Assembly: GCF_013340845.1 (NCBI RefSeq)
Contig: NZ_AP020335.1
Coordinates: 1-64,000 of the forward strand
Source of the DNA: Hydrogenovibrio marinus
Lineage (GTDB): Bacteria; Pseudomonadota; Gammaproteobacteria; Thiomicrospirales; Thiomicrospiraceae
Reading direction: 5' to 3'
Length of the DNA stretch: 64,000 bases
The translations under genes and the position numbers were made by a program. The first letter of the stretch is position 1, and each line of letters opens with the position of its first letter. Shown here piece by piece: positions 1-64,000 of this stretch. The notes under the pieces were generated by a model. It did no database searches. It saw nothing but the letters and a program-made list of their open reading frames with translations, and was not told the origin of the DNA.

Positions 1-100
1 ACTTAAGTGTGGTCGGGTTTTCTATGCGTTAATAGATACAAAAAATACGTTAGAAACGCTGTTTTGGCTTTTCTACAAAGTATTGAAAAGGTAGGATATT

Positions 101-1474
101 TTGACAACACCTCTCTGGCCGCAATTGCTTAAGCAATTGCAAAATGTTTTAACGGACCAACAGCTTTACACTTGGATCAATCCGTTACAAGCCGTTGAAG
201 ATCGTGAAGTATTACGCTTGATTGCGCCCTCTGGATTTATTCTGGATTGGGTCAACAAACATCTTCTATCCCAAATCGAACACGCCATTTCGCTGGTGTC
301 GCCGGTCAACACGCCACGTGTTGCATTGGAGGCAGGTGAATACGCCATCGAAAGCCTGAATGTCGCTGAAGACACTTCCGTTCCACAACCCTTAAGAGCA
401 CCGTCAAAACCTAAATCCGATGCCCGATCGGATGACACAACTACCAAAACCATCCAGCACAACCTAAACCCGCATTTCACTTTTGACTCGTTTGTCCAAG
501 GTAAAGCTAACCAACTGGCTGCCGCCGCCGCGCGACAAGTGGCTGAAAATCCAGGTGGAAGTTACAACCCATTCTTTATCTATGGTGGTGTAGGTCTGGG
601 TAAAACTCACTTGATGCACTCCATCGGAAATGAACTAATCCGTAAGAACCCAAAAGCGCGTGTCGTGTATCTGCACTCAGAGCGCTTCGTTGCCGACATG
701 GTCAACGCTCTTAGACATAACAAAATAGACGACTTCAAACGTTTTTACCGTTCATTAGACGCTCTACTAATTGATGATATTCAATTCTTTGCCAACAAAG
801 AACAATCGCAAGAAGAGTTCTTCCATACCTTCAATACCCTATTAGAAGGCAACAAACAGGTTATCTTGACCAGTGACCGCTTCCCGAAAGAAGTCGATGG
901 TTTGGAAGACCGTTTGAAATCCCGCTTCGGCTGGGGGTTGACCATCGCGGTGGAACCACCTGAGTTTGAGATGCGTGTTGCTATCCTGATGAAAAAAGCG
1001 TCTGAATTTGGCTTTATCCTACCGGACGAAGTCGCATTCTTTATTGCCAAACGCCTTAGAGGCAATGTCCGTGATTTGGAAGGGGCATTGAAGCGTGTGG
1101 GGGCTTTCGCTCAGTTCACTCAACAAATGATCAGCGTCGAAATTGCTAAAGAAGCTTTAAAAGACTTGCTTGCGCTACAGCAAAAAATGGTGACGTTATC
1201 GAACATCCAAAAGACTGTCGCGGATTTTTACAAAGTGCGTGTCGCGGATCTTTTATCCAAAAAACGTTCACGCAATATTGCTCGCCCTCGCCAAATGGCG
1301 ATGGCAATTTCAAAAGAGCTGACAACCCATAGCTTACCGGAAATCGGCGATGCTTTTGGTGGGCGCGATCACACCACTGTATTACATGCCGTGCGTAAGA
1401 TGAAAGAGCTGAGAGAGTCCGATCATCGCATTGATGAAGATTTCAGTTCCTTAGTGAGAATCATCACGAATTAA
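101..1474 (+). CDS. dnaA: Chromosomal replication initiator DnaA
   Basis: DnaA binds DnaA boxes at oriC and melts the duplex to start replication. The 457-residue product has the four-domain layout: an N-terminal DnaB/DiaA-interaction domain (residues 1-80), a variable linker (about 85-125), an AAA+ ATPase with Walker A GGVGLGKT (about 162-169) and Walker B LLIDDIQF (about 221-228), and a C-terminal box-binding helix-turn-helix with the signature DHTTVLHA (about 423-430). The start is a TTG: an in-frame TAG at 92-94 rules out anything upstream, and AGGA lies just before it. dnaN follows after 115 bp. The 100 bp upstream of the gene contain no DnaA box that I can see, so an origin adjacent to dnaA would have to lie beyond the left edge. 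Confidence 0.98.
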
Positions 1475-1589
1475 GCAGACTTAAATAAAACTGTGAATTT
1501 GTGATGAATTCTTTGCAAGAAAGCATAGGAATTCAAAAATATTTTGGCATAATAACTGTCAGTAGTGAGGAACCTAAATAGGAAACAGG

Positions 1590-2696
1590 ATGAAAATCAG
1601 TCTATCGCGAGAAAACCTTTTAAAAGTCCTTCAAACGGTAGGAGGGGTTGTTGAAAAACGCCAGACCATGCCGATCTTGGGAAATATCTTATTCCAAATC
1701 AACCAAAACACCCTTACTGTTACCGCATCCGATTTAGAAATCGAAACGCGAGCGTCTACAGAACTCGAAACAAGTGATGGCGATTTCGACGTCACACTGC
1801 CCGCCATTAAGCTCATCAGCATTGTTCGCTCTTTACCAGACGGTTTGACTGTCGTTTTGGAATTTGAAGAAATGCGCTGTAAGCTTTCTGCAGGACGCTC
1901 GAATTTCAAACTGTCAACACTGCCTGCAGACGATTTCCCAACCATTGACCTGACTCAAGCAGAACTGTCCTTCTCAATGCAGCAGCATCAGTTAAAGCAA
2001 TTGATTCATAACACTGCATTTGCAATGGCAAGCCAAGATGTGCGCTTCTATCTGAATGGTATGTTATTTGACATCAGTCACCAAACTTTACGTGTGGTTG
2101 CGACTGACGGTCACCGCTTGTCAACTTGCTCCACTCTTTTGGAAACAGAAGGTCTGACAGCGACTCAGGCAATTTTGCCGCGTAAAGGGGTCTTGGAACT
2201 ACAAAAACTGATCGGTGATGACGACAGCTTGATTTCCTTCTCTTTGGCGAAAAACTATCTGACAGTTCAGTTCGAAGAAACGGTCTTCACCTGTAAATTG
2301 GTTGATGGCCGCTTCCCAGATTTCAAACGTGTCATTCCTCAGCATAATGATCAATTGGTACAAACCGACCGTGAAGTACTTCGTAGCATCCTTCAACGTT
2401 CGGCCATTTTATCGAATGACAAATTCAAGGGCATCCGTTTGTCTCTAGCGCCAAACTTGTTGGCAGTTCATGCACAGAACTCCGATCAAGACGAGTCTCA
2501 TGAAGATATGGCGATTGATTATCAAGGCACGCAAATGGAAATCGGGTTTAACGTTAACTACCTGATTGATGTTCTCAACTCAATGCACGAGCAAACGGTT
2601 ACCCTGTACTTGAAAGATGCCAACAGCAGCTGCATGGTCGAGACACAAAACGAAGCTTGTCATTGCCAGCATGTCATCATGCCAATGCGTCTGTAG
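1590..2696 (+). CDS. dnaN: DNA polymerase III beta sliding clamp
   Basis: This is the ring-shaped processivity factor that tethers Pol III and other clamp-binding proteins to DNA. The 368-residue length matches the family (about 366), and the sequence is recognisable throughout, from MKISLSRENLLKVLQ to the C-terminal VIMPMRL. Three clamp domains can be placed at roughly 1-120, 125-245 and 250-368. A good ribosome binding site (AGGAAACAGG) directly precedes the ATG. It sits between dnaA and recF in the standard order. The dnaA-dnaN gap is AT-rich and may hold an internal promoter, but I could not assign convincing -35/-10 boxes there. Confidence 0.98.
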   Translation: MKISLSRENLLKVLQTVGGVVEKRQTMPILGNILFQINQNTLTVTASDLEIETRASTELETSDGDFDVTLPAIKLISIVRSLPDGLTVVLEFEEMRCKLSAGRSNFKLSTLPADDFPTIDLTQAELSFSMQQHQLKQLIHNTAFAMASQDVRFYLNGMLFDISHQTLRVVATDGHRLSTCSTLLETEGLTATQAILPRKGVLELQKLIGDDDSLISFSLAKNYLTVQFEETVFTCKLVDGRFPDFKRVIPQHNDQLVQTDREVLRSILQRSAILSNDKFKGIRLSLAPNLLAVHAQNSDQDESHEDMAIDYQGTQMEIGFNVNYLIDVLNSMHEQTVTLYLKDANSSCMVETQNEACHCQHVIMPMRL

Positions 2697-2806
2697 TCCT
2701 TTTGAAAACGAGTGGGTTCTCAATACCCGCTCGTCAAATCCACTATCCTCAACATTTCTAAGCCTTCGGATACGACCGATTTCCCAAGCATTTAAGTGAG
2801 CATCAC

Positions 2807-3910
2807 TTGGCTAAACTACTTGAATTACAGCTCCAGCATTTCAGAAACCTGAAATCTTACAAACTGACATTCGGCCCACGCCTTAACTTGATTGCAGGCG
2901 ATAACGCTGCAGGGAAAACGTCCTTGATTGAAGCAGTTTGGGCACTCTCATCCGGGCGCTCTTTTCGTACCGCCAAACCACAGCAACTGATTCAGCACGA
3001 CACCTCAGAGTTGACCTTATTTGCCAAAGTCGAGCAACAGCACCAAGTGCATGCCATCGGATTATCCCGTTCTGAAGAGAAAGTGTTCATCAAGGTGGAC
3101 GGTGAAGCCATACAAACCCAAGCCGAGCTTGCCAGTAAGTTGCCGGTGCAACTTTTAACCCCGGAAAGCCATCGCCTGTTGGAAGAAGGTCCGAAAGCTC
3201 GACGTCAATACTTGGACTGGGGCTGTTTTCATCAATCACAACCCTTCATCAATGCTTGGCGACACTATCAAAGAGCACTGAAACAACGCAACCATGGTCT
3301 GAAATCACGATTACCCAAAGAGCAGATTGAGCTTTGGAATGCACAGTTGATTGAAACCGCTCATGCCATTGATCAAATTCGAGAGAAGTATGTTGAAGAT
3401 CTGTCTCCTTATCTCACCGAATTTTGTCAGGCGCTGATGCCGGAGCTGACTGTTTTACCGGAGTGCCACTTCCGTACTGGTTGGCCAAAATCATCAGGTA
3501 CCTTTACTCAAGTACTGGAATCCAACTTCCACAAAGACTTGCAACAAGGCCATACACAATACGGCTGCCACCGAGCTGACATTAAGTTTCGTTTTGACGG
3601 CCAGGATGCATTGATGAAACTTTCACGAGGGCAGCAAAAACTGTTCGTCTGCGCACTGCTACTGGCACAAGCCAGCCTTTACGAAAAAACGGCTAATGAA
3701 GCGGTCATCATGTTGATTGACGATTTACCTGCGGAACTGGATGCCCACCACCGTGAGACACTACTTAAATTATTACAGGCATTGGATATCCAGCACATCC
3801 TTACCAGCACCGATAAGGCTTTGATTCCACTACTGGATGCTGACAATGCCAAAGTCTGGCAACTTGAAAATGGACAATTCTCCGAACTGCTTCAAGACGG
3901 ATGTCAGTGA
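2807..3910 (+). CDS. recF: DNA replication and repair protein RecF
   Basis: RecF is an SMC-like ATPase that helps load RecA at gapped DNA together with RecO and RecR. The 367 residues contain the N-terminal FRNLKSY segment, Walker A GDNAAGKTS (about 32-40), the ABC signature LSRGQQK (about 272-278) and a Walker B-like IMLIDDLPAELD (about 302-313). The start is a TTG with only a weak AGTGAG upstream; the next in-frame options would cut into the conserved N-terminal strand, so I keep it. The gene lies 110 bp after dnaN. Unlike the usual cluster, gyrB does not follow directly. Confidence 0.96.
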   Translation: MAKLLELQLQHFRNLKSYKLTFGPRLNLIAGDNAAGKTSLIEAVWALSSGRSFRTAKPQQLIQHDTSELTLFAKVEQQHQVHAIGLSRSEEKVFIKVDGEAIQTQAELASKLPVQLLTPESHRLLEEGPKARRQYLDWGCFHQSQPFINAWRHYQRALKQRNHGLKSRLPKEQIELWNAQLIETAHAIDQIREKYVEDLSPYLTEFCQALMPELTVLPECHFRTGWPKSSGTFTQVLESNFHKDLQQGHTQYGCHRADIKFRFDGQDALMKLSRGQQKLFVCALLLAQASLYEKTANEAVIMLIDDLPAELDAHHRETLLKLLQALDIQHILTSTDKALIPLLDADNAKVWQLENGQFSELLQDGCQ

Positions 3911-3976
3911 TTGCCTTTGCTATTTAGGCTGTTTTCATGAATAATTTCACTATATAAAAACAACAGAGAGCGCTCT

Positions 3977-4552
3977 ATGTCTTTACGCAACATCTTAACA
4001 ATTACTTTATTTTCACTGCTAACATCATTGAGTGTCGGCAAAGCTTATGCCGATGACAGTTATGCAGAAGCACTGAAATCCTTTAAGTCTGTAGATGCCA
4101 CCGCACCTTTCTTCAAAAATGCTTATGGCTATGCAATCTTCCCTAGTGTCGGGAAAGGCGGCTTTGTGATTGGTGGGGCTTATGGCAAAGGTCGCGTTTA
4201 TAAACACGGTAGCTGGGTGGGTAACAGCACCTTGATTCAAGGAACCTTGGGTTTCCAGCTGGGCGGTCAAGTATTCAGTGAAATCATCTTCTTTAAAAAC
4301 AAAGACGCTTACGACGACTTTACCAAAGACGGCTTTGAGTTTGGTGGTGAGGCCTCGGTGGTTGCCATCACTGCTGGTGCTTCCGCGTCTGCCGGAACGA
4401 CAGGAACTGCTACGGGTGCAAGCGGCGGTAGCAACAACGCCACTGGAAAAGCTGACTACTATCGTGGCATGGCCACCTTTACCATTGCCAAAGGCGGTTT
4501 GATGTATCAAGCAACACTTGGCGGACAGAAGTTTAGCTTCGAACCAAAATAA
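3977..4552 (+). CDS. Secreted SYLF/Ysc84-domain lipid-binding protein
   Basis: A 191-residue protein with a Sec signal peptide ending near KAYA-DDS (about residue 25). The rest matches the bacterial Ysc84/SYLF (DUF500) domain: YAIFPSVGKGGFVIGGAYGKG in the first half and GGLMYQATLGGQKFSF at the C-terminus. A Gly/Ala/Ser/Thr-rich segment (about 135-160) probably forms a flexible loop. Family members bind phospholipids, and in eukaryotes actin; the bacterial function is not established. The next gene starts 4 bp after the stop, so the two are probably co-translated. The pair lies unexpectedly between recF and gyrB. Confidence 0.85.
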   Translation: MSLRNILTITLFSLLTSLSVGKAYADDSYAEALKSFKSVDATAPFFKNAYGYAIFPSVGKGGFVIGGAYGKGRVYKHGSWVGNSTLIQGTLGFQLGGQVFSEIIFFKNKDAYDDFTKDGFEFGGEASVVAITAGASASAGTTGTATGASGGSNNATGKADYYRGMATFTIAKGGLMYQATLGGQKFSFEPK

Positions 4553-4556
4553 CACT

Positions 4557-5549
4557 ATGCCGAGTCGTTTTTTGCATTGGGTATTGCTGACGCTGGTTCT
4601 AAACTTCAGCCCTGCCTATGCAAACAACGATGCGGTTTCTTCACAAACTTATCCCAAGTTAAAAACCCTTTACAGTTTTGATCTGATTGACAGCCAAACC
4701 GGAACGCTAATTTCAGTTAACCAACTGGCTCAAAAAATACAGCATGCCGATGTGGTTTTCATCGGTGAATTCCACGGCAATCAAGCCTCCCATCTTGTCG
4801 AGTCAGAGCTGCAATCTGCGCTATACGATTTACGACCTAATCAAGTCTTATCGATGGAACAGTTCAATCGAGACCATCAGCAAGCCATCGATCGCTACCT
4901 TGACGGTGAAATCGGCGAAAAAACCTTCATCAAGCAAAGTGATGCTTGGTCAAACTACAGCGGTAGTTACCGCCCATTGATTGAATTCGCTAAACAACAC
5001 TTCCTTCCTGTCGTTGCTGCCAACGCGCCTTTTCAAGCCGTGCGTTGTGTCGGCAGGCAAGGCAAGCCCTACTTGAAAAAACTCACGGCAGAAGAGAAAG
5101 AGCAGATTGCAAGTCAGCCTTTTATGAGCAATGCCGCTTACCAAAAGAAATTCGCGCAATTTCAATCTATGGCAAAACCTCATACGCAAAACCAAAAAGG
5201 CTATGAAGCCCAACTGCTACGGGACAACACCATGGCGGAATCCATTCTGCTAGCACTTAAATCGAACCCTGGTGCTCAGGTGATTCACACCAATGGCACC
5301 TTCCACAGTGAATCTCACTTGGGTACTGCCGCATTGTTACAAGAGCGCAACCCTAAACTGAAAGTGGTTGTCATCAGTCCTATTGTGGCGACTAACCCGG
5401 ACAAACCACAGTTACAACCAAAAGACTTGGAAAAAGGCGATTACGTATACTTGATTCAACCACTGCCCGTTGATTATGTGCAGGCAAAAAATCGTCAAAA
5501 TGCCTTCACCAAAATGTTTAAGGAAGCAGCCGAAAAGCCTTGCCGATAA
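4557..5549 (+). CDS. ChaN-family (haem-binding uptake, Tiki superfamily) exported protein
   Basis: The start is the ATG at 4557, four bases after the preceding stop. It gives a clean signal peptide (MPSRFLHWVLLTLVLNFSPAYA). The frame is open further upstream, but that would overlap the previous gene. The mature part has the ChaN/Cofac_haem_bdg pattern: DVVFIGEFHGNQASH, then LSMEQFNRD, then HTNGTFHSESH near residue 250. ChaN proteins bind stacked haems at the outer membrane and have been linked to haem or iron handling; the wider fold includes metal-dependent proteases. I see no lipobox cysteine in the signal peptide, unlike Campylobacter ChaN. It is probably co-expressed with the SYLF protein. 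A copy of the 18-bp dispersed repeat and a terminator follow. Confidence 0.82.
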   Translation: MPSRFLHWVLLTLVLNFSPAYANNDAVSSQTYPKLKTLYSFDLIDSQTGTLISVNQLAQKIQHADVVFIGEFHGNQASHLVESELQSALYDLRPNQVLSMEQFNRDHQQAIDRYLDGEIGEKTFIKQSDAWSNYSGSYRPLIEFAKQHFLPVVAANAPFQAVRCVGRQGKPYLKKLTAEEKEQIASQPFMSNAAYQKKFAQFQSMAKPHTQNQKGYEAQLLRDNTMAESILLALKSNPGAQVIHTNGTFHSESHLGTAALLQERNPKLKVVVISPIVATNPDKPQLQPKDLEKGDYVYLIQPLPVDYVQAKNRQNAFTKMFKEAAEKPCR

Positions 5550-5552
5550 CTC

Positions 5553-5570
5553 AAAATCTGCCAGGTTGGG
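5553..5570 (+). repeat. 18-bp dispersed repeat, copy 1 (AAAATCTGCCAGGTTGGG)
   Basis: An exact copy of the 18-mer, starting four bases after the ChaN-like stop codon and upstream of a bidirectional terminator, in the gap between convergent genes. Here it is immediately followed by TATAAT. Eight other copies lie at 9042, 11717, 16921, 22652, 29739, 34008, 48818 and 57579. Confidence 0.9.
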
Positions 5571-5588
5571 TATAATCAGACTGAGAAA

Positions 5589-5612
5589 AAAGAGCGGCAG
5601 ATGCCGCTCTTT
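5589..5612. terminator. Bidirectional Rho-independent terminator
   Basis: An 11-bp arm pair AAAGAGCGGCA/TGCCGCTCTTT around a two-base centre (practically a 10-bp stem with a four-base loop). It is preceded by an A-run and followed by a T-rich stretch. It lies between the convergent ChaN-like and Hsp20 genes and can serve both. Confidence 0.9.
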
Positions 5613-5636
5613 CATTTTTTGTGCATGCGCTGAAAG

Positions 5637-6071
5637 CTATTTCACTTCAACCTGTTGCACCCCTCTGTCACCTTCATATTTGGGCAACACTACTTCCAGA
5701 ACGCCATCCTCGCAATTCGCCGTAATGTTTTCCGCATCTACTTGGTCAGAAAGATTAAACGTTCGAATGAATTTCCCATACTGACTTTCCATACGGTAGT
5801 AATCATCCTTTTTAGTTTCCATCTTCGTTTTTCTCTCTCCTGAGATGGTTAACTGGCCGTTGTTGACTTCGACCTTTATGTCTTCTTTTTTCACGCCTGG
5901 CAAATCGACTTCTATGTGGTACGCATATTCACCTTCACGCGTATTAACAGAAGGTGAAAACTCTACAGTACCGCTGTCTTTAGCCATAGCTTCAGGATAA
6001 AAGGATTGGAAGCGTTTTTCTAAATCACGCAACTCTTTTAGTGGATCAATTGTTCGTAAAAAAAAGCTCAT
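5637..6071 (-). CDS. Hsp20/alpha-crystallin small heat shock protein
   Basis: A 144-residue ATP-independent holdase that binds unfolding proteins. The alpha-crystallin domain spans about residues 40-135: AYHIEVDLPGVKKEDIKVEV, then GQLTISGERK, then FIRTFNLSDQVD and a terminal GVLEVVLPK. The N-terminus (MSFFLRTIDPLKELRDLEKRF) is the usual short oligomerisation arm. The canonical C-terminal I-x-I motif is not clear; VEV near the end may replace it. An AGGGTT-type RBS precedes the ATG. Upstream, an interrupted CCCTA/TAGGG inverted repeat at 6109-6120 resembles part of a sigma-32 -10 element, but I found no matching -35, so heat-shock control is only a guess. The gene is divergent from gyrB. Confidence 0.93.
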   Translation of the reverse strand: MSFFLRTIDPLKELRDLEKRFQSFYPEAMAKDSGTVEFSPSVNTREGEYAYHIEVDLPGVKKEDIKVEVNNGQLTISGERKTKMETKKDDYYRMESQYGKFIRTFNLSDQVDAENITANCEDGVLEVVLPKYEGDRGVQQVEVK

Positions 6072-6230
6072 AATTAACCCTCCATTTAGGTCTGATTGCC
6101 CTATTCCCTAAATAGGGTAAGGAAATTTTAAACTCTATTAAATTTTTTTGGTTTTAAAATCTTTTTATTTTCTTAATAAAAATTGTTTATTTTCAAATAG
6201 ATACGTCCTTTCACGAAGGCACATCTATGC

Positions 6231-6261
6231 TTGTGCAAACGAGTGGGTTTTGTGGTAAAAT
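6231..6261 (+). promoter_or_regulatory. Candidate gyrB promoter
   Basis: TTGTGC (6231-6236), a 19-bp spacer and TAAAAT (6256-6261), about 80 bp upstream of the gyrB ATG. The spacer is longer than optimal, so this is tentative. The rest of the 271-bp divergent gap to hsp20 is AT-rich. Confidence 0.35.
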
Positions 6262-6339
6262 TCTTTAAGTTTTTGCATCGGTAAAATCGAAGTAAAACCC
6301 CTATAAAACAACAACAAAGATACTCACAAAGAATTCTGA

Positions 6340-8793
<2,454 letters not shown>

Positions 8794-8857
8794 TTTAGGA
8801 CACTAAAAAACGATTCCGAAACTGATTTGCTTCGTTGAAATCCGCTCAGAATGCTCA

Positions 8858-8873
8858 TTTACATTCATGTAAA
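8858..8873. repeat. Inverted repeat in the gyrB-prk gap
   Basis: TTTACAT-TC-ATGTAAA, a perfect 7-bp inverted repeat inside a roughly 100-bp stretch (about 8815-8935) that looks structured on both strands. The stretch resembles, from memory only, intergenic sequences that recur in marine gammaproteobacteria (a segment with GCTCATTTACA and TGTAAACTCCGC). No reading frame of note covers it. The 360-bp gap 8794-9153 otherwise holds the prk promoter candidate, a dispersed repeat copy and a leader hairpin. Confidence 0.4.
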
Positions 8874-8984
8874 CTCCGCTTCTTCGCGAATTTTGCCTGG
8901 CCCTTTAGCTTCTCATAACGTTTTATAGCGTCCTTTTCGAAGCGATGTGTGACGAAATTTCAAGCACTTATAAAAAAGTGTCAT

Positions 8985-9015
8985 TTGACAAAAAAACGAT
9001 AAATCGGATTAAATA
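8985..9015 (+). promoter_or_regulatory. Candidate prk promoter
   Basis: A perfect -35 TTGACA (8985-8990) with TAAATA at 9010-9015 (19-bp spacer) or TTAAAT one base earlier. If used, transcription would start near 9021, and both the 18-bp repeat (9042-9059) and the hairpin at 9112-9127 would be in the prk leader. Confidence 0.4.
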
Positions 9016-9041
9016 CGCAAATTATTTTTTAAACTTTAAAC

Positions 9042-9059
9042 CCCAACCTGGCAGATTTT
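9042..9059 (-). repeat. 18-bp dispersed repeat, copy 2
   Basis: An exact copy, reading CCCAACCTGGCAGATTTT on the plus strand, 94 bp upstream of the prk start codon, in the gyrB-prk gap. Confidence 0.9.
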
Positions 9060-9111
9060 TAGAGTTTATTTTTAAATAAACCTTTAAATTCAAGGGCTTG
9101 GATATGCTTGA

Positions 9112-9127
9112 CTTGCTAAAAAGCAAG
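9112..9127 (+). promoter_or_regulatory. Leader hairpin or operator before prk
   Basis: CTTGCT-AAAA-AGCAAG is a perfect inverted repeat with 6-bp arms, 26 bp upstream of the prk ATG and just before its AAGGAGA ribosome binding site. It could be a short 5'-UTR hairpin or an operator (for example for a LysR-type CbbR). The sequence alone does not decide. Confidence 0.4.
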
Positions 9128-9153
9128 AAGGGCATTTAGTTAAGGAGACTGAA

Positions 9154-10095
9154 ATGTCAGTAGAACATCCAATTGTAACGGTTACTGGTTCTTCCGGTGC
9201 AGGGACATCTTTCGTAAAACGCGCTGTAGAAAAAATCTTTGCACGCGAAAACTTGAACGTTGCTATCGTTGAAGGCGACAGCTATCACAAGTACAGCCGT
9301 GTTGACATGAGAGAAAAAGTTGCAGAGTCAAAAGCGAACGATGGTCCGGTTCTGACACACTTTTCTGAAAAAGCGAACCTGTTCAATGAATTGGAAGCTC
9401 TATTTAAAGAATATAAAGAAAACGGTACTGGTAAACGTCGTTACTACATCCACAGCGATGAAGAAGCAGTTGAGCACAACGGCCGTCTAGGAACTGATTT
9501 GGCTCCAGGTGAATTTACACCTTGGGAACCAATTCCTGAAGGAACAGATATCCTGTTCTATGAAGGTCTTCACGGTATGGTTAAGCGTATGGATCACGGT
9601 CCAGAAGAAGGCATGCATAACGTTGCTCAATACGTTGATTTAGGTATCGGTGTTGCACCATCTATCAACATCGAGTGGATGCAAAAAATCTACCGCGATA
9701 CGTCTGAGCGTCCTTATTCAGTACAACAAGTTCGCGACGTGATTCTTGAGCGTATGCCTGATTACATCGAGACAATCGTTCCTCAATTCCACCGTACACA
9801 CATCAACTTCCACCGTGTACCGTTAATTGATACGTCTGATCCATTCTCAACGATGTCTGAAGATGCGCCTATGGGGCCAGCTCCAGAAGATTCATTGATT
9901 ATCTGTCATGTACGTCACCAAGACATCAACCTAGAACAAATCAAAGACAAAATCCCAGGTGCATTCTTGCAAAACCCTGAGACTTTGGTTTGTAACGGTT
10001 CACACATGGTTACCGCGATGGATCTAATGATGTCTCCAATCATCCACAACTTGATTGAGAAAAAACGCGCTGCTATGGCGAAGTTGAACGGTTAA
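9154..10095 (+). CDS. prk: Phosphoribulokinase (class I)
   Basis: This enzyme phosphorylates ribulose 5-phosphate with ATP to ribulose 1,5-bisphosphate, the RuBisCO substrate, so it commits carbon to the Calvin-Benson-Bassham cycle. The 313 residues match the proteobacterial class I enzyme: P-loop GSSGAGTS (12-19), IVEGDSYHKYSR (about 40), the substrate segment HIHSDEEA-like YYIHSDEEA (about 105), and FYEGLHGMV (about 146). The plant regulatory cysteine region is absent, as expected for this class. A strong AAGGAGA RBS precedes the ATG. The gene stands alone, with its own promoter candidate and a strong terminator. No RuBisCO, carboxysome or other CBB gene is in the window. Confidence 0.97.
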   Translation: MSVEHPIVTVTGSSGAGTSFVKRAVEKIFARENLNVAIVEGDSYHKYSRVDMREKVAESKANDGPVLTHFSEKANLFNELEALFKEYKENGTGKRRYYIHSDEEAVEHNGRLGTDLAPGEFTPWEPIPEGTDILFYEGLHGMVKRMDHGPEEGMHNVAQYVDLGIGVAPSINIEWMQKIYRDTSERPYSVQQVRDVILERMPDYIETIVPQFHRTHINFHRVPLIDTSDPFSTMSEDAPMGPAPEDSLIICHVRHQDINLEQIKDKIPGAFLQNPETLVCNGSHMVTAMDLMMSPIIHNLIEKKRAAMAKLNG

Positions 10096-10111
10096 TCAAC
10101 TTCCGTTCGAC

Positions 10112-10139
10112 AAAAAAACCCGCATTTGCGGGTTTTTTT
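10112..10139 (+). terminator. Rho-independent terminator after prk
   Basis: CCCGCA-TT-TGCGGG flanked by seven A and seven T, giving a stem of up to 13 bp. It lies 16 bp after the prk stop. It also faces the end of the convergent DUF389 gene and probably works in both directions. Confidence 0.93.
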
Positions 10140-10159
10140 ATGTCTCGGGCTTTCTCAAC

Positions 10160-12070
10160 TTAACGCTGTACTGCCAACGTCGCCTCCAACAAAATAGAAT
10201 GTCCAAGCTTCTGTTCAATACGTTGCTTGATATGGTCAATATCCTTATTGCCTAAACTCTTTTGCGAGACCAGTGTCGCTGCAACAAAGTCAGGTTCGCC
10301 TTGCTTACCGTTGCTGACTTTAACATTCCTGATCTCCACGCCATCAACTTCCCAACCTTCCAACGCATACACCATACTCTGCTCAGTCACCATTTGGTGG
10401 AAAGAGATGACCAACGGGATACTAACCAAAATCACAAACGACAAACTCCACGCCATGCCTTTTTTCGCCAAATGGAACGGACTGTATCCCATCAGCAAGA
10501 AGGTCACTGCCGCCGCAAGGACAATGCCGATCAAGTTGGTGACAAACAATAAAGACGCACCATAAAACACGTCAAAATCATACCAACCAATACCAATGCC
10601 CGATACCGCCAAAGGTGGCACCAATGCCACCGCAATCGCCACACCTGCCATGCTCTTAGCAACTTCAGAACGCGCATTGGCGTAGGCGCCCGCCACGCCG
10701 GAGATAATCGCCACGCCTAAGTCCAAAATAGTCGGACTTAACCGCGCGCTGATTTCATGGTTCATCACATGCAAAGGCAGTAGGAACGTGAGGATCGTCC
10801 CACATCCCAGCGCCAGCAAAATACCGATAGAAAGCGTTTTGGCGGAATGAATCATCATATCCGTTTCTTGACGGAGCACCCCCATCGCCAAAGAAATAAT
10901 CGGCGACATCAGCGGAGCGAGAATCATCGCACCGATAATTACTGGCGCCGAATTCGCAAACAGACCCAGTGTGGCCAACAAAGTCGACAACACCATCAGA
11001 ACCACATAGGACTCCGAAAGTTTGGCATTCTCTTTCAGCGTGACAAAGGTTTCTTTGACTTCTTCGGGATCGGCGTGGTGAATCCATGGCAAAGGATAAG
11101 CAACCAGCTCTTCCACCCCTTGTCCAATGGGCAATCCGGAAACTCGAAGTGATTCTTTCAAATCGGTTTGTCCCGACTTTTCAGGCAGCAGTTGCGTCAA
11201 TAATTTTAAGGCATCAACCTGAACTTCAACTTCCACCTTCTCTGCATTATGTTCTTCGCCATTCAGGTAATAATCAACCGTGTTGTTGGATGTCGAAATG
11301 ATCAATTTTTCAGTCTTGATCATGCCCAGATAACTTCTGAGACGATTGTTGTGTCCTTTTCTCGGAAAAACCCGACTAATCAAAAACCTGACCACCTCAG
11401 AAATACTTCTCGGAGCCAGAACGATTGCATTCAGGCTGGACTCGTCTTGCGGTGTTTCGCCGACAATCGACTTGGTAAAATCACTATCAGCAGGGCGGTA
11501 AACAACGGCAATACCCAGTGCTGCGGTATTGATAACTGTCTGCTTGGCGGTTTCCAATCGAAAAGGGTTCAGGCGCGTTTGACTGAGGCTGAATGTCAAT
11601 TTCAACAAGTTCTTTATTTTGCTGAAAAAGCCCAAGTCTACCTGAGAAGCGGATGCCATGGTTTCACGTTTACCCAACATCACCGAGCCGAAAACCAGTT
11701 CACCGTTACAGGTCATTAAATCTGCCAGGTTGGGAGTATCGGTGCTTTGGATATCTTCTAGAGCATCGGGGAGTTTGTTTTTGATAGGGAAACTGCGGTA
11801 GAACCTAATGGCTTCGGGGTGTGGCAACACGCCGACCTGCCAACCACTCTGAGAAGCGGCGGCTAGAAATTGACTCAACTGCACATCACTTAGCCATGCT
11901 AACAATCGGCTATCTTCATCAAATGACGGAGAAGACCCTTCGGCAAACAAATTCTGAAAAGACTGCTGCTCAACATCCCAATCAGCAAGTGACGGTAAAA
12001 CGGTCTCTTCAAATTCCGTTTGCTTGTCAGCATCAAAGACCAGTGTATATTTAAACGCTGATTCTGCCAC
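10160..12070 (-). CDS. DUF389-family multi-pass membrane protein
   Basis: The C-terminal half is a DUF389 (TIGR00341-like) hydrophobic domain with about six to seven membrane segments; typical motifs are SAPVIIGAMILAPLMSPI and AGVAIAVALVPPLAVSGIGI. The N-terminal half is soluble. One stretch (PADSDFTKSI to YLNGEEHNAEKVEVEV) weakly recalls the C-terminal domain of diacylglycerol/lipid kinases, and I leave that open. I chose the GTG at 12068-12070 because a perfect AGGAGG lies four bases before it; the frame is open to a GTG at 12100 that lacks a good RBS. Residues 113-118 (PNLADL) are encoded by a copy of the 18-bp dispersed repeat. It is the last gene of a hemF-hslR-DUF389 group. The function is unknown; transport is an inference from topology. 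Confidence 0.8.
   Translation of the reverse strand: MAESAFKYTLVFDADKQTEFEETVLPSLADWDVEQQSFQNLFAEGSSPSFDEDSRLLAWLSDVQLSQFLAAASQSGWQVGVLPHPEAIRFYRSFPIKNKLPDALEDIQSTDTPNLADLMTCNGELVFGSVMLGKRETMASASQVDLGFFSKIKNLLKLTFSLSQTRLNPFRLETAKQTVINTAALGIAVVYRPADSDFTKSIVGETPQDESSLNAIVLAPRSISEVVRFLISRVFPRKGHNNRLRSYLGMIKTEKLIISTSNNTVDYYLNGEEHNAEKVEVEVQVDALKLLTQLLPEKSGQTDLKESLRVSGLPIGQGVEELVAYPLPWIHHADPEEVKETFVTLKENAKLSESYVVLMVLSTLLATLGLFANSAPVIIGAMILAPLMSPIISLAMGVLRQETDMMIHSAKTLSIGILLALGCGTILTFLLPLHVMNHEISARLSPTILDLGVAIISGVAGAYANARSEVAKSMAGVAIAVALVPPLAVSGIGIGWYDFDVFYGASLLFVTNLIGIVLAAAVTFLLMGYSPFHLAKKGMAWSLSFVILVSIPLVISFHQMVTEQSMVYALEGWEVDGVEIRNVKVSNGKQGEPDFVAATLVSQKSLGNKDIDHIKQRIEQKLGHSILLEATLAVQR
11717..11734 (+). 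repeat. 18-bp dispersed repeat, copy 3, inside a CDS
   Basis: TAAATCTGCCAGGTTGGG differs from the consensus only at its first base. It is the only copy in a gene: on the minus strand it encodes PNLADL in the DUF389 protein and keeps the frame (18 bp = six codons). Confidence 0.8.
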
Positions 12071-12103
12071 TTTGCCTCCTCGGTGTTGGGTAAAACTCAC
12101 CCG

Positions 12104-12490
12104 TTAAAACCCTTTACTGAAGTCCTCAATCTTACGGCGATCCCGTTTGGTCGGCCTTCCAGCGCCTTTCTCACGGAAACCGACCAATGCCATGTCGGGC
12201 ATCGGCTTGCGTTGATTGAGTATTTCTTTGTCTAAGCGATACAGCTTCTCAGCAGCCTCGGCATTGCCACGCTTATCGGATAATGCCAATACTGTGATTT
12301 CAACTTGGCGGTGAGCCTGCGTCACGGTCAAACGGTCATCAGTCGCTAATGTCTTACTCGGCTTGGGCTTCTGCCCGTTCAGCTCGACCTTTCCACCTTT
12401 GATAGCGTCCAATGCTAAACCGCGCGTCTTAAAAAATCGCGCTGCCCACAACCATTTATCAACTCTCAGTTTATCTAACGCTTCGGACAC
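12104..12490 (-). CDS. hslR: Ribosome-associated heat shock protein Hsp15 (S4 domain)
   Basis: Hsp15 binds free 50S subunits that carry a stalled nascent chain and helps recycle them after heat stress. The 128 residues start with the S4 RNA-binding domain (RVDKWLWAARFFKTRGLALDAI, then GGKVELNGQKPKPSK) and end in a basic tail (GRPTKRDRRKIEDF), as in E. coli HslR. The start is a GTG that follows the hemF stop by four bases, so translation is probably coupled to hemF. A GGGAG lies within the end of hemF but is distant. Confidence 0.92.
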   Translation of the reverse strand: MSEALDKLRVDKWLWAARFFKTRGLALDAIKGGKVELNGQKPKPSKTLATDDRLTVTQAHRQVEITVLALSDKRGNAEAAEKLYRLDKEILNQRKPMPDMALVGFREKGAGRPTKRDRRKIEDFSKGF

Positions 12491-12494
12491 GCTT

Positions 12495-13514
<1,020 letters not shown>

Positions 13515-13530
13515 TTACGATTGGTTAACC

Positions 13531-14361
13531 ATGAACTCACTTTCGTTTTTTCACCGCTACAAACCTGCCATCCTGACATTGGTTTTCACTCTACTGGCAA
13601 GTTGTACCAGTAATGTTACCAAGCAGGGAACCGTGGGAGTCCAACGCAGTCAGTTGATGCTGATATCAGAATCAGAAATGGAACAGGGTGCCAATCAGGC
13701 CTATGCTCAGATTCTGGCAAAAGCGAAGAAAGAAAATAAACTCAATAATAATCCGGCGGAATTGAAGCGCCTGCGAGCTATTGCTGATCGACTGATTCCG
13801 CAAACGAAAATTTTCCGCGATGATGCGCCTAAATGGGACTGGCAAGTTAACCTGATTCAATCCAAAGAGTTGAACGCTTGGTGTATGCCTGGAGGTAAGA
13901 TTGCTTTCTATAGCGCCATTATCGATAAATTGCACTTAACCGATGATGAAATCGCCGCCATTATGGGGCACGAAATTTCCCATGCCCTAAGAGAACATGG
14001 TCGAGAGCGCGCATCAGAAGCCATGGTTGGTCAAGCTGGGCTAAACGCATTGAGCTTGATTACTGGCATTCAAGGCCCAGCACTGGATGCCAGCAATATG
14101 GTGATGCAGGCCACTTTCATTCTGCCCAATAGCCGCACACACGAGCAAGAAGCCGACCGCATGGGGGTTGAACTTGCTGCTAGAGCCGGTTATGACCCTT
14201 ATGCGGCGGTACACGTGTGGGAAAAAATGAGTAAGATTTCAAAAGACGCGCCACCGGAAATTCTCAGCACTCACCCATCCAATGCTTCACGAATAGAAGA
14301 TCTAAAACACTACGCTAAACTCGTCGAGCCGCTCTATCTCAAAGCAAAGCAATCCCGTTAA
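13531..14361 (+). CDS. M48-family zinc metallopeptidase, lipoprotein
   Basis: A membrane-anchored periplasmic zinc protease of the LoiP/YggG or BepA-like M48 group. Starting at the ATG at 13531, the signal peptide ends in a lipobox LLASC with lipidation Cys25. The catalytic motif is HEISH (147-151) and the third zinc ligand is expected in THEQEADRMG (about 204-213). LNAWCMPGGKIAFYSAII is the usual conserved strand ahead of it. The 276-residue length fits a single-domain member without TPRs, closer to LoiP than BepA. The frame is open about 15 codons upstream, but that start would spoil the signal peptide. The end overlaps the convergent tsaC stop by four bases. Confidence 0.9.
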   Translation: MNSLSFFHRYKPAILTLVFTLLASCTSNVTKQGTVGVQRSQLMLISESEMEQGANQAYAQILAKAKKENKLNNNPAELKRLRAIADRLIPQTKIFRDDAPKWDWQVNLIQSKELNAWCMPGGKIAFYSAIIDKLHLTDDEIAAIMGHEISHALREHGRERASEAMVGQAGLNALSLITGIQGPALDASNMVMQATFILPNSRTHEQEADRMGVELAARAGYDPYAAVHVWEKMSKISKDAPPEILSTHPSNASRIEDLKHYAKLVEPLYLKAKQSR

Positions 14362-14912
14362 CGGATTCTCGCCATCGTTTGCGCATCCCAGATTTGGGAA
14401 GGTTCGGAAAGACCACTCAAACACCCTTCCAGTATCGGAATGTCAGGAAAAGTGTCGTGACAAACTGCACGATTTTTGATCGGCGGTTGTCCACTTAAAT
14501 TGGCACTAGTAGACACCAAAGGCATATCGAGCGCATCACAAAGCGCTTTGACTTGAGGGTGATGCGTCACACGAATCGCAACCGTATCACGTCCACCGGT
14601 AATCCAGTCTGGAACGGCTTCAGTAGCCGGTAAAATCCAAGTTGTCGGTCTAAGGATCGACTCCCAGGAATTGAGTACATTTTGTGTCCAGGGTTGATAA
14701 AAAATATCGGCCAAATCTTTAACTTGCTGCACCGTTGATGCGATGAGTATGACACCTTTTTCAACGGGTCTTTGTTTGGCATCCAACAGCTTTTCAAATG
14801 CTTGCTGATTGAAAGGATCGCAACCTAGCCCATAAACGCCTTCTGTCGGATACGCCAGAATCTCTCCAGCTTGTATAAGCGCCATCGCTTGTGTGATGTT
14901 GATATCTTTCAA
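14358..14912 (-). CDS. tsaC: Threonylcarbamoyl-AMP synthase (TsaC/YrdC)
   Basis: It makes threonylcarbamoyl-adenylate from threonine, bicarbonate and ATP, the first step of t6A37 modification of ANN-decoding tRNAs. Conserved elements are ILAYPTEGVYGLGCDP, KQRPVEKGVILIA, DTVAIRVTHHP and PLVSTSANLSGQPP. I take the TTG at 14910-14912 as the start because AGAGG lies eight bases before it and it yields 184 residues (E. coli 190). The frame stays open to another TTG at 14990, which would add an unconserved tail. It is convergent with the M48 gene. Confidence 0.92.
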   Translation of the reverse strand: MKDINITQAMALIQAGEILAYPTEGVYGLGCDPFNQQAFEKLLDAKQRPVEKGVILIASTVQQVKDLADIFYQPWTQNVLNSWESILRPTTWILPATEAVPDWITGGRDTVAIRVTHHPQVKALCDALDMPLVSTSANLSGQPPIKNRAVCHDTFPDIPILEGCLSGLSEPSQIWDAQTMARIR

Positions 14913-15085
14913 TGAATTAACCTCTAAATTTCCGGCATCTATTTTATCCAAAAATCTGCGGAAAATCCCTCCAAGCACATCAATATACAAAATGAAGAGG
15001 GATAAGCATCACTTCGTACTAAGCTTGCCTTATACAAAAATTTCTTTTAATATTAACGATTTAAACCGCTAACGAACATACGTTA

Positions 15086-16390
15086 ATGAAGACGAAATCC
15101 ATCGAACAACCCGATGAAAACCGCCTCTCGTGGCTAGCACGCAATCTATATAATCAGTGGTGGATATTAGCGGCTTTTCTGTTTTCCGTCGCCTTAGTCA
15201 TTATCATGGCCATTTCTGCACAACGTTTGACCGAGCGCACCATCGATAACGCCGCAAAAATGGCCAATCTTCAGTATGAAAAACTCCATAACCTATTAAA
15301 CCTCCACCTGTCTGGGCAAAATCGTACCGTCAACCTCAGCTTGATATTGATGCTTGAAGATCCCTTCGAACAAGATAAGGCGATGACCGCGTTTTATCAA
15401 AGCGGACGCAACTATACCATTCACCGAGATAAACTGGCCGAGTTGGTGCAAGGCGACCCAACCGAAATGCATTGGGTGGATCAAATCAATGCCATGGCGA
15501 AAATCACGGGGCCGTTGCAAGACCGCATCGCCAACATGGCGTTGGACGACCAACGTGCTCAAGGCATCGAGCTCTTAACACATGAAGTGATACCACAACT
15601 CAATACATTTAGTGAGAAAGTTAACGACTTTTCCCGTGATCAGGCACAAGACACCAAGCAGTTGATTACTGAAGCCAAACACCAAGTCGACAATATGGTG
15701 CATGTCATCATTATCTTCACGCTACTGATTGTCTTCACGAGTGTCGTATTAGCTTTTATCATCGGTCGTAAGTTTCTGCGCATGAATCAACGCCTCAACC
15801 AGGCGAATGAAACCCTGGAAAAAGAAGTGGAAAATCGTACCCGCAAGCTTTATGAAACCAAGGAAGCATTGCTGGAAAAAAACCGTATTCTCGAAGAATT
15901 GTCGATTACCGACCCTCTGACACAATTGTATAACCGCTTAAAAATGGAAAGCTTGCTGGAAACTTTTCAGCAAGAGTTTGAACAAAAAAATACGCCTTTC
16001 AGTCTGTTGTTGATTGATTTGGATTTCTTCAAGTCCATCAACGACTCTTTCGGTCACAATCAAGGTGATCAAGTTCTAATTGAGTTATCGGTTTGCTTGA
16101 AGCTGTTTTTCAACGAGAATGCCCACTTGGGTCGTTGGGGTGGTGAGGAGTTTATCGTGATGATGGAAAACAGCGATTTGACCATCGCTGAACAAACCGC
16201 AGACGCCTTCCGCAAGCTGGTGGAAGATCACGAATTTTCTATTGCCAAACCCTTGACCGTCAGTATCGGAATTGCATCCATCAAACCAAACGAACCGATT
16301 GCGGAGTTCATCCATCGTGCAGATATGGCACTTTACAGCGCCAAGCACAATGGACGAAATCAAATCCGTACTGAAGCCTCAGCCAAATAA
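15086..16390 (+). CDS. Membrane-bound diguanylate cyclase (GGDEF)
   Basis: It makes c-di-GMP from two GTP. The 434 residues comprise an N-terminal TM helix (about 25-46), a roughly 160-residue periplasmic helical region resembling a four-helix-bundle sensor, a second TM helix (about 206-228), a coiled coil (about 235-275) and a GGDEF domain. The active site is GGEEF (352-356), preceded by DLDFFKSINDSFGHNQGDQ. The inhibitory I-site RxxD is absent: the equivalent position reads NENA. Product inhibition at that site is therefore not expected. No EAL domain follows. The ligand is unknown, and the gene appears monocistronic. Confidence 0.92.
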   Translation: MKTKSIEQPDENRLSWLARNLYNQWWILAAFLFSVALVIIMAISAQRLTERTIDNAAKMANLQYEKLHNLLNLHLSGQNRTVNLSLILMLEDPFEQDKAMTAFYQSGRNYTIHRDKLAELVQGDPTEMHWVDQINAMAKITGPLQDRIANMALDDQRAQGIELLTHEVIPQLNTFSEKVNDFSRDQAQDTKQLITEAKHQVDNMVHVIIIFTLLIVFTSVVLAFIIGRKFLRMNQRLNQANETLEKEVENRTRKLYETKEALLEKNRILEELSITDPLTQLYNRLKMESLLETFQQEFEQKNTPFSLLLIDLDFFKSINDSFGHNQGDQVLIELSVCLKLFFNENAHLGRWGGEEFIVMMENSDLTIAEQTADAFRKLVEDHEFSIAKPLTVSIGIASIKPNEPIAEFIHRADMALYSAKHNGRNQIRTEASAK

Positions 16391-16432
16391 ACAGATTGGC
16401 GGGAAAACGATACTTTCCAAAGAAATTGCAAA

Positions 16433-16759
16433 TTACTTGAAGTATTTGTCCATCTCTTCGTAAACCAAGTCGATATACATCAATTTAGGTCCACCGCCCA
16501 TCACAACCGCCATCATTGCAGCTTCAAGCATTTCTTCTTTTGTTGCCTTAGCGTCGACACAATCTTTGACATGAACGGCAATACACCAGCTACATTGAAA
16601 CGCTACCGCCAAAGACAACAACATCAAATGTTTGGTTTTCTCTTCCAGCGCGCCTGGTTGCTCAGCCGCCGCAATAAATGCCATAAAATTTCCGACCGCT
16701 TGCGGCATATCTTCAGATAACCGCTGAATCGTCGCACCTGCTTCTTGTAACTTCTCCAT
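16433..16759 (-). CDS. Carboxymuconolactone decarboxylase/AhpD-like protein
   Basis: A 108-residue all-helical protein with the AhpD-type redox motif CSWCIAVH (Cys56, Cys59, His63), which in characterised relatives takes part in peroxide reduction as a disulfide carrier. It lacks the long form of true aromatic-ring CMDs. The start is the ATG at 16759, with GGAGGG seven bases upstream; a TTG 15 bases earlier is open but overlaps that RBS. It is probably a small cytosolic disulfide reductase, partner unknown. Confidence 0.85.
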   Translation of the reverse strand: MEKLQEAGATIQRLSEDMPQAVGNFMAFIAAAEQPGALEEKTKHLMLLSLAVAFQCSWCIAVHVKDCVDAKATKEEMLEAAMMAVVMGGGPKLMYIDLVYEEMDKYFK

Positions 16760-16920
16760 TCCGATACCCTCCAATGATTTTGTCCAAGTGTGAAACCACT
16801 CGATTTCCCATCATACGCTTGGCATAAAGGAAAATAAATTCTTGTTTCTTTAAATAAAATGAACCTTGTGCTAAATCAATTCTAGGTCTCAATTCGCTGC
16901 TCAAGTTATGATAGTCAGAT

Positions 16921-16938
16921 CCCAACCTGGCAGATTTT
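16921..16938 (-). repeat. 18-bp dispersed repeat, copy 4
   Basis: An exact copy (CCCAACCTGGCAGATTTT on the plus strand) in the gap between divergent genes, 46 bp upstream of the DUF3147 gene that opens a long operon. A TATGAT at 16907-16912 lies just before it. Confidence 0.9.
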
Positions 16939-16984
16939 CATTCTCCATTTTGCACCGTTAACTTAACCATCAATAGGAGCATTC

Positions 16985-17335
16985 ATGTTCTATTACCTCA
17001 TTAAAGTCCTTATTTCGGCTGTACTGATTGTGGCGATTGCGGAAACCGCTAAGCGTAGCAGTGTATTTGGTGCCTTAGTCGCTTCTTTACCCCTGGTGTC
17101 GATTTTGGCGATGTTCTGGCTGTACCATGACACGCAGGACGTACAAAAAATTTCCGAGCTGTCCTACCAAATCATTTGGCTGGTGATTCCCTCTTTTATC
17201 TTCTTCATTGCCTTGCCGGTTTTATTAAAAAATGGCTTACATTTTTATTTGAGTGCGCTAATATCAATGCTAATGACCGCTGGCGGTTATTTCTTAATGC
17301 TGATTGCCTTGAAAGCCTTTGGAATCAAGGTATAA
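16985..17335 (+). CDS. DUF3147-family small membrane protein
   Basis: A 116-residue protein with four predicted TM helices (about 5-22, 28-46, 60-80 and 88-108) and the family-typical AETAKRSSVFGALVASLPLVS near residue 20. The function is unknown. An ATAGGAG RBS lies before the ATG. It is the first gene of a plus-strand run whose members are separated by 20-50 bp or overlap. Confidence 0.8.
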   Translation: MFYYLIKVLISAVLIVAIAETAKRSSVFGALVASLPLVSILAMFWLYHDTQDVQKISELSYQIIWLVIPSFIFFIALPVLLKNGLHFYLSALISMLMTAGGYFLMLIALKAFGIKV

Positions 17336-17363
17336 CTTGGAGGTAGAAAGGGTTCTTCCGCTT

Positions 17364-18461
17364 ATGACATCTCACAGATTCGTCCAAACATTTTTTTCGA
17401 TCACTTGCTTCATCCTGCTGCTTACCGGCTTACCACAAACCGCTTGGGCGGAAGATAAAGCGCAATCCGCCACCTTGAATCCAAACCCGGAAGGCAGTGC
17501 CGTCATCCTACTCTACCACCGTTTTGGGGAAGATAAGTTGCCCAGCACCAGCATTCGATTGGATCAATTTGACGCTCAACTTGACTATCTTGCTGACAAC
17601 CATTTCCATGTCTGGTCACTGTCCAAACTGGTCGCCGCATTGAAAAATCATACTCCAATTCCTGAAAAGACCGTGGTGCTGACGGTGGACGATGCCTGGA
17701 AGAGCGTCTATACCGCAGCCTATCCACGCATGAAAGCCAGAGGCTGGCCAATGACGATATTCGTCAATACAAGCCCTGTGGACAAGGGCTATAAATCCAA
17801 CATGACTTGGGATCAAATGCGAGAAATGCAACAGCATGGCATGGAGTTCGCCAACCACACCAAAACCCATGATTTCTTGATTCAAACCGGTAATGAAAGT
17901 CTCACCGCATGGCATAAGCGCGTGGAAGATGACATCAACGCTGCACAAGCAAGATTGAAAAAAGAGCTGGGAACCAATAGTAACGACATGAAACTCTTGT
18001 CGTACCCTTATGGCGAGTTTTCCGAAGGCTTGGCACAACAGGTGAAACAAATGGGTTACACCGCCGTTGCACAAAATTCCGGAGCCGTCGGCTATGACTC
18101 GAACATGCTCGCGCTGATGCGTTTTCCGATGAGTGAAACTTATGGCGACATCAAGTCTTTCAAAGTCAAAGTGAACACTCAAGTGTTGCCGGTAAAACAT
18201 TATGAACCTTTCGATCCAGAGGTCAAACAAAACCCGCCAAGACTCACTTTGCACTTCGCGACGCCACAAAAAGGCATACAATGTTTTAATCATAAAGGTG
18301 AGCCCTTGCAGCTCCGCTGGGAAACTCCCTTGACGCTGGTTGTGCAAGATAAGGAAAAACTGTCACCACCGCGTGATCGCTATGCTTGTACTCAGCCAAC
18401 AGCAGATGGCAAATGGCGCTGGTTCAGTCATTCATGGATTATTCAGGAAAAACGCGACTAG
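17364..18461 (+). CDS. Exported polysaccharide deacetylase (NodB domain, CE4)
   Basis: The start at 17364 gives a signal peptide ending at TAWAEDK. The NodB homology domain begins at VILLYHRF. Catalytic and metal motifs are TVDDA (Asp109-Asp110), NHTKTH (His165, His169) and LLSYPYGEF. CE4 enzymes remove acetyl groups from chitin-like or peptidoglycan sugars; PgaB-type members act on biofilm poly-GlcNAc. The C-terminal roughly 130 residues have no obvious domain. The 365 residues and periplasmic location suggest cell-wall or exopolysaccharide modification. It is the second gene of the operon, 28 bp after DUF3147. Confidence 0.88.
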   Translation: MTSHRFVQTFFSITCFILLLTGLPQTAWAEDKAQSATLNPNPEGSAVILLYHRFGEDKLPSTSIRLDQFDAQLDYLADNHFHVWSLSKLVAALKNHTPIPEKTVVLTVDDAWKSVYTAAYPRMKARGWPMTIFVNTSPVDKGYKSNMTWDQMREMQQHGMEFANHTKTHDFLIQTGNESLTAWHKRVEDDINAAQARLKKELGTNSNDMKLLSYPYGEFSEGLAQQVKQMGYTAVAQNSGAVGYDSNMLALMRFPMSETYGDIKSFKVKVNTQVLPVKHYEPFDPEVKQNPPRLTLHFATPQKGIQCFNHKGEPLQLRWETPLTLVVQDKEKLSPPRDRYACTQPTADGKWRWFSHSWIIQEKRD

Positions 18462-18513
18462 CTGTCTGATAGCGAATGGACAATCAACACCAAGAATAAA
18501 GGGACGGACAACT

Positions 18514-19134
18514 ATGGAAGTTGGTGTTTTTATTTCTTTTATCGGCATCACGGTACTGATTGCACTATCACCTGGGCCGGATAATCTGTATGTGTTGATG
18601 CAATCCGTTCTGCATGGACACTCCGCCGGCATTTCGGTAACGATGGGGTTATGCACGGGATTGATGGTGCATACCACTGCCGTTTCACTCGGGCTAGCAG
18701 CATTATTGATGAGTTCCGTCACCGCATTCACTCTGTTGAAAATTGTGGGGGCGCTGTATTTGCTGTATCTGGCATGGCAGGCATTCAAAGCCGGACAACT
18801 CCAACTCTCAGCAACGAAAACACCCATGCTTTCCCCATGGAAACTCTATCGCCGTGGCGTATTCATGAACCTGTCCAACCCGAAAGTCTCGCTTTTCTTT
18901 CTCGCATTTTTACCTCAATTTGTTTCTGTCGAACACGGCAATGTTTCACAACAAATCTGGTTGATGGGATTCACGACCATTGTGGTGACCTTTCTGGTTT
19001 TTAGTTCTATTGCGTTGTTATCCGGGCGATTGAAACAGCTGAACACTTCTCCAAAAGCGCAGCGACTTCTGTACCGCATCACAGCATTCATTTTTGTCGG
19101 TTTGGCTGCGAAACTACTTTCCAGTCAACCCTGA
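18514..19134 (+). CDS. LysE/RhtB-family amino acid exporter
   Basis: A 206-residue inner-membrane exporter with about six TM helices. The N-terminal LIALSPGPDNLYVLMQS is the hallmark LysE/RhtB segment, and LYLLYLAWQAFKAG and NLSNPKVSLFFLAFLPQFV are also typical. Family members export amino acids such as threonine, homoserine lactone, leucine or lysine; the substrate cannot be told here. The ATG at 18514 is the natural start; the open frame upstream overlaps the preceding gene. Confidence 0.9.
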   Translation: MEVGVFISFIGITVLIALSPGPDNLYVLMQSVLHGHSAGISVTMGLCTGLMVHTTAVSLGLAALLMSSVTAFTLLKIVGALYLLYLAWQAFKAGQLQLSATKTPMLSPWKLYRRGVFMNLSNPKVSLFFLAFLPQFVSVEHGNVSQQIWLMGFTTIVVTFLVFSSIALLSGRLKQLNTSPKAQRLLYRITAFIFVGLAAKLLSSQP

Positions 19135-19155
19135 ACACTGAACAAGGAGACATTT

Positions 19156-20553
19156 ATGATTCCGATTCAATCTTTTGGTGCCGCTGAAACCGTTACCGGC
19201 TCCTGCCACTTAGTACGTTTCAAATCAGGTCCCGTCGTATTAATCGACTGTGGCATGTTCCAAGGCCACACCGACCATGAAAATAGTGATGACTTTGGCT
19301 TTGACCCTCGTGAAGTGGATATCTTGCTGGTCACCCATGCTCACCTCGACCACGTGGGCCGAATTCCGAAGTTGGTGAAAGAGGGATTTGACGGGCGCAT
19401 TATCAGCCTGCGTGCTACCTTAGAGCTGGCGGAAGTCATCATGCTCGACAGCGCCAAAATTATGCAGGAAGACTACAAAACTGACCTGAAAAAGGCGCAA
19501 CGTCGCGGTGAAGAAGACAAGGTAACACCACCTTTGTATGATATGGACGATGTAGGTGATGTCTTCAACCTATCGATTCAATATGCTGACTACAACAAAC
19601 CGATTAGTCTTTCAAAAGGCATCAAGGCGACCTTCCATAACGCCGGCCATATTTTGGGTTCGGCAAGTATTCAGATTGACTACGAGGAAGATTCCACCAC
19701 TAAAACTATCGTTTTCTCCGGTGATTTGGGAAATAAGAAAGATTTGATTCTCCCTCCGCCAGAAAGCGTCCGTAATGGTGATGCACTCTATATCGAATCC
19801 ACCTATGGGGATCGCAACCACCGTTCCTTGACCGAGAGTATCGAAGAGTTCAAGACCGCCATCAAAGACACCTTAATCAATCAAGGGAATGTCCTGATCC
19901 CGTCTTTTGCTATTGAGCGTACCCAGGAAATATTGCTGTTGCTCAAACAAATGTACTACGACAAAACGCTGCCAGAGTGCAAAATCTTTGTCGACTCCCC
20001 CATGGCGATTCGTGCCACACGCATCTATAGCCAATATGTTCAGGAGTTGAATGAAGACGCACAAGCCTTTTTAGAACAAGATGGTTCGGTGTTCGACTTT
20101 CCATATCTTCACTACACCTTGAAAGGCGAAGAGTCCATGGCGATCAATGACATTGAAAGCGGCTGTATCATCATCGCCGGTAGCGGTATGTGTACTGGAG
20201 GTCGGATTTTGCACCACTTCAAACATCGCCTGTGGAATGCACGAAACAGTGTTATTTTCGTCGGTTATCAAGCCGTAGGCACACTGGGTCGTCTGATGGT
20301 GGACGGTGCCGAAACCATCCGCATCTACCGTGAAGAAATTAAAGTCCGCGCCAAGACCTATATGATCAACGGGTTTTCCGCGCATGCTGACCAAAAAGAA
20401 TTGCTGGAATGGATTGGACAATTCCAACATCTGGAAAAGGTATTCCTAATTCATGGCGAAAGAGACAAGCAGGAAATTTTCAAAACCGCTATTCAAGACC
20501 GATTCAACAAAACCGTGCATATTGTGGAGCATGGCGAAGAAGTCTGGGTTTAA
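19156..20553 (+). CDS. MBL-fold/beta-CASP RNA-processing exonuclease
   Basis: A 465-residue metallo-beta-lactamase fold protein of the CPSF73-like beta-CASP group. The zinc motif is HAHLDH (His61, His63, Asp65, His66). Further ligands appear in HNAGHILGSAS, SGDLG and the C-terminal FSAHAD; the C-terminal RNA-specificity domain covers the last roughly 60 residues (HGE in VFLIHGERD). Characterised relatives cut or degrade RNA. AAGGAGA precedes the ATG. It lies inside a mixed transporter/envelope operon, so its substrate is not suggested by context. Confidence 0.9.
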   Translation: MIPIQSFGAAETVTGSCHLVRFKSGPVVLIDCGMFQGHTDHENSDDFGFDPREVDILLVTHAHLDHVGRIPKLVKEGFDGRIISLRATLELAEVIMLDSAKIMQEDYKTDLKKAQRRGEEDKVTPPLYDMDDVGDVFNLSIQYADYNKPISLSKGIKATFHNAGHILGSASIQIDYEEDSTTKTIVFSGDLGNKKDLILPPPESVRNGDALYIESTYGDRNHRSLTESIEEFKTAIKDTLINQGNVLIPSFAIERTQEILLLLKQMYYDKTLPECKIFVDSPMAIRATRIYSQYVQELNEDAQAFLEQDGSVFDFPYLHYTLKGEESMAINDIESGCIIIAGSGMCTGGRILHHFKHRLWNARNSVIFVGYQAVGTLGRLMVDGAETIRIYREEIKVRAKTYMINGFSAHADQKELLEWIGQFQHLEKVFLIHGERDKQEIFKTAIQDRFNKTVHIVEHGEEVWV

Positions 20554-20575
20554 GCACAACTGAAAAGGAGAGATG

Positions 20576-20800
20576 ATGAAAAAGCTACATTCCATCAGTT
20601 CCATTGTCGCCATCATACTGGTGACGATTTTTGCGCTGCAAAACACAGCAATTGTCGAAATTAAACTTTTATTTTGGAGCTTTTCCGCTCAAATTGCGCT
20701 TTTGGTGGTGATTCTGATCGGCTTAGGTTTTATACTTGGCTTACTGTTTTCGAGCCTCTCAAAACACAAAGAAAAAGACGAAGCCGAGCAGCCAGAATAA
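20576..20800 (+). CDS. lapA: LapA-domain (DUF1049) small membrane protein
   Basis: A 74-residue protein with two TM helices (about 8-24 and 37-57, the second being ALLVVILIGLGFILGLLFS) and the diagnostic LQNTAIVEIKLLFWSFS between them. In enterobacteria LapA pairs with LapB to regulate LpxC and lipopolysaccharide synthesis; no lapB neighbour is seen here. Two ATGs are adjacent; the second (20576) has the better spacing from AAGGAG. Confidence 0.85.
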   Translation: MKKLHSISSIVAIILVTIFALQNTAIVEIKLLFWSFSAQIALLVVILIGLGFILGLLFSSLSKHKEKDEAEQPE

Positions 20801-20822
20801 TTTTTAGTCAGGAGCAAAAACC

Positions 20823-21542
20823 ATGTCTCACTTTACCGAAGAAATGCTTGATGAGCATTTAGCAGACAAACACTACAGCCACCGCATGGGGTGGCTGCGT
20901 GCCGCCGTGCTAGGTGCAAATGATGGCATTATCTCCGTCGTGAGTTTGTTGGTCGGTGTCATCGCCGCCGGTTCGGATAAAGAGCATGTGTTATTGGTTG
21001 CCGTCGCCGCCATGGTTGCTGGCGCACTTTCAATGGCGGCTGGCGAATATGTTTCCGTCAGCTCTCAGTCGGATACTGAAAAAGCCGATTTGGAAATTGA
21101 ACGTCAAGCACTGGAAGATGACTGGGAAACCGAACATGCAGAACTGGCACTGATTTATCAGCAGCGCGGTGTCAGTGAAGCCACCGCCAACCAAGTTGCC
21201 ACCGAATTGATGGAACATGACGCTCTTGATGCCCATGCCCGCGATGAACTCGGGCTATCCGAAATTCATACCGCACGCCCTTTGCAGGCCGCTTTTGCTT
21301 CAGCAGCTTCTTTCATCTCCGGTGCAGGGATTCCGGTCATTCTGGTGGCGGTTCTACCCATGCAGAATTTAGGGTATATCGTTGCCTTCAGCTCTCTGGC
21401 ACTACTTGCCATTTTGGGGGCTATCGCTGCGAAAACCGGCGGTGCCAATATGATTAAAGGCGGCGTCCGTATGCTGATATGGGGAGCTATCGCAATGGGA
21501 ATCACCACATATGTGGGCTTGATGTTCGGCGCTTCCGCATAG
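20823..21542 (+). CDS. VIT1/CCC1-family iron/manganese transporter
   Basis: A 239-residue membrane protein. The first TM helix carries GWLRAAVLGANDGIISVVSLLVGV and the second MVAGALSMAAGEYVSVSSQSD, the family signatures. A soluble acidic helix-rich loop (about 85-150) corresponds to the metal-binding domain of VIT1. Three further TM helices follow. In plants and yeast the family sequesters Fe2+/Mn2+; bacterial members probably export or buffer these metals. CAGGAG precedes the ATG, 22 bp after lapA. Confidence 0.9.
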   Translation: MSHFTEEMLDEHLADKHYSHRMGWLRAAVLGANDGIISVVSLLVGVIAAGSDKEHVLLVAVAAMVAGALSMAAGEYVSVSSQSDTEKADLEIERQALEDDWETEHAELALIYQQRGVSEATANQVATELMEHDALDAHARDELGLSEIHTARPLQAAFASAASFISGAGIPVILVAVLPMQNLGYIVAFSSLALLAILGAIAAKTGGANMIKGGVRMLIWGAIAMGITTYVGLMFGASA

Positions 21543-21572
21543 CAACTCAACGCTTTCAACTTGGAGAAAGCC

Positions 21573-22181
21573 ATGTCACATCAGGTCAAGGTATGGGATA
21601 TCGTCGTTAGGAGCTTTCATTGGTCGCTCGTTCCGACGTTTTTCCTAGCTTACCTTACGGGTGACGACAGTATTCTCCATGCTTACACCGGCTATATCGT
21701 ATTGACGTTGGTGGTTATCCGCATCATTTGGGGCATAATCGGTACACGTTATGCAAGATTCACCAACTTCGTTTACGGTCGGGAAACGGTGAAAACCTAC
21801 ATTAGCTCAATCTTGCAATTCCGCCCCATTCATTACATCGGTCACAATCCGCTAGGTGGTTGGATGATTATCCTACTTTTATCATTTTTATTGCTCACCA
21901 CCTGGACAGGGCTAGAAGCCTATGCGGCAGAAGGTAAGGGGCCTCTAGCAGGATTGTCGCTAGATTTAAGTCCTATCGGCACTGCCTTTGCCGATGGCGG
22001 CAAAAGCCACTCCATTTGGAAAGGCATCCATGAATTTCTTGCCAACACCACTTTGTTTCTGGTGACTGTCCACATCATCGGTGTACTATTTTCCAGTGTG
22101 GTACACAATGAAAACCTGATTCAATCCATGCTTACCGGCGAAAAGACCGTCTCCGACGAGGACGACCATGAACGAAAATAG
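21573..22181 (+). CDS. Cytochrome b561-family di-haem membrane protein
   Basis: A 202-residue cytochrome b of the bacterial b561/NiFe-hydrogenase b-subunit family. It begins VWDIVVRSFHWSLVPTFFLAYLTGDD. Likely haem ligands are His in RSFHW, in SILHAYTGY, and in the later IHEFLANTT and TVHIIGV segments. It has four TM helices. Such proteins pass electrons between quinol and soluble cytochromes or hydrogenase. The ATG at 21573 follows GGAGAA. The 3' end overlaps the GNAT gene by 14 bp. Confidence 0.88.
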   Translation: MSHQVKVWDIVVRSFHWSLVPTFFLAYLTGDDSILHAYTGYIVLTLVVIRIIWGIIGTRYARFTNFVYGRETVKTYISSILQFRPIHYIGHNPLGGWMIILLLSFLLLTTWTGLEAYAAEGKGPLAGLSLDLSPIGTAFADGGKSHSIWKGIHEFLANTTLFLVTVHIIGVLFSSVVHNENLIQSMLTGEKTVSDEDDHERK

Positions 22182-22647
22182 CTCCCCTGAATACACCTGC
22201 CGCCTAGCGACTTTGGCAGACATGGACGCACTCAATAATTTGTTGTGTGCATTATTTCAACAGGAAGACGAATTCGTACCGGATATCGCCGCGCAAACCC
22301 GTGGCTTGACCGAGATTTTGCAAAACCCGACCATGGGCTGCATTCTGGTTTCATGTGAAACAACTGCGCCGGAAAAAATGAATGGCATGGTGAATTTGTT
22401 ATTCACTATCTCCACTGCCCTTGGCGGCAAGGTCGCCTTATTGGAAGACATGGTAGTTTCTCATGAGGTGCGACATCAAGGCATCGGATCACTTCTGATT
22501 CAAGCCGCCATTGCCGAAGCCAAGCGCCAAAACTGCCTTCGCATCACCTTACTGACTGACCATCACAATACTGCAGCGCAAACCTTCTATGAAAAGCATG
22601 GTTTTCAAGCGTCACCTATGCGACCTTATCGCCTAATGCTTGAGTAA
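22168..22647 (+). CDS. GNAT-family N-acetyltransferase
   Basis: A 159-residue acetyl-CoA-dependent acetyltransferase. The cofactor-binding motif A is VVSHEVRHQGIGSLLIQAA (the Q/RxxGxG/A pattern, about 109-127), and the C-terminal motif B is NTAAQTFYEKHGF. The substrate is unknown. It overlaps the end of the cytochrome b gene, so translation is probably coupled. It is the last gene of the eight-gene operon; a copy of the 18-bp repeat starts five bases after its stop. Confidence 0.88.
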   Translation: MNENSSPEYTCRLATLADMDALNNLLCALFQQEDEFVPDIAAQTRGLTEILQNPTMGCILVSCETTAPEKMNGMVNLLFTISTALGGKVALLEDMVVSHEVRHQGIGSLLIQAAIAEAKRQNCLRITLLTDHHNTAAQTFYEKHGFQASPMRPYRLMLE

Positions 22648-22651
22648 TACC

Positions 22652-22669
22652 CCCAACCTGGCAGATTTT
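22652..22669 (-). repeat. 18-bp dispersed repeat, copy 5
   Basis: An exact copy (CCCAACCTGGCAGATTTT on the plus strand) between the GNAT stop and the FMN reductase gene. With copy 4 it brackets the operon 16985-22647 in direct orientation. Confidence 0.9.
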
Positions 22670-22682
22670 TGCATTCAAAAAC

Positions 22683-22703
22683 AGACAGTTGCATTGCCTG
22701 TCT
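22683..22703 (+). terminator. Possible terminator hairpin
   Basis: AGACAG and CTGTCT arms (6 bp) around a nine-base loop, followed by only a short T-run. It lies after the eight-gene operon. The weak stem makes this tentative. Confidence 0.3.
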
Positions 22704-22758
22704 TTCGGCGTACAATCATTGCTACCATTCAAAAAGCTAACGCTTGAAGGAGGTTGTT

Positions 22759-23316
22759 ATGGAAAACTTGAAGATTCTTGGTCTTTGCGGCAGTCTTCGC
22801 AAAAAATCCACTAACATGGGCATGCTTCGTTATGCTCGAGCGCATGTGCCGGAAGGCATGACCATCGAAATTGCCGATTTATCACATATTCCCTTTTATA
22901 ACGAAGATATCAAAGATAAACCCAGCTCGGTGGAAGCTCTCTTTCAACAAATGTCTGAAGCAGACGGCTTTTTGTTTGCCTGCCCGGAATACAATTACTC
23001 CATCGCCCCGGCATTGAAAAATGCATTAGACTGGGCATCCAGAGAGCCGAGCAACCTCTTGCTCAACGACAAACCTGCGGCGATGATGGGCGCTGGCGGC
23101 GGCATGGGTACCTCGCGTGCACAATACCATCTGCGCCAAGTCTGCGTATTTTTGAACCTGCACCTGCTGAATCGTCCAGAGGTGTTTTGCAATGCTTTCG
23201 CCAACACTTTCAATGAGGAAAGCGAGTTGATTGACCCGAAAATTCAACAATTGATTGAGCAACAGTTGATAGCACTGAAAGCCTTCTCTCAGAAATGGCA
23301 GGTTCCGAAAAACTAA
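22759..23316 (+). CDS. NAD(P)H-dependent FMN reductase
   Basis: A 185-residue flavodoxin-fold protein of the NADPH-dependent FMN reductase/chromate-quinone reductase type. The FMN phosphate loop is GLCGSLRKKSTNMGML (about 9-24) and the second flavin contact is CPEYNYSIAPALKNALDWASR. The ATG at 22759 has a perfect AAGGAGG five bases upstream; the TTG at 22744 is excluded by this. It probably reduces quinones or free flavins and may contribute to oxidant tolerance. It starts a new plus-strand group. Confidence 0.93.
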   Translation: MENLKILGLCGSLRKKSTNMGMLRYARAHVPEGMTIEIADLSHIPFYNEDIKDKPSSVEALFQQMSEADGFLFACPEYNYSIAPALKNALDWASREPSNLLLNDKPAAMMGAGGGMGTSRAQYHLRQVCVFLNLHLLNRPEVFCNAFANTFNEESELIDPKIQQLIEQQLIALKAFSQKWQVPKN

Positions 23317-23350
23317 TTAAGAAAACATCTAGCTTAGGCAAAAGGTAAAC

Positions 23351-24685
23351 GTGAACACAGCGGATTCTCAACAACTTAACCGTCTTTATGACTTGATACA
23401 CGGCGACGAAGACACACGTGCATGCAAAGACATACCGGAATCCGCCTGCCACGATCAACCCAGAAATTTCTTCGCTTACTTAACAGCCAACAGCCTTGGC
23501 AAAATCGCCGATGAACTCGCCAGTGCCAAATTGATTTTGCCTTGGCTTCTTGGCATGCTCGGCGCACCGGCGATTTTTGCGGGTTTTCTGGTACCGATAC
23601 GTGAGGCGTGCGTATTACTGCCGCAACTCATGGTCGCCGCATTGGTGCGCAATCTCCCAGTACGAAAAGGGGTTTGGCTTCTCGGCGCAGCCTTGTCAGC
23701 ACTGGCTTTGTTCGGCATGGCGATTACCGCGTTTTATGCCAGCGGTGCGATGGCGGGTTGGGCGATTATCATTGCATTGCTTGTTTTCAGTTTGGCAAGA
23801 GGGCTTTGCTCGGTTTCTGCTAAGGATGTCCTGGGCAAGACCATTTCAAAAGGCAAGCGTGGCGTATTGATGGGCTATAGTGCCAGCTTTGCGGGCGTGA
23901 TTACCTTAGGTATCGGTGCCATTATCGAAATGCTCGGGGAAAATAAAGGTGGCAATTCGCAGCTTTTATTGGCAAGCCTTCTCGCATTGGGCGCAGTACT
24001 TTGGGTTGTTGCTTATTTCAGCTTTAACCGCATTATCGAACAACCCGGCGCCACCGAAGGTGGCAAGAATGCTCTGGCTGCCGCGATTGAAAGTTTCTCT
24101 TTACTGAAAACAGACGCGCCTTTTCGCCAATATGTCATTGCTCGAACACTATTCCTGAGTACCGCTTTGGTTCCACCATTTTATGTATTGGTTGCCCAGT
24201 CTTATAGTGAAGGTGCCTTAAGCGGTTTAGGGATGCTGATTATCGCTGGCGGTCTCGCCAGCAGTTTGAGCGCACCGATTTGGGGGAAAATGTCAGACAA
24301 ATCCAGCCGCAAGGTCATGATCACTGCCGCCGGTTTATCGGGCTTATTAGGCATTTTATTGTTTGCGATGGTTGAAGAACAATCCTCCTGGCTGACGCAT
24401 CCAATTACCCACGCCGGGTTCTTTATGGCAATCACCCTCTTTCACAGCGGCATCCGCTTGGGGCGCAAAGTTTACTTGGTGGATTTATCAAATGGTGAAA
24501 ACCGTGCCATGTATGTTGCGTTGAGTAATACTCTTATCGGTATTTTCATGTTGCTGGCGGGTGGTGTCGGGTTGCTAGCAGATATTTGGTCGGTACAAAG
24601 CGTGATTTTACTATTGAGTGTTATCGCCATCATCGGCGCACTCTGGACTTGGCGATTGCCGGAAGTCAGCCTGACAAAAAATTAA
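23351..24685 (+). CDS. MFS transporter
   Basis: A 444-residue permease with about twelve TM helices. The N-terminal roughly 45 residues are soluble and acidic (LYDLIHGDEDTRACKDIP), which is unusual for the superfamily. SDKSSRKVMI matches the conserved cytoplasmic loop between helices 8 and 9. The start is GTG with AAAGGT upstream. The substrate is unknown. The patatin gene follows after 16 bp, so the two are probably co-transcribed with the FMN reductase. Confidence 0.85.
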   Translation: MNTADSQQLNRLYDLIHGDEDTRACKDIPESACHDQPRNFFAYLTANSLGKIADELASAKLILPWLLGMLGAPAIFAGFLVPIREACVLLPQLMVAALVRNLPVRKGVWLLGAALSALALFGMAITAFYASGAMAGWAIIIALLVFSLARGLCSVSAKDVLGKTISKGKRGVLMGYSASFAGVITLGIGAIIEMLGENKGGNSQLLLASLLALGAVLWVVAYFSFNRIIEQPGATEGGKNALAAAIESFSLLKTDAPFRQYVIARTLFLSTALVPPFYVLVAQSYSEGALSGLGMLIIAGGLASSLSAPIWGKMSDKSSRKVMITAAGLSGLLGILLFAMVEEQSSWLTHPITHAGFFMAITLFHSGIRLGRKVYLVDLSNGENRAMYVALSNTLIGIFMLLAGGVGLLADIWSVQSVILLLSVIAIIGALWTWRLPEVSLTKN

Positions 24686-24701
24686 AAGCAACGGACACAC
24701 T

Positions 24702-25598
24702 ATGTCAAACAACTCTCCTAAAAAAACCATCTCTCTTGTCTTAGGCAGTGGCGGCGCTAGAGGCCTCGCACATATCGGTGTTATCCGCTGGCTAGAAGAA
24801 CATGACTTCGAGATAACTTCCATTTCAGGGTGTTCCATGGGGTCACTGATCGGTGGCATTTACGCCATGGGAAAACTGGACGACTTTGAAGAATGGGTAT
24901 GCGCCATCCGTAAAATGGATATGGTCGCTCTGTTGGATATTTCCTGGCAAAAAAACGGGCTGGTCAAAGGTGACAAAATTATCAACTCCTTGATTGATTT
25001 GGTCGGCAACCAGCTAATTGAAGAGTTGCCCGTCCATTTCACTGCCGTTGCGACGGATATTCAAAACCAAAAGGAAGTCTGGTTACGTTCAGGGAAACTG
25101 TTTGATGCCATCCGTGCATCCATCTCCCTGCCTTTGTTCTTCACCCCCATGCGCCACAATGGAATTGACCTGATTGATGGCGGTGTGCTAAACCCGGTTC
25201 CCATCGCGCCAACTTTTGGTGATGCCACGGATTTAACCATTGCCGCCAACCTGAATGGTGACATACAGGCACCTCAACCCAGCACATCAGAAAATTCATC
25301 TGAACCCAATCCCTTCTATGAAAAGGTCCACAATTTCATCCGTCGATTTACCGAGACCGAAGCACCAACCGAGCGCTCAGACTGGAGTATTTACGACATT
25401 GCCAACCAAGCATTTGATGCCATGCAAACAACAATTTCCCGCCAGAAACTGGCCGCTTATCCGCCGGACTATCTTATTGAGATTGCCAGCAATGCCTGCG
25501 GAACACTGGAGTTTGACCGAGCCAAAGAAATGATCAGATTAGGCTACGACATGGCAGATGAACAATTAAACAAACTAATTACCAGCCGCTCTAAATAA
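24702..25598 (+). CDS. Patatin-like phospholipase
   Basis: A 298-residue cytosolic acyl hydrolase of the RssA/YchK type. The oxyanion hole is GSGGARG (about 15-21), the nucleophile elbow is GCSMGS with Ser45, and the catalytic Asp159 lies in LIDGGVLNPVP. The Ser-Asp dyad is complete. The C-terminal roughly 100 residues are helical and unassigned. The physiological lipid substrate is unknown. Confidence 0.92.
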   Translation: MSNNSPKKTISLVLGSGGARGLAHIGVIRWLEEHDFEITSISGCSMGSLIGGIYAMGKLDDFEEWVCAIRKMDMVALLDISWQKNGLVKGDKIINSLIDLVGNQLIEELPVHFTAVATDIQNQKEVWLRSGKLFDAIRASISLPLFFTPMRHNGIDLIDGGVLNPVPIAPTFGDATDLTIAANLNGDIQAPQPSTSENSSEPNPFYEKVHNFIRRFTETEAPTERSDWSIYDIANQAFDAMQTTISRQKLAAYPPDYLIEIASNACGTLEFDRAKEMIRLGYDMADEQLNKLITSRSK

Positions 25599-25648
25599 AT
25601 AGATTTAATTAGTTTTCACCAAACAATCGGCGTTTAATAAAACAGATA

Positions 25649-25682
25649 GGTGCTGTGTGTTATCTACAGAGCACACAGCACC
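25649..25682. promoter_or_regulatory. Perfect 11-bp inverted repeat upstream of a small secreted-protein gene
   Basis: GGTGCTGTGTG (25649-25659) and its exact complement CACACAGCACC (25672-25682) flank a 12-base loop. No T-run follows, so it is not a classical terminator. It ends 41 bp before the start codon at 25724 and may be an operator or a 5'-UTR stem. Confidence 0.6.
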
Positions 25683-25723
25683 GTGAAACAATCAACAACA
25701 CATTAGTTTACAAGGAATTTACC

Positions 25724-26104
25724 ATGATCAAACAAACGATACTTGTTTCGGCTTTGGCCTGCAGTTTGTCATTGTTTTCAGCGAATGCCTTTGCCGCAAC
25801 ACCGAATTCGGATCAGCCAATCTATGGCAGACAACTCATGACACAACAAGAGATGAATGAATATCGTAACCAAATGCGAGCTGCCAAGACGCAAGAAGAA
25901 AGAAATCAAATTCGAAATGAACACCACAAACAAATGCAAGAGCGTGCCAAAGAGCAGGGCATAACTTTGCCAGATGAACCACCAGCATCTCGCGGACCAG
26001 GTTCGGGAATGGGTCCTGGTTCCGGTATGGGACCCGGCTCAGGAATGGGGCCTGGCATGATGAGACAAGGCGGCGGCATGGGTGGTGGTGGCCCAAACCG
26101 TTAA
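25724..26104 (+). CDS. Small exported Gly/Pro/Met-rich repeat protein
   Basis: A 126-residue protein with a Sec signal peptide ending at AFAATPN. The middle (LMTQQEMNEYRNQMRAAKT, then ERNQIRNEHHKQMQERAKEQ) is a charged helix; similar sequences occur in exported proteins of other sulfur oxidisers, from memory. The tail has three 18-bp in-frame repeats encoding PGSGMG at 25997-26050, then a GMMRQGGGMGGGG end. Met/His richness could bind copper, but that is speculation. The ATG has AAGGA upstream; the frame is open to 25655, across the inverted repeat, and is not used in this reading. Confidence 0.7.
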   Translation: MIKQTILVSALACSLSLFSANAFAATPNSDQPIYGRQLMTQQEMNEYRNQMRAAKTQEERNQIRNEHHKQMQERAKEQGITLPDEPPASRGPGSGMGPGSGMGPGSGMGPGMMRQGGGMGGGGPNR

Positions 26105-26133
26105 GTCCCGATTCTTCTATTAAATACTTTCTA

Positions 26134-26156
26134 GGCGGTTTCTATCTGAAGCCGCC
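26134..26156 (+). terminator. Hairpin after the small secreted-protein gene
   Basis: GGCGGTTTC-TATCT-GAAGCCGCC forms a 9-bp stem with one G-T pair. It lacks a T-run, so termination is uncertain. It sits 30 bp after the stop. Confidence 0.4.
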
Positions 26157-26240
26157 GAATCCTTCCATTCAAACAATCGTCACCTTTTATCTCTGTGGTT
26201 TTTGCATATAATGAACTGACAGAAATTCAGGGGTTTCGCA

Positions 26241-26885
26241 GTGTTAGAATCCATCTCATTACATTTATTCACCGTTTTTATGGGTTTCTTCGCCATCATG
26301 AACCCCATTGCAAACACACCCATTTTTCTCAGCTTAACATCGCAAGACAACACCAAAACCACCAAGCGCATCGCCTTGCGCGCATTGCTGCTGGCATTCG
26401 TGATTGTGGTAGCCTTTTCGGTGCTGGGGAAGGTGATTTTCGATTTATTCGGCATTACTTTACCTGCCTTCCAAATCACAGGTGGCTTTATTGTGTTGTT
26501 GATTGGCTATCACATGCTACAGGGGAATGCCTCCAGCGTTCACCAACTGAATGAAGAAGACAGCCAAGAGGCGATAGATGCCAAATTGAGTGTGGCGATT
26601 TCTCCGCTTGCCATGCCATTGCTGGCTGGGCCGGGGACCATAGCAACAGCCATGAATTTTTCCGCTGGCGGTAGTCTGTTTGAAATGGTGACCACCATTC
26701 TTGCGTTTGCAGTGCTGTGTGTCATCACCTATTTCATCTTCATTTTCGGTGAGCGTTTTGTCACCTTTATCGGTGCAGGGGCTTTGGGTGTCATTACACG
26801 AATGATGGGATTGATTCTAGCGGTCATTGGCGTGCAAATGCTGATTGAAGGCATCCATGGTGCCTTTCCATTACACGTTAGCTAG
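26241..26885 (+). CDS. MarC/UPF0056-family membrane protein
   Basis: A 214-residue protein with six TM helices. Family landmarks are FFAIMNPIANTPIFLSLT at the start, ITGGFIVLLIGYHML in the middle and PLAMPLLAGPGTIATAM after residue 115. The family was once thought to give multiple antibiotic resistance; the function is unproven. The start is GTG after AGGGG. It is convergent with the histidine kinase gene (seven-base gap). Confidence 0.9.
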   Translation: MLESISLHLFTVFMGFFAIMNPIANTPIFLSLTSQDNTKTTKRIALRALLLAFVIVVAFSVLGKVIFDLFGITLPAFQITGGFIVLLIGYHMLQGNASSVHQLNEEDSQEAIDAKLSVAISPLAMPLLAGPGTIATAMNFSAGGSLFEMVTTILAFAVLCVITYFIFIFGERFVTFIGAGALGVITRMMGLILAVIGVQMLIEGIHGAFPLHVS

Positions 26886-26892
26886 CCAGCAA

Positions 26893-28314
26893 TTACGATG
26901 CCTTGCTAAGGCGGATTTCAAAACAGTTCTTGTTGGTTTCATGCTCATAGACAAGAGAGCCAGCATGCTTCTCGGCAATAAAGCGCACAATCGCCAACCC
27001 GAAGCCCGTATGGTTCTGTGCAGGATGGTTGGCAGCATTTCCAACCGCCAGTTTACTTTCCAATAACCGATTCACTTGGTGTAATTCGTTTCCGGCACTG
27101 CATACACGGATGGTGATATCGTCATCAAGGCGATAAAGCCCAAAACTGACCCAACCATCTCCATATTTCATCGCATTATCCAACAGGTTTCTGATAGCGC
27201 TTTCCATCAACTCTCTATCAAATGCGATCTCAATGCCTGCATGGATATCTATCCACCAATCAGCATTTGGGGAAAGCGTTTGATACTGTTCAAGTAACGT
27301 TTCACAAAACTCACTGAGAGACTGATACTGTGCATTCAACTGAATTAAGTTTGAATCCAGTTTGGCGTACTCGAATAATCTATCCAGATAGTTTTTCAAC
27401 TTCAAACCATTTTGGAAAGCCGTATCCAAATAATCCATCGAATTGTCGACTTTTGCCTGCTCCATATAACCCAGCAAATTGGTTAAGGGCGTTCTCAAAT
27501 CATGCGATAAGCTGGAAATCATAAACCGCCGTTGTTGGTCCGCCTGTTGGATATGTTCCAATTGATCATGCAACTGTACTGACATATCGGAAGTGGCGAG
27601 TGCCAACTCATCCAATTCGTCATTGAGTTTCTCCGGTGGCGGAATCACGTGCTGCGGCGCCTGTTCAAACCGTTTTACCTTTTCTGACAGCAAGGCAATA
27701 CGACGATTCAGAAAATAGAACAACGCGCCTCCCAATCCTAAGCCCAACAGCAAACTGGTCAAGAAAGACCAACCACTGAGTTTAAGGAGGATGCTCTCTT
27801 GCAACCGTCTGTCGACCTCTTCGGCAATATGAGGCTGAATCACCACATAGAGATAAGCTTCAGGATGCTCGGCATTGGGTAAATAGGCAACCGAAAAGAG
27901 GCTTTTACCATCAAAGCTTCTGGGATCGTCACCCAGAATCAGCCCTTCGGATGGATGCTTTAAAAAGCGTTGCAAAGGCTGGATGTCGATATGATTACGC
28001 TTGATTTTATCGGCGTTTGCTGAGTACTTAAGCAAGTTTCCGGATAAATCGACAAGATAAATCTCAAGATTCGGATTCAACAGCATATAGCGATGGAAAG
28101 TATCTTCAATCGCCGGTTCGTTGAGCTTACCTTGCTTGACCAACTCGTTGTCTTGTATCAAGGTTTGGGCAACATCCGCATTGATCTTAATTTGCACCTG
28201 CTTCAAATAGTGGCTGGACAAGGCAAGGCTCAACGCCAGATAACTGATACCCATCACGGAAAAAATCGCGACCAGCCACAAGCTATATTGTCTGGAGATT
28301 TTCGATTTAAACAT
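26893..28314 (-). CDS. Sensor histidine kinase
   Basis: A 473-residue membrane sensor kinase: TM1 (about 10-32), a periplasmic region of about 140 residues, TM2 (about 180-205), a HAMP-like linker, and a HisKA domain with SSLSHDLRTPLTNLLGY (phospho-His271). It ends with an HATPase domain (N-box NLLDNAMKYGDG, G-box GFGLAIVRFIAEKHAG). It overlaps the response regulator gene by eight bases, so the two form one system. The signal is unknown; the upstream P460 cytochrome in the same operon suggests a nitrogen-oxide, haem or redox cue (inference). Confidence 0.93.
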   Translation of the reverse strand: MFKSKISRQYSLWLVAIFSVMGISYLALSLALSSHYLKQVQIKINADVAQTLIQDNELVKQGKLNEPAIEDTFHRYMLLNPNLEIYLVDLSGNLLKYSANADKIKRNHIDIQPLQRFLKHPSEGLILGDDPRSFDGKSLFSVAYLPNAEHPEAYLYVVIQPHIAEEVDRRLQESILLKLSGWSFLTSLLLGLGLGGALFYFLNRRIALLSEKVKRFEQAPQHVIPPPEKLNDELDELALATSDMSVQLHDQLEHIQQADQQRRFMISSLSHDLRTPLTNLLGYMEQAKVDNSMDYLDTAFQNGLKLKNYLDRLFEYAKLDSNLIQLNAQYQSLSEFCETLLEQYQTLSPNADWWIDIHAGIEIAFDRELMESAIRNLLDNAMKYGDGWVSFGLYRLDDDITIRVCSAGNELHQVNRLLESKLAVGNAANHPAQNHTGFGLAIVRFIAEKHAGSLVYEHETNKNCFEIRLSKAS

Positions 28315-29026
28315 GTTCGATTGTCTCGGATAAACAAACTGGATTCAAACGGTAGCCCACCCCCCAAACCGTTTCTAAAATTTTGGGTTTGGCGGGATTC
28401 TTCTCAATTTTCTTTCTCAAGCGATTAATGTGTGAGCTGATGGTGTGCTCAAACCCGAAATAATCTGATCCCCAAATTTGCGCCAACAAATCATGTCGGG
28501 TAAAAACTTGGTTTGGAGACACCGCGAACAACTTCAACAGGTCAAACTCCTTAGTGGTCAACTCCAATAAAGTGTCTTTCAGCCAGGCTTGGTGAGATTG
28601 CAAATCCAGCTTGAGGCAGCCGACCTGAACAATCGTGTCCAGAGTGTTGTGCGTTCGTGAACGTCTCATCAGAGCTTTAATACGTGCCTTGAGCTCTTCC
28701 AGCCCAAAAGGTTTGCTCAAATAATCGTCCGCTCCCAGTTCCAAGCCCGCAACCTTGTCTTGCTCATCGGAACGCGCCGTCAGCATCAAAATAGGGGTAA
28801 TATGGTTTTGTCTGCGAAAATAACGACAAAACTCAAGACCATCTCCATCAGGAAGAGACAAATCAAGAATAAGAAGATCGATAACATTTGATTCAACATA
28901 GGATTTCGCCTGCTCTAATCGATCCAATATCGTGGCTTGTCCTTTGAGGCTGCCTACCTGTAAACGAACCAGATTGGCGATGTCTGCATCATCCTCTACA
29001 ATCAAAGCTTTGAATAGGTCGCTCAT
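28307..29026 (-). CDS. OmpR/PhoB-family response regulator
   Basis: A 239-residue DNA-binding regulator. The receiver domain has the acidic pair EDD (11-13), phospho-acceptor Asp55 in LLILDLSLPDGDG, and Lys in LSKPFGLEEL. The C-terminal winged helix has TTKEFDLLKLFAVSPNQVFTR and HINRLRKKIE, ending in WGVGYRL. It lies 55 bp downstream of the P460 cytochrome gene and overlaps the kinase gene. It may regulate its own operon. Confidence 0.94.
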   Translation of the reverse strand: MSDLFKALIVEDDADIANLVRLQVGSLKGQATILDRLEQAKSYVESNVIDLLILDLSLPDGDGLEFCRYFRRQNHITPILMLTARSDEQDKVAGLELGADDYLSKPFGLEELKARIKALMRRSRTHNTLDTIVQVGCLKLDLQSHQAWLKDTLLELTTKEFDLLKLFAVSPNQVFTRHDLLAQIWGSDYFGFEHTISSHINRLRKKIEKNPAKPKILETVWGVGYRLNPVCLSETIEHV

Positions 29027-29081
29027 ATGAATTCCTTAAACTCTGCCCATCAAGTTGTGTTCTGGGCAGAGGCGCTACCGA

Positions 29082-29624
29082 TTAAGGCAAACGGCTTGGT
29101 AAAAGAGCTGGTTTATGGAACACCCAGTCCTGATTTTTCACTGGCGTATGGCAAGCGATGCAGCTGGCATGAGCGGATCCTTTGGCATCTGCAAAAGGCT
29201 TTTGCTCCATACCAACCCATCTGGCCCACCCCCAGCCATGGGTATCAGCCCATTTTTTGCTGTCTTTGAACATGAACTCCGCATGAACGAACTTACCAGG
29301 AACATCTGCTGTCGGCCAGTGTGGATCTTTCTCTTTTTTCCAAACGATTTTGCCTAATGCAGCGCCATCAGGCCATGGGTTGGTCTTGCCTTCCTCAATC
29401 GCCTTAATAGCCGCATCATTTCCTAACACCGCTCGCAGCGTTTTGTTGTCGTCACGGTTGGTAACAGAAATTAATTTCCAATCCTGATAGCCAGCCGGAA
29501 ATTCAATACCATCCACCGTTGGCGCTGGTAGTTTGTTGGTAGACTGGGCAAAAGAAGCTTGCATAGACAGGCTCAGTCCCAGAAAAACCATTGTTTTCAA
29601 GTTTAACATTTTGTGTAGTTTCAT
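29082..29624 (-). CDS. Cytochrome P460-like periplasmic haem protein
   Basis: A 180-residue exported protein with a signal peptide ending near SFAQS. One c-type haem site CIACH (155-159) lies close to the C-terminus. The layout (AGYQDWKLISVTNRDD, then GKIVWKKEKD, then CxxCH near the end) fits the cytochrome P460/c'-beta family. P460 oxidises hydroxylamine or NO through a Lys-haem crosslink; c'-beta members bind NO. Which applies cannot be read from sequence alone. GGAG seven bases before the ATG supports the start. It heads the operon P460-regulator-kinase. Confidence 0.82.
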   Translation of the reverse strand: MKLHKMLNLKTMVFLGLSLSMQASFAQSTNKLPAPTVDGIEFPAGYQDWKLISVTNRDDNKTLRAVLGNDAAIKAIEEGKTNPWPDGAALGKIVWKKEKDPHWPTADVPGKFVHAEFMFKDSKKWADTHGWGWARWVGMEQKPFADAKGSAHASCIACHTPVKNQDWVFHKPALLPSRLP

Positions 29625-29738
29625 TCCTTTTCTCCATGTGATGATTTAAAAAGGAATTTCATTATCGGGTTTGCTAACCCCTTAAATCCTCACGAAATTG
29701 TCACAAAACGTATTTTTTATCATTCCTCGCTTCACACC

Positions 29739-29756
29739 CCCAACCTGGTAGATTTT
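29739..29756 (-). repeat. 18-bp dispersed repeat, copy 6 (one mismatch)
   Basis: CCCAACCTGGTAGATTTT on the plus strand: one C-to-T change from the consensus. It lies between the divergent P460 and SulP genes, 73 bp upstream of the SulP start. Confidence 0.88.
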
Positions 29757-29829
29757 TGCCTTTGATTTGAGGATTTTGATAAACTTTTGTCTATCACTTC
29801 TTTGTTATCTATAGAGGAACATAGCGCCC

Positions 29830-31557
29830 ATGTTGCAAAACTGGTTCCCGAACTTACAGAGTTTTTGGCAAAGCCTTCTTCACCCTTCTGACCTGAAACC
29901 CAATGTTTTGGCAGGCTTGACTGTCGGTATCATCGCATTGCCTTTGTCGATGGCACTGGCGATTGCCATTGACGTGCCGCCACAGCATGGTCTTTACACC
30001 GCGATGATTGGCGGGGTGGTCATTGCCCTTTTCGGCGGTTCCAAAATCAATATTTCCGGGCCGACGGCAGCCTTTGTCGTGGTCTTACTGCCGATCGTTT
30101 ACCAATATGGATTGGGCGGTTTGCTGTTAAGTGGACTGATGGCGGGAATACTGCTCATCATCATGGGGCTGACCAATATGGGTCGCCTGATTGAAGTAGT
30201 ACCGTATCCTGTTACCGTCGGCTTCACCTCTGGGATTGCAGTGGTGATTGCAACCTTACAAATCAAAGATCTGCTTGGCTTGCCATTGCCGACACTAACC
30301 GGGCACTTCATTGAAAATGCGGGAACCATTCTTCAGTCATTGCCACAATTTCATTGGCAAGAGGCGCTGATCGGGTTACTGACACTGGTGACCTTTATCC
30401 TGTGGAGCAAACAGAAATCTTACATCCCACCTCACCTGATTGCCTTATTGGTCGGCACCCTCACCGCATTGGCACTACCCTATTTTCTGCCTGCCTTTCA
30501 GGTCGAAACCATTGGGTCACGCTTTCACTACCTGATGGATGGTGTTTCCGGTCAAGGGATTCCCCCTTTTCTGCCGGAATTGTCCTTGCCTTGGAATCAA
30601 CCCGGTGCTGACGGCAAACCCTTACATTTGTCTTTTGAGCTGATTCACGATTTACTGGGGCCAGCGATTACCATTGCGCTGTTGGGCTCGATTGAATCAC
30701 TGCTCTGTGCTGTCGTTGCCGATGGCATGACCGGAACCAAACATCAACCCAACAAGGAGTTAATAGGCCAAGGCATCGGCAATATTGTGGTGCCGTTTTT
30801 CGGCGGCATTCCTGCAACCGCGGCCATTGCCCGTACTGCCGCCAGTATTCGCTCCGGTGCTAGCTCACCGTTGGCCTCGGTGGTGCATGCTTTATTTGTA
30901 TTAGGTGCAATCGTCTTCTTTGCGCCGGTGTTATCGCACATCCCCATGGCAGCTTTGGCGGCACTGTTGATTATGGTGGCGTGGAACATGAGTGAGGCGA
31001 AACACTTTATCCGTATTTTGAAAATTGCACCGCGTGCTGATGTTGCCGTGTTGTTGACCTGTTTTTCTATCACCGTGTTGTTCGATATGGTCATGGCGGT
31101 CAGCATCGGCATGGGCTTGGCGGCACTGCTGTTTATCAGCCGCAGCATTCAGCTCACGGAAGTGAAAAAATGGGAACATCAATCCGAGCACCCGCATTTG
31201 AAAAATTTACCGAAAGAAGTGTTAGTCTATGACATCAACGGCCCATTATTTTTTGGTTCCGCTCAAAAGGCGTTACACAGTATGGCAACCGTCAACCCCG
31301 ACACTAAGGTCCTCATATTGGATATGAGCGACGTGTCTATGCTTGATATGAGTGCGATAATGGTCTTAGAAACGATTTATTCAAGGTTGCAAGCTCAAAA
31401 AATCGCTATCATTATTAATCAATGTAATGAAAGACTGATTTTAAAATTACAAAAAGCCGGCATCCATAAACAAACGGGAAGGGTAGATTTCTCCAAAAAC
31501 CTTGAAGAAGCCATCGAAATTGCCAAAAATAGTATGCTCAACCCGAAACTAGAATAG
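29830..31557 (+). CDS. SulP-family anion transporter with STAS domain
   Basis: A 575-residue permease: about 12-14 TM segments (residues 25-430) with the SulP signature near the start (LAGLTVGIIALPLSMALAIA, then GLYTAMIGGVVIALFGGS) and a cytoplasmic C-terminal STAS domain (about 450-560; DMSDVSMLDMSAIMVLE). Members carry sulfate, bicarbonate, chloride or dicarboxylates. In autotrophic Hydrogenovibrio-type bacteria some SulP proteins have been linked to dissolved inorganic carbon uptake, so bicarbonate is a reasonable candidate, but the sequence does not prove it. The zntB-like gene follows after 26 bp. Confidence 0.93.
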   Translation: MLQNWFPNLQSFWQSLLHPSDLKPNVLAGLTVGIIALPLSMALAIAIDVPPQHGLYTAMIGGVVIALFGGSKINISGPTAAFVVVLLPIVYQYGLGGLLLSGLMAGILLIIMGLTNMGRLIEVVPYPVTVGFTSGIAVVIATLQIKDLLGLPLPTLTGHFIENAGTILQSLPQFHWQEALIGLLTLVTFILWSKQKSYIPPHLIALLVGTLTALALPYFLPAFQVETIGSRFHYLMDGVSGQGIPPFLPELSLPWNQPGADGKPLHLSFELIHDLLGPAITIALLGSIESLLCAVVADGMTGTKHQPNKELIGQGIGNIVVPFFGGIPATAAIARTAASIRSGASSPLASVVHALFVLGAIVFFAPVLSHIPMAALAALLIMVAWNMSEAKHFIRILKIAPRADVAVLLTCFSITVLFDMVMAVSIGMGLAALLFISRSIQLTEVKKWEHQSEHPHLKNLPKEVLVYDINGPLFFGSAQKALHSMATVNPDTKVLILDMSDVSMLDMSAIMVLETIYSRLQAQKIAIIINQCNERLILKLQKAGIHKQTGRVDFSKNLEEAIEIAKNSMLNPKLE

Positions 31558-31583
31558 CCCTTCACCCTCATCAAGGAGATTGT

Positions 31584-32579
31584 ATGGCCGAACAAGTCGT
31601 CCAGGAAACCAGTGAAACAGGATTAATTCATGCATTCTTGATGAACGGTAAAGGCGGTGGTCGGTTATTGAGCTGGGAAGAGCTTCAAGATTGGACACCC
31701 GACCAAGGGAAAATCTGGGTTCACTTTGACTACACAGTTACCGCTACCCGCAGCTGGCTGGAAAGCGACAGTGGACTAGATCAAATTATTATCGACGCAC
31801 TCCTAACGGAAGACACTCGTCCCCGTACCACCAACATAGATGACGGCCTGTTGATTACGCTACGCGGTGTCAACAACAACCCCGGCGCCGACCCTGAAGA
31901 CATGGTATCTATCCGTATCTGGGCGGAAGCCGATCGCATCATCTCTACTCGCAAACGCAAACTGCTATCCGTCAAAGACTTGTTGCGCCAACTGGAACGC
32001 GGCAAAGGACCAAAAGACATGGCGGAGTTCATCGTCTATCTGACAGACAGGCTGGTCTGGCGCATGATTGATACGGTAGATCAACTTGAAGAACAAATCG
32101 ACGATATCGAAGACAAAGCCCTGACTGAAAACCCAAGTGATTTGCGCCATGACTTATCAGTGTTACGCCGTCAAACTATTGCCCTTCGCCGTTACTTGTC
32201 ACCGGAACGCGATGCCTTGACTAAAATCATGGTGGAGCAGGTGAGTTGGATTCAGGATATCCACCGCAGAAAAATGCGCGAAGTCGGTGAGCGCCTGATA
32301 CAGCACATTGAAGATATCGATGTGGTCAGAGAAAGAACCTCGGTAATGAACGAACAATTATTGAGCCGCTTGTCCGAACAGTTGAACCAGCGCATGTATG
32401 TGCTATCAATCTTATCTGCCATTTTCTTGCCTTTGGGGTTCCTGACCGGTTTATTGGGGGTCAACCTTGGCGGTATTCCTGGCGCTCAAGGCAACTCGGC
32501 CTTTTGGATCTTTGTCGGGCTCTTATGTTTGGTCGTCCTAGGCCAAGTGGCTGTCCTCAGGTGGAAAAAATGGTTATAG
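31584..32579 (+). CDS. zntB: CorA-family zinc transporter (ZntB type)
   Basis: A 331-residue CorA-superfamily protein: a large cytoplasmic N-terminal domain (about 1-265) with a long stalk helix, then two C-terminal TM helices separated by the selectivity loop GVNLGGIPGA. The GxN motif is followed by GGIPG rather than the CorA MPE, which marks the ZntB subgroup (Zn2+ transport). AAGGAGA precedes the ATG. It lies between SulP and APC permease genes, probably in one operon. Confidence 0.88.
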   Translation: MAEQVVQETSETGLIHAFLMNGKGGGRLLSWEELQDWTPDQGKIWVHFDYTVTATRSWLESDSGLDQIIIDALLTEDTRPRTTNIDDGLLITLRGVNNNPGADPEDMVSIRIWAEADRIISTRKRKLLSVKDLLRQLERGKGPKDMAEFIVYLTDRLVWRMIDTVDQLEEQIDDIEDKALTENPSDLRHDLSVLRRQTIALRRYLSPERDALTKIMVEQVSWIQDIHRRKMREVGERLIQHIEDIDVVRERTSVMNEQLLSRLSEQLNQRMYVLSILSAIFLPLGFLTGLLGVNLGGIPGAQGNSAFWIFVGLLCLVVLGQVAVLRWKKWL

Positions 32580-32613
32580 CATCTATGTCGACTAGGTCTT
32601 GCGGAGGCGCTAC

Positions 32614-33915
32614 ATGACCGAACCTGTCCGCAGTGTCAGCTTGCTTGGCGCACTTGCCATCGGTATCGGTGGCATGGTGGGGGGTGGTATTTTTGCCGTA
32701 TTGGGTGAAGCGGTTTCTTTGGCACATGGCGCGACGGCGGTTGCCTTCCTGGTCGCTGGTGCAGTCGCCTTATTAACCTCTTATGCCTACGCCAAGCTAT
32801 CGGTAACATTTCAAAGTCAGGGTGGAACAGTCGTTTTTATTGACAAGGCTTTCCGCCACAACATCCTATCAAGCAGTATGAATTTCATGCTATGGTTGAG
32901 TTATCTGGTAACGATTTCACTCTACGCCGTGGCTTTTTCCTCCTATGCCCAGACATTTTTTCCGAATGAACACTCCAATCTACTGAACCACTTTTTTATC
33001 ACCTTGGCGATTCTTCTGCCCACGTTGATCAATTGGATCAGTGCGGCTTTCGTCAGTCGCTCAGAAACCTTCATTGTCCTCATCAAAGTGTTTTTACTGG
33101 TGGTTATTATCGTCACCGGTGCGAGTTTTGTTGACCCAAAAGCTCTCGATCCTCATCAGTGGAAAGCACCCTTTTCCATCTTTGTGGCGGGGATGATTAT
33201 TTTCGTCGCCTATGAAGGATTTGAGTTGATTGCCAATTCCGCAGAAGAAATCAAAGACCCGGAGCGTAACTTGCCCCGCGCATTTTACGGCTCAATACTT
33301 TTCGTGATTTTGCTGTATGTGCTCATCGCCATCATCACCGTTGGCGCAGTACCCGAAGCACAACTGATGCAGGCAAAGGACTATGCGTTGGCATTGGCGG
33401 CGAAACCGGCAATGGGACAACTCGGCTTTACTTTGGTAGCAGTTGCTGCCCTGTTAGCGACTTTTTCCGCCATCAACGCCACCATATACGGCAATGCTCG
33501 CTTGGGTTACATCATCGCCAAAGAAGGCAATTTGCCGAAGTTCCTGGAGAAGGAAAAGCGTAACCAACCCTTTATGGCGACAGTCGCTACATCCGTACTC
33601 AGCTTGCTACTCGCCAATAGTATTTCTTTGAATGAAATCGCGATTATCGGCAGTGCAAGTTTCTTGCTGGTGTTTCTGATGGTCAATCTAAGTGCTTTAA
33701 AGCTCTATGACCAAATCCAAGGCAATCGCTGGATATTCTTCATTGCCGGTATGTCGAGCTTGGCGGCACTCATCACCTTACTGATACACACCTACGAAAC
33801 CCAAAAAGTGGCAGTACTTATTTTCTTTGCTTTCGTCTTACTGTCCGTCAGTTTCGAAGTGCTATATGGCCGTTGGGTGAGAGGTCATTTCTTCTATCGT
33901 TCTTATCCCCTTTAG
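32614..33915 (+). CDS. APC-superfamily amino acid permease
   Basis: A 433-residue permease with about twelve TM helices. The first helix carries the APC unwound motif IGIGGMVGGGIFAVLG, and helix 6 has FVAYEGFELIANSAEEI. The start at 32614 has GGAGG six bases upstream. The substrate is undetermined. It closes the SulP-zntB-permease operon; a repeat copy lies 92 bp after the stop. Confidence 0.9.
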   Translation: MTEPVRSVSLLGALAIGIGGMVGGGIFAVLGEAVSLAHGATAVAFLVAGAVALLTSYAYAKLSVTFQSQGGTVVFIDKAFRHNILSSSMNFMLWLSYLVTISLYAVAFSSYAQTFFPNEHSNLLNHFFITLAILLPTLINWISAAFVSRSETFIVLIKVFLLVVIIVTGASFVDPKALDPHQWKAPFSIFVAGMIIFVAYEGFELIANSAEEIKDPERNLPRAFYGSILFVILLYVLIAIITVGAVPEAQLMQAKDYALALAAKPAMGQLGFTLVAVAALLATFSAINATIYGNARLGYIIAKEGNLPKFLEKEKRNQPFMATVATSVLSLLLANSISLNEIAIIGSASFLLVFLMVNLSALKLYDQIQGNRWIFFIAGMSSLAALITLLIHTYETQKVAVLIFFAFVLLSVSFEVLYGRWVRGHFFYRSYPL

Positions 33916-34007
33916 CGGCGATTTACCACATAGAAACGGGCGCTTGAAAAAGATTCATTCAGGCCATAAACATTCCAAAAACAACGCATTGCTTTATTTT
34001 AAAATAT

Positions 34008-34025
34008 CCCAACCTGGCAGATTTT
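34008..34025 (-). repeat. 18-bp dispersed repeat, copy 7
   Basis: An exact copy (CCCAACCTGGCAGATTTT on the plus strand), 28 bp upstream of the RMD1-like gene. With copy 6 it brackets the SulP-zntB-permease operon in direct orientation. Confidence 0.9.
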
Positions 34026-34053
34026 CATGCTGTTATTACTTTACTAAGGAATC

Positions 34054-34881
34054 ATGATGAACACTTCATCGCCCGCTTCTAAAATCGCTCAGATTAACCT
34101 GCTGTCTGTTTATCTTCCCGCAGATTTCAGCCATATGGAGGTAGCGGATAAACTGAATATTCCTTTGAAAAAAGGAATTGAAGCCTCCTTCTACGCCGAA
34201 ATCACCGACACCTCGCCGAGCCGCTTTCTGTTCTTCACTCAGTTTGACGTCATCACCTTCGTCAATTGGCCGAAAGAAGATGTCAGCAAGGCGTTGAAGA
34301 AGCTCGGTTTAACGCAATCCTATGAGCAGGCGACGCTCTACCAAGACTACAACATCACTTTGAATACAGACGCCACCACCCCTTTTCACGTAGACAACAA
34401 CAAAATTGAGTTGCGCGAATTGAGCCTTTGGCCACTGATGATTGTCAGCTTGGTCATTGCGCAAAGTGTGGGTCTGGAGAAATTCGAAAAAGAGGTCGAC
34501 CGCTTTTACAGCAAAGGTCGAAATATGGTTGAGACCTCCACTTCCTTTAGCTGGATGAAGCGCCATGAGTTTGCCGACTATGCAATTGAATTAAGTCTTT
34601 TGCGCCATGATATGGTGCTGGATTTGATGCTGTTGGATAAGCCCAATATCCTTTGGGACAATGAAGCTTACGAGCAACTATACAACCGCTTGGCAGAACT
34701 CTTAGATCTTCAGGAACGTTTTGAGGTGGTGACTTATAAGCTCAACACGCTGAAAGAAGATATAACGATGATGATCGATCTTTATCAACACAAACACAGT
34801 TCTTTCTTGGAGTGGATCATTATTCTGCTGATTCTTGTGGAAGTATTCATGGGATTCTGGGAGATGTTTTTCAAGCATTAA
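34054..34881 (+). CDS. RMD1/YagE (DUF155) family protein
   Basis: A 275-residue protein of the family related to yeast Rmd1 and mitochondrial RMND1. Typical parts are FLFFTQFDVITFVNWP, the LIAQSVGLEKFEKEVD-like LVIAQSVGLEKFEKEVDR segment near residue 135, and LNTLKEDITMMIDLYQHKHSSFLEWIIILLILVEV at the end, where one TM helix anchors the C-terminus. The bacterial function is unknown. Two ATGs stand in tandem after AAGGA; the second (34057) is slightly better spaced. Confidence 0.82.
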   Translation: MMNTSSPASKIAQINLLSVYLPADFSHMEVADKLNIPLKKGIEASFYAEITDTSPSRFLFFTQFDVITFVNWPKEDVSKALKKLGLTQSYEQATLYQDYNITLNTDATTPFHVDNNKIELRELSLWPLMIVSLVIAQSVGLEKFEKEVDRFYSKGRNMVETSTSFSWMKRHEFADYAIELSLLRHDMVLDLMLLDKPNILWDNEAYEQLYNRLAELLDLQERFEVVTYKLNTLKEDITMMIDLYQHKHSSFLEWIIILLILVEVFMGFWEMFFKH

Positions 34882-35190
34882 AAGCGCGTTAAACAACGGA
34901 TTCATTTCGCTCTATCATGACGCGAATTGTTATAAATTGTTTCTATATTGGCAAGCTTAACGGCAAAAAACACTAGTAACTTCAACAACTTTAGGCTTAT
35001 CATTGAAAGTGGTGATGTCAGAATCTCTGACATCAAATATCAATTAAGTCAATTTTCACACCCATGTGGATAGCAATACCCACATTTCCATCATTGGTTC
35101 CCGCCAAGCTAAAGCTTTTGGGAATTTGTTTTTTGAACATCCTTGGTAAAAAGGATTGAACGTTTGTTCGAGAAAACTGGAGAGTCACCC
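34882..35190. other. Intergenic region, probable structured leader of the 30-aa gene
   Basis: 309 bp without a supported gene. It contains the inverted repeat at 35013-35035, a TGTGG/CCACA stem (about 35065-35083) and an ATCCTT/AAGGAT stem (about 35140-35157) close to the ribosome binding site of the 30-codon gene. I could not identify a known riboswitch or convincing promoter boxes. A 31-codon frame from 35064 lacks an RBS. Confidence 0.4.
35013..35035. promoter_or_regulatory. Perfect 10-bp inverted repeat
   Basis: TGATGTCAGA-ATC-TCTGACATCA: 10-bp arms and a three-base centre. There is no T-run. It could be an operator for a dimeric regulator, or the stem of an RNA hairpin, 155 bp upstream of the 30-codon gene. 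Confidence 0.6.
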
Positions 35191-35283
35191 ATGGAAGATT
35201 TAATTGCATCTAGCGGAGCGATTATGATGATTGCTCTGTGTGTTAGCCTCGTAGTAGCACTACGCGCTGCTATTCCTCAATAA
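35191..35283 (+). CDS. 30-residue single-pass membrane microprotein
   Basis: An ATG-to-TAA frame of 31 codons starting MEDLIASSGAIMM. Residues about 8-27 form one hydrophobic helix that contains a single Cys17 and Arg25 near the end; the C-terminus is AAIPQ. GGAGAG is placed six bases before the ATG, and a strong Rho-independent terminator begins 16 bp after the stop. Together these argue for a real, efficiently translated gene. I do not recognise a family. Small one-helix proteins often serve as accessory subunits of oxidases or transporters, but nothing here identifies a partner. Confidence 0.7.
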   Translation: MEDLIASSGAIMMIALCVSLVVALRAAIPQ

Positions 35284-35299
35284 GAAGTTGTTAACTAGG

Positions 35300-35328
35300 A
35301 AAAAAGCCCAGAATTTCTGGGCTTTTTT
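35300..35328 (+). terminator. Rho-independent terminator of the 30-aa gene
   Basis: Six A, the stem GCCCAGA/TCTGGGC and six T around a three-base loop. Confidence 0.92.
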
Positions 35329-35362
35329 GTTTATCGCAAAAGTTCAGCGATTGTCCAGACAA

Positions 35363-35388
35363 TAAAAAAACCAGCACAAGGCTGGTTT
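35363..35388 (-). terminator. Terminator of the Spy-like gene
   Basis: AAACCAGC-acaag-GCTGGTTT preceded on the plus strand by an A-run, which on the minus strand is a T-run after the stem. It lies about 35 bp beyond the stop of the minus-strand gene. Confidence 0.85.
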
Positions 35389-35420
35389 CAGGTTTCATTC
35401 AGCGATATGAAAAGCTGAAA

Positions 35421-35960
35421 TTATGAAGCCTTAGCGGCTGGTGCAGGCTTTGGCATCATTTTTTTCGGATGATGAAAGTTGTCCGCCAACATTGTGAACT
35501 GTTCTGGCGTCAATACAGAGCGTACGAACGCACGACATTTCAATTTAGCATGCATGATATCTGAGCGCACTTTCAAAGACTGCTCACCCACTTTGATGAT
35601 GTCTTTATCATCCTTGCCAGCCAATGCCATATTGCGAGCTTCTGCTTCCAAATGCATCACATTTTTGATCATGGCTTTAACATTTGGAAAATGCTCTTTG
35701 TGATATTTAGCCAATTTTTCATATTGCTCTTTAGTTAGCTTAAGCGGATTGCCGTGCGTGTAACTTCTTAGCAATTTCGGCATCAGGTTCGGCATAAAGT
35801 TCGCATGCAGTAGTTCATGATAAAACCCTTTGCCATTAGGCTTCTTCATCGGTTTTTCCATGGCTTTGGCAGGCGCAGGTGCTGGCTCTGCTGCTTGGGC
35901 AGATAGCGTAAACGCGCTGGTTGCAAAAACGAACAACACTAATTTCAAAAAACGTTTCAT
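35421..35960 (-). CDS. Exported Spy/CpxP-like helical protein
   Basis: A 179-residue periplasmic protein. The start at 35960 has GAGGG eight bases upstream and gives a signal peptide ending SAQAAEP; an upstream in-frame ATG (36008) would bury it. After an Ala/Pro/Lys-rich linker the body is helical, with two LTxEQ-type motifs (LTKEQYEKLAKYHKEH and LTPEQFTMLADN), which define Spy/CpxP and the heavy-metal resistance repressor-type family. These act as periplasmic chaperones or stress sensors. Several His/Met residues (HHPKKMMPKP) could bind metal. Confidence 0.75.
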   Translation of the reverse strand: MKRFLKLVLFVFATSAFTLSAQAAEPAPAPAKAMEKPMKKPNGKGFYHELLHANFMPNLMPKLLRSYTHGNPLKLTKEQYEKLAKYHKEHFPNVKAMIKNVMHLEAEARNMALAGKDDKDIIKVGEQSLKVRSDIMHAKLKCRAFVRSVLTPEQFTMLADNFHHPKKMMPKPAPAAKAS

Positions 35961-36261
35961 TAAAATTTCCCTCGTAAGGTAAAACAAGAAAAATCCAAAA
36001 TATGACAAAACTTAAGTGCCGCCGATTACCTGCATGAAGTGATTACCACTTCCTTCAAAATAATCAAAAGCCTTCACATCGGCTTATATCAGTTTTGGGT
36101 CAAGTAGAAGAAAAACCATGAGAACTCACAACGTGAACTCCTCAAAAAGTGAGAACCACAAATTTTTCGCCACTAGATTATTCCTAAAAAATGCTTTTTC
36201 AAAACTATTTTTCAACGGCGAATCAAAGTTCAATGATTTAGACAGGATTACACAAAATAAA
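35961..36261. other. Intergenic region without a recognisable feature
   Basis: 301 bp between two minus-strand genes. It is AT-rich, with many A and T runs. It presumably holds the promoter of the Spy-like gene, but I see no clear boxes, no terminator for the DUF3095 side, and no RNA gene. Confidence 0.4.
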
Positions 36262-37434
36262 TTAATGGACAGGTGCTTCTGACCCTAGTTTTATTTGGGC
36301 TTTGAGCTGTTTTGCCGCCACGGCATAACCACCATCAGCGGCATCGACAAAGTGGACGTGATCGGTTCCAGTCTTTTCGACAAGACAGGTAATTACTGCG
36401 GCATTGGTTTGATGGCAACCGTAAAAAAGAATACCCGCCCGATGTTGTTCTTCCAACCAGGACAACAGGTTTTGTAAATCAGATTGGTTGCAGGACATTA
36501 CTGTTTTGAAGTTATCGTCAAGTTTTTGATAATCGGTATTTTCTACCAAATCGGCCTTGTAGTCGCCCCATTCATACCCATTAACCGCCTTGTTGGTTTT
36601 TATCCAATAGACACCCACTAGGCTTTCCAGACGAATGCGAATCGCTGTTTTCAAACGATACCAAAGGTTGTGATGAAAACTTTTCGCGAGTGTCTCTGCC
36701 TTGAGCTTCTCGGCACTGAAACTTAATGACAAATTATCCTGACTTAATGGGTGGTGCTCAATTCGGTCACCCAACAACTCATCAACTTTTTGGGTCAGCT
36801 TCCGATAGAGCGCCAAGGTATCTTTGTTTTCCGCTAGTCGAGATTTAACCAACAGGCTAAAAGTGACTTGTTTGGGGCTTGGGATCTGGTTCCAACGACA
36901 TTCAAAACCGGAAAAGTCGGCATCTGAAATCGTGTCTTCCGATAATTCATAACCGAGGTGGCTTTTAACCAGTCCATCAGCTTCATCCATGCCGCCCCCC
37001 ATGAAAAAATACTGGGTCAGGTTCGGCGCACTTCGGTAACGACATAGATGTATTTTTTGCGTTAAAGCTTGATAAGGCACAATACCAACGCGAAGTTTTA
37101 AGTCCAGGCCATCTGAAGCGAGTTCTTGGCAACCGCGCAATGCGCGCCGGACTTTTTCCATCAACTCTGGTGGCAGACAAAAACTGGCACCATCGCCACC
37201 GAATACATAGGGAATTTTCTGAGGCTTAGTGGCATTCACCACCGCAGCGATGGTACTGCCACCAACGGCGTTTACATCACGATAGCGACCCTGCTCGATT
37301 GCTTTGGTTGAGTTCACCACATCGGTGACGACCACATACCAATCTTTAGGTAGCTCGGTATAGGCGTCACAATTGAGTGTTTGTTCGAGTCGGGTAAAGA
37401 GAGGAATGCTTTCCTCAAAGTCCTTTAAAGACAT
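36262..37434 (-). CDS. DUF3095 protein with nucleotide-cyclase-like N-terminus
   Basis: A 390-residue protein. VVVTDVVNSTKAIEQGRYRDVN (about residues 35-56) and YVFGGDGASFCLP (about 76-88) resemble the two metal-Asp segments of class III adenylyl/guanylyl cyclases (TDxxxST and GGDG). The remaining two thirds are specific to DUF3095 (RYRSAPNLTQYFFMGGGMDEAD; ILFYGCHQTNAAVITCLV; HFVDAADGGYA). Catalytic activity and product are unknown. I start at the ATG at 37434, just after the thrB stop; the frame opens further to 37467 inside thrB. Probably co-transcribed with thrB. Confidence 0.78.
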   Translation of the reverse strand: MSLKDFEESIPLFTRLEQTLNCDAYTELPKDWYVVVTDVVNSTKAIEQGRYRDVNAVGGSTIAAVVNATKPQKIPYVFGGDGASFCLPPELMEKVRRALRGCQELASDGLDLKLRVGIVPYQALTQKIHLCRYRSAPNLTQYFFMGGGMDEADGLVKSHLGYELSEDTISDADFSGFECRWNQIPSPKQVTFSLLVKSRLAENKDTLALYRKLTQKVDELLGDRIEHHPLSQDNLSLSFSAEKLKAETLAKSFHHNLWYRLKTAIRIRLESLVGVYWIKTNKAVNGYEWGDYKADLVENTDYQKLDDNFKTVMSCNQSDLQNLLSWLEEQHRAGILFYGCHQTNAAVITCLVEKTGTDHVHFVDAADGGYAVAAKQLKAQIKLGSEAPVH

Positions 37435-37450
37435 GCGCTTTGATAAGCCA

Positions 37451-38398
37451 CTACAATGGCTGCGCATGGTTCTGATGATAGGTCAGAACCGATTTGAAGA
37501 CATTTGGATCCTTGATTTGCGTCATTTCCCCTTCGCGCGGCATGTGTTTATCTTTTAATCTCGAAAGGAAAAAACGTAATGCTGCTAAACGCAAAGCGTA
37601 AGGCCAAGTGACCTTTTCTTGCCAGGTCAATTCACGAATCTGCTGATAGCTCGACAACATTGCGGCGACCTTGTCACTATCGTAAGTAAGATCAGGCAAA
37701 CGACACCAGTCATTGACCATTACGGCAAGGTCATAAAGCAATGGACCATTACAGGCGTAGTATAAATCGATAATCCCGGAAAGCTCATTGCCATCAAACA
37801 AGGCATTGTCACAGAATAGGTCGGCATGAATAACACCTTGTGGCAAGACTTCCCACTCATAATTAGAAAGCGTGTTGATCTCTTCGGAAATCAGGGCAAC
37901 TTCATCTTTAGGCAAGAGGGGTTGAATCAAATCGAATGTGGTTTGCATCCAATCCAGATTACGGTCATTTTCGCGGAAATCCTCAAAATCCTGTCCAGCA
38001 AGATGGAACTTGGCCATCTGCTCGCCCATGACTTCGCACTGCTTTAGAGTCGGTAGCTCAACGCCATCGCCTTTCAAGCGCTCCACCAAAGCGGCGGGCT
38101 TACCTTGTAAAGACTTCAAATAGCCGTTGGACAGACTTTTTTCCGGGTGAGCCGTAGGAATAGCGTGCTCAGCCATGAAGGCCATGATATTCAGGAAGTA
38201 AGGCAATTCACCAAACGTATGATGTTCAAATACCGTTAAGACAAATTGCTGAAGCTGACCGTCTTTTTCCGTGTTGACAAAATAATTGGTATTCTCAATT
38301 CCGGCACTAATTCCCTCGTAAGAGGCCAAGGCTCCGACATTATAATCCGCTAGGAAAGCTTCCAGTTCTGCTTGTTCTATGACTGTATAGACCGACAC
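37451..38398 (-). CDS. thrB: Homoserine kinase (choline kinase-like ThrB)
   Basis: It phosphorylates homoserine to O-phosphohomoserine on the way to threonine. The 315-residue protein belongs to the choline/APH kinase-fold type II homoserine kinases found in many proteobacteria, not the GHMP type. Motifs are GISAGIENTNYFV near residue 30, the catalytic GVIHADLFCDNALF (about 187-200) and the metal-binding GIIDLYYACNGPLLYDLAV (about 206-224). It is divergent from polA and followed 16 bp later by the DUF3095 gene. Confidence 0.93.
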   Translation of the reverse strand: MSVYTVIEQAELEAFLADYNVGALASYEGISAGIENTNYFVNTEKDGQLQQFVLTVFEHHTFGELPYFLNIMAFMAEHAIPTAHPEKSLSNGYLKSLQGKPAALVERLKGDGVELPTLKQCEVMGEQMAKFHLAGQDFEDFRENDRNLDWMQTTFDLIQPLLPKDEVALISEEINTLSNYEWEVLPQGVIHADLFCDNALFDGNELSGIIDLYYACNGPLLYDLAVMVNDWCRLPDLTYDSDKVAAMLSSYQQIRELTWQEKVTWPYALRLAALRFFLSRLKDKHMPREGEMTQIKDPNVFKSVLTYHQNHAQPL

Positions 38399-38473
38399 AC
38401 TCTAAATCCGGTTAATATAGGTTAAAATAATCATCGAATTTTACCATAACTCAATAAATCTCTAGGCAGTTTC

Positions 38474-41287
38474 ATGACAGCAATGCAACTTGAATTCAAT
38501 CCAAAAGCGCCCTTTATTCTCGTAGACGGTTCTTCTTATCTATTCCGCGCTTTTCACGCCATGCCTCCTTTGACAAATTCCAAAGGTCATGCCACTGGCG
38601 CAATTTTCGGTGTGATCAATATGATCGGAAAATTGTTGGAGCAATATCAACCTGAACGCATTGCCGTGGTATTCGATGCCAAAGGCAAGAACTTCCGTCA
38701 TGAAATGTATGAAGAGTACAAGGCGCATCGCCCACCGATGCCAGATGAACTGAGAATTCAAATAGAACCGATTCACCAAATTATCAAAGCGTTAGGAATC
38801 CCTCTTTTGGTGATTGACGGTGTTGAAGCCGATGATGTCATGGGAACCCTTGCACAACAAGCCACTGAAGCGAAAATGGACGCTCTATTGTCAACGGGTG
38901 ATAAAGATATGGCGCAACTGGTGAATGAACATATCACCCTTATCAACACTATGAATGACACGTTGATGACACCGGAAAAGGTGTTGGAAAAGTTTCATGT
39001 GAAACCTGAACAAATAATCGACTACCTTGCCTTGATGGGCGACAGCTCAGACAATATTCCAGGAATTCCGAAATGCGGTCCAAAAACGGCGGCAAAGTGG
39101 CTGGAAGAGTACGGCACCATCGAAAATTTGATAAACCATGCCGACGAAATCAAGGGGAAAATTGGGGAAAGTCTGCGAGATAACTTGGATCAATTAAAAC
39201 TGTCACAACAATTGACAACAATCCGCATTGATTGCGATTTGCCGGTTCACCTCAGTGACATCAAACGCCATACACCCGATGTCCAGGCATTGGCAGAACT
39301 TTTTGCCGAGTATGACCTACGAAACTGGCAAGGACAAATCGCGAAAGGCCAGCTTCCATTCAGCAAGTTCACAGGGCGCAAAGCGCATAGCGCAACCCTG
39401 GTCAGTGAACATAATGGCAAACACCACTCAAACCCAGCCCAGCCTGCAACATCAGAAAACTTCGAAATCGCGCCCTACGAAACGATTTTGGATGAAAGCA
39501 CTTTTGAACAATGGCTGACAAAACTTAAGGAAGCCGATTGTTTCGCCATAGATACTGAAACCACCTCATTAGATACCATGATCGCCCAAATCGTCGGTAT
39601 CAGTTTTGCATACGAATCATCTGGCAAGATTCACGCGGCTTATGTTCCGTTAAAGCATGACTATGAGGGTGCGCCTAACCAGCTGGATTTCGAACAAGCA
39701 CTCAGCCGCCTGAAACCTATTTTAGAAAGTGAACAAATCCAGAAAGTTGGACAAAACCTGAAATATGATTGGCATGTTTTTATGAATCATGGCATTGAAC
39801 TAAAGGGGATTGCCTACGACACCATGTTGGAATCCTATTGTTTGAACAGCGTGGCAACGCGTCACAATATGGATGACTTGGCTTTGAAATACCTTAACCA
39901 TAGCACTATCCATTTCGAAGACATCGCTGGTAAGGGCAAAAATCAACTGACATTCAACCAAATTCCTGTTGAGCAGGCTGCGCCTTATGCTGCGGAAGAT
40001 GCCGATATTACTTTGCGACTGCATTTCACTATTTGGCCACAACTGAAAAAAGATGAAGGGCCTTGCCGCATTTTCAAAGACATTGAAATGCCTTTGTTAA
40101 CGGTCTTGGCAAAAACCGAACGTAACGGTGTACTCATCGACAAGCAAATGCTCGCCGATCAATCTTATGAGATTGGTGAAAAACTGGTTCAACTTGAACA
40201 AGATGCTCACTTGATTGCAGGAACGCCATTCAACCTGAATTCTTCCAAACAGCTACAAGAAGTACTGTTTGATAGATTGAATCTACCCGTTTTGAAAAAG
40301 ACACCAAAAGGCCAACCCTCAACTGCGGAACCTGTTTTAGCGCAACTGGCAGATGAAGGTCACGAATTACCAACTTTGATTTTAGAATACCGTAGCTTGG
40401 CAAAATTGAAATCCACCTACACCGATAGTCTTCCAAAACAAATCAATGAAAAAACCGGGCGCGTTCATACTTCTTATCAGCAAGCGGTGGCTTCGACTGG
40501 ACGCTTATCGTCTACGGAACCAAATTTGCAAAACATCCCCGTTCGTAATGCCGAGGGTCGTCGTATTCGCCAAGCGTTTATTGCACCGAAGGGGTATAAA
40601 ATCGTTGCCGCAGATTACTCGCAAATTGAACTCCGCATCATGGCACATTTATCAGGAGACGCCAATTTAGTCACAGCATTCACTGAAGGGAAAGATATCC
40701 ACCAAGCAACTGCCGCAGAAATTTTTGGTATGCCACTTGAAAGTGTCACTAGCGAACAGCGTCGTAGTGCCAAAGCAGTGAACTTCGGATTAATTTATGG
40801 TATGTCCGCATTTGGCTTGGCAAAACAGTTGAATATCCCTAGAAATCTAGCTCAGGAATACATCAACCTGTATTTCAGCCGCTACCCCAGCGTGCAAACC
40901 TATATGGAGAGTACCCAAGCGAATGCGCGTGAGAACGGTTATGTTGAAACCTTATTGGGGCGCCGTCTTTATTTGCCCGACATCAATGCTAAAAATGGTC
41001 AACTACGTCAATATGCCGAACGTACAGCTATTAACGCGCCGATGCAAGGCACCGCTGCCGATATTATTAAACGTGCGATGATTGATATTCAAAAATGGTT
41101 AGATACGTCCGATTTGAACCTCAAAATGTTGATGCAGGTACATGATGAATTGGTTTTTGAAGTTGCAGAAAAGGATATAGAGGCTGCTCAACCGGAGATC
41201 AAACGCATAATGGAAGCCGCTTTATCACTAGATGTGCCTTTGATTGTTGAAGTCGGTCAAGGTGACAACTGGGATGAGGCGCATTAA
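38474..41287 (+). CDS. polA: DNA polymerase I
   Basis: The 937-residue enzyme fills gaps and removes RNA primers. It has a 5'-nuclease domain (about 1-300; LVDGSSYLFRAFHAMPPL, IDGVEADDVMGT, GDSSDNIPGIPKCGPKTAAKW). A 3'-5' exonuclease domain follows with FAIDTETTSLD intact (about 357-367), so proofreading is expected. The family A polymerase domain has motif A ADYSQIELRIMAHLSGD (about 713), motif B RRSAKAVNFGLIYGMSAFGL (about 761) and motif C VHDELVFE (about 889). The length matches E. coli Pol I (928). Confidence 0.98.
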   Translation: MTAMQLEFNPKAPFILVDGSSYLFRAFHAMPPLTNSKGHATGAIFGVINMIGKLLEQYQPERIAVVFDAKGKNFRHEMYEEYKAHRPPMPDELRIQIEPIHQIIKALGIPLLVIDGVEADDVMGTLAQQATEAKMDALLSTGDKDMAQLVNEHITLINTMNDTLMTPEKVLEKFHVKPEQIIDYLALMGDSSDNIPGIPKCGPKTAAKWLEEYGTIENLINHADEIKGKIGESLRDNLDQLKLSQQLTTIRIDCDLPVHLSDIKRHTPDVQALAELFAEYDLRNWQGQIAKGQLPFSKFTGRKAHSATLVSEHNGKHHSNPAQPATSENFEIAPYETILDESTFEQWLTKLKEADCFAIDTETTSLDTMIAQIVGISFAYESSGKIHAAYVPLKHDYEGAPNQLDFEQALSRLKPILESEQIQKVGQNLKYDWHVFMNHGIELKGIAYDTMLESYCLNSVATRHNMDDLALKYLNHSTIHFEDIAGKGKNQLTFNQIPVEQAAPYAAEDADITLRLHFTIWPQLKKDEGPCRIFKDIEMPLLTVLAKTERNGVLIDKQMLADQSYEIGEKLVQLEQDAHLIAGTPFNLNSSKQLQEVLFDRLNLPVLKKTPKGQPSTAEPVLAQLADEGHELPTLILEYRSLAKLKSTYTDSLPKQINEKTGRVHTSYQQAVASTGRLSSTEPNLQNIPVRNAEGRRIRQAFIAPKGYKIVAADYSQIELRIMAHLSGDANLVTAFTEGKDIHQATAAEIFGMPLESVTSEQRRSAKAVNFGLIYGMSAFGLAKQLNIPRNLAQEYINLYFSRYPSVQTYMESTQANARENGYVETLLGRRLYLPDINAKNGQLRQYAERTAINAPMQGTAADIIKRAMIDIQKWLDTSDLNLKMLMQVHDELVFEVAEKDIEAAQPEIKRIMEAALSLDVPLIVEVGQGDNWDEAH

Positions 41288-41377
41288 CGATTATCCAATA
41301 GCGACAATATTGCTAAAAAATAGATAAAAATTAAAATTGAGAGCCTTTAGATAGCTTTCATATTAATGTAAGATGCC

Positions 41378-41383
41378 TATAAT
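41378..41383 (+). promoter_or_regulatory. -10 element of the TraF-like outer-membrane gene
   Basis: A perfect TATAAT 45 bp before the ATG at 41428, with only a weak -35 (CTTTCA at 41355-41360, 17-bp spacer). Confidence 0.4.
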
Positions 41384-41427
41384 AAGATTTACGCAATTAT
41401 TTATATCTCTCTGGAGGAGTCTAAGCC

Positions 41428-42735
41428 ATGAAAAAACATGTATTATTAAGCTGCGTCCTAGCAGCTTGCGCAACTGGAGCTAATGCAGCACCTAGCTCTT
41501 ACATGCCAATCGGCCCAAATATCACCTATGGCGATGCATCTAACTCAAATACAATCTACAGCCCGCTGGCTAACCCCGCTTATAACGCTATCAATAAAAG
41601 CGATACAGGTGGTTACCGCGTTGGTCTAGGCGCCGGGTTCCAAATAGGCGTTGAATCTCATGGTTTGCAAGGATACTCAGATTACTTCAAAGATAATATC
41701 CAGTCTATCCTAGACAAAACATATACTAACTCGACAGACGCTAACAATGCGAAAAACCAACTACAATCAAACTTGAATACATATTTTTCTAACTATAATA
41801 ATGGAAATATTGCAGCAACGGCAGGAGTAACAATTCCTCTGTTAATCAAGTCCGGATCTTTCAGCGGCGGGTTGTCCCTAGATATTTCAAAACAAGCTGC
41901 AACTAAGGTTAATGTTGTAGACAACACGAGCACTGCTATCGTTGTTACCGCTACACCAAATGGATCTAATTATGATTTGAGTGTTAACTCCGGTGCCGCA
42001 GCATGGAACTTAAGCTATAAAGAACTTACAGAAGTTGCTTTAGGCTATGGAACCAATATTATTTCAAACAATAACTCTACCCTTTCTGTAGGTGTTACTG
42101 CTCGATACCTAAGCTTACTATCAAATACCAAGATGGTTGACTTCAGCCAAGTTGTCAGCGATAACAGTGGTAGTGGAAGTAAAGATACCGGGGACTATCT
42201 ATCTGACTTAAATACGGGTTCTAGCGAAACTGCAATTACAGCAGATGTGGGTATTAACTGGATTCATGAAAACTACTCCCTCGGGTTAGTAGGGATGAAT
42301 TTGACTTCACCAAAATTCAAAACTCATAACTTATCAACAACCAGCGCCAGCACAGCTTTCGCAAGTTATATCGAATCTGACTTCACTTTAAAGCCTCAGT
42401 ACCGCGTGACAGGACAAATCAATACCGCCAGCCGTCACTGGACAATTGCAGGGTCATATGATTTGGCAAAAGCCAATGACTTGAACAACCAAGATACCCA
42501 GTGGTGGAGTGCTAGTGCTAGTTATGCAACCAACTCTGCTTGGTATGTTCCAGACGTTCGTTTAGGAATGCGTGGAAACCTAGCAGGAAATAAATACACT
42601 TATACTGACGTAGGTTTGACATTCGGCTTCTTGAATCTTGATGTTGCAACAACAACAACTGACTTCTCTGGTGTTATTAACAAACAAAAAGATGCCGGGT
42701 TGATTGCATCAGCTGGGATCGAATTCGACTTCTAG
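41428..42735 (+). CDS. TraF-like (PF13729-type) outer-membrane protein
   Basis: A 435-residue exported protein with a signal peptide ending ATGANAAPSS. The body is rich in Ser, Asn, Thr and Gly, with alternating strands. ANPAYNAINKSDTGGYRVGLGAGFQIGVES and the C-terminal ASAGIEFDF match proteins called conjugal transfer TraF. No other conjugation gene is nearby, and the C-terminal aromatic residue plus strand pattern point to an outer-membrane beta-barrel. The name should not be read as conjugation. A strong GGAGGAG RBS and a terminator frame it as a single gene. Confidence 0.78.
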   Translation: MKKHVLLSCVLAACATGANAAPSSYMPIGPNITYGDASNSNTIYSPLANPAYNAINKSDTGGYRVGLGAGFQIGVESHGLQGYSDYFKDNIQSILDKTYTNSTDANNAKNQLQSNLNTYFSNYNNGNIAATAGVTIPLLIKSGSFSGGLSLDISKQAATKVNVVDNTSTAIVVTATPNGSNYDLSVNSGAAAWNLSYKELTEVALGYGTNIISNNNSTLSVGVTARYLSLLSNTKMVDFSQVVSDNSGSGSKDTGDYLSDLNTGSSETAITADVGINWIHENYSLGLVGMNLTSPKFKTHNLSTTSASTAFASYIESDFTLKPQYRVTGQINTASRHWTIAGSYDLAKANDLNNQDTQWWSASASYATNSAWYVPDVRLGMRGNLAGNKYTYTDVGLTFGFLNLDVATTTTDFSGVINKQKDAGLIASAGIEFDF

Positions 42736-42766
42736 TCTTCACCTTCCATTTAATGCTTAATTTTTA

Positions 42767-42789
42767 CCCCTCTCAATGAGGGGTTTTTT
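42767..42789 (+). terminator. Rho-independent terminator
   Basis: CCCCTC-TCAAT-GAGGGG followed by six T, 31 bp after the TraF-like gene. Confidence 0.93.
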
Positions 42790-42831
42790 ATGTAGAATGA
42801 AAATGTTCATTCTCAATTTAAGGTAAATATC

Positions 42832-43572
42832 ATGCATGCTTCTACTCGCTTGATTACAGCGCCCTTGGCTTTTCTTTTACTATTTTCATTGAACGCTTTT
42901 GCGGGCAATAATATTGATTACTTAAACTTCAGCTCGCAAAACCAGTTTAAGGCGTTTTCAACCGACCTCACTGGAGTGCTTGGCTACAAAACCTTAAGTC
43001 CGGCAGAGCCTCTCGGTTTAACCGGATTTGATATAGGCATTTCCGCAAATGTCTCGCAACTCAAACACAAACATATGGACGCGGTCTCTAATAATGCTAG
43101 CAGTTCATTAAATGGTGTAACACTGCACTTAGCTAAGGGGATGCCGCTTGGTCTTGATATTGGTGTTGACTATACAACATTTCCCAACAGCAACCTTTCT
43201 ACTTGGAGTACCAATCTAAATTGGGCAATTTTGGAAGGCAGTACAGTGTCTCCTGCGCTAGGAATTAATGGACATTACACTCAATCAAATGGTATCAGCG
43301 CGTTAGATTACAAAAGCTATGGGTTAGATCTCGGTGTTTCGAAAGGTTTAGCTAACTTAACGCCCTATGCGTCGGTAGGGGTGATTCAGGGTGAAGTTAA
43401 TCCAAGAGAAAATAACCGCATCAGTGGCGTAACGTTGAAAAAAGTAAGCTCTACTTTAGCTAAATTAGCCGTTGGCGTGAATATCAACTTAGCTTTTATG
43501 GATGTTCTGGTTGCATATAACCAAATTGGAGATGTTCCGACTTATAGCATTAAAGCGGGCTATCGTTTCTAG
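42832..43572 (+). CDS. Predicted outer-membrane beta-barrel protein
   Basis: A 246-residue protein with a signal peptide ending AFAGNN. The mature part consists of alternating hydrophobic/polar strands (FDIGISANVSQLKH, LDIGVDYTTFP, YGLDLGVSKGLANLTPYASVGV) and ends in the outer-membrane insertion signature AGYRF. I do not recognise a family. It follows the TraF-like gene but behind a terminator, so it probably has its own promoter. The stop is one base from the convergent DUF924 stop. Confidence 0.72.
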   Translation: MHASTRLITAPLAFLLLFSLNAFAGNNIDYLNFSSQNQFKAFSTDLTGVLGYKTLSPAEPLGLTGFDIGISANVSQLKHKHMDAVSNNASSSLNGVTLHLAKGMPLGLDIGVDYTTFPNSNLSTWSTNLNWAILEGSTVSPALGINGHYTQSNGISALDYKSYGLDLGVSKGLANLTPYASVGVIQGEVNPRENNRISGVTLKKVSSTLAKLAVGVNINLAFMDVLVAYNQIGDVPTYSIKAGYRF

Positions 43573-43573
43573 G

Positions 43574-44125
43574 TCAGCCTTTAAATGCATCGCCTGAAGT
43601 AAGGTAGGTCTCTTCTTCAGCGGTGCTTAGTCGACCTAATATTGCATTACGATGCGGAAACCGTCCAAAACGCTCGACAATCTTTTGATGATGTCGGGCA
43701 AACTGAAGGTTATCGACTAATCCATAATGTTTGAACAATTCAACCGACTTCTGTTGGTCATGCAAGTTTTCACTGTGCATCAGAGGAATCAACAAAAATG
43801 CCAAGCGAGATTTTGGTAATTGATCTGCATACCCCTTTTCAAGAGCAATATAAGTTGCTTTAACAGCTTGCTGTTCAGTTTGGAAACTTTCAGGCAGCCC
43901 TCGAAACATATTCAAGGGCATTTGATCGAGTAAAATGATAAGCGCCAACGCGGATTCGGCATCGGCAAGCCAACTGTCTAGCATCCCTAGCTGGGCTTGT
44001 TGCCATAAATCTTGATACCTTTCGCGAATTTCAGTATCCAGCTCCAGCGTGGAATTAAACCACAAGGGTCTAACATGATCCGAAAACCAAAAGTCTAAAA
44101 TACCTTTAACTTCTTTATCCTGCAT
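43574..44125 (-). CDS. DUF924-family protein
   Basis: A 183-residue helical protein of DUF924: ILDFWFSDHVRPLWFNS at the start, ALALIILLDQMPLNMFRG (about 61-78), LLIPLMHSENLHDQQKSVELF and HHQKIVERFGRFPHRNAILGR near the end. All family blocks are present. The function is unknown, though the fold is TPR-like. The engB gene ends six bases upstream of its start, so the two are co-transcribed. Confidence 0.9.
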   Translation of the reverse strand: MQDKEVKGILDFWFSDHVRPLWFNSTLELDTEIRERYQDLWQQAQLGMLDSWLADAESALALIILLDQMPLNMFRGLPESFQTEQQAVKATYIALEKGYADQLPKSRLAFLLIPLMHSENLHDQQKSVELFKHYGLVDNLQFARHHQKIVERFGRFPHRNAILGRLSTAEEETYLTSGDAFKG

Positions 44126-44131
44126 AAGACT

Positions 44132-44755
44132 TTAAACCACTTGCTTTGGCGGTCTTTCATATTCCATCCATTCATCAAGCTTTTGCCAGGCAACATCAAC
44201 ACCTTGCCGTTTTAAAGAAGAAAACAGTTGTGCCGTTGCGTGAGGGTAGGATTCCTTCAAGAGTTTCTTCAGCTTCAATAGATTTGCTTGCGCCGGTCCC
44301 TTCTTCAATTTGTCCGATTTGGTCAACAAAACATGAACAGGTAACCCTAAATCTAACGTCCAATCCAACATGACCATATCAATTTCAGTCGGTGGCAGGC
44401 GGACATCCATCAACAAAATCATGCCACGCAAACACTCGCGTTGCTCTACATAAGCCGAAAGCCCTGCTTCCCAAGCCTGCTTTACATTGATATTTACTTT
44501 GGCATAACCATAGCCCGGTAAATCCACCAAGCGTCGATTCTCATCACACTCGAAAAAGTTAATCATCTGTGTGCGGCCAGGCGTTTTACTGGTTCTCGCT
44601 AAGGATTTCTGTGAAGTAAGCACATTTAATGCGCTAGATTTTCCGGCATTAGAACGCCCGGCAAAAGCGACTTCATAACCTTCGTCTTCAGGACAATGGC
44701 TTAAGTCAGGTGCAGATTTGAGGTAATGCGCTTTTTGATATAGAGGATGTTGCAT
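44132..44755 (-). CDS. engB: Ribosome biogenesis GTPase EngB (YsxC/YihA)
   Basis: EngB is a small essential GTPase needed for large ribosomal subunit assembly. The 207 residues show G1 GRSNAGKS (33-40), a G2 Thr in TPGRTQMINFF, G3 DLPGYGYAKV, and G4 TKSDKLKKG. It is divergent from the resB gene. Confidence 0.96.
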   Translation of the reverse strand: MQHPLYQKAHYLKSAPDLSHCPEDEGYEVAFAGRSNAGKSSALNVLTSQKSLARTSKTPGRTQMINFFECDENRRLVDLPGYGYAKVNINVKQAWEAGLSAYVEQRECLRGMILLMDVRLPPTEIDMVMLDWTLDLGLPVHVLLTKSDKLKKGPAQANLLKLKKLLKESYPHATAQLFSSLKRQGVDVAWQKLDEWMEYERPPKQVV

Positions 44756-44838
44756 AATAATTTGTGTGATCGAATTGACGAAATTCCGCTTATTTTATAG
44801 GGTTTTAGCGAGTGTTATGGGGATAAAGTCCTTAATAC

Positions 44839-44867
44839 TTTATCAATAATAACAATCGGTTTATACT
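44839..44867 (+). promoter_or_regulatory. Candidate promoter of the resB operon
   Basis: TTTATC (44839-44844), a 17-bp spacer and TATACT (44862-44867), about 40 bp upstream of the chosen resB start. Confidence 0.35.
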
Positions 44868-44907
44868 TTACAATCTTTTGTCTAATGAAATCCGAAAATC
44901 AGTAAAA

Positions 44908-46899
44908 ATGTCAGAAAAAAACATCGTTACATCTAAAAAACCTAGCCTATTCATCCAATTCCTAGGGTCTATGAACCTTGCTGTGACGCTGTTGGTCATG
45001 CTGGCGATCGCCTCTGTTATCGGGACTGTTCTCAAACAAAACGAAGCTTTTCAAAACTATATTATTAAGTTTGGCCCCTTTTGGACCCATGTGTTCGATA
45101 CACTCGGTCTATTCCATGTATATGGCGCCGCTTGGTTTATTTTAGTCCTGCTTTTCCTTCTAACATCGACTGCAACCTGTCTGGTACGTAACTCGCCAAA
45201 CTTTATCAAAGACATGAAGCACTACAGTGAAACCATGTCGATCAATGCTTACAAACATCAGCCTTACTCAGAAACCTATGCGGTTGAAGGCTTCGATGAA
45301 GCATTAGCGAAGCAAACCCTAGAAGAAAACGGTTATAAGACTAAAGTACACCATAGTGAAAATGGTAACGTCACGGTTGCCGGGATGAAGGGTCGTTGGA
45401 GCCGCCTAGGTTATATTTTCACCCATGTATCCATTATCGTGATTTGTGTCGGCGCACTCTTTGATAGCGACTTATTACTGAAATATCGCCAACTGACAGG
45501 AACGCTTGCACCAGAAACCCGCTCGATTCCATTAAATGAAATTCCACAAAAGTCTTGGTTATCCCCGAATAACTTCTCTTTCCGTGGTACAGTCAACGTC
45601 GCTGAAGGTCAAAGTACCGATGTACTTTTCTTGCCTTATGGCCAAGGATTTTTGGTACAAAAACTACCTTTCTCAATCCACGTTAAGCAATTCCGTATTC
45701 GCTACTACGATACCGGAATGCCAAAATCTTTTGAATCAGATGTTGTCCTGACGGCGCCGGATCTGAAAAAACCTATTGTTAAGACTATTGAAGTAAACCA
45801 CCCGCTGGTATACAAAAACTATTCAATCTATCAATCGTCTTTCGGGGATGGCGGAACCAAATTGAAGTTGGCAATACACCCGCTTTTGTCGCCATATCCA
45901 AATGCTCTGGACATTGACACAGCAGTAAGTCAGGTTGAACCTTTGAAAACACCTATTGGTACTTTCAAAGCTGAATTCAATGATTTCAAAATGTTCAATA
46001 TCGTGCCAGCAACGAAAGAAGAGCAAGAAAAAACCGGCAAAAAAATGCACAACAATGGCCCTACCATTATCTTTAAGGTTCGTAACGACCAAGGAATTGC
46101 CTGGGAATATGAAAACTACATGCAACCTAACCTACAGGATGGTCGCTGGTTTTTCATGACCGGTATGCGTACTGAACCATCTGCGCCATACCGTTACCTG
46201 TTCATTCCTGCGGATGATAAGCGTACTAAAGACCGTTTCTTCAAATTCTTAGCTTTATTGAACAATTCGGTACAAATCCATCAATATCTGAAAGATGCCA
46301 TTCCACAATCAAACAATTTGGATGACAAAACCTACAGCCTACAGCTTAAACTGCTGCAGCAATTGATGGTGTTGTTCCGAGACAAAGGTTTTAGAGGTAT
46401 AGATTTATTCGTTCAGAAAAAAGTCCCTAAAAACGAGCAAGAAAAGGTCAAAGACTATTACTTAAGTCAAACAAGCTACGCTTTGCAGATGCTTTACCTT
46501 GAATTTATGGACAAGACTTTCCCAGATAAGCATATCAGCGGAAACAATTTGTCTGACTTCGACAAACAATGGTTTGAAGATGCGTTGAATGCAATCAACA
46601 GCTTACCAAACTATGGACCACCAATGTATTTTGAAGTGAAATCCTTCAAACAAATCAATGCAACCGGGTTACAAATCACTAAATCCCCTGGAAAAGATGT
46701 CGTTTTTTTCGGGAGTGCAATGCTTATAATTGGGGTATTCATCCTATTCTATGTTCGTCAGAAACGCGTTTGGCTGGCTTACTCTAAACAAGAAAACGCA
46801 CTCACGATTGCCGGTAAGGATAGAAAAGATCTTCCGGAAACGAAAATTGAATTTGACCAACTCGTAGAGATTGTCAAAACTAACTTGAAGGTATCATAA
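44908..46899 (+). CDS. resB: Cytochrome c biogenesis protein ResB (Ccs1)
   Basis: With CcsA/ResC it forms the System II haem lyase that attaches haem to apocytochromes c in the periplasm. The 663 residues have TM helices near 18-40, 70-92 and 165-185, a large periplasmic domain (about 190-590) and a last TM (about 605-625), as in ResB. FLGSMNLAVTLLVMLAIASVIGTVLKQ is the typical first segment. The ATG at 44908 is preferred; a TTG at 44878 is open but only about 10 bases beyond a likely -10 element. The ccsA gene starts two bases after the stop. Confidence 0.9.
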   Translation: MSEKNIVTSKKPSLFIQFLGSMNLAVTLLVMLAIASVIGTVLKQNEAFQNYIIKFGPFWTHVFDTLGLFHVYGAAWFILVLLFLLTSTATCLVRNSPNFIKDMKHYSETMSINAYKHQPYSETYAVEGFDEALAKQTLEENGYKTKVHHSENGNVTVAGMKGRWSRLGYIFTHVSIIVICVGALFDSDLLLKYRQLTGTLAPETRSIPLNEIPQKSWLSPNNFSFRGTVNVAEGQSTDVLFLPYGQGFLVQKLPFSIHVKQFRIRYYDTGMPKSFESDVVLTAPDLKKPIVKTIEVNHPLVYKNYSIYQSSFGDGGTKLKLAIHPLLSPYPNALDIDTAVSQVEPLKTPIGTFKAEFNDFKMFNIVPATKEEQEKTGKKMHNNGPTIIFKVRNDQGIAWEYENYMQPNLQDGRWFFMTGMRTEPSAPYRYLFIPADDKRTKDRFFKFLALLNNSVQIHQYLKDAIPQSNNLDDKTYSLQLKLLQQLMVLFRDKGFRGIDLFVQKKVPKNEQEKVKDYYLSQTSYALQMLYLEFMDKTFPDKHISGNNLSDFDKQWFEDALNAINSLPNYGPPMYFEVKSFKQINATGLQITKSPGKDVVFFGSAMLIIGVFILFYVRQKRVWLAYSKQENALTIAGKDRKDLPETKIEFDQLVEIVKTNLKVS

Positions 46900-46901
46900 T
46901 C

Positions 46902-48077
46902 ATGAACACTCTCAACTCGACAATTGAAACAAACTATGGAAATAAGAACCATTTGATTAGAGAAATTATCTGGGCAGCTCTCGTCGCTATCGGAAGTTTC
47001 TTGGCTTGGCAGGAATTTAATGCCTTGATGGGACTTTACGAAGACGCCATTCTGGTCGGAGCCACTGTCGGTCTGATCATGTTGGGGCGTTTTTGGCCTA
47101 GCATCAGAACCTTGTCTTATTTCATTACCGCTTTAACGCTTTTGGCATTGTGGTCTTACAGCATCCACAATAACCAAATCAGTGCAAACGAGCACGCATT
47201 CTTCCTACGCTTCTTGGTCTCGAGCCAATCGGCATTTATGTGGATGAGCGCTTTGTATGTCATGGCCATGGCAACCTACTTCTTTGCATTGTTCAATAAA
47301 TCTGAATTTACCGGTAAGGTAGCTTCTACCCTAGCTTGGTCGGGTGTTACATTCGGGTTGGTCGGAATGTTGGTTCGCTGGCGTGAATCTTACTTGATCA
47401 ACCCTGATTATGGCCACATCCCGGTCAGTAGTTTGTATGAAGTATTCATCCTGTTTACAGTCATCACGACCCTACTGTATCTTTACTACGAGCAAAAATT
47501 GAAAACCCGTGCCATGGGTGGTTTCGTTATGTTGGTAGTGAGTGCTGCTGTTGCCTTTATCCTTTGGTATACCTTTGATCGTCATGCTTATGTTATCCAA
47601 CCTCTAGTACCTGCTCTGAAAAGTTACTGGATGAAGATACACGTTCCTGCTAACTTCATTGGCTACGGAAGTTTCTCTATTGCAGCAATGGTCGGTTTCG
47701 CCTATTTATTGACAGATTCTGCCGTTAAGAAAAACCCTAACAGCGAATTCGCAGCCAGAATGCCAGCATTGGAAAAAATGGATGACTTAATGTACAAAGC
47801 CATCTCTCTTGGTTTCGGCTTCTTCACCATTGCAACTATCCTAGGGGCACTATGGGCTGCTGAAGCTTGGGGGGGTTACTGGTCTTGGGATCCTAAAGAA
47901 ACCTGGGCATTGATTGTTTGGTTGAACTATGCGGCTTGGTTACATATCCGTATGTCTAAAGGCTGGCGTGGACGTCCAATGGCTTATTGGGCATTGATTG
48001 GTCTTTTGGTAACGACTTTCGCTTTCCTTGGTGTGAATATGTTCCTATCAGGACTACATTCATACGGTGAACTTTAA
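46902..48077 (+). CDS. ccsA: Cytochrome c biogenesis protein CcsA/ResC
   Basis: The haem-handling partner of ResB. A 391-residue integral membrane protein with about eight TM helices and the WWD-type motif WGGYWSWDPKETWALIVWL (about 323-341), which binds haem at the periplasmic face. Conserved external His residues are candidates in KIHVPANFIGYGSF and in the AAWLHIR segment. Start two bases after resB; a DsbA-like gene follows 22 bp later, completing a cytochrome c maturation operon (haem attachment plus thiol chemistry). Confidence 0.93.
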   Translation: MNTLNSTIETNYGNKNHLIREIIWAALVAIGSFLAWQEFNALMGLYEDAILVGATVGLIMLGRFWPSIRTLSYFITALTLLALWSYSIHNNQISANEHAFFLRFLVSSQSAFMWMSALYVMAMATYFFALFNKSEFTGKVASTLAWSGVTFGLVGMLVRWRESYLINPDYGHIPVSSLYEVFILFTVITTLLYLYYEQKLKTRAMGGFVMLVVSAAVAFILWYTFDRHAYVIQPLVPALKSYWMKIHVPANFIGYGSFSIAAMVGFAYLLTDSAVKKNPNSEFAARMPALEKMDDLMYKAISLGFGFFTIATILGALWAAEAWGGYWSWDPKETWALIVWLNYAAWLHIRMSKGWRGRPMAYWALIGLLVTTFAFLGVNMFLSGLHSYGEL

Positions 48078-48099
48078 TATTTAATAGATCAATAACACT

Positions 48100-48729
48100 A
48101 TGCTAAGAAGAGATTTTTTAACTACTCTATTCGGTGCCTCTACACTGGGACTGAGTTCCCAGGCGTGGAGCGCTCAACCATCAAAATTTTTGGAAGGCAT
48201 CAACTACCAGAAACTGCCTAAACCCATTTCTATCGAGCCTTATAAGAAAAAAGTCGTCGAAGTCTTCTTCTATGGCTGCCCGCACTGTTATCACCTTGAA
48301 CCAAGTTTAAATCAATGGTTAAAAACCAAGCCTAAAAACGTTCATTTCGAACGCATGCCTGCGGTTTTGGATAATCCAAACTGGGTGTTTATGGCGCGTG
48401 TTTTTTATACGGCTAAGGCATTGGGAATCTTAAATAAGTTTCACGAAGCCTATTTTGATGCCATTCAACGTGACGGAAAACGTATTTTCGATATTGAAAC
48501 CCTTGCCAATTACTGCGAGCAATTCGGTGTAAAACACAGCGATTATGTTCAGATGTTCAAGAGTTTTAAAGTCGATCAAATGGTTCAAAAAGCCAGAATT
48601 CTAACCAAAGAATATGGTGTCGACGGTGTACCGGCGGTTATCGTCAATGGTAAATACCACACTGATGTTCCAATGGCAGAAGGTAAACCACAACTTTGGC
48701 AATTGGTTAACGAACTTACCCATAAATAA
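48100..48729 (+). CDS. DsbA-family thiol:disulfide oxidoreductase
   Basis: A 209-residue periplasmic thioredoxin-fold protein. The active site is CPHC (Cys60-Cys63) in VFFYGCPHCYHLEP, the same dipeptide as DsbA. The cis-Pro loop is DGVPAVIVNGKY. The signal peptide starts MLRRDFLTTLFGAS and might be Tat- or SRP-routed because of RRDFL. Being third in the resB-ccsA operon, it may oxidise or isomerise apocytochrome CxxCH thiols, or act generally. Confidence 0.88.
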   Translation: MLRRDFLTTLFGASTLGLSSQAWSAQPSKFLEGINYQKLPKPISIEPYKKKVVEVFFYGCPHCYHLEPSLNQWLKTKPKNVHFERMPAVLDNPNWVFMARVFYTAKALGILNKFHEAYFDAIQRDGKRIFDIETLANYCEQFGVKHSDYVQMFKSFKVDQMVQKARILTKEYGVDGVPAVIVNGKYHTDVPMAEGKPQLWQLVNELTHK

Positions 48730-48755
48730 TATTCAAAACAATTTTCTTTTTTGAG

Positions 48756-48777
48756 AACGGCGCTTGCGCCGTTTTTT
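48756..48777 (+). terminator. Rho-independent terminator of the resB-ccsA-dsbA operon
   Basis: AACGGCGC-TT-GCGCCGTT with T-run to 48777. Confidence 0.93.
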
Positions 48778-48817
48778 ATCGCCTTTTAAATCCATTGGTT
48801 TATAATCAAAAATAATG

Positions 48818-48835
48818 AAAATCTGCCAGGTTGGG
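48818..48835 (+). repeat. 18-bp dispersed repeat, copy 8
   Basis: An exact copy, AAAATCTGCCAGGTTGGG on the plus strand. It lies 32 bp before the acetolactate synthase-like start and 11 bp after a TATAAT at 48801-48806, so it may be in the 5' leader. Confidence 0.9.
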
Positions 48836-48867
48836 TAGAAGCTAACTATGGATAAAAAGGACTCCTA

Positions 48868-50511
48868 ATGAAAGCATCACAACTCTTTGTTCAATGTCTG
48901 GAAAATGAAGGCGTCGAATATATCTTCGGCATTCCAGGCGAAGAAAACATGGAGATTATGGATGCTTTGGTTGATTCTAAAATCAAATTCATCACCTGCC
49001 GCCATGAACAAGGCGCTGCCTTTATGGCAGATGTTTATGGTCGTTTGACCGGGAAGGCAGGAGTTTGTCTTTCTACACTTGGTCCAGGCGCCACCAACTT
49101 AGTCACAGGGGTTGCCGACGCCAATATGGATAACTCCCCTGTTGTTGCCATCGCCGGACAAGCCGCCACTACCCGCATGCATAAAGAATCTCACCAAGTT
49201 TTGGATTTGGTGAGTATGTTTAAACCCATTTCCAAATATGCCATTCAAATTCTTGAACCGGAAACCATTCCTGAAGTCATGCGAAAAGCTTTTAAATTGG
49301 CTCAGGCCGAAAAACCCGGCGCTTCGTTTATAGATTTTCCGGAAAACATCAGTGAAATGGAAATTGAAGAAACCCCTTTACCGGTTGTTCATTCAAAACT
49401 GACTTTGGCTGATTCTGAGTTGATTGCAGAAGCCTCAAATATCATCCAAACCGCAAAAAAACCTTTGATTTTGGTTGGAAATGGGGCAGTAAGAGCTAAA
49501 GCATCAGAAAGCCTATATGCTTTTTCAACTCACTACAATATCCCAATCATCAACACCTTTATGGCAAAAGGGGTGGTTCCACATTATAAAAACCCACTTT
49601 CTATGGGAACCGCCGGATTACAAAAAGGTGATTACAACAACGGCGGTTTTGCCGAAGCAGACTTGGTAATTTGTGTAGGATTCGATATGGTCGAATACCA
49701 CCCTCACCTATGGAATCCAAACCGCAAACATAAGATTATTCATATCGACACCCGTTCCGCAGAAGTTGATTACAGTTATATCCCTCATGTCGAATTGGTT
49801 GGTAATATCGCATTTAATTTAGATGCTTTAAGACAAGCTTTACCTGAGCAACCGAAAACGCCAATTCAATTCCCACTAAGGCAATCTTTATTTGATGAAA
49901 TGGAGCGTGTTTCACAAAGCCAAGATTGGCCAATGAAGCCGCAAAAAATCATTTGGGATCTCAGAACTGCGATGGGTAAAAAAGATATCGCTATCAGTGA
50001 TGTCGGTGCTCACAAAATGTGGATGGCGCGTATGTTCCGTTGCGAGTTGCCAAACACCTGTATTATTTCAAATGGTTTTGCCAGTATGGGCATTGCCGTT
50101 CCTGGAGCCATCGGCGCAAAACTCGCCTTTTCAGATAGAGCGGTTGTCGCTGTAACAGGTGATGCAGGTTTTATGATGAACTCTCAAGAAATCGAAACTG
50201 CATTACGTAGTGAAACGCCTTTTGTCATATTGATTTGGAATGACAACCAGTACGGGTTAATTAATTGGAAACAGAAGCGCCGTTATGGCCGCCCTGCTTA
50301 CATAGATTTCAAAAACCCTGACTTCGTTAAGTATGCTGAAGCTTTTGGCGCTACAGGTATCAGAATTAACGCTGCCGACGAATTACTGCCTGCATTGAAA
50401 ACCGCTTTAGCTTCGAATACAGTCACCATTATCGATTGCCCTGTCGATTACTCTGAAAATGACCGTCTAACCGAGCTATTGGGAAGCGTTATCTCTGAAA
50501 TTGAAAATTAA
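48868..50511 (+). CDS. Acetolactate synthase-like ThDP enzyme
   Basis: A 547-residue thiamine diphosphate enzyme of the AlsS/IlvB type. Catalytic Glu lies in CRHEQGAAFMADVYGR (about residue 48). The ThDP-Mg motif is GDAGFMMNSQEIETAL ending WNDNQYG (about 430-460). It condenses two pyruvates to 2-acetolactate if the assignment is right. No ilvN-type regulatory subunit, ilvC or acetolactate decarboxylase is nearby, and the 114-residue protein downstream is unknown. AAGGA precedes the ATG. Other ThDP activities cannot be excluded. Confidence 0.83.
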   Translation: MKASQLFVQCLENEGVEYIFGIPGEENMEIMDALVDSKIKFITCRHEQGAAFMADVYGRLTGKAGVCLSTLGPGATNLVTGVADANMDNSPVVAIAGQAATTRMHKESHQVLDLVSMFKPISKYAIQILEPETIPEVMRKAFKLAQAEKPGASFIDFPENISEMEIEETPLPVVHSKLTLADSELIAEASNIIQTAKKPLILVGNGAVRAKASESLYAFSTHYNIPIINTFMAKGVVPHYKNPLSMGTAGLQKGDYNNGGFAEADLVICVGFDMVEYHPHLWNPNRKHKIIHIDTRSAEVDYSYIPHVELVGNIAFNLDALRQALPEQPKTPIQFPLRQSLFDEMERVSQSQDWPMKPQKIIWDLRTAMGKKDIAISDVGAHKMWMARMFRCELPNTCIISNGFASMGIAVPGAIGAKLAFSDRAVVAVTGDAGFMMNSQEIETALRSETPFVILIWNDNQYGLINWKQKRRYGRPAYIDFKNPDFVKYAEAFGATGIRINAADELLPALKTALASNTVTIIDCPVDYSENDRLTELLGSVISEIEN

Positions 50512-50527
50512 AAAATAGGATGATTCC

Positions 50528-50872
50528 ATGATCTACGTTAAGAGAGATGAAAAAAATCAAATTATTGATATCTGCTTTGATCAAAAAGCAGATTATGAGA
50601 AATCATCCATTTTCAATGAAGACGTTAAAAACTTTATCCAAAAAACAGACAATCAAGAAAACGTCAAACGAATCATGTATGACCTGGATTTAGATATGGT
50701 TCGTATCACCGAAGACGTTATTGATGTATTGATCAAAAAAGAAATACTACTATTTACGGATTTCCCAGAAGCCGTTCAAAACAAACTGCTCTTCAAACGT
50801 TTCTTAAGACAAGCTTTAAGCCAAAATGGGCCAAATTATTCAGAAGAAGAAGAATCCATCCAGTTTAACTAA
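50528..50872 (+). CDS. Conserved small protein of unknown function
   Basis: A 114-residue acidic, cytosolic, mostly helical protein that starts MIYVKRDEKNQIIDICF. From memory, similar short proteins in gammaproteobacteria sometimes carry the misleading label tryptophan synthase beta-like; I see no such domain. It follows the acetolactate synthase-like gene by 16 bp (AGGATGATTCC leader) and is probably in the same transcript. Its last four bases overlap the convergent nitroreductase gene. Confidence 0.65.
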   Translation: MIYVKRDEKNQIIDICFDQKADYEKSSIFNEDVKNFIQKTDNQENVKRIMYDLDLDMVRITEDVIDVLIKKEILLFTDFPEAVQNKLLFKRFLRQALSQNGPNYSEEEESIQFN

Positions 50873-51435
50873 TCATAATGCCTAATCACTTCAGAAATTG
50901 CTTTTCGTTGAGATTCTCCTACAGCTAACGGATATCCCATATATAAAGCTGCTATCAACTCATGATTTTCACTATCTAACTCTAAAATTGAAAAGGTTTC
51001 AGCATCTTTAAGAATCGGTCCTGAGCTCCATTGCACACCGATTCCTTGTTCCCAAGCAGACAGTTGAAAATTTTGTATTGCACAACTACAGGCAGCATAG
51101 TCCTCTTTACAAATCACTGGATCTTTAGATAAATTTTGAACCACTAAAACCAACTGAGGAATCGCTAAAAATTTCTTAATCGAATTTTCAAAAGACAAAC
51201 GATAACCCTCAGACCCTTCTTCATGATTTTTCGATGCACGATTACTTGCATAAATCTTAGCTAAACGATCTTGGGTTTGACGACCTATAATCAAGAACTG
51301 CCAAGGTTCCGTTAGTTTATGATTTGGGGCATGAACAGCTGCTTCAATAAAAGATTCAATCAAATTCAATGAAATAGGTTTATCTTCAAATTGATAAACC
51401 GTACGGCGATTTTTTATCAATTGGGCTAATGACAT
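50869..51435 (-). CDS. Nitroreductase-family flavoprotein
   Basis: A 188-residue FMN-dependent oxidoreductase: RRTVYQFEDKPI (FMN phosphate contact, about 10-21), AAVHAPNHKLTEPWQFLII, then AACSCAIQNFQLSAWEQGIGVQWSSGP and the C-terminal ALYMGYP. YdjA-like in size. It reduces nitroaromatics or quinones with NAD(P)H; the native substrate is unknown. It is divergent from the OxyR-like gene across an AT-rich gap. Confidence 0.9.
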   Translation of the reverse strand: MSLAQLIKNRRTVYQFEDKPISLNLIESFIEAAVHAPNHKLTEPWQFLIIGRQTQDRLAKIYASNRASKNHEEGSEGYRLSFENSIKKFLAIPQLVLVVQNLSKDPVICKEDYAACSCAIQNFQLSAWEQGIGVQWSSGPILKDAETFSILELDSENHELIAALYMGYPLAVGESQRKAISEVIRHYD

Positions 51436-51514
51436 AGTGATAACTGTAATAATTTAATTTTAACTATTATAAACGGGTTAATAATATAATCCTTAAAAAC
51501 CCTGATAGTGAAAA

Positions 51515-51682
51515 ACCTCTGTAAAACCTGTTACAACCTGTGAATAAAATTTGAATAACTGAAAGCCACAAAATTTATCCACAAATAAATCACATCTCAT
51601 CAAAGGGCTATCATTAAATTTAAACAGGAAATATCCACATTATAAATCGTTGAAAACAATCTGATTTATAGAGTTATGCACC
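51515..51682. other. AT-rich DnaA-box cluster with phased repeats
   Basis: Inside the 313-bp gap 51436-51748 there are four DnaA-box-like 9-mers: TTATTCACA on the minus strand (51539-51547), a perfect TTATCCACA (51575-51583), ATATCCACA (51631-51639, one mismatch) and TTATGCACC (51674-51682, one mismatch). Three ACCT(C/G)T-type repeats start at 51515, 51526 and 51536, spaced 11 and 10 bp, that is about one helical turn. An A-rich then TATATA-rich stretch follows at 51700-51748. This has the composition of a replication origin or a DnaA-titration locus. No protein frame is supported. Confidence 0.5.
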
Positions 51683-51748
51683 AAATAAAGCTTCACTAAT
51701 AACAACAAAAAAAGAAAAAAAGAATATATATATCTTTCTTTAAATAAT

Positions 51749-52663
51749 ATGACATTAACTGAACTTAAATATTGCGTTGAATTAGCCAAAACCAGACATT
51801 TTAGAAAAGCGTCTGAAAACTGCTATGTCAGCCAACCAACACTAAGCGTTGCTATCAAAAAGTTAGAAGATGAATTGAATGTCACACTTTTTGAAAGAAG
51901 AAAAAATGACGTTATACTGACACCAATTGGTAAACAAGTTATTGAAATTGCTGAAAATATATTGAAGCAGTCGCAAATGATTCAACAGATTGCAAAAGAT
52001 GAGTTTTCTGAAGTTTCTGAAGTAAATATTGGTGCTATCTATACCATTGGCCCTTATTTATTGCCAAGTGTTATCAAACAACTTAACCAAAATGCACCGC
52101 AGGTTCGTTTGACAGTTGAAGAAAATTACACCCATGAATTAGCGAAAAAACTGCAATCAGGAGAATTGGACATTATTTTGGTTGCCGAACCTTTCGATGA
52201 CAAAAATATTGAAAAAATAACCCTCTATGAAGAACCATTTGTTGCAGCTTTACCAGTGCATCACAAAATGGCTGTAGAGCCAGAAATCAATTTGAATAAA
52301 ATTGAAGAAGATGTGGTGTTTTTATTGGGTGCCGGACATTGCTTTAGAGATCAGGTTCTTGAAGCCTATCCCAATTTGAATCACTCCGGTTATCAAAGTC
52401 ATCCATTACAAAAAACGCTAGAAGGTAGTTCACTTGAAACCATCCGTTATATGGTCGCTTCCGGAGCGGGATTGACAATTTTGCCTTGTACTGCTGTTCA
52501 AGAAAACAGTAATGAATTATTGGTTTATAAGCCACTTACTGCCCCTATTCCAAAAAGAACGGTTATCATGGCTTGGCGAAAAAGTTTTCCAAGAACGAAA
52601 TTACTCAAACTCTTCCAAGAATTGTTATTGTCAATTCAGCTGCCATGTACGACTAAAAATTGA
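51749..52663 (+). CDS. oxyR: OxyR-like LysR-family regulator
   Basis: A 304-residue LysR protein: winged HTH (ELKYCVELAKTRHFRKASENCYVSQPTLSVAIKKLED, spanning about 5-40) and an effector domain. IGAIYTIGPYLLPSVI and the loop GAGHCFRDQVLEAYP match OxyR, with the peroxidatic cysteine kept as Cys198. The position of the resolving cysteine (nine residues on) is Tyr207, so the usual intramolecular disulfide cannot form in the same way. It is divergent from the nitroreductase gene, and mlaA starts six bases after the stop. It may regulate either neighbour. Confidence 0.82.
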   Translation: MTLTELKYCVELAKTRHFRKASENCYVSQPTLSVAIKKLEDELNVTLFERRKNDVILTPIGKQVIEIAENILKQSQMIQQIAKDEFSEVSEVNIGAIYTIGPYLLPSVIKQLNQNAPQVRLTVEENYTHELAKKLQSGELDIILVAEPFDDKNIEKITLYEEPFVAALPVHHKMAVEPEINLNKIEEDVVFLLGAGHCFRDQVLEAYPNLNHSGYQSHPLQKTLEGSSLETIRYMVASGAGLTILPCTAVQENSNELLVYKPLTAPIPKRTVIMAWRKSFPRTKLLKLFQELLLSIQLPCTTKN

Positions 52664-52668
52664 TATTT

Positions 52669-53391
52669 ATGAAGACATTATTCTTAAGTTTATTACTGTT
52701 ATTTTCGGTATCGGCTTTTGCCGATCCTGGTTCACCGATGAATGACAAAGATCCTTATGAATCTTATAACCGTGCAGTATTTGCTTTTAACATGGGATTT
52801 AATGATGCTGTCGGTATGCCGGTTGCGAATGCCTATCAGAATTATGTCCCTTCTCCAGCACGAAAGGGCATCAGTAACTTTTTTCAAAATCTGAAAGAAC
52901 CATTAAATGTGGTTAATGCTTTATTCCAGGGTAAACCAAAAGAAGCACTCAGCAGTTTTATGAGATTCAGTATTAACAGTACTTTGGGGCTTGCCGGATT
53001 ATTGGATATTGCAACTCCTGCCAAATTGAAATATCAACAAGAAGATTTAGGTCAAACCCTCTATAAATGGGGATTTTGGGACAAATCTTCTTTTATTATG
53101 ATGCCAATTTTAGGTCCATATACCACGCGTGAATTGGTGGGGGGATCAATAGATTCGGTCTATAACCCAACTTACCCTTATGTCATTCAAACAGATTTAT
53201 CAGGAAGAGCGTTACTGTTTGTTGGTAGTAAGTTTGTTGATTACACCAAGGTAGTGAATTTAACGGGCGAGATGAAAAGCCAGCCGGATCCTTACATCTT
53301 TATGCGCGAATCCTATATGCAGTACCGAATGAATTTGATTTATGATGGAAATCCACCACAACCGAAATTAGATGACTTTGATTTTAATTAA
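52669..53391 (+). CDS. mlaA: Phospholipid-binding MlaA (VacJ) family protein
   Basis: MlaA sits in the outer membrane and passes mislocalised phospholipids to periplasmic MlaC for return transport. The 240 residues show DPYESYNRAVFAFN, FQNLKEPLNVVNALFQGK, INSTLGLAGLLDIA and MMPILGPYTTRE, all MlaA hallmarks. The N-terminal signal peptide (MKTLFLSLLLLFSVSAFADPG) has no lipobox cysteine, whereas E. coli MlaA is a lipoprotein. The start is six bases after the OxyR-like stop. No mlaBCDEF genes are in the window; an RND pump follows. Confidence 0.92.
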   Translation: MKTLFLSLLLLFSVSAFADPGSPMNDKDPYESYNRAVFAFNMGFNDAVGMPVANAYQNYVPSPARKGISNFFQNLKEPLNVVNALFQGKPKEALSSFMRFSINSTLGLAGLLDIATPAKLKYQQEDLGQTLYKWGFWDKSSFIMMPILGPYTTRELVGGSIDSVYNPTYPYVIQTDLSGRALLFVGSKFVDYTKVVNLTGEMKSQPDPYIFMRESYMQYRMNLIYDGNPPQPKLDDFDFN

Positions 53392-53445
53392 ATAAAATCG
53401 TATAAATACGCATAATAAAACAATAAAACCTTCGGAGATGTATTC

Positions 53446-54504
53446 ATGAATTTGCGTTTAATTTTTATTATGCTGACGGTGATTTTTGGTTTAACTGCAT
53501 GTGGTCATCACTCCGAAGAAACGACAAAGGAAATTGTCAGACCTGTCAAATATGTTGAAGTGTCCGCACCAAATAGTGCGGGTTTGCGTGAGTTTCCAGG
53601 AACATTACAAGCCAAGGATCGTGTTGATCTGTCTTTCCAAGTATCTGGAAAGTTAACGAAATTACCCATTAAAGAAGGTCAACATCTTAAGAAAGGTGAA
53701 TTGATCGGTGCTTTAGATCCGCGGGATTTTCAAGCAAAATACGATTCTGCAGTTGCCGGTTTCAAAAATGCCAATGCCAATTATTTGAGAGGCAAAAGGC
53801 TGATTTCCAAAGAATACATTTCTCAATCCGATCTGGATAAACTTCAAGCGCAAAAAGATCAAGCCGATGCCAATGTTCGTTTGGCTAAGAAAGCGTTGGA
53901 TGATACCAAACTGTTGGCGCCCTTCTCGGGAACTGTTGCCAAACAATATGTTAGAAACTTTACCGATATACAGGCCAAACAATCCATTGTCAGTTTGCAA
54001 AACAATGATGATCTGGAAATAGTCATATCCGTTCCAGAACAAATCATTGCGCAAAAGGAAAATGCAGATCATTTAAAAATCAACGCTGTGATTTCGACTA
54101 TTCCCAATAAGAAATTCGCTTTAAAGGTTAATGAGTTCACCACGGAAGCTGATCCTGTTACCCGTACTTATAAAATCACATTGGGAATTATTGATAAGGA
54201 AGGATTCAATCTTTTTCCAGGTATGACTGCTACTGTGGAATTATCCGGTTCAACATTGTCTGGCCCAATACAGTTACCAGTAGATGCTGTATTTGCTGAC
54301 CCTAATGGCAATCATCAACAATTTGTTTGGGTAATCGACAAAGACAAAAAAGTACATAAAGTGCCTGTTGAAGTTGGTGAATTAAGAGGGAGCTCAATCG
54401 AAGTACTCAAAGGGATTTCAGAGAAAGAGAAAATTGTCGTTGCCGGTGTGCATTATCTTACGGAAGGACAACAGGTAAAACTACTTCCACCTCAGCAGCA
54501 GTAA
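53446..54504 (+). CDS. RND efflux periplasmic adaptor (membrane fusion) lipoprotein
   Basis: A 352-residue adaptor with a lipobox GLTACG (lipidated Cys19). The first lipoyl half is FQVSGKLTKLPIKEGQHLKKGELIGALDPRDF (about 60-92, split by the hairpin); the coiled coil spans about 95-150 (DKLQAQKDQADANVRLAKKALDD); the second lipoyl half is TKLLAPFSGTVAKQYV. A beta-barrel and a membrane-proximal domain follow. It bridges the RND pump to an outer-membrane channel, whose gene is not adjacent. Confidence 0.93.
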   Translation: MNLRLIFIMLTVIFGLTACGHHSEETTKEIVRPVKYVEVSAPNSAGLREFPGTLQAKDRVDLSFQVSGKLTKLPIKEGQHLKKGELIGALDPRDFQAKYDSAVAGFKNANANYLRGKRLISKEYISQSDLDKLQAQKDQADANVRLAKKALDDTKLLAPFSGTVAKQYVRNFTDIQAKQSIVSLQNNDDLEIVISVPEQIIAQKENADHLKINAVISTIPNKKFALKVNEFTTEADPVTRTYKITLGIIDKEGFNLFPGMTATVELSGSTLSGPIQLPVDAVFADPNGNHQQFVWVIDKDKKVHKVPVEVGELRGSSIEVLKGISEKEKIVVAGVHYLTEGQQVKLLPPQQQ

Positions 54505-54514
54505 GGTGTCTATT

Positions 54515-57500
54515 ATGAATATTGCTGAATACGCTATTAAGAAACGCACAGTCACCTTAATTTTCACTTTATTTGTCATTATTGCCGGTTATTTTTCCTA
54601 TGAAAATTTAGGACGCCTTGAAGATCCTGAGTTTACGGTTAAGGATGCCTTGATTATTACTTATTATCCAGGTGCCAGCGCAAAAGAAGTTGCAGAAGAA
54701 GTCTCCGATAAAATCGAAACTAAGATTCAAGAGTTAGGCGAAGTAAAAGAAGTCCAGGCGTTGAACAAACGTGGCACTTCGGTCATTACCGTGACTATGA
54801 AAAACAAATACGGTAAAAAGGATTTACCGCTTATTTGGCAGAAGCTTCGTTCGAAGATTGATGATGTCATCCCACAACTCCCTCCAGGTGTTTCTAAACC
54901 TATTGTTAATGATGATTTTGGTGATGTTTATGGCACGCTTTACGCTGTAACTGGTGAAGGTTTCAGCTATAAAGAACTGTATGACTATGCCAAATTTCTC
55001 AGAAAACAACTTCTGTTAGTGAAAGATGTCGCCAAAATAGACATCCAAGGTCAACAGCCGGAAACCATTTATATTGAATTGAATCGCGACAAAATTGCCA
55101 CTTTGGGAATTGGTCTTGATGATATTTTCGACAGTTTAAATAATAAAAATACTCTAGTCCCAGCTGGGAAAGTGAAAGTCGGGTCAGATTACATCACCAT
55201 CAATCCAACGGGCAAAGTTGACGCGGTCAACGATATCAAGAATTTAGTGATTGAATCCAAAGATCATGATAATAAATCTTCACGTCTGATCTATTTGAAA
55301 GATATTGCTAAAGTCTATCGCGGCTATCAAGAGCCCGCCAGTAAATACATTGAGTTTAATGGTACCCAAGCCGTGACTTTAGGTATATCCACGGTTCAAG
55401 GTGGTAATGTCGTCAAAATGGGTGAGGCGGTAGAAGCTAAGCTACACCAACTACAAGCCGAAATTCCAGTAGGGATTGAGTTACACCCTATTTCATTACA
55501 ATCGGATCGTGTAACAGCCTCTATTAACGCCTTTATGGTTAATTTGATGGAAGCCGTGGTCATTGTTATTGCCGTTCTGATGATTTTCATGGGATTCCGT
55601 AGTGCCAGCATTATCGGAACGGCGTTGTTCGTTACCGTCATGGCAACGTTCATTATCATGAAAATGCAGGGTATTATGCTCGAGCGCATTTCTCTTGGCG
55701 CACTGATTATTGCTTTAGGGATGCTGGTGGATAACGCCATTGTCGTAATTGATGGCATGTTGGTTCGTATTCAAAAAGGTATGGATAGAGTCAAAGCCGC
55801 CGGTGAAGTAGTTTCTCAAAGTTTTTGGCCATTATTGGGTGCGACCATCATTGCAGTTTTGGCATTCGGTGCTATTGGTTTGTCACAAGACAGTACTGGT
55901 GAATATACCCGCTCATTGTTCTATGTCATTCTCTATTCGTTGCTGTTGAGCTGGTTGGTGGCAATCACGGTGGTGCCTTTACTGGGTGTGATGTTCATTA
56001 AAGTTAAAGCCGGAGAAGCCAATAAAGATCCTTTCGATAACAAGTTTTATCGCTGGATGAAATCGGTGTTGGTTGTACTTATCCGAAGACGTTGGATTAC
56101 CGTCATGGTAATGGTTGGTTTATTGGCGCTGTCATTCCTGGCATTTAGCAATCTAAAGAACAGTTTTTTTCCATCTTCGACACGTGATCAATTCATGTTC
56201 CATCTTTATTTTGCTGAAGATACGGATATTAGTCAGGTGAAGAAAATCACCGACAAAATTGAACATGTGATTAGACAAGACGATAAGGTTAAGGATGTTA
56301 CCAGCTTCATTGACAGTGGCGCGCCTAGATTCCTATTGACTTATACCCCGGAAAAAGATCCTTCAGGTTATGGATTTCTGGTCATTACCGTCAAGGATTA
56401 CCATGACATTCCAGCGTTGATGGCGAAGTTCAGACAGTATGTGATAGACCATTATCCGTCTGTGTTGCCGAGACCTGAGCAATTTGCACTAGGTCCGACC
56501 AATCCGGCGGTAGAAGCGGTTATCTATGGCCCGAATCCTGATGTATTGCGTCATATTGGCGAAGAAATCAAAGCCATTATGCGAGAGAAAGGCGGTACGG
56601 CCATCCGCAGCGAATGGCGAGAAAGGGTTAAAGAAGTCGTTCCTGTCTTTGATGAAGCGCGTGCCAGTGAAGTGGGTGTGACTCGTGAAGACTTTAACAA
56701 GAGTTTGGATTTGAATTTCGACGGACTGACCGTAGGTTACTATCGTGAGCAGGACGAAATGATTCCAATGGTAACGCGTGCTTCCGAACAAGACCGTTTG
56801 GATGTCAGCCAGATCAATAACATTCAGGTCTGGTCAAGCGGTGCCCGTAAATATGTGCCAATCAATCAAGTTATCAAGAAGATTGAAGTGAAATTTGTCG
56901 ATGCAGCATCTCACACCAAAAACCGTATGAGAAAGTTTAAGGTGATGTGTGATCCGGCAATCGGCGCTTTGAAAAGTTCCATTTTCGAGAAGGTGAAAGC
57001 ACCGATAGAGGCTTTGAAACTGCCGGATGGCTATCGGCTGGAATGGGAAGGTGAATATAAATCTTCCAATGACGCAAAAGAGAGTTTGATGGCGTCTATT
57101 CCAATGTTTGTGGTGATGATGGTGTTGATTGTCGTCATGTTGTTCAACTCTGTCAAAGAGCCCATCATTATCTGGTTAACCGTTCCGTTGGCGCTGGTGG
57201 GTGTAGGATTTGGGCTCTATACCGCTGACAAACCTTTTGATTTCATGGCATTGCTTGGTTTCCTCAGCTTGACGGGAATGTTGATCAAAAACTCAATTGT
57301 GCTGATTGATGAAATCAATTTGGAGTTATCAAATGGAAAAGAAAAATTCGATGCGGTGATTCATTCGGTGCTCTCCAGAACTCGTCCAGTGAGCATGGGA
57401 GCATTAACGACTGTATTGGGTATGATTCCGCTTTTGACAGATGCTTTCTTTGTGGCGATGGCCGTGGCGATTATGGCTGGTTTGGCATTTTCGACCGTTT

Positions 57501-57577
57501 TGACATTACTGTTTGTGCCGGTTCTTTATGCGATTTTCCATAAAATTCAGGTACCGGAAAATCTAGGTAAAGGTTGA
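54515..57577 (+). CDS. RND-family efflux transporter (AcrB-like)
   Basis: A 1020-residue inner-membrane proton-driven pump with twelve TM helices and two large periplasmic loops. GMLVDNAIVVIDGML in TM4 keeps Asp406 (AcrB D407), but the adjacent AcrB D408 position is Asn407. The repeat-half symmetry is visible: first-half VIVIAVLMIFMGFRSA and second-half FVVMMVLIVVMLFNSVKEP. The preferred start is the ATG at 54515 after AAGGTG; a GTG at 54506 is in frame. Substrates cannot be inferred. It forms an operon with the adaptor (10-bp gap). Confidence 0.93.
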   Translation: MNIAEYAIKKRTVTLIFTLFVIIAGYFSYENLGRLEDPEFTVKDALIITYYPGASAKEVAEEVSDKIETKIQELGEVKEVQALNKRGTSVITVTMKNKYGKKDLPLIWQKLRSKIDDVIPQLPPGVSKPIVNDDFGDVYGTLYAVTGEGFSYKELYDYAKFLRKQLLLVKDVAKIDIQGQQPETIYIELNRDKIATLGIGLDDIFDSLNNKNTLVPAGKVKVGSDYITINPTGKVDAVNDIKNLVIESKDHDNKSSRLIYLKDIAKVYRGYQEPASKYIEFNGTQAVTLGISTVQGGNVVKMGEAVEAKLHQLQAEIPVGIELHPISLQSDRVTASINAFMVNLMEAVVIVIAVLMIFMGFRSASIIGTALFVTVMATFIIMKMQGIMLERISLGALIIALGMLVDNAIVVIDGMLVRIQKGMDRVKAAGEVVSQSFWPLLGATIIAVLAFGAIGLSQDSTGEYTRSLFYVILYSLLLSWLVAITVVPLLGVMFIKVKAGEANKDPFDNKFYRWMKSVLVVLIRRRWITVMVMVGLLALSFLAFSNLKNSFFPSSTRDQFMFHLYFAEDTDISQVKKITDKIEHVIRQDDKVKDVTSFIDSGAPRFLLTYTPEKDPSGYGFLVITVKDYHDIPALMAKFRQYVIDHYPSVLPRPEQFALGPTNPAVEAVIYGPNPDVLRHIGEEIKAIMREKGGTAIRSEWRERVKEVVPVFDEARASEVGVTREDFNKSLDLNFDGLTVGYYREQDEMIPMVTRASEQDRLDVSQINNIQVWSSGARKYVPINQVIKKIEVKFVDAASHTKNRMRKFKVMCDPAIGALKSSIFEKVKAPIEALKLPDGYRLEWEGEYKSSNDAKESLMASIPMFVVMMVLIVVMLFNSVKEPIIIWLTVPLALVGVGFGLYTADKPFDFMALLGFLSLTGMLIKNSIVLIDEINLELSNGKEKFDAVIHSVLSRTRPVSMGALTTVLGMIPLLTDAFFVAMAVAIMAGLAFSTVLTLLFVPVLYAIFHKIQVPENLGKG

Positions 57578-57578
57578 T

Positions 57579-57596
57579 AAAATCTGCCAGGTTGGG
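57579..57596 (+). repeat. 18-bp dispersed repeat, copy 9
   Basis: An exact copy, AAAATCTGCCAGGTTGGG, that begins two bases after the RND stop codon and 126 bp before the GGDEF-EAL gene. Confidence 0.9.
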
Positions 57597-57722
57597 GTCA
57601 ATAAAAAATTCCCTTATATTAATGATGTTTATCAATTAAATGGCAAGAATTTATTGGTAGTGGTTAATACGGTTGACTACACTATGTTGATTATTATCAG
57701 TTGAAAATAGTCATCGTTTAAA

Positions 57723-60338
57723 ATGGATTTTAAAAAACCGAGCATTCGAAAAATCATCTTGCTAGGCGCCCTTGCGTCGTCTTTGCTGATTTTTGTCGGC
57801 TCTTATTACTTTTCTTCAAAGCTTTTTGAAAACTCGATTATCCAAAACAATCATCGTACGGCGGTGACCTTTTCCAGACTGACTTTCGACAACATGTATC
57901 AAATCATGAGTGAAGGTTGGACGAGAAAGCAGCTAAATGAATTCCTTGAAAAGACCCAAAAAACTTATGAATTATCGGATATCAGTATCGATATTTTTCG
58001 AAGCCAGGTGGTCAGCAAGCAATTCGGCGCCATCCCCCAAAAGCAATCCCTCTCACCGCATTTCAAAGCGCGATTGGATCAAGTTTTCTTAAGCAAAGAA
58101 TCTCTGTCGACTACTCAAGATACGGTTTTGGATAGCTGGTTCCCGCTAAAAGCTGAGCAGAAATGCTTGGTGTGTCATACCCAGGCAAAGGTCGGAGATG
58201 TTTTAGGGGTGATGCACTTTCGGCAAGACATGTCTCACACGCTATCCGAGGCTAACCAGCGTTTCTTATTATTCTTTCTTTTCCTGCTGCCATTGCCGAT
58301 TATTGTTGCCTATTTAATCAGTTTGAAATTGAACAGTTTCTTAGAGAAAGTTATTGATTCACTGCGCTCCAAGGTTGAAAACATTCACAAAGTTCGTGAT
58401 TTGAAACAGATTCAATCCTCCGATATTTTTTACGATTTTAAAGAATTCGAGATGTTGGGTGTTGAGTTTGAAAAGCTTTCGGAAAAACTTCAAACGGTTG
58501 CTGTTGATAGGGACATTCTTGAATTTGAAATCAAATTACTCGATAAGTTTATCATCACCTCAGAAGTGGTTCGTGATTGGAAAGAACATGTAAATCAATT
58601 GATTATCGAAATCACCAAAATTTTGCCTATTTATGGGCTATTTGTGGTGTTCAGAACGGATGATGAAGAACGTTTCGGTATGGAGATTTTCTGGGCAGGT
58701 AAGCCTTCAGAAGAGATGAAGAAGCATTTTGAAAAAATTGCTGAATCTCAGATTTTGGAACACCCGATTCTGAAACTGAATCCACAAATTGACATCCATC
58801 ACAGCATTTCCAATGAAGAAGTCACGTTGGATGGTATTCAAGAAGACATTGAAACCCAAGCGAAGAGTTTGATTCTTGAAAAGCCTCGTATCGGGGGGGT
58901 TGTGGGTATTGGGGTGCAGGCAGTCAATCAGGATTTAACCCGCACTATCGTTATTGAAAGTATTTTGACGACCTTAATCAATGTTGTCGGCTCAATCAAA
59001 GCCATCAACAAATATACTCATGATTTGGAGTATTACGCTACGCGTGACCCTTTGACTAACTTGTATAACCGTCGTGTTTTCCACGAATTGTTGGATTACG
59101 AAATTCAGCGTGCCGATCGTAACAATTATCACTTTTCGTTGATGATGATTGATTGTGACAACTTCAAACTTATCAATGACCGTTATGGACATGCATTTGG
59201 TGATCAGATGCTTCAGGCTTTGGCTTATAAGGTTGAGGAAGCCCTTAGAAGTGAAGATATGTTCAGCCGCTATGGTGGTGATGAGTTCTGTGTGTTATTG
59301 CCGGAAACTGATATTGAGCAAGCGCATTTGATTGCCCAACGTGTGATGGACGAAATTCACCAGATTGAAGAAATCGATCCCAGTGGTGAGCGAGTTCACT
59401 TGACTTGTTCAATCGGCTTGGCGAACTATCCTGAGCACGCCGAGAACGCCAAAGATTTGTTTATCGTGTCCGATAATATGATGTACAAGGGGAAACGAAA
59501 CGGTAAAAATCAATTCTGCTTTCCTGATGAAAACGAATTGGCAGATCTTTATCGCAGCAATACCGAGAAAAGTGCTTTCATCATGCAATCTCTGGCGGAT
59601 GAAGATTGCATCGAACCGCATTTTCAACCGATTTTATCTTTTGGTAATCACGATGATATACAGGTTCATGAGTTGTTAATGCGTATCCGCAAAGATGATG
59701 AACTGATTTCGGCAAGTGAGTTTATCGATATTGCTGAAAGCATGGGGGTTGTACATCAACTGGATTACCTGCTGATTAAGAAAGCCTTCATCAAGATGCA
59801 AGAGCAGAATTATCAAGGTTTGATGTTCATTAATATTTCCCCACGTGCGCTGATACTGAACGAATTCATCAATAAAGTAAAAGAATTGGCCAGGGAATAT
59901 GAAATCGCGCCGAATCGTATTGTGTTGGAGATTACCGAACGTGAAACGGTGAGAAACATTAGCCTATTGGAAAAATTCGTAAGAGAGCTGAAGTTCGAAG
60001 GGTTTATGTTTGCAATTGATGATTTTGGTTCTGGGTTTTCGTCTTTCCATTATCTGAAGCGTTTCCCAATCGATTATTTGAAAATAGAAGGCGAGTTCAT
60101 CAGCAATATGTTGAATGATCGAATTGACTTCGCCTTTGTGGAAAGCGCGGTGACGCTTGCCAGATCAGTAGGCATTGAAACCGTCGCCGAGTTCATCGAG
60201 TCTGAAGAAGTACTCAAGGCGGTTAAAGCCTGTGGTATCACTATGGCACAAGGGTATTTCATTGGTAAAGCCGAACCGGAATTCTTAACGGAAGTTCCTG
60301 ATAGAGTTCAATCCGCGCTGGCATCCGACACCCTTTAG
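57723..60338 (+). CDS. GGDEF-EAL c-di-GMP enzyme with a periplasmic c-type haem sensor
   Basis: An 871-residue membrane protein. TM1 (about 10-31) and TM2 (about 180-200) flank a periplasmic domain with a haem c motif CLVCH (148-152), followed by GDVLGVMHFRQDMS, similar to DUF3365-type haem sensors. A cytosolic GAF-like segment (about 270-430) leads to the GGDEF domain with intact GGDEF (518-522) and I-site RSED. The EAL domain has ELL (650-652) in place of EAL, but DDFGSGFSSF (766-775), KIEGEFI and TVAEFIES are retained. Both activities are possible; the dominant one is unknown. A redox or gas ligand at the haem probably tunes it. Confidence 0.9.
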   Translation: MDFKKPSIRKIILLGALASSLLIFVGSYYFSSKLFENSIIQNNHRTAVTFSRLTFDNMYQIMSEGWTRKQLNEFLEKTQKTYELSDISIDIFRSQVVSKQFGAIPQKQSLSPHFKARLDQVFLSKESLSTTQDTVLDSWFPLKAEQKCLVCHTQAKVGDVLGVMHFRQDMSHTLSEANQRFLLFFLFLLPLPIIVAYLISLKLNSFLEKVIDSLRSKVENIHKVRDLKQIQSSDIFYDFKEFEMLGVEFEKLSEKLQTVAVDRDILEFEIKLLDKFIITSEVVRDWKEHVNQLIIEITKILPIYGLFVVFRTDDEERFGMEIFWAGKPSEEMKKHFEKIAESQILEHPILKLNPQIDIHHSISNEEVTLDGIQEDIETQAKSLILEKPRIGGVVGIGVQAVNQDLTRTIVIESILTTLINVVGSIKAINKYTHDLEYYATRDPLTNLYNRRVFHELLDYEIQRADRNNYHFSLMMIDCDNFKLINDRYGHAFGDQMLQALAYKVEEALRSEDMFSRYGGDEFCVLLPETDIEQAHLIAQRVMDEIHQIEEIDPSGERVHLTCSIGLANYPEHAENAKDLFIVSDNMMYKGKRNGKNQFCFPDENELADLYRSNTEKSAFIMQSLADEDCIEPHFQPILSFGNHDDIQVHELLMRIRKDDELISASEFIDIAESMGVVHQLDYLLIKKAFIKMQEQNYQGLMFINISPRALILNEFINKVKELAREYEIAPNRIVLEITERETVRNISLLEKFVRELKFEGFMFAIDDFGSGFSSFHYLKRFPIDYLKIEGEFISNMLNDRIDFAFVESAVTLARSVGIETVAEFIESEEVLKAVKACGITMAQGYFIGKAEPEFLTEVPDRVQSALASDTL

Positions 60339-60583
60339 TAGGCTTGTTTATATCCTAGCTGACGCATACAGTCTTCATAGGAAATGGCGCCCATCTCGCC
60401 CTTATAGATATTCATTTTTGACACACCATTACGGTCATTCCATGCGCCAGTGGCTTCACCTTTACAATAGAGCATATCATTTCTGAATGAATCATTGGTT
60501 TGACCAGGGTTTTTGACGAACTGTTGGTTGTGCGCGCAGCCGCCGAGAACTAGCAGGCCGGTGACTATCCATAACTTTTTCAT
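60335..60583 (-). CDS. Small lipoprotein of unknown function
   Basis: An 82-residue protein with lipobox VLGGC (Cys16) and a short mature part containing two Cys (LYCKGEATGAW and YEDCMRQLGY), which might form a disulfide. The start at 60583 has AGGA five bases upstream; frames open further run into the cotransporter gene. It follows the Na/Pi cotransporter gene by ten bases on the same strand, so the two are co-transcribed. I do not recognise the family. Confidence 0.75.
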   Translation of the reverse strand: MKKLWIVTGLLVLGGCAHNQQFVKNPGQTNDSFRNDMLYCKGEATGAWNDRNGVSKMNIYKGEMGAISYEDCMRQLGYKQAY

Positions 60584-60593
60584 AAACATCCTT

Positions 60594-62378
60594 TTAGGTT
60601 TGAGCAGGGGATGACAATCCCTTGTTTTGTAATCTTGCAATACGTTTTGCCAGAGTATGCAACCGTTTCAAGGCATCGACGATTTGCATTTCCATTCGGA
60701 AAATGACCAATCTGGATTCGTCAGATTGTATGTGTTTCACCTGATGCTTAAGTGCAATCTGAATCATTTCGTCTATAGCGGATTTTGCAGAAAAGACTTC
60801 CAAAGCCTTCTCTTTTTGTTGGTCATCCAAAGCCATCAGTGCATTGTTTAGAGATTTAACCACTTCTTTGGTGATATTGCCCATTAATTCCTGCATGGTA
60901 GGGCTTACCTTAAGTTGATACTCGAACGTTTGATGACGGGCATCTAACAGTCCATTTTCGATAGTTTCCATCACCGATTCCAGAATATTCACCACAGAAA
61001 TCAACTCAACATATTTTTGCTGTTGTTTTTCATCAAGGTCAGCCCTCGAAACCTTGCTGAGATAAATCAGTATTTGATGTTGGTATTGGCGAAGTTGTCT
61101 GAGCACCTTTTCTTCAAACTTAAGGGCATTCAACTGTACCGGATAATTATTGTTGATGAAGTGTTGGAACAAGTTGTTCAATTTTTCCCGAAACACGTTC
61201 AATTCCATAATAACGGCACCAAATGCCAACTGAGGAGTTTGTAGGAAATTGTCATCCAAATATTTTGGGTCGAATGATTGTTGTTTTTCGTCATCCAATA
61301 TGGGTAACAGGCGATAGGTCAGCCAGACAAACCCCGTAAGTAGCGGTAAGAAAAGAATTAATGCGGAAAGCTTGAACAGAGTATTAGCATTCGCGATTTC
61401 GCGAGGGGTATCAGCTGCTAAGTTCGCCATCTCGTTGAGGTGGCTACCGCCTTCTGGAGAAATATAGATGGCCAATGCCGCCAAAGTACCAATAAATGGT
61501 AACCATAACAAGACCCCGAAAACATTGAACATCACATGAATGAGGGCAGCTCTTATCGCATCTCGAGACTGTCCAATCGTTGCGAGAATCGCCGTGATAC
61601 AAGTACCGATATCTGCTCCCATAGATAATGCAATCCCGGTTGGTAGCGTCAAAAACCCTTGGTTTGCCATCACAATGATTATCCCGATAGTGGCGGAAGA
61701 AGATTGAACCAAAGCGGTAAAAGCGAGACCGATGAGTATGCCGAAAAGAGGATGGTCGAGTTCTTTTAAGGTTTCGAGAAATGGTTCGTAGTGTTTGAGG
61801 GGAGACATACCTTCACCCATCAAATTCATCCCGATAAACAGCAACCCTAGCCCTAAAAGTAGTTGTCCGATATTTTTTCGGACATGGGTTTCGCTGATAA
61901 ACTGAATCAGAAACCCGGCAAAAACCATGATGAGTGCTAAGTTGTAGATTTTGAAAGCGACAATCTGAGCGGTAATGGTTGTACCGAGGTTGGCGCCCAT
62001 GATAATGCTTCCGGCCTGCATCAACGTCATCATGCCTGAGGCAACAAATCCTATTACCAGAACACTGGTAACGGATGAAGATTGGATTATGGCAGTGACC
62101 AGCGTACCGGATAGGGCGCCCATCACACGGTTGGTCGTCAGAGTGGCGAGTAGGGTTTTCATGCGTCCGCCGGCTATCGATAGCAGGCCTTTCACCATTA
62201 AGTCTAGGCCGAACAAGAAGATCGCCAGGCCGCCGAGCAGTTGCAAAATCATCTCGTACCAATTCAAAGCAGCCTTTCCAGAAGAGGGTATCGCAGTTTC
62301 CGGCACGACAGCAAAAGCTAAGCTTGACCAAAGCAGTAGCAATAAAAGGGTTTTGAATGGACGGATTTGAATTTGCAT
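60594..62378 (-). CDS. Na/phosphate cotransporter with PhoU-like C-terminus (YjbB/NptA type)
   Basis: A 594-residue protein. The membrane half (about 35-370) has the two inverted Na/Pi-cotransporter repeats, each with QSSS: AIIQSSSVTSVLVIGF and ALVQSSSATIGIIIVM, with GANLGTTITA and GADIGTCITAIL. The soluble C-terminal half (about 390-590) is helical and PhoU-like. The family moves phosphate with Na+, and YjbB exports it. A signal-like first helix (LLLLLLWSSLAFA) precedes. No pho genes are nearby. Confidence 0.9.
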   Translation of the reverse strand: MQIQIRPFKTLLLLLLWSSLAFAVVPETAIPSSGKAALNWYEMILQLLGGLAIFLFGLDLMVKGLLSIAGGRMKTLLATLTTNRVMGALSGTLVTAIIQSSSVTSVLVIGFVASGMMTLMQAGSIIMGANLGTTITAQIVAFKIYNLALIMVFAGFLIQFISETHVRKNIGQLLLGLGLLFIGMNLMGEGMSPLKHYEPFLETLKELDHPLFGILIGLAFTALVQSSSATIGIIIVMANQGFLTLPTGIALSMGADIGTCITAILATIGQSRDAIRAALIHVMFNVFGVLLWLPFIGTLAALAIYISPEGGSHLNEMANLAADTPREIANANTLFKLSALILFLPLLTGFVWLTYRLLPILDDEKQQSFDPKYLDDNFLQTPQLAFGAVIMELNVFREKLNNLFQHFINNNYPVQLNALKFEEKVLRQLRQYQHQILIYLSKVSRADLDEKQQQKYVELISVVNILESVMETIENGLLDARHQTFEYQLKVSPTMQELMGNITKEVVKSLNNALMALDDQQKEKALEVFSAKSAIDEMIQIALKHQVKHIQSDESRLVIFRMEMQIVDALKRLHTLAKRIARLQNKGLSSPAQT

Positions 62379-62560
62379 AGAGCCCTTTCAAAGTCTAATA
62401 CAGAGTGAATACAGGTTTATTTTGAACCTGTTTGAAGATGGAAGGGAGCAATTTTGATAAATTTTTTTGATTTTCCATAAATGTAATTTTACATCGGGGT
62501 ACGGTATTTTTTGTATTATGGAGTTTAGCGCTGTTGCTCAGGAGGTCTTAGACGGATTTT

Positions 62561-63826
62561 ATGACTGAAAAATCAACGCAAAAAATCATTGATGAGCTTT
62601 TCCGACATTTTTATCGGGAGTTGCTTTCTGAACCTCACTACGCCGTGTTTTTTGAGCGCTATGACGTGGATTTGATTCGTCAAAAACAAGGTCAATCTTT
62701 CTTAGAACTGCTTGAACTGTCTGATGAAGACATCCATGAAAATGGATTGAAAATCGGCAAAATACATATCAATATCGGCCTTCCCTTTGAAGATTTATAT
62801 GCCGGTTATCACAAACTTCAACAGCTTATTCCCATCTATTTTAACGAACATTGGTTGGTGGATCATCAGCTTTTCAGACGACTTAGTTTGCAAAAAATGG
62901 CTGCTGCCGAGGGCTACTTTCAGAGTTATATTCAGCAAATGGCACATGAAATAGCGATAACCGTCGAAAAACGCAACCTGCTGTTGCGCCCTAGCTATGC
63001 TGAACTGGCGAACCAACCACTTATTTGTTTGAAGGAGATTCTTGGTCATTTGCTGGACGAGGAATCACCTTTACCCGAAATGGATTATGAAGTTTGTCCT
63101 TTGACCGATCAGTTGGCTAACCATACCTGCTTAAATGGCGAAGAAAGAATCGAGTTGGAAAAGCTACATTCATTGCAGCACATCATGGGTCACAACTTTC
63201 TATTTTTTGTGAAAAGCAAGGAATATGCTTTGGCGGTTTTCCTGTTGTCTCGGTTTTATGGCATGGCATTGGATTTGTCGAACCGTATAGGGTTAGCATT
63301 TCAAATGTCTTTTATTCAAGAGTTACAAAAAGACCCTTTGACCCATTTCTATCTTCGACATGATATGGAAACCCTCATAGACAGTGCCTTGAATCTGTCG
63401 GTTGCAGATAAACGCAATGTTGCAATCATCATGTTGGATTTAGATGATTTTAAATTCATCAATGACAGTCATGGACATTTGGCCGGAGATCATGTGTTGA
63501 AGGAAGTCAGTGAACTTTTCTCACAAGTAGTGCGTGAATCAGACAAGATTTTCCGTTATGGAGGCGAGGAGTTTTTGATTTTGTTGGACGGCGCAGGTAT
63601 CGACGTGGCATCCGGTATTGCCGAGAGATTGCGCAAACTGATAGAAAACCACCCATTTGATTTGGGTATGCATAGAACAACGAAAATTACTGCGAGTATC
63701 GGTATCGCAGCTTATCATCCTGCGACGATGGAAAAAGTGCCTTCTGCAAGGCACTTTATAGATGTTTGCGATCGAATGTTATTGAAAGCAAAACACAGCG
63801 GTAAAAACCGCATTGAGTACTGCTAA
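62561..63826 (+). CDS. Globin-coupled diguanylate cyclase
   Basis: A 421-residue cytosolic enzyme. The N-terminal roughly 140 residues match the sensor-globin fold: KIGKIHINIGLPFEDLYAGYHKL places the proximal haem His at residue 69. The globin is about 30 residues shorter at the N-terminus than E. coli DosC. A helical middle domain follows (about 150-265). The GGDEF domain has LDLDDFKFINDSHGHLAGD, I-site RESD and active GGEEF (334-338). It is expected to raise c-di-GMP in response to O2 or another haem ligand. A GGAGG lies about 17 bases before the ATG. Confidence 0.9.
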   Translation: MTEKSTQKIIDELFRHFYRELLSEPHYAVFFERYDVDLIRQKQGQSFLELLELSDEDIHENGLKIGKIHINIGLPFEDLYAGYHKLQQLIPIYFNEHWLVDHQLFRRLSLQKMAAAEGYFQSYIQQMAHEIAITVEKRNLLLRPSYAELANQPLICLKEILGHLLDEESPLPEMDYEVCPLTDQLANHTCLNGEERIELEKLHSLQHIMGHNFLFFVKSKEYALAVFLLSRFYGMALDLSNRIGLAFQMSFIQELQKDPLTHFYLRHDMETLIDSALNLSVADKRNVAIIMLDLDDFKFINDSHGHLAGDHVLKEVSELFSQVVRESDKIFRYGGEEFLILLDGAGIDVASGIAERLRKLIENHPFDLGMHRTTKITASIGIAAYHPATMEKVPSARHFIDVCDRMLLKAKHSGKNRIEYC

Positions 63827-63829
63827 GCT

Positions 63830-64000
63830 CTAGAATAAATTAGCATTAATTAGGCTGTGTACCCATACGCTGGCGAAATAGCCTACAAGAATCGCAGGCA
63901 TCCACTTCAAGTGCCCCATAAAGGTATATTTGCCTTTTGATTGCCCCATCAGTGCAACACCAGCGGCAGACCCAATAGACAGCAAAGAACCCCCAACACC
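63830..64000 (-). CDS. nhaD: NhaD-type sodium/proton antiporter, C-terminal part
   Basis: An open frame enters from the right edge on the minus strand and ends at TAG 63830-63832; 56 residues are visible. GVGGSLLSIGSAAGVALMGQ, then YTFMGHLKWMPAILVGYFAS and WVHSLINANLF look like the end of NhaD antiporters (two TM helices). It is convergent with the globin-coupled cyclase gene. The start and most of the protein lie outside the window. Confidence 0.78.
   Translation of the reverse strand, partial: GVGGSLLSIGSAAGVALMGQSKGKYTFMGHLKWMPAILVGYFASVWVHSLINANLF

Follow-up and report, generated by a model that had tools for sequence, protein, structure and literature searches.

Does a 30-residue reading frame that stands alone behind a long, foldable leader encode a functional membrane protein, and does that leader control its expression? 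The question was raised by an initial annotation of a 64,000-nucleotide stretch of Hydrogenovibrio marinus DNA (the window), which took the locus to be a regulated single-gene transcript for a small membrane protein. To address it we compared the window's own genome (G000) with Hydrogenovibrio sp. JE_KL2 (G001), with a third species of the same genus (G004) and with wider sets of genomes. The features referred to below are collected in Table 1.

Table 1. Sequence features of the peptide locus and copies of the 18-base motif, in window coordinates
Feature	Position	Strand	Remarks
Whole relocated unit	34966..35397	+	432 bp: promoter-like block, leader, ORF, terminator, convergent second terminator
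Invariant 15-base run AACTTCAACAACTTT	34978..34992	+	5′ of the −10-like site; putative operator or −35 region
−10-like hexamer TATCAT	34998..35003	+	TATCAT in G001, TATTAT in G004
Leader stem H1	35013..35035	+	perfect 10-bp inverted repeat; conserved core 35014-35019 / 35029-35034
CAATTAAGTC	35041..35050	+	predicted partner of GATTTAATTG just 3′ of the start codon
Leader stem H2	35065..35084	+	7 pairs, present in each of the three species; a one-sided change at one of them
UUCCAU (UUCCAC in G001)	35086..35091	+	predicted partner of the start-codon sequence AUGGAA
Shine-Dalgarno GGAGAG	35179..35184	+	six bases 5′ of the ATG
Peptide gene	35191..35283	+	30 residues, 30-codon frame, single predicted membrane helix; reads MEDLIASSGAIMMIALCVSLVVALRAAIPQ
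Intrinsic terminator of the unit	35300..35328	+	14-bp perfect stem 35300-35313 / 35315-35328; aligned hairpin in G001 and G004
Opposing terminator	35367..35389	-	after the minus-strand neighbour, faces the unit; homologue within the G004 block
CCCARCCTGGYAGATTTT copies in the window	5553(-), 9042, 16921, 22652, 29739, 34008, 48818(-), 57579(-), 11717(-)		up to 2 mismatches

The frame and selection on its peptide

The 31-codon frame at 35191-35283, with its well-placed GGAGAG, is present as originally described and is a real gene. The GGAGA, the ATG and the terminator of the unit are common to all three species in the alignment. The single hydrophobic helix that had been read from the letters is supported by an AlphaFold2 prediction, in which residues 2-27 form one helix with a mean pLDDT of 89.7, and the best 19-residue hydropathy is 2.2-2.5. 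By its sequence the peptide is net acidic, with E2 and D3 against R25 alone (charge count -1), and Ala15, Ser19, Ala23 and Ala27 are invariant in the three copies. With fewer than 50 residues, a single predicted transmembrane helix and a conserved frame with its own signals, it has the features of a small membrane protein. Profile searches of Pfam, NCBIfam, PHROGs and PADLOC returned zero family matches, and a search of the PDB returned one chain only, at the chance level of E 2.7. Searches of the open-licence literature on small proteins of Hydrogenovibrio, type I toxins of Thiomicrospira and transcriptomes of Thiomicrospira crunogena yielded nothing on the peptide gene; among the papers was PMC11439405, which describes stranded RNA-seq of a Hydrogenovibrio strain close to H. 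thermophilus.

Copies of the peptide were found in three of the 55 genomes searched, own genome included, all within the genus; they are 90% identical to the window's peptide in G001 and 79% in G004. A profile search of 62 genomes of the order listed 38 matches, comprising the same three copies, which places the peptide in 3 of the 11 genomes of the genus and leaves 8 without a copy, and 35 weak matches at E 0.033 or worse. Of these 35, the 27 that had a locus were translated; read by eye, they include no small gene that runs from start to stop and resembles the peptide. Among 369 sampled genomes of the class, the search found the own copy and one match at E 8.4e-4, which is attributed to chance because it lies antisense within a 234-aa frame; there was no credible further copy. 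A degenerate pattern, which detects close copies only, found four stretches in the genome contigs (G001 and three unrelated frames) and one in the viral contigs, within an unrelated frame, and plasmid and phage DNA gave no match. The three carriers look like a clade, a view that rests on pairwise identities of a HAD-type protein and not on a tree: the proteins of G000 and G001 are 85% and 89% identical to that of G004, and those of the seven other genomes with a match 60-69%.

The comparison with G004 is the informative one for selection. Of the 87 bases compared 22 differ, distributed over codon positions 1, 2 and 3 as 5, 2 and 15, which amounts to 13.5 differences over 21.7 synonymous sites versus 8.5 over 65.3 nonsynonymous sites and to a dN/dS of 0.107 for G000 and 0.097 for G001. 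Six residues are changed, versus a mean of 13.9 when the differences were placed at random (P 5e-5, 20,000 trials). The G000-G001 pair by itself is uninformative (5 differences, dN/dS 0.48, P 0.41). That the peptide is under protein-level selection, with synonymous change favoured, is therefore well supported by the comparison of sequences. The frame is very short and has no family match, as a chance open frame in an intergenic region would, yet such an origin is contradicted by the selection result and by the preservation of frame, start, ribosome-binding site and terminator at two genomic sites with mostly synonymous change, and we regard it as most improbable. Loss of the frame or random substitution in relatives, which the initial annotation had named as the finding that would speak against it, is not what the three carrier species display, the eight genomes of the genus without a copy aside.

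Two other readings of the frames in this region were considered and rejected. An N-terminal extension from a TTG at 35143, giving 46 aa, is not kept as a protein in G004 when read by eye, unlike the ATG with its GGAGA. An upstream frame at 35064-35159 was rejected as a leader peptide by reading the sequences, with no rate computed: its codon differences from G004 are mainly amino-acid-changing, and in G004 it has TTG for ATG and meets an early stop, so that it fits a constrained stem better than a peptide.

A self-contained unit at two genomic places

In G000 and G001 the unit is flanked by a DUF155 gene on one side and, on the other, by a minus-strand gene ending at 35421. The collinear site in G004, in a region that is mostly collinear with the window over ten aligned blocks, has the counterparts of both neighbours 45 bp apart with nothing between them, and the unit is absent. 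The G004 copy is found at a distance of about 1 Mb, where its neighbours are the gene of a HAD-type hydrolase and ffh (SRP54-type protein Ffh, Pfam), so that the neighbours of the unit differ between species. The HAD-type gene and ffh adjoin without the unit in G000 and G001 and likewise in G003, a genome outside the clade; since these neighbours lack the unit there too, the G004 site looks derived. The search for relatives with synteny that had been proposed at the outset thus returned a copy at the same site in G001 and one at a different site in G004.

The extent of the unit was defined by BLAST of 12 kb of the window (29001-41000) against 10 kb around the G004 copy. The sole aligned stretch is 34966-35397, which corresponds to 4210-4666 of the G004 locus (L053) at 66% identity, with matches admitted up to E 0.01, and the ends of the block are sharp and coincide with the ends of the unit. 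A self-contained unit is thus present at two different genomic places, and since the whole block occurs at both with sharp ends, promoter, leader, peptide and terminator travel together. A gain in the ancestor of the three species, followed by one move, would be the simplest history. The block ends carry neither direct repeats of at least 10 bases nor an inverted repeat joining both ends, features by which an insertion element or MITE would be recognised. A REP transposase was rejected as the mover of the unit, as PF01797 has no match in the own genome.

The signals of the unit were examined in all three species. The 15-base run AACTTCAACAACTTT is identical in the three and has one exact copy in the own genome; within two mismatches it occurs at 30 places there, versus 62 for the reversed control. 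In each species the TATCAT site, at its matching place, ranks first or second among the plus-strand promoter scores, which rest on approximate matrices; the match is moderate with a weak −35, and a plain consensus promoter scan did not report it. The immediate strong terminator claimed for the locus is confirmed as a perfect stem of 14 bp, whose 3′ arm ends in the T run; a consensus terminator scan did not report it either, probably because the scan rule requires T after the stem. Of the strong expression signals originally claimed, the ribosome-binding site and terminator therefore hold, while the promoter does so only in part, with no clear −35 and absence from the consensus scan. The gene-free leader of about 300 bp is likewise there as 309 bp of gene-free DNA (34882-35190), but its transcribed part is probably only about 185 nt, because of the conserved −10-like TATCAT; if this site is the promoter, the leader measures about 185 nt in G000, 194 in G001 and 207 in G004.

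Several observations were made on the surroundings of the two sites. The DUF155 gene (34054-34881) occurs, like the peptide, in 3 of the 11 genomes of the genus, but is unlinked to it in G004. The protein encoded at 35421-36008 (-), whose start looks signal-like by eye, matched nothing in Pfam, NCBIfam or PHROGs, and its counterpart adjoins DUF155 in G004 too. In G001 the gap between the HAD-type gene and ffh (L043) holds an insert of about 200 bp with inverted ends (GAGAGCTTTGCACGAG...), MITE-like by eye, that is absent from G000.

The window also contains copies of an 18-base motif, CCCARCCTGGYAGATTTT. With up to one mismatch and on both strands it occurs 350 times in G000, 386 times in G001 and 360 times in G004, no more than once in any of the other 59 genomes of the order, and its reversed control has 0 occurrences in G000, G001 and G004. 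Eight of the nine window copies are intergenic with unrelated flanks (by eye), the copy at 11717(-) lying within a gene. Among the places listed, the variant is CCCAAC in G000 and G001 and mostly CCCAGC in G004. The motif resembles a DNA uptake sequence that is specific to the clade and has dialects, or else a REP-like repeat; we found no paper pairing Hydrogenovibrio with 'uptake sequence'. Two of the nine junctions between the ten G004-aligned blocks fall at copies of it (22652 and 57579): at 22647-22652 about 1.2 kb is extra in G004, and at 53390-57579 the G004 site lacks the window's HlyD-type and AcrB-type genes (53446-57577, Pfam). In G004 the start of one copy precedes the unit by 66 bases (L053 4144 versus 4210).

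Leader structure and pairing at the start codon

The transcript from 35005 to 35340 folds better than 100 of 100 shuffles (z -5.68), a value that includes the terminator. For the leader alone, the z-scores are -2.87 (G000), -1.76 (G001) and -1.85 (G004) against 150 dinucleotide shuffles each. The 10-bp inverted repeat that had drawn attention to the leader is there, its arms 35013-35022 and 35026-35035 being 100% complementary; in G004 it comprises 6 bp only, with a longer loop. The six pairs of the H1 core are kept in all three species, with one two-sided and one one-sided change. Over the H1 core and H2 together, every cell is paired (39 of 39); one of the changes is two-sided and two are one-sided, and 152 of 500 shuffles do as well. 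The covariance analysis proposed for the leader thus yielded two kept stems, but its covariation amounts to a single two-sided pair at a level that those shuffles reach. Further stems had been noted originally, one near the ribosome-binding site; H2 is kept in all three species, and pairing in the region of that site differs between them.

Conservation of the leader as a whole is unexceptional. Against G001, 169 of 186 leader positions (0.91) are identical, and in the other intergenic stretches of the window 3126 of 3560 (0.88), counted over the 23 of 24 regions with more than half of their length aligned. Because the fourfold sites of the neighbouring DUF155 gene are just 0.66 identical (60 of 91), intergenic DNA seems to be constrained as a whole, and the leader no more so. 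Against G004 the leader has 117 of 183 (0.64) and the pooled intergenic stretches 1902 of 2504 (0.76), a baseline biased upward as only BLAST-aligned stretches were counted. Within the unit, identity is highest for the promoter block (30/37), for H2 together with UUUCCAU (27/34) and for the terminator with the rest of the 3′ end (35/43); these part-by-part identities indicate that conservation marks the promoter, the H2 region, the peptide and the terminator and not the leader in its entirety.

Could the RNA itself be the main product, with the leader acting in trans as an sRNA and the peptide secondary, or as a dual function? The discrete promoter-to-terminator unit, the two kept stems and a kept UUUCCAYCA beside H2 would fit such an RNA, but it is on the peptide that selection shows most clearly, conservation of the leader is nothing unusual and no Rfam family matched within the window at the gathering score. 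A leader RNA model (R1), run with stricter filters against the 62 genomes of the order, found only the same three loci below E 0.38. We consider a mainly regulatory or dual-function RNA quite unlikely. A DNA search with the leader in these genomes at E up to 1 gave, among the matches listed and besides the three loci, many terminator look-alikes (query 361-391) and short matches; four of these, at 1654543 in G000 and in G003, G008 and G059, were read by eye and look unrelated.

Pairing at the start codon was then predicted for each species. The pairing of UUCCAU/C with AUGGAA has a probability of about 0.5-0.65 in G000, 0.3-0.4 in G001 and 0.6-0.7 in G004. Besides it a second pairing is predicted, of CAAUUAAGUC with GAUUUAAUUG, strong in both G000 and G001 and nearly absent from G004; for CAATTAAGTC with GATTTAATTG the probability is 0.87-0.99 in G000, 0.78-0.94 in G001 and about 0.04 in G004, so that it is not conserved. 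Averaged over the first six start bases, the probability of being unpaired is 0.15, 0.29 and 0.16 in G000, G001 and G004 (shuffle means 0.33, 0.35 and 0.40), with ranks against 150 shuffles of 0.15, 0.39 and 0.05, which is consistent in direction and not significant. The Shine-Dalgarno sequence is more open than its shuffles in G000 (0.58 vs 0.33) and G001 (0.49 vs 0.36) and less so in G004 (0.20 vs 0.41), so that masking of the ribosome-binding site is not common to the species.

These results could also be read as those of an ordinary untranslated region without a regulatory role, the peptide being a constitutive small membrane protein: leader conservation is near the intergenic baseline and the masking is non-significant. 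Against this, leader-only folding lies below the shuffle mean in every species, and the H1 core and H2 persist in a leader that is about 64% identical to that of G004; we judge such a reading very unlikely. What stands of the regulated single-gene transcript proposed initially is the single-gene unit, given the selection on the peptide and the block at two sites. Its regulation by the leader does not follow suit, as the H1 repeat shrinks, pairing at the ribosome-binding site varies, masking is non-significant and identity is near or below the intergenic baseline; on these models a regulated structured leader is supported only in part.

Proposed function and relation to known systems

We give an even chance to the explanation that the locus is a free-standing single-gene unit for a clade-restricted small regulatory membrane protein, possibly under translational control. 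Transcription would start just 3′ of TATCAT, under the upstream AACTTCAACAACTTT element, and yield an mRNA with a leader of roughly 185-207 nt and two conserved stems that ends at the terminator. The leader may lower translation through pairing of UUCCAU/C with the start codon, which some condition or factor would then undo, a step to which the predictions point weakly. By the positive-inside rule the peptide would insert as one helix with the acidic N-terminus outside and Arg25 inside. The invariant small residues suggest helix packing: Ala15, Ser19, Ala23 and Ala27 would provide the contacts with a partner helix, and through such packing the peptide would have a modulating effect on a membrane complex or on the state of the membrane, in the manner of known small membrane proteins of the stress type.

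A type I toxin-like unit was weighed as an alternative, in which the peptide depolarises or damages the membrane, the leader silences the full-length mRNA and an unrecognised antisense RNA represses it. The peptide's 30 aa and predicted hydrophobic helix 2-27 lie within the size expected of such toxins (fewer than about 60 aa, one transmembrane helix), the unit is whole at two sites, and removal of 90 nt from the 5′ end is predicted to open the start codon from 0.15 to 0.65 in G000; the effect, however, is weaker in G001 (to 0.49) and G004 (to 0.28). Among the five best sites per strand, no minus-strand promoter-like site recurs at corresponding positions in the three species; a site of moderate score, 171 bases ahead of the ATG, occurs in G000 only. 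A single trans antisense candidate followed among other short complements, a 19-nt complement of 35114-35132 that also occurs in G001 with one change, was rejected, as it lies in coding-like sequence (by eye). There was no LexA-like box with the pattern used. R25 is the only cationic residue of the net acidic peptide, which thus lacks the usual cationic C-terminal part. Because no antisense promoter-like site recurs among the best scores, the trans complement followed is coding-like and there is no cationic end, we do not claim membership of the type I toxins, and hold such a unit to be unlikely, if worth bearing in mind. In tisB, leader structure keeps the full-length mRNA silent. In its size, its lone helix, its strong terminator and its long leader, for which masking of the start is predicted, the unit fits the general toxin anatomy described in PMC8309996 and PMC4147584, and according to the former type I toxins are generally cationic at the C-terminus, with IbsC, ShoB and DinQ as exceptions.

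The findings add a well-supported orphan small membrane protein to the genus Hydrogenovibrio, and indicate that promoter, leader, peptide and terminator can relocate as one compact unit. If the leader gates translation, the mRNA would be a new self-silencing one outside the enterobacterial models. A bolder proposal, which we think rather improbable, is that of a self-contained, relocatable mini-gene, moved between chromosomal sites as a single 430-bp cassette, for a new membrane-active peptide whose mRNA is self-silenced by a new leader RNA; the peptide would be a new stress peptide under cis control or a new type I-like toxin that lacks a classical antitoxin.

Riboswitches and thermosensors are cis-regulatory mRNA leaders, and the structured leader before a small single gene recalls them; unlike them, it has no Rfam match at the gathering score, and its covariation is too thin for a structured-regulator claim. 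With the type I toxins TisB, AapA1, ZorO, ShoB and DinQ the unit shares a short hydrophobic helix, a long leader, a strong terminator and a predicted, though not significant, start masking, but its peptide is net negative and no antitoxin RNA was found among the promoter-like sites and the complement examined. AcrZ and MgtS, together with YohP, are stress-induced small membrane proteins. YohP, a 27-aa protein of E. coli, lowers membrane potential, is made under stress and starvation and is conserved in most gammaproteobacteria, as reported in PMC12719787. Our peptide resembles it in having fewer than 50 residues, a single helix, its own gene and no catalytic motif, and differs from it in having no family match, a long leader and a range of one clade only, compared with the wide range given for YohP in that paper. 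By analogy, YohP, lowering membrane potential without killing as described there (PMC12719787), would be the closest model for the action of the peptide.
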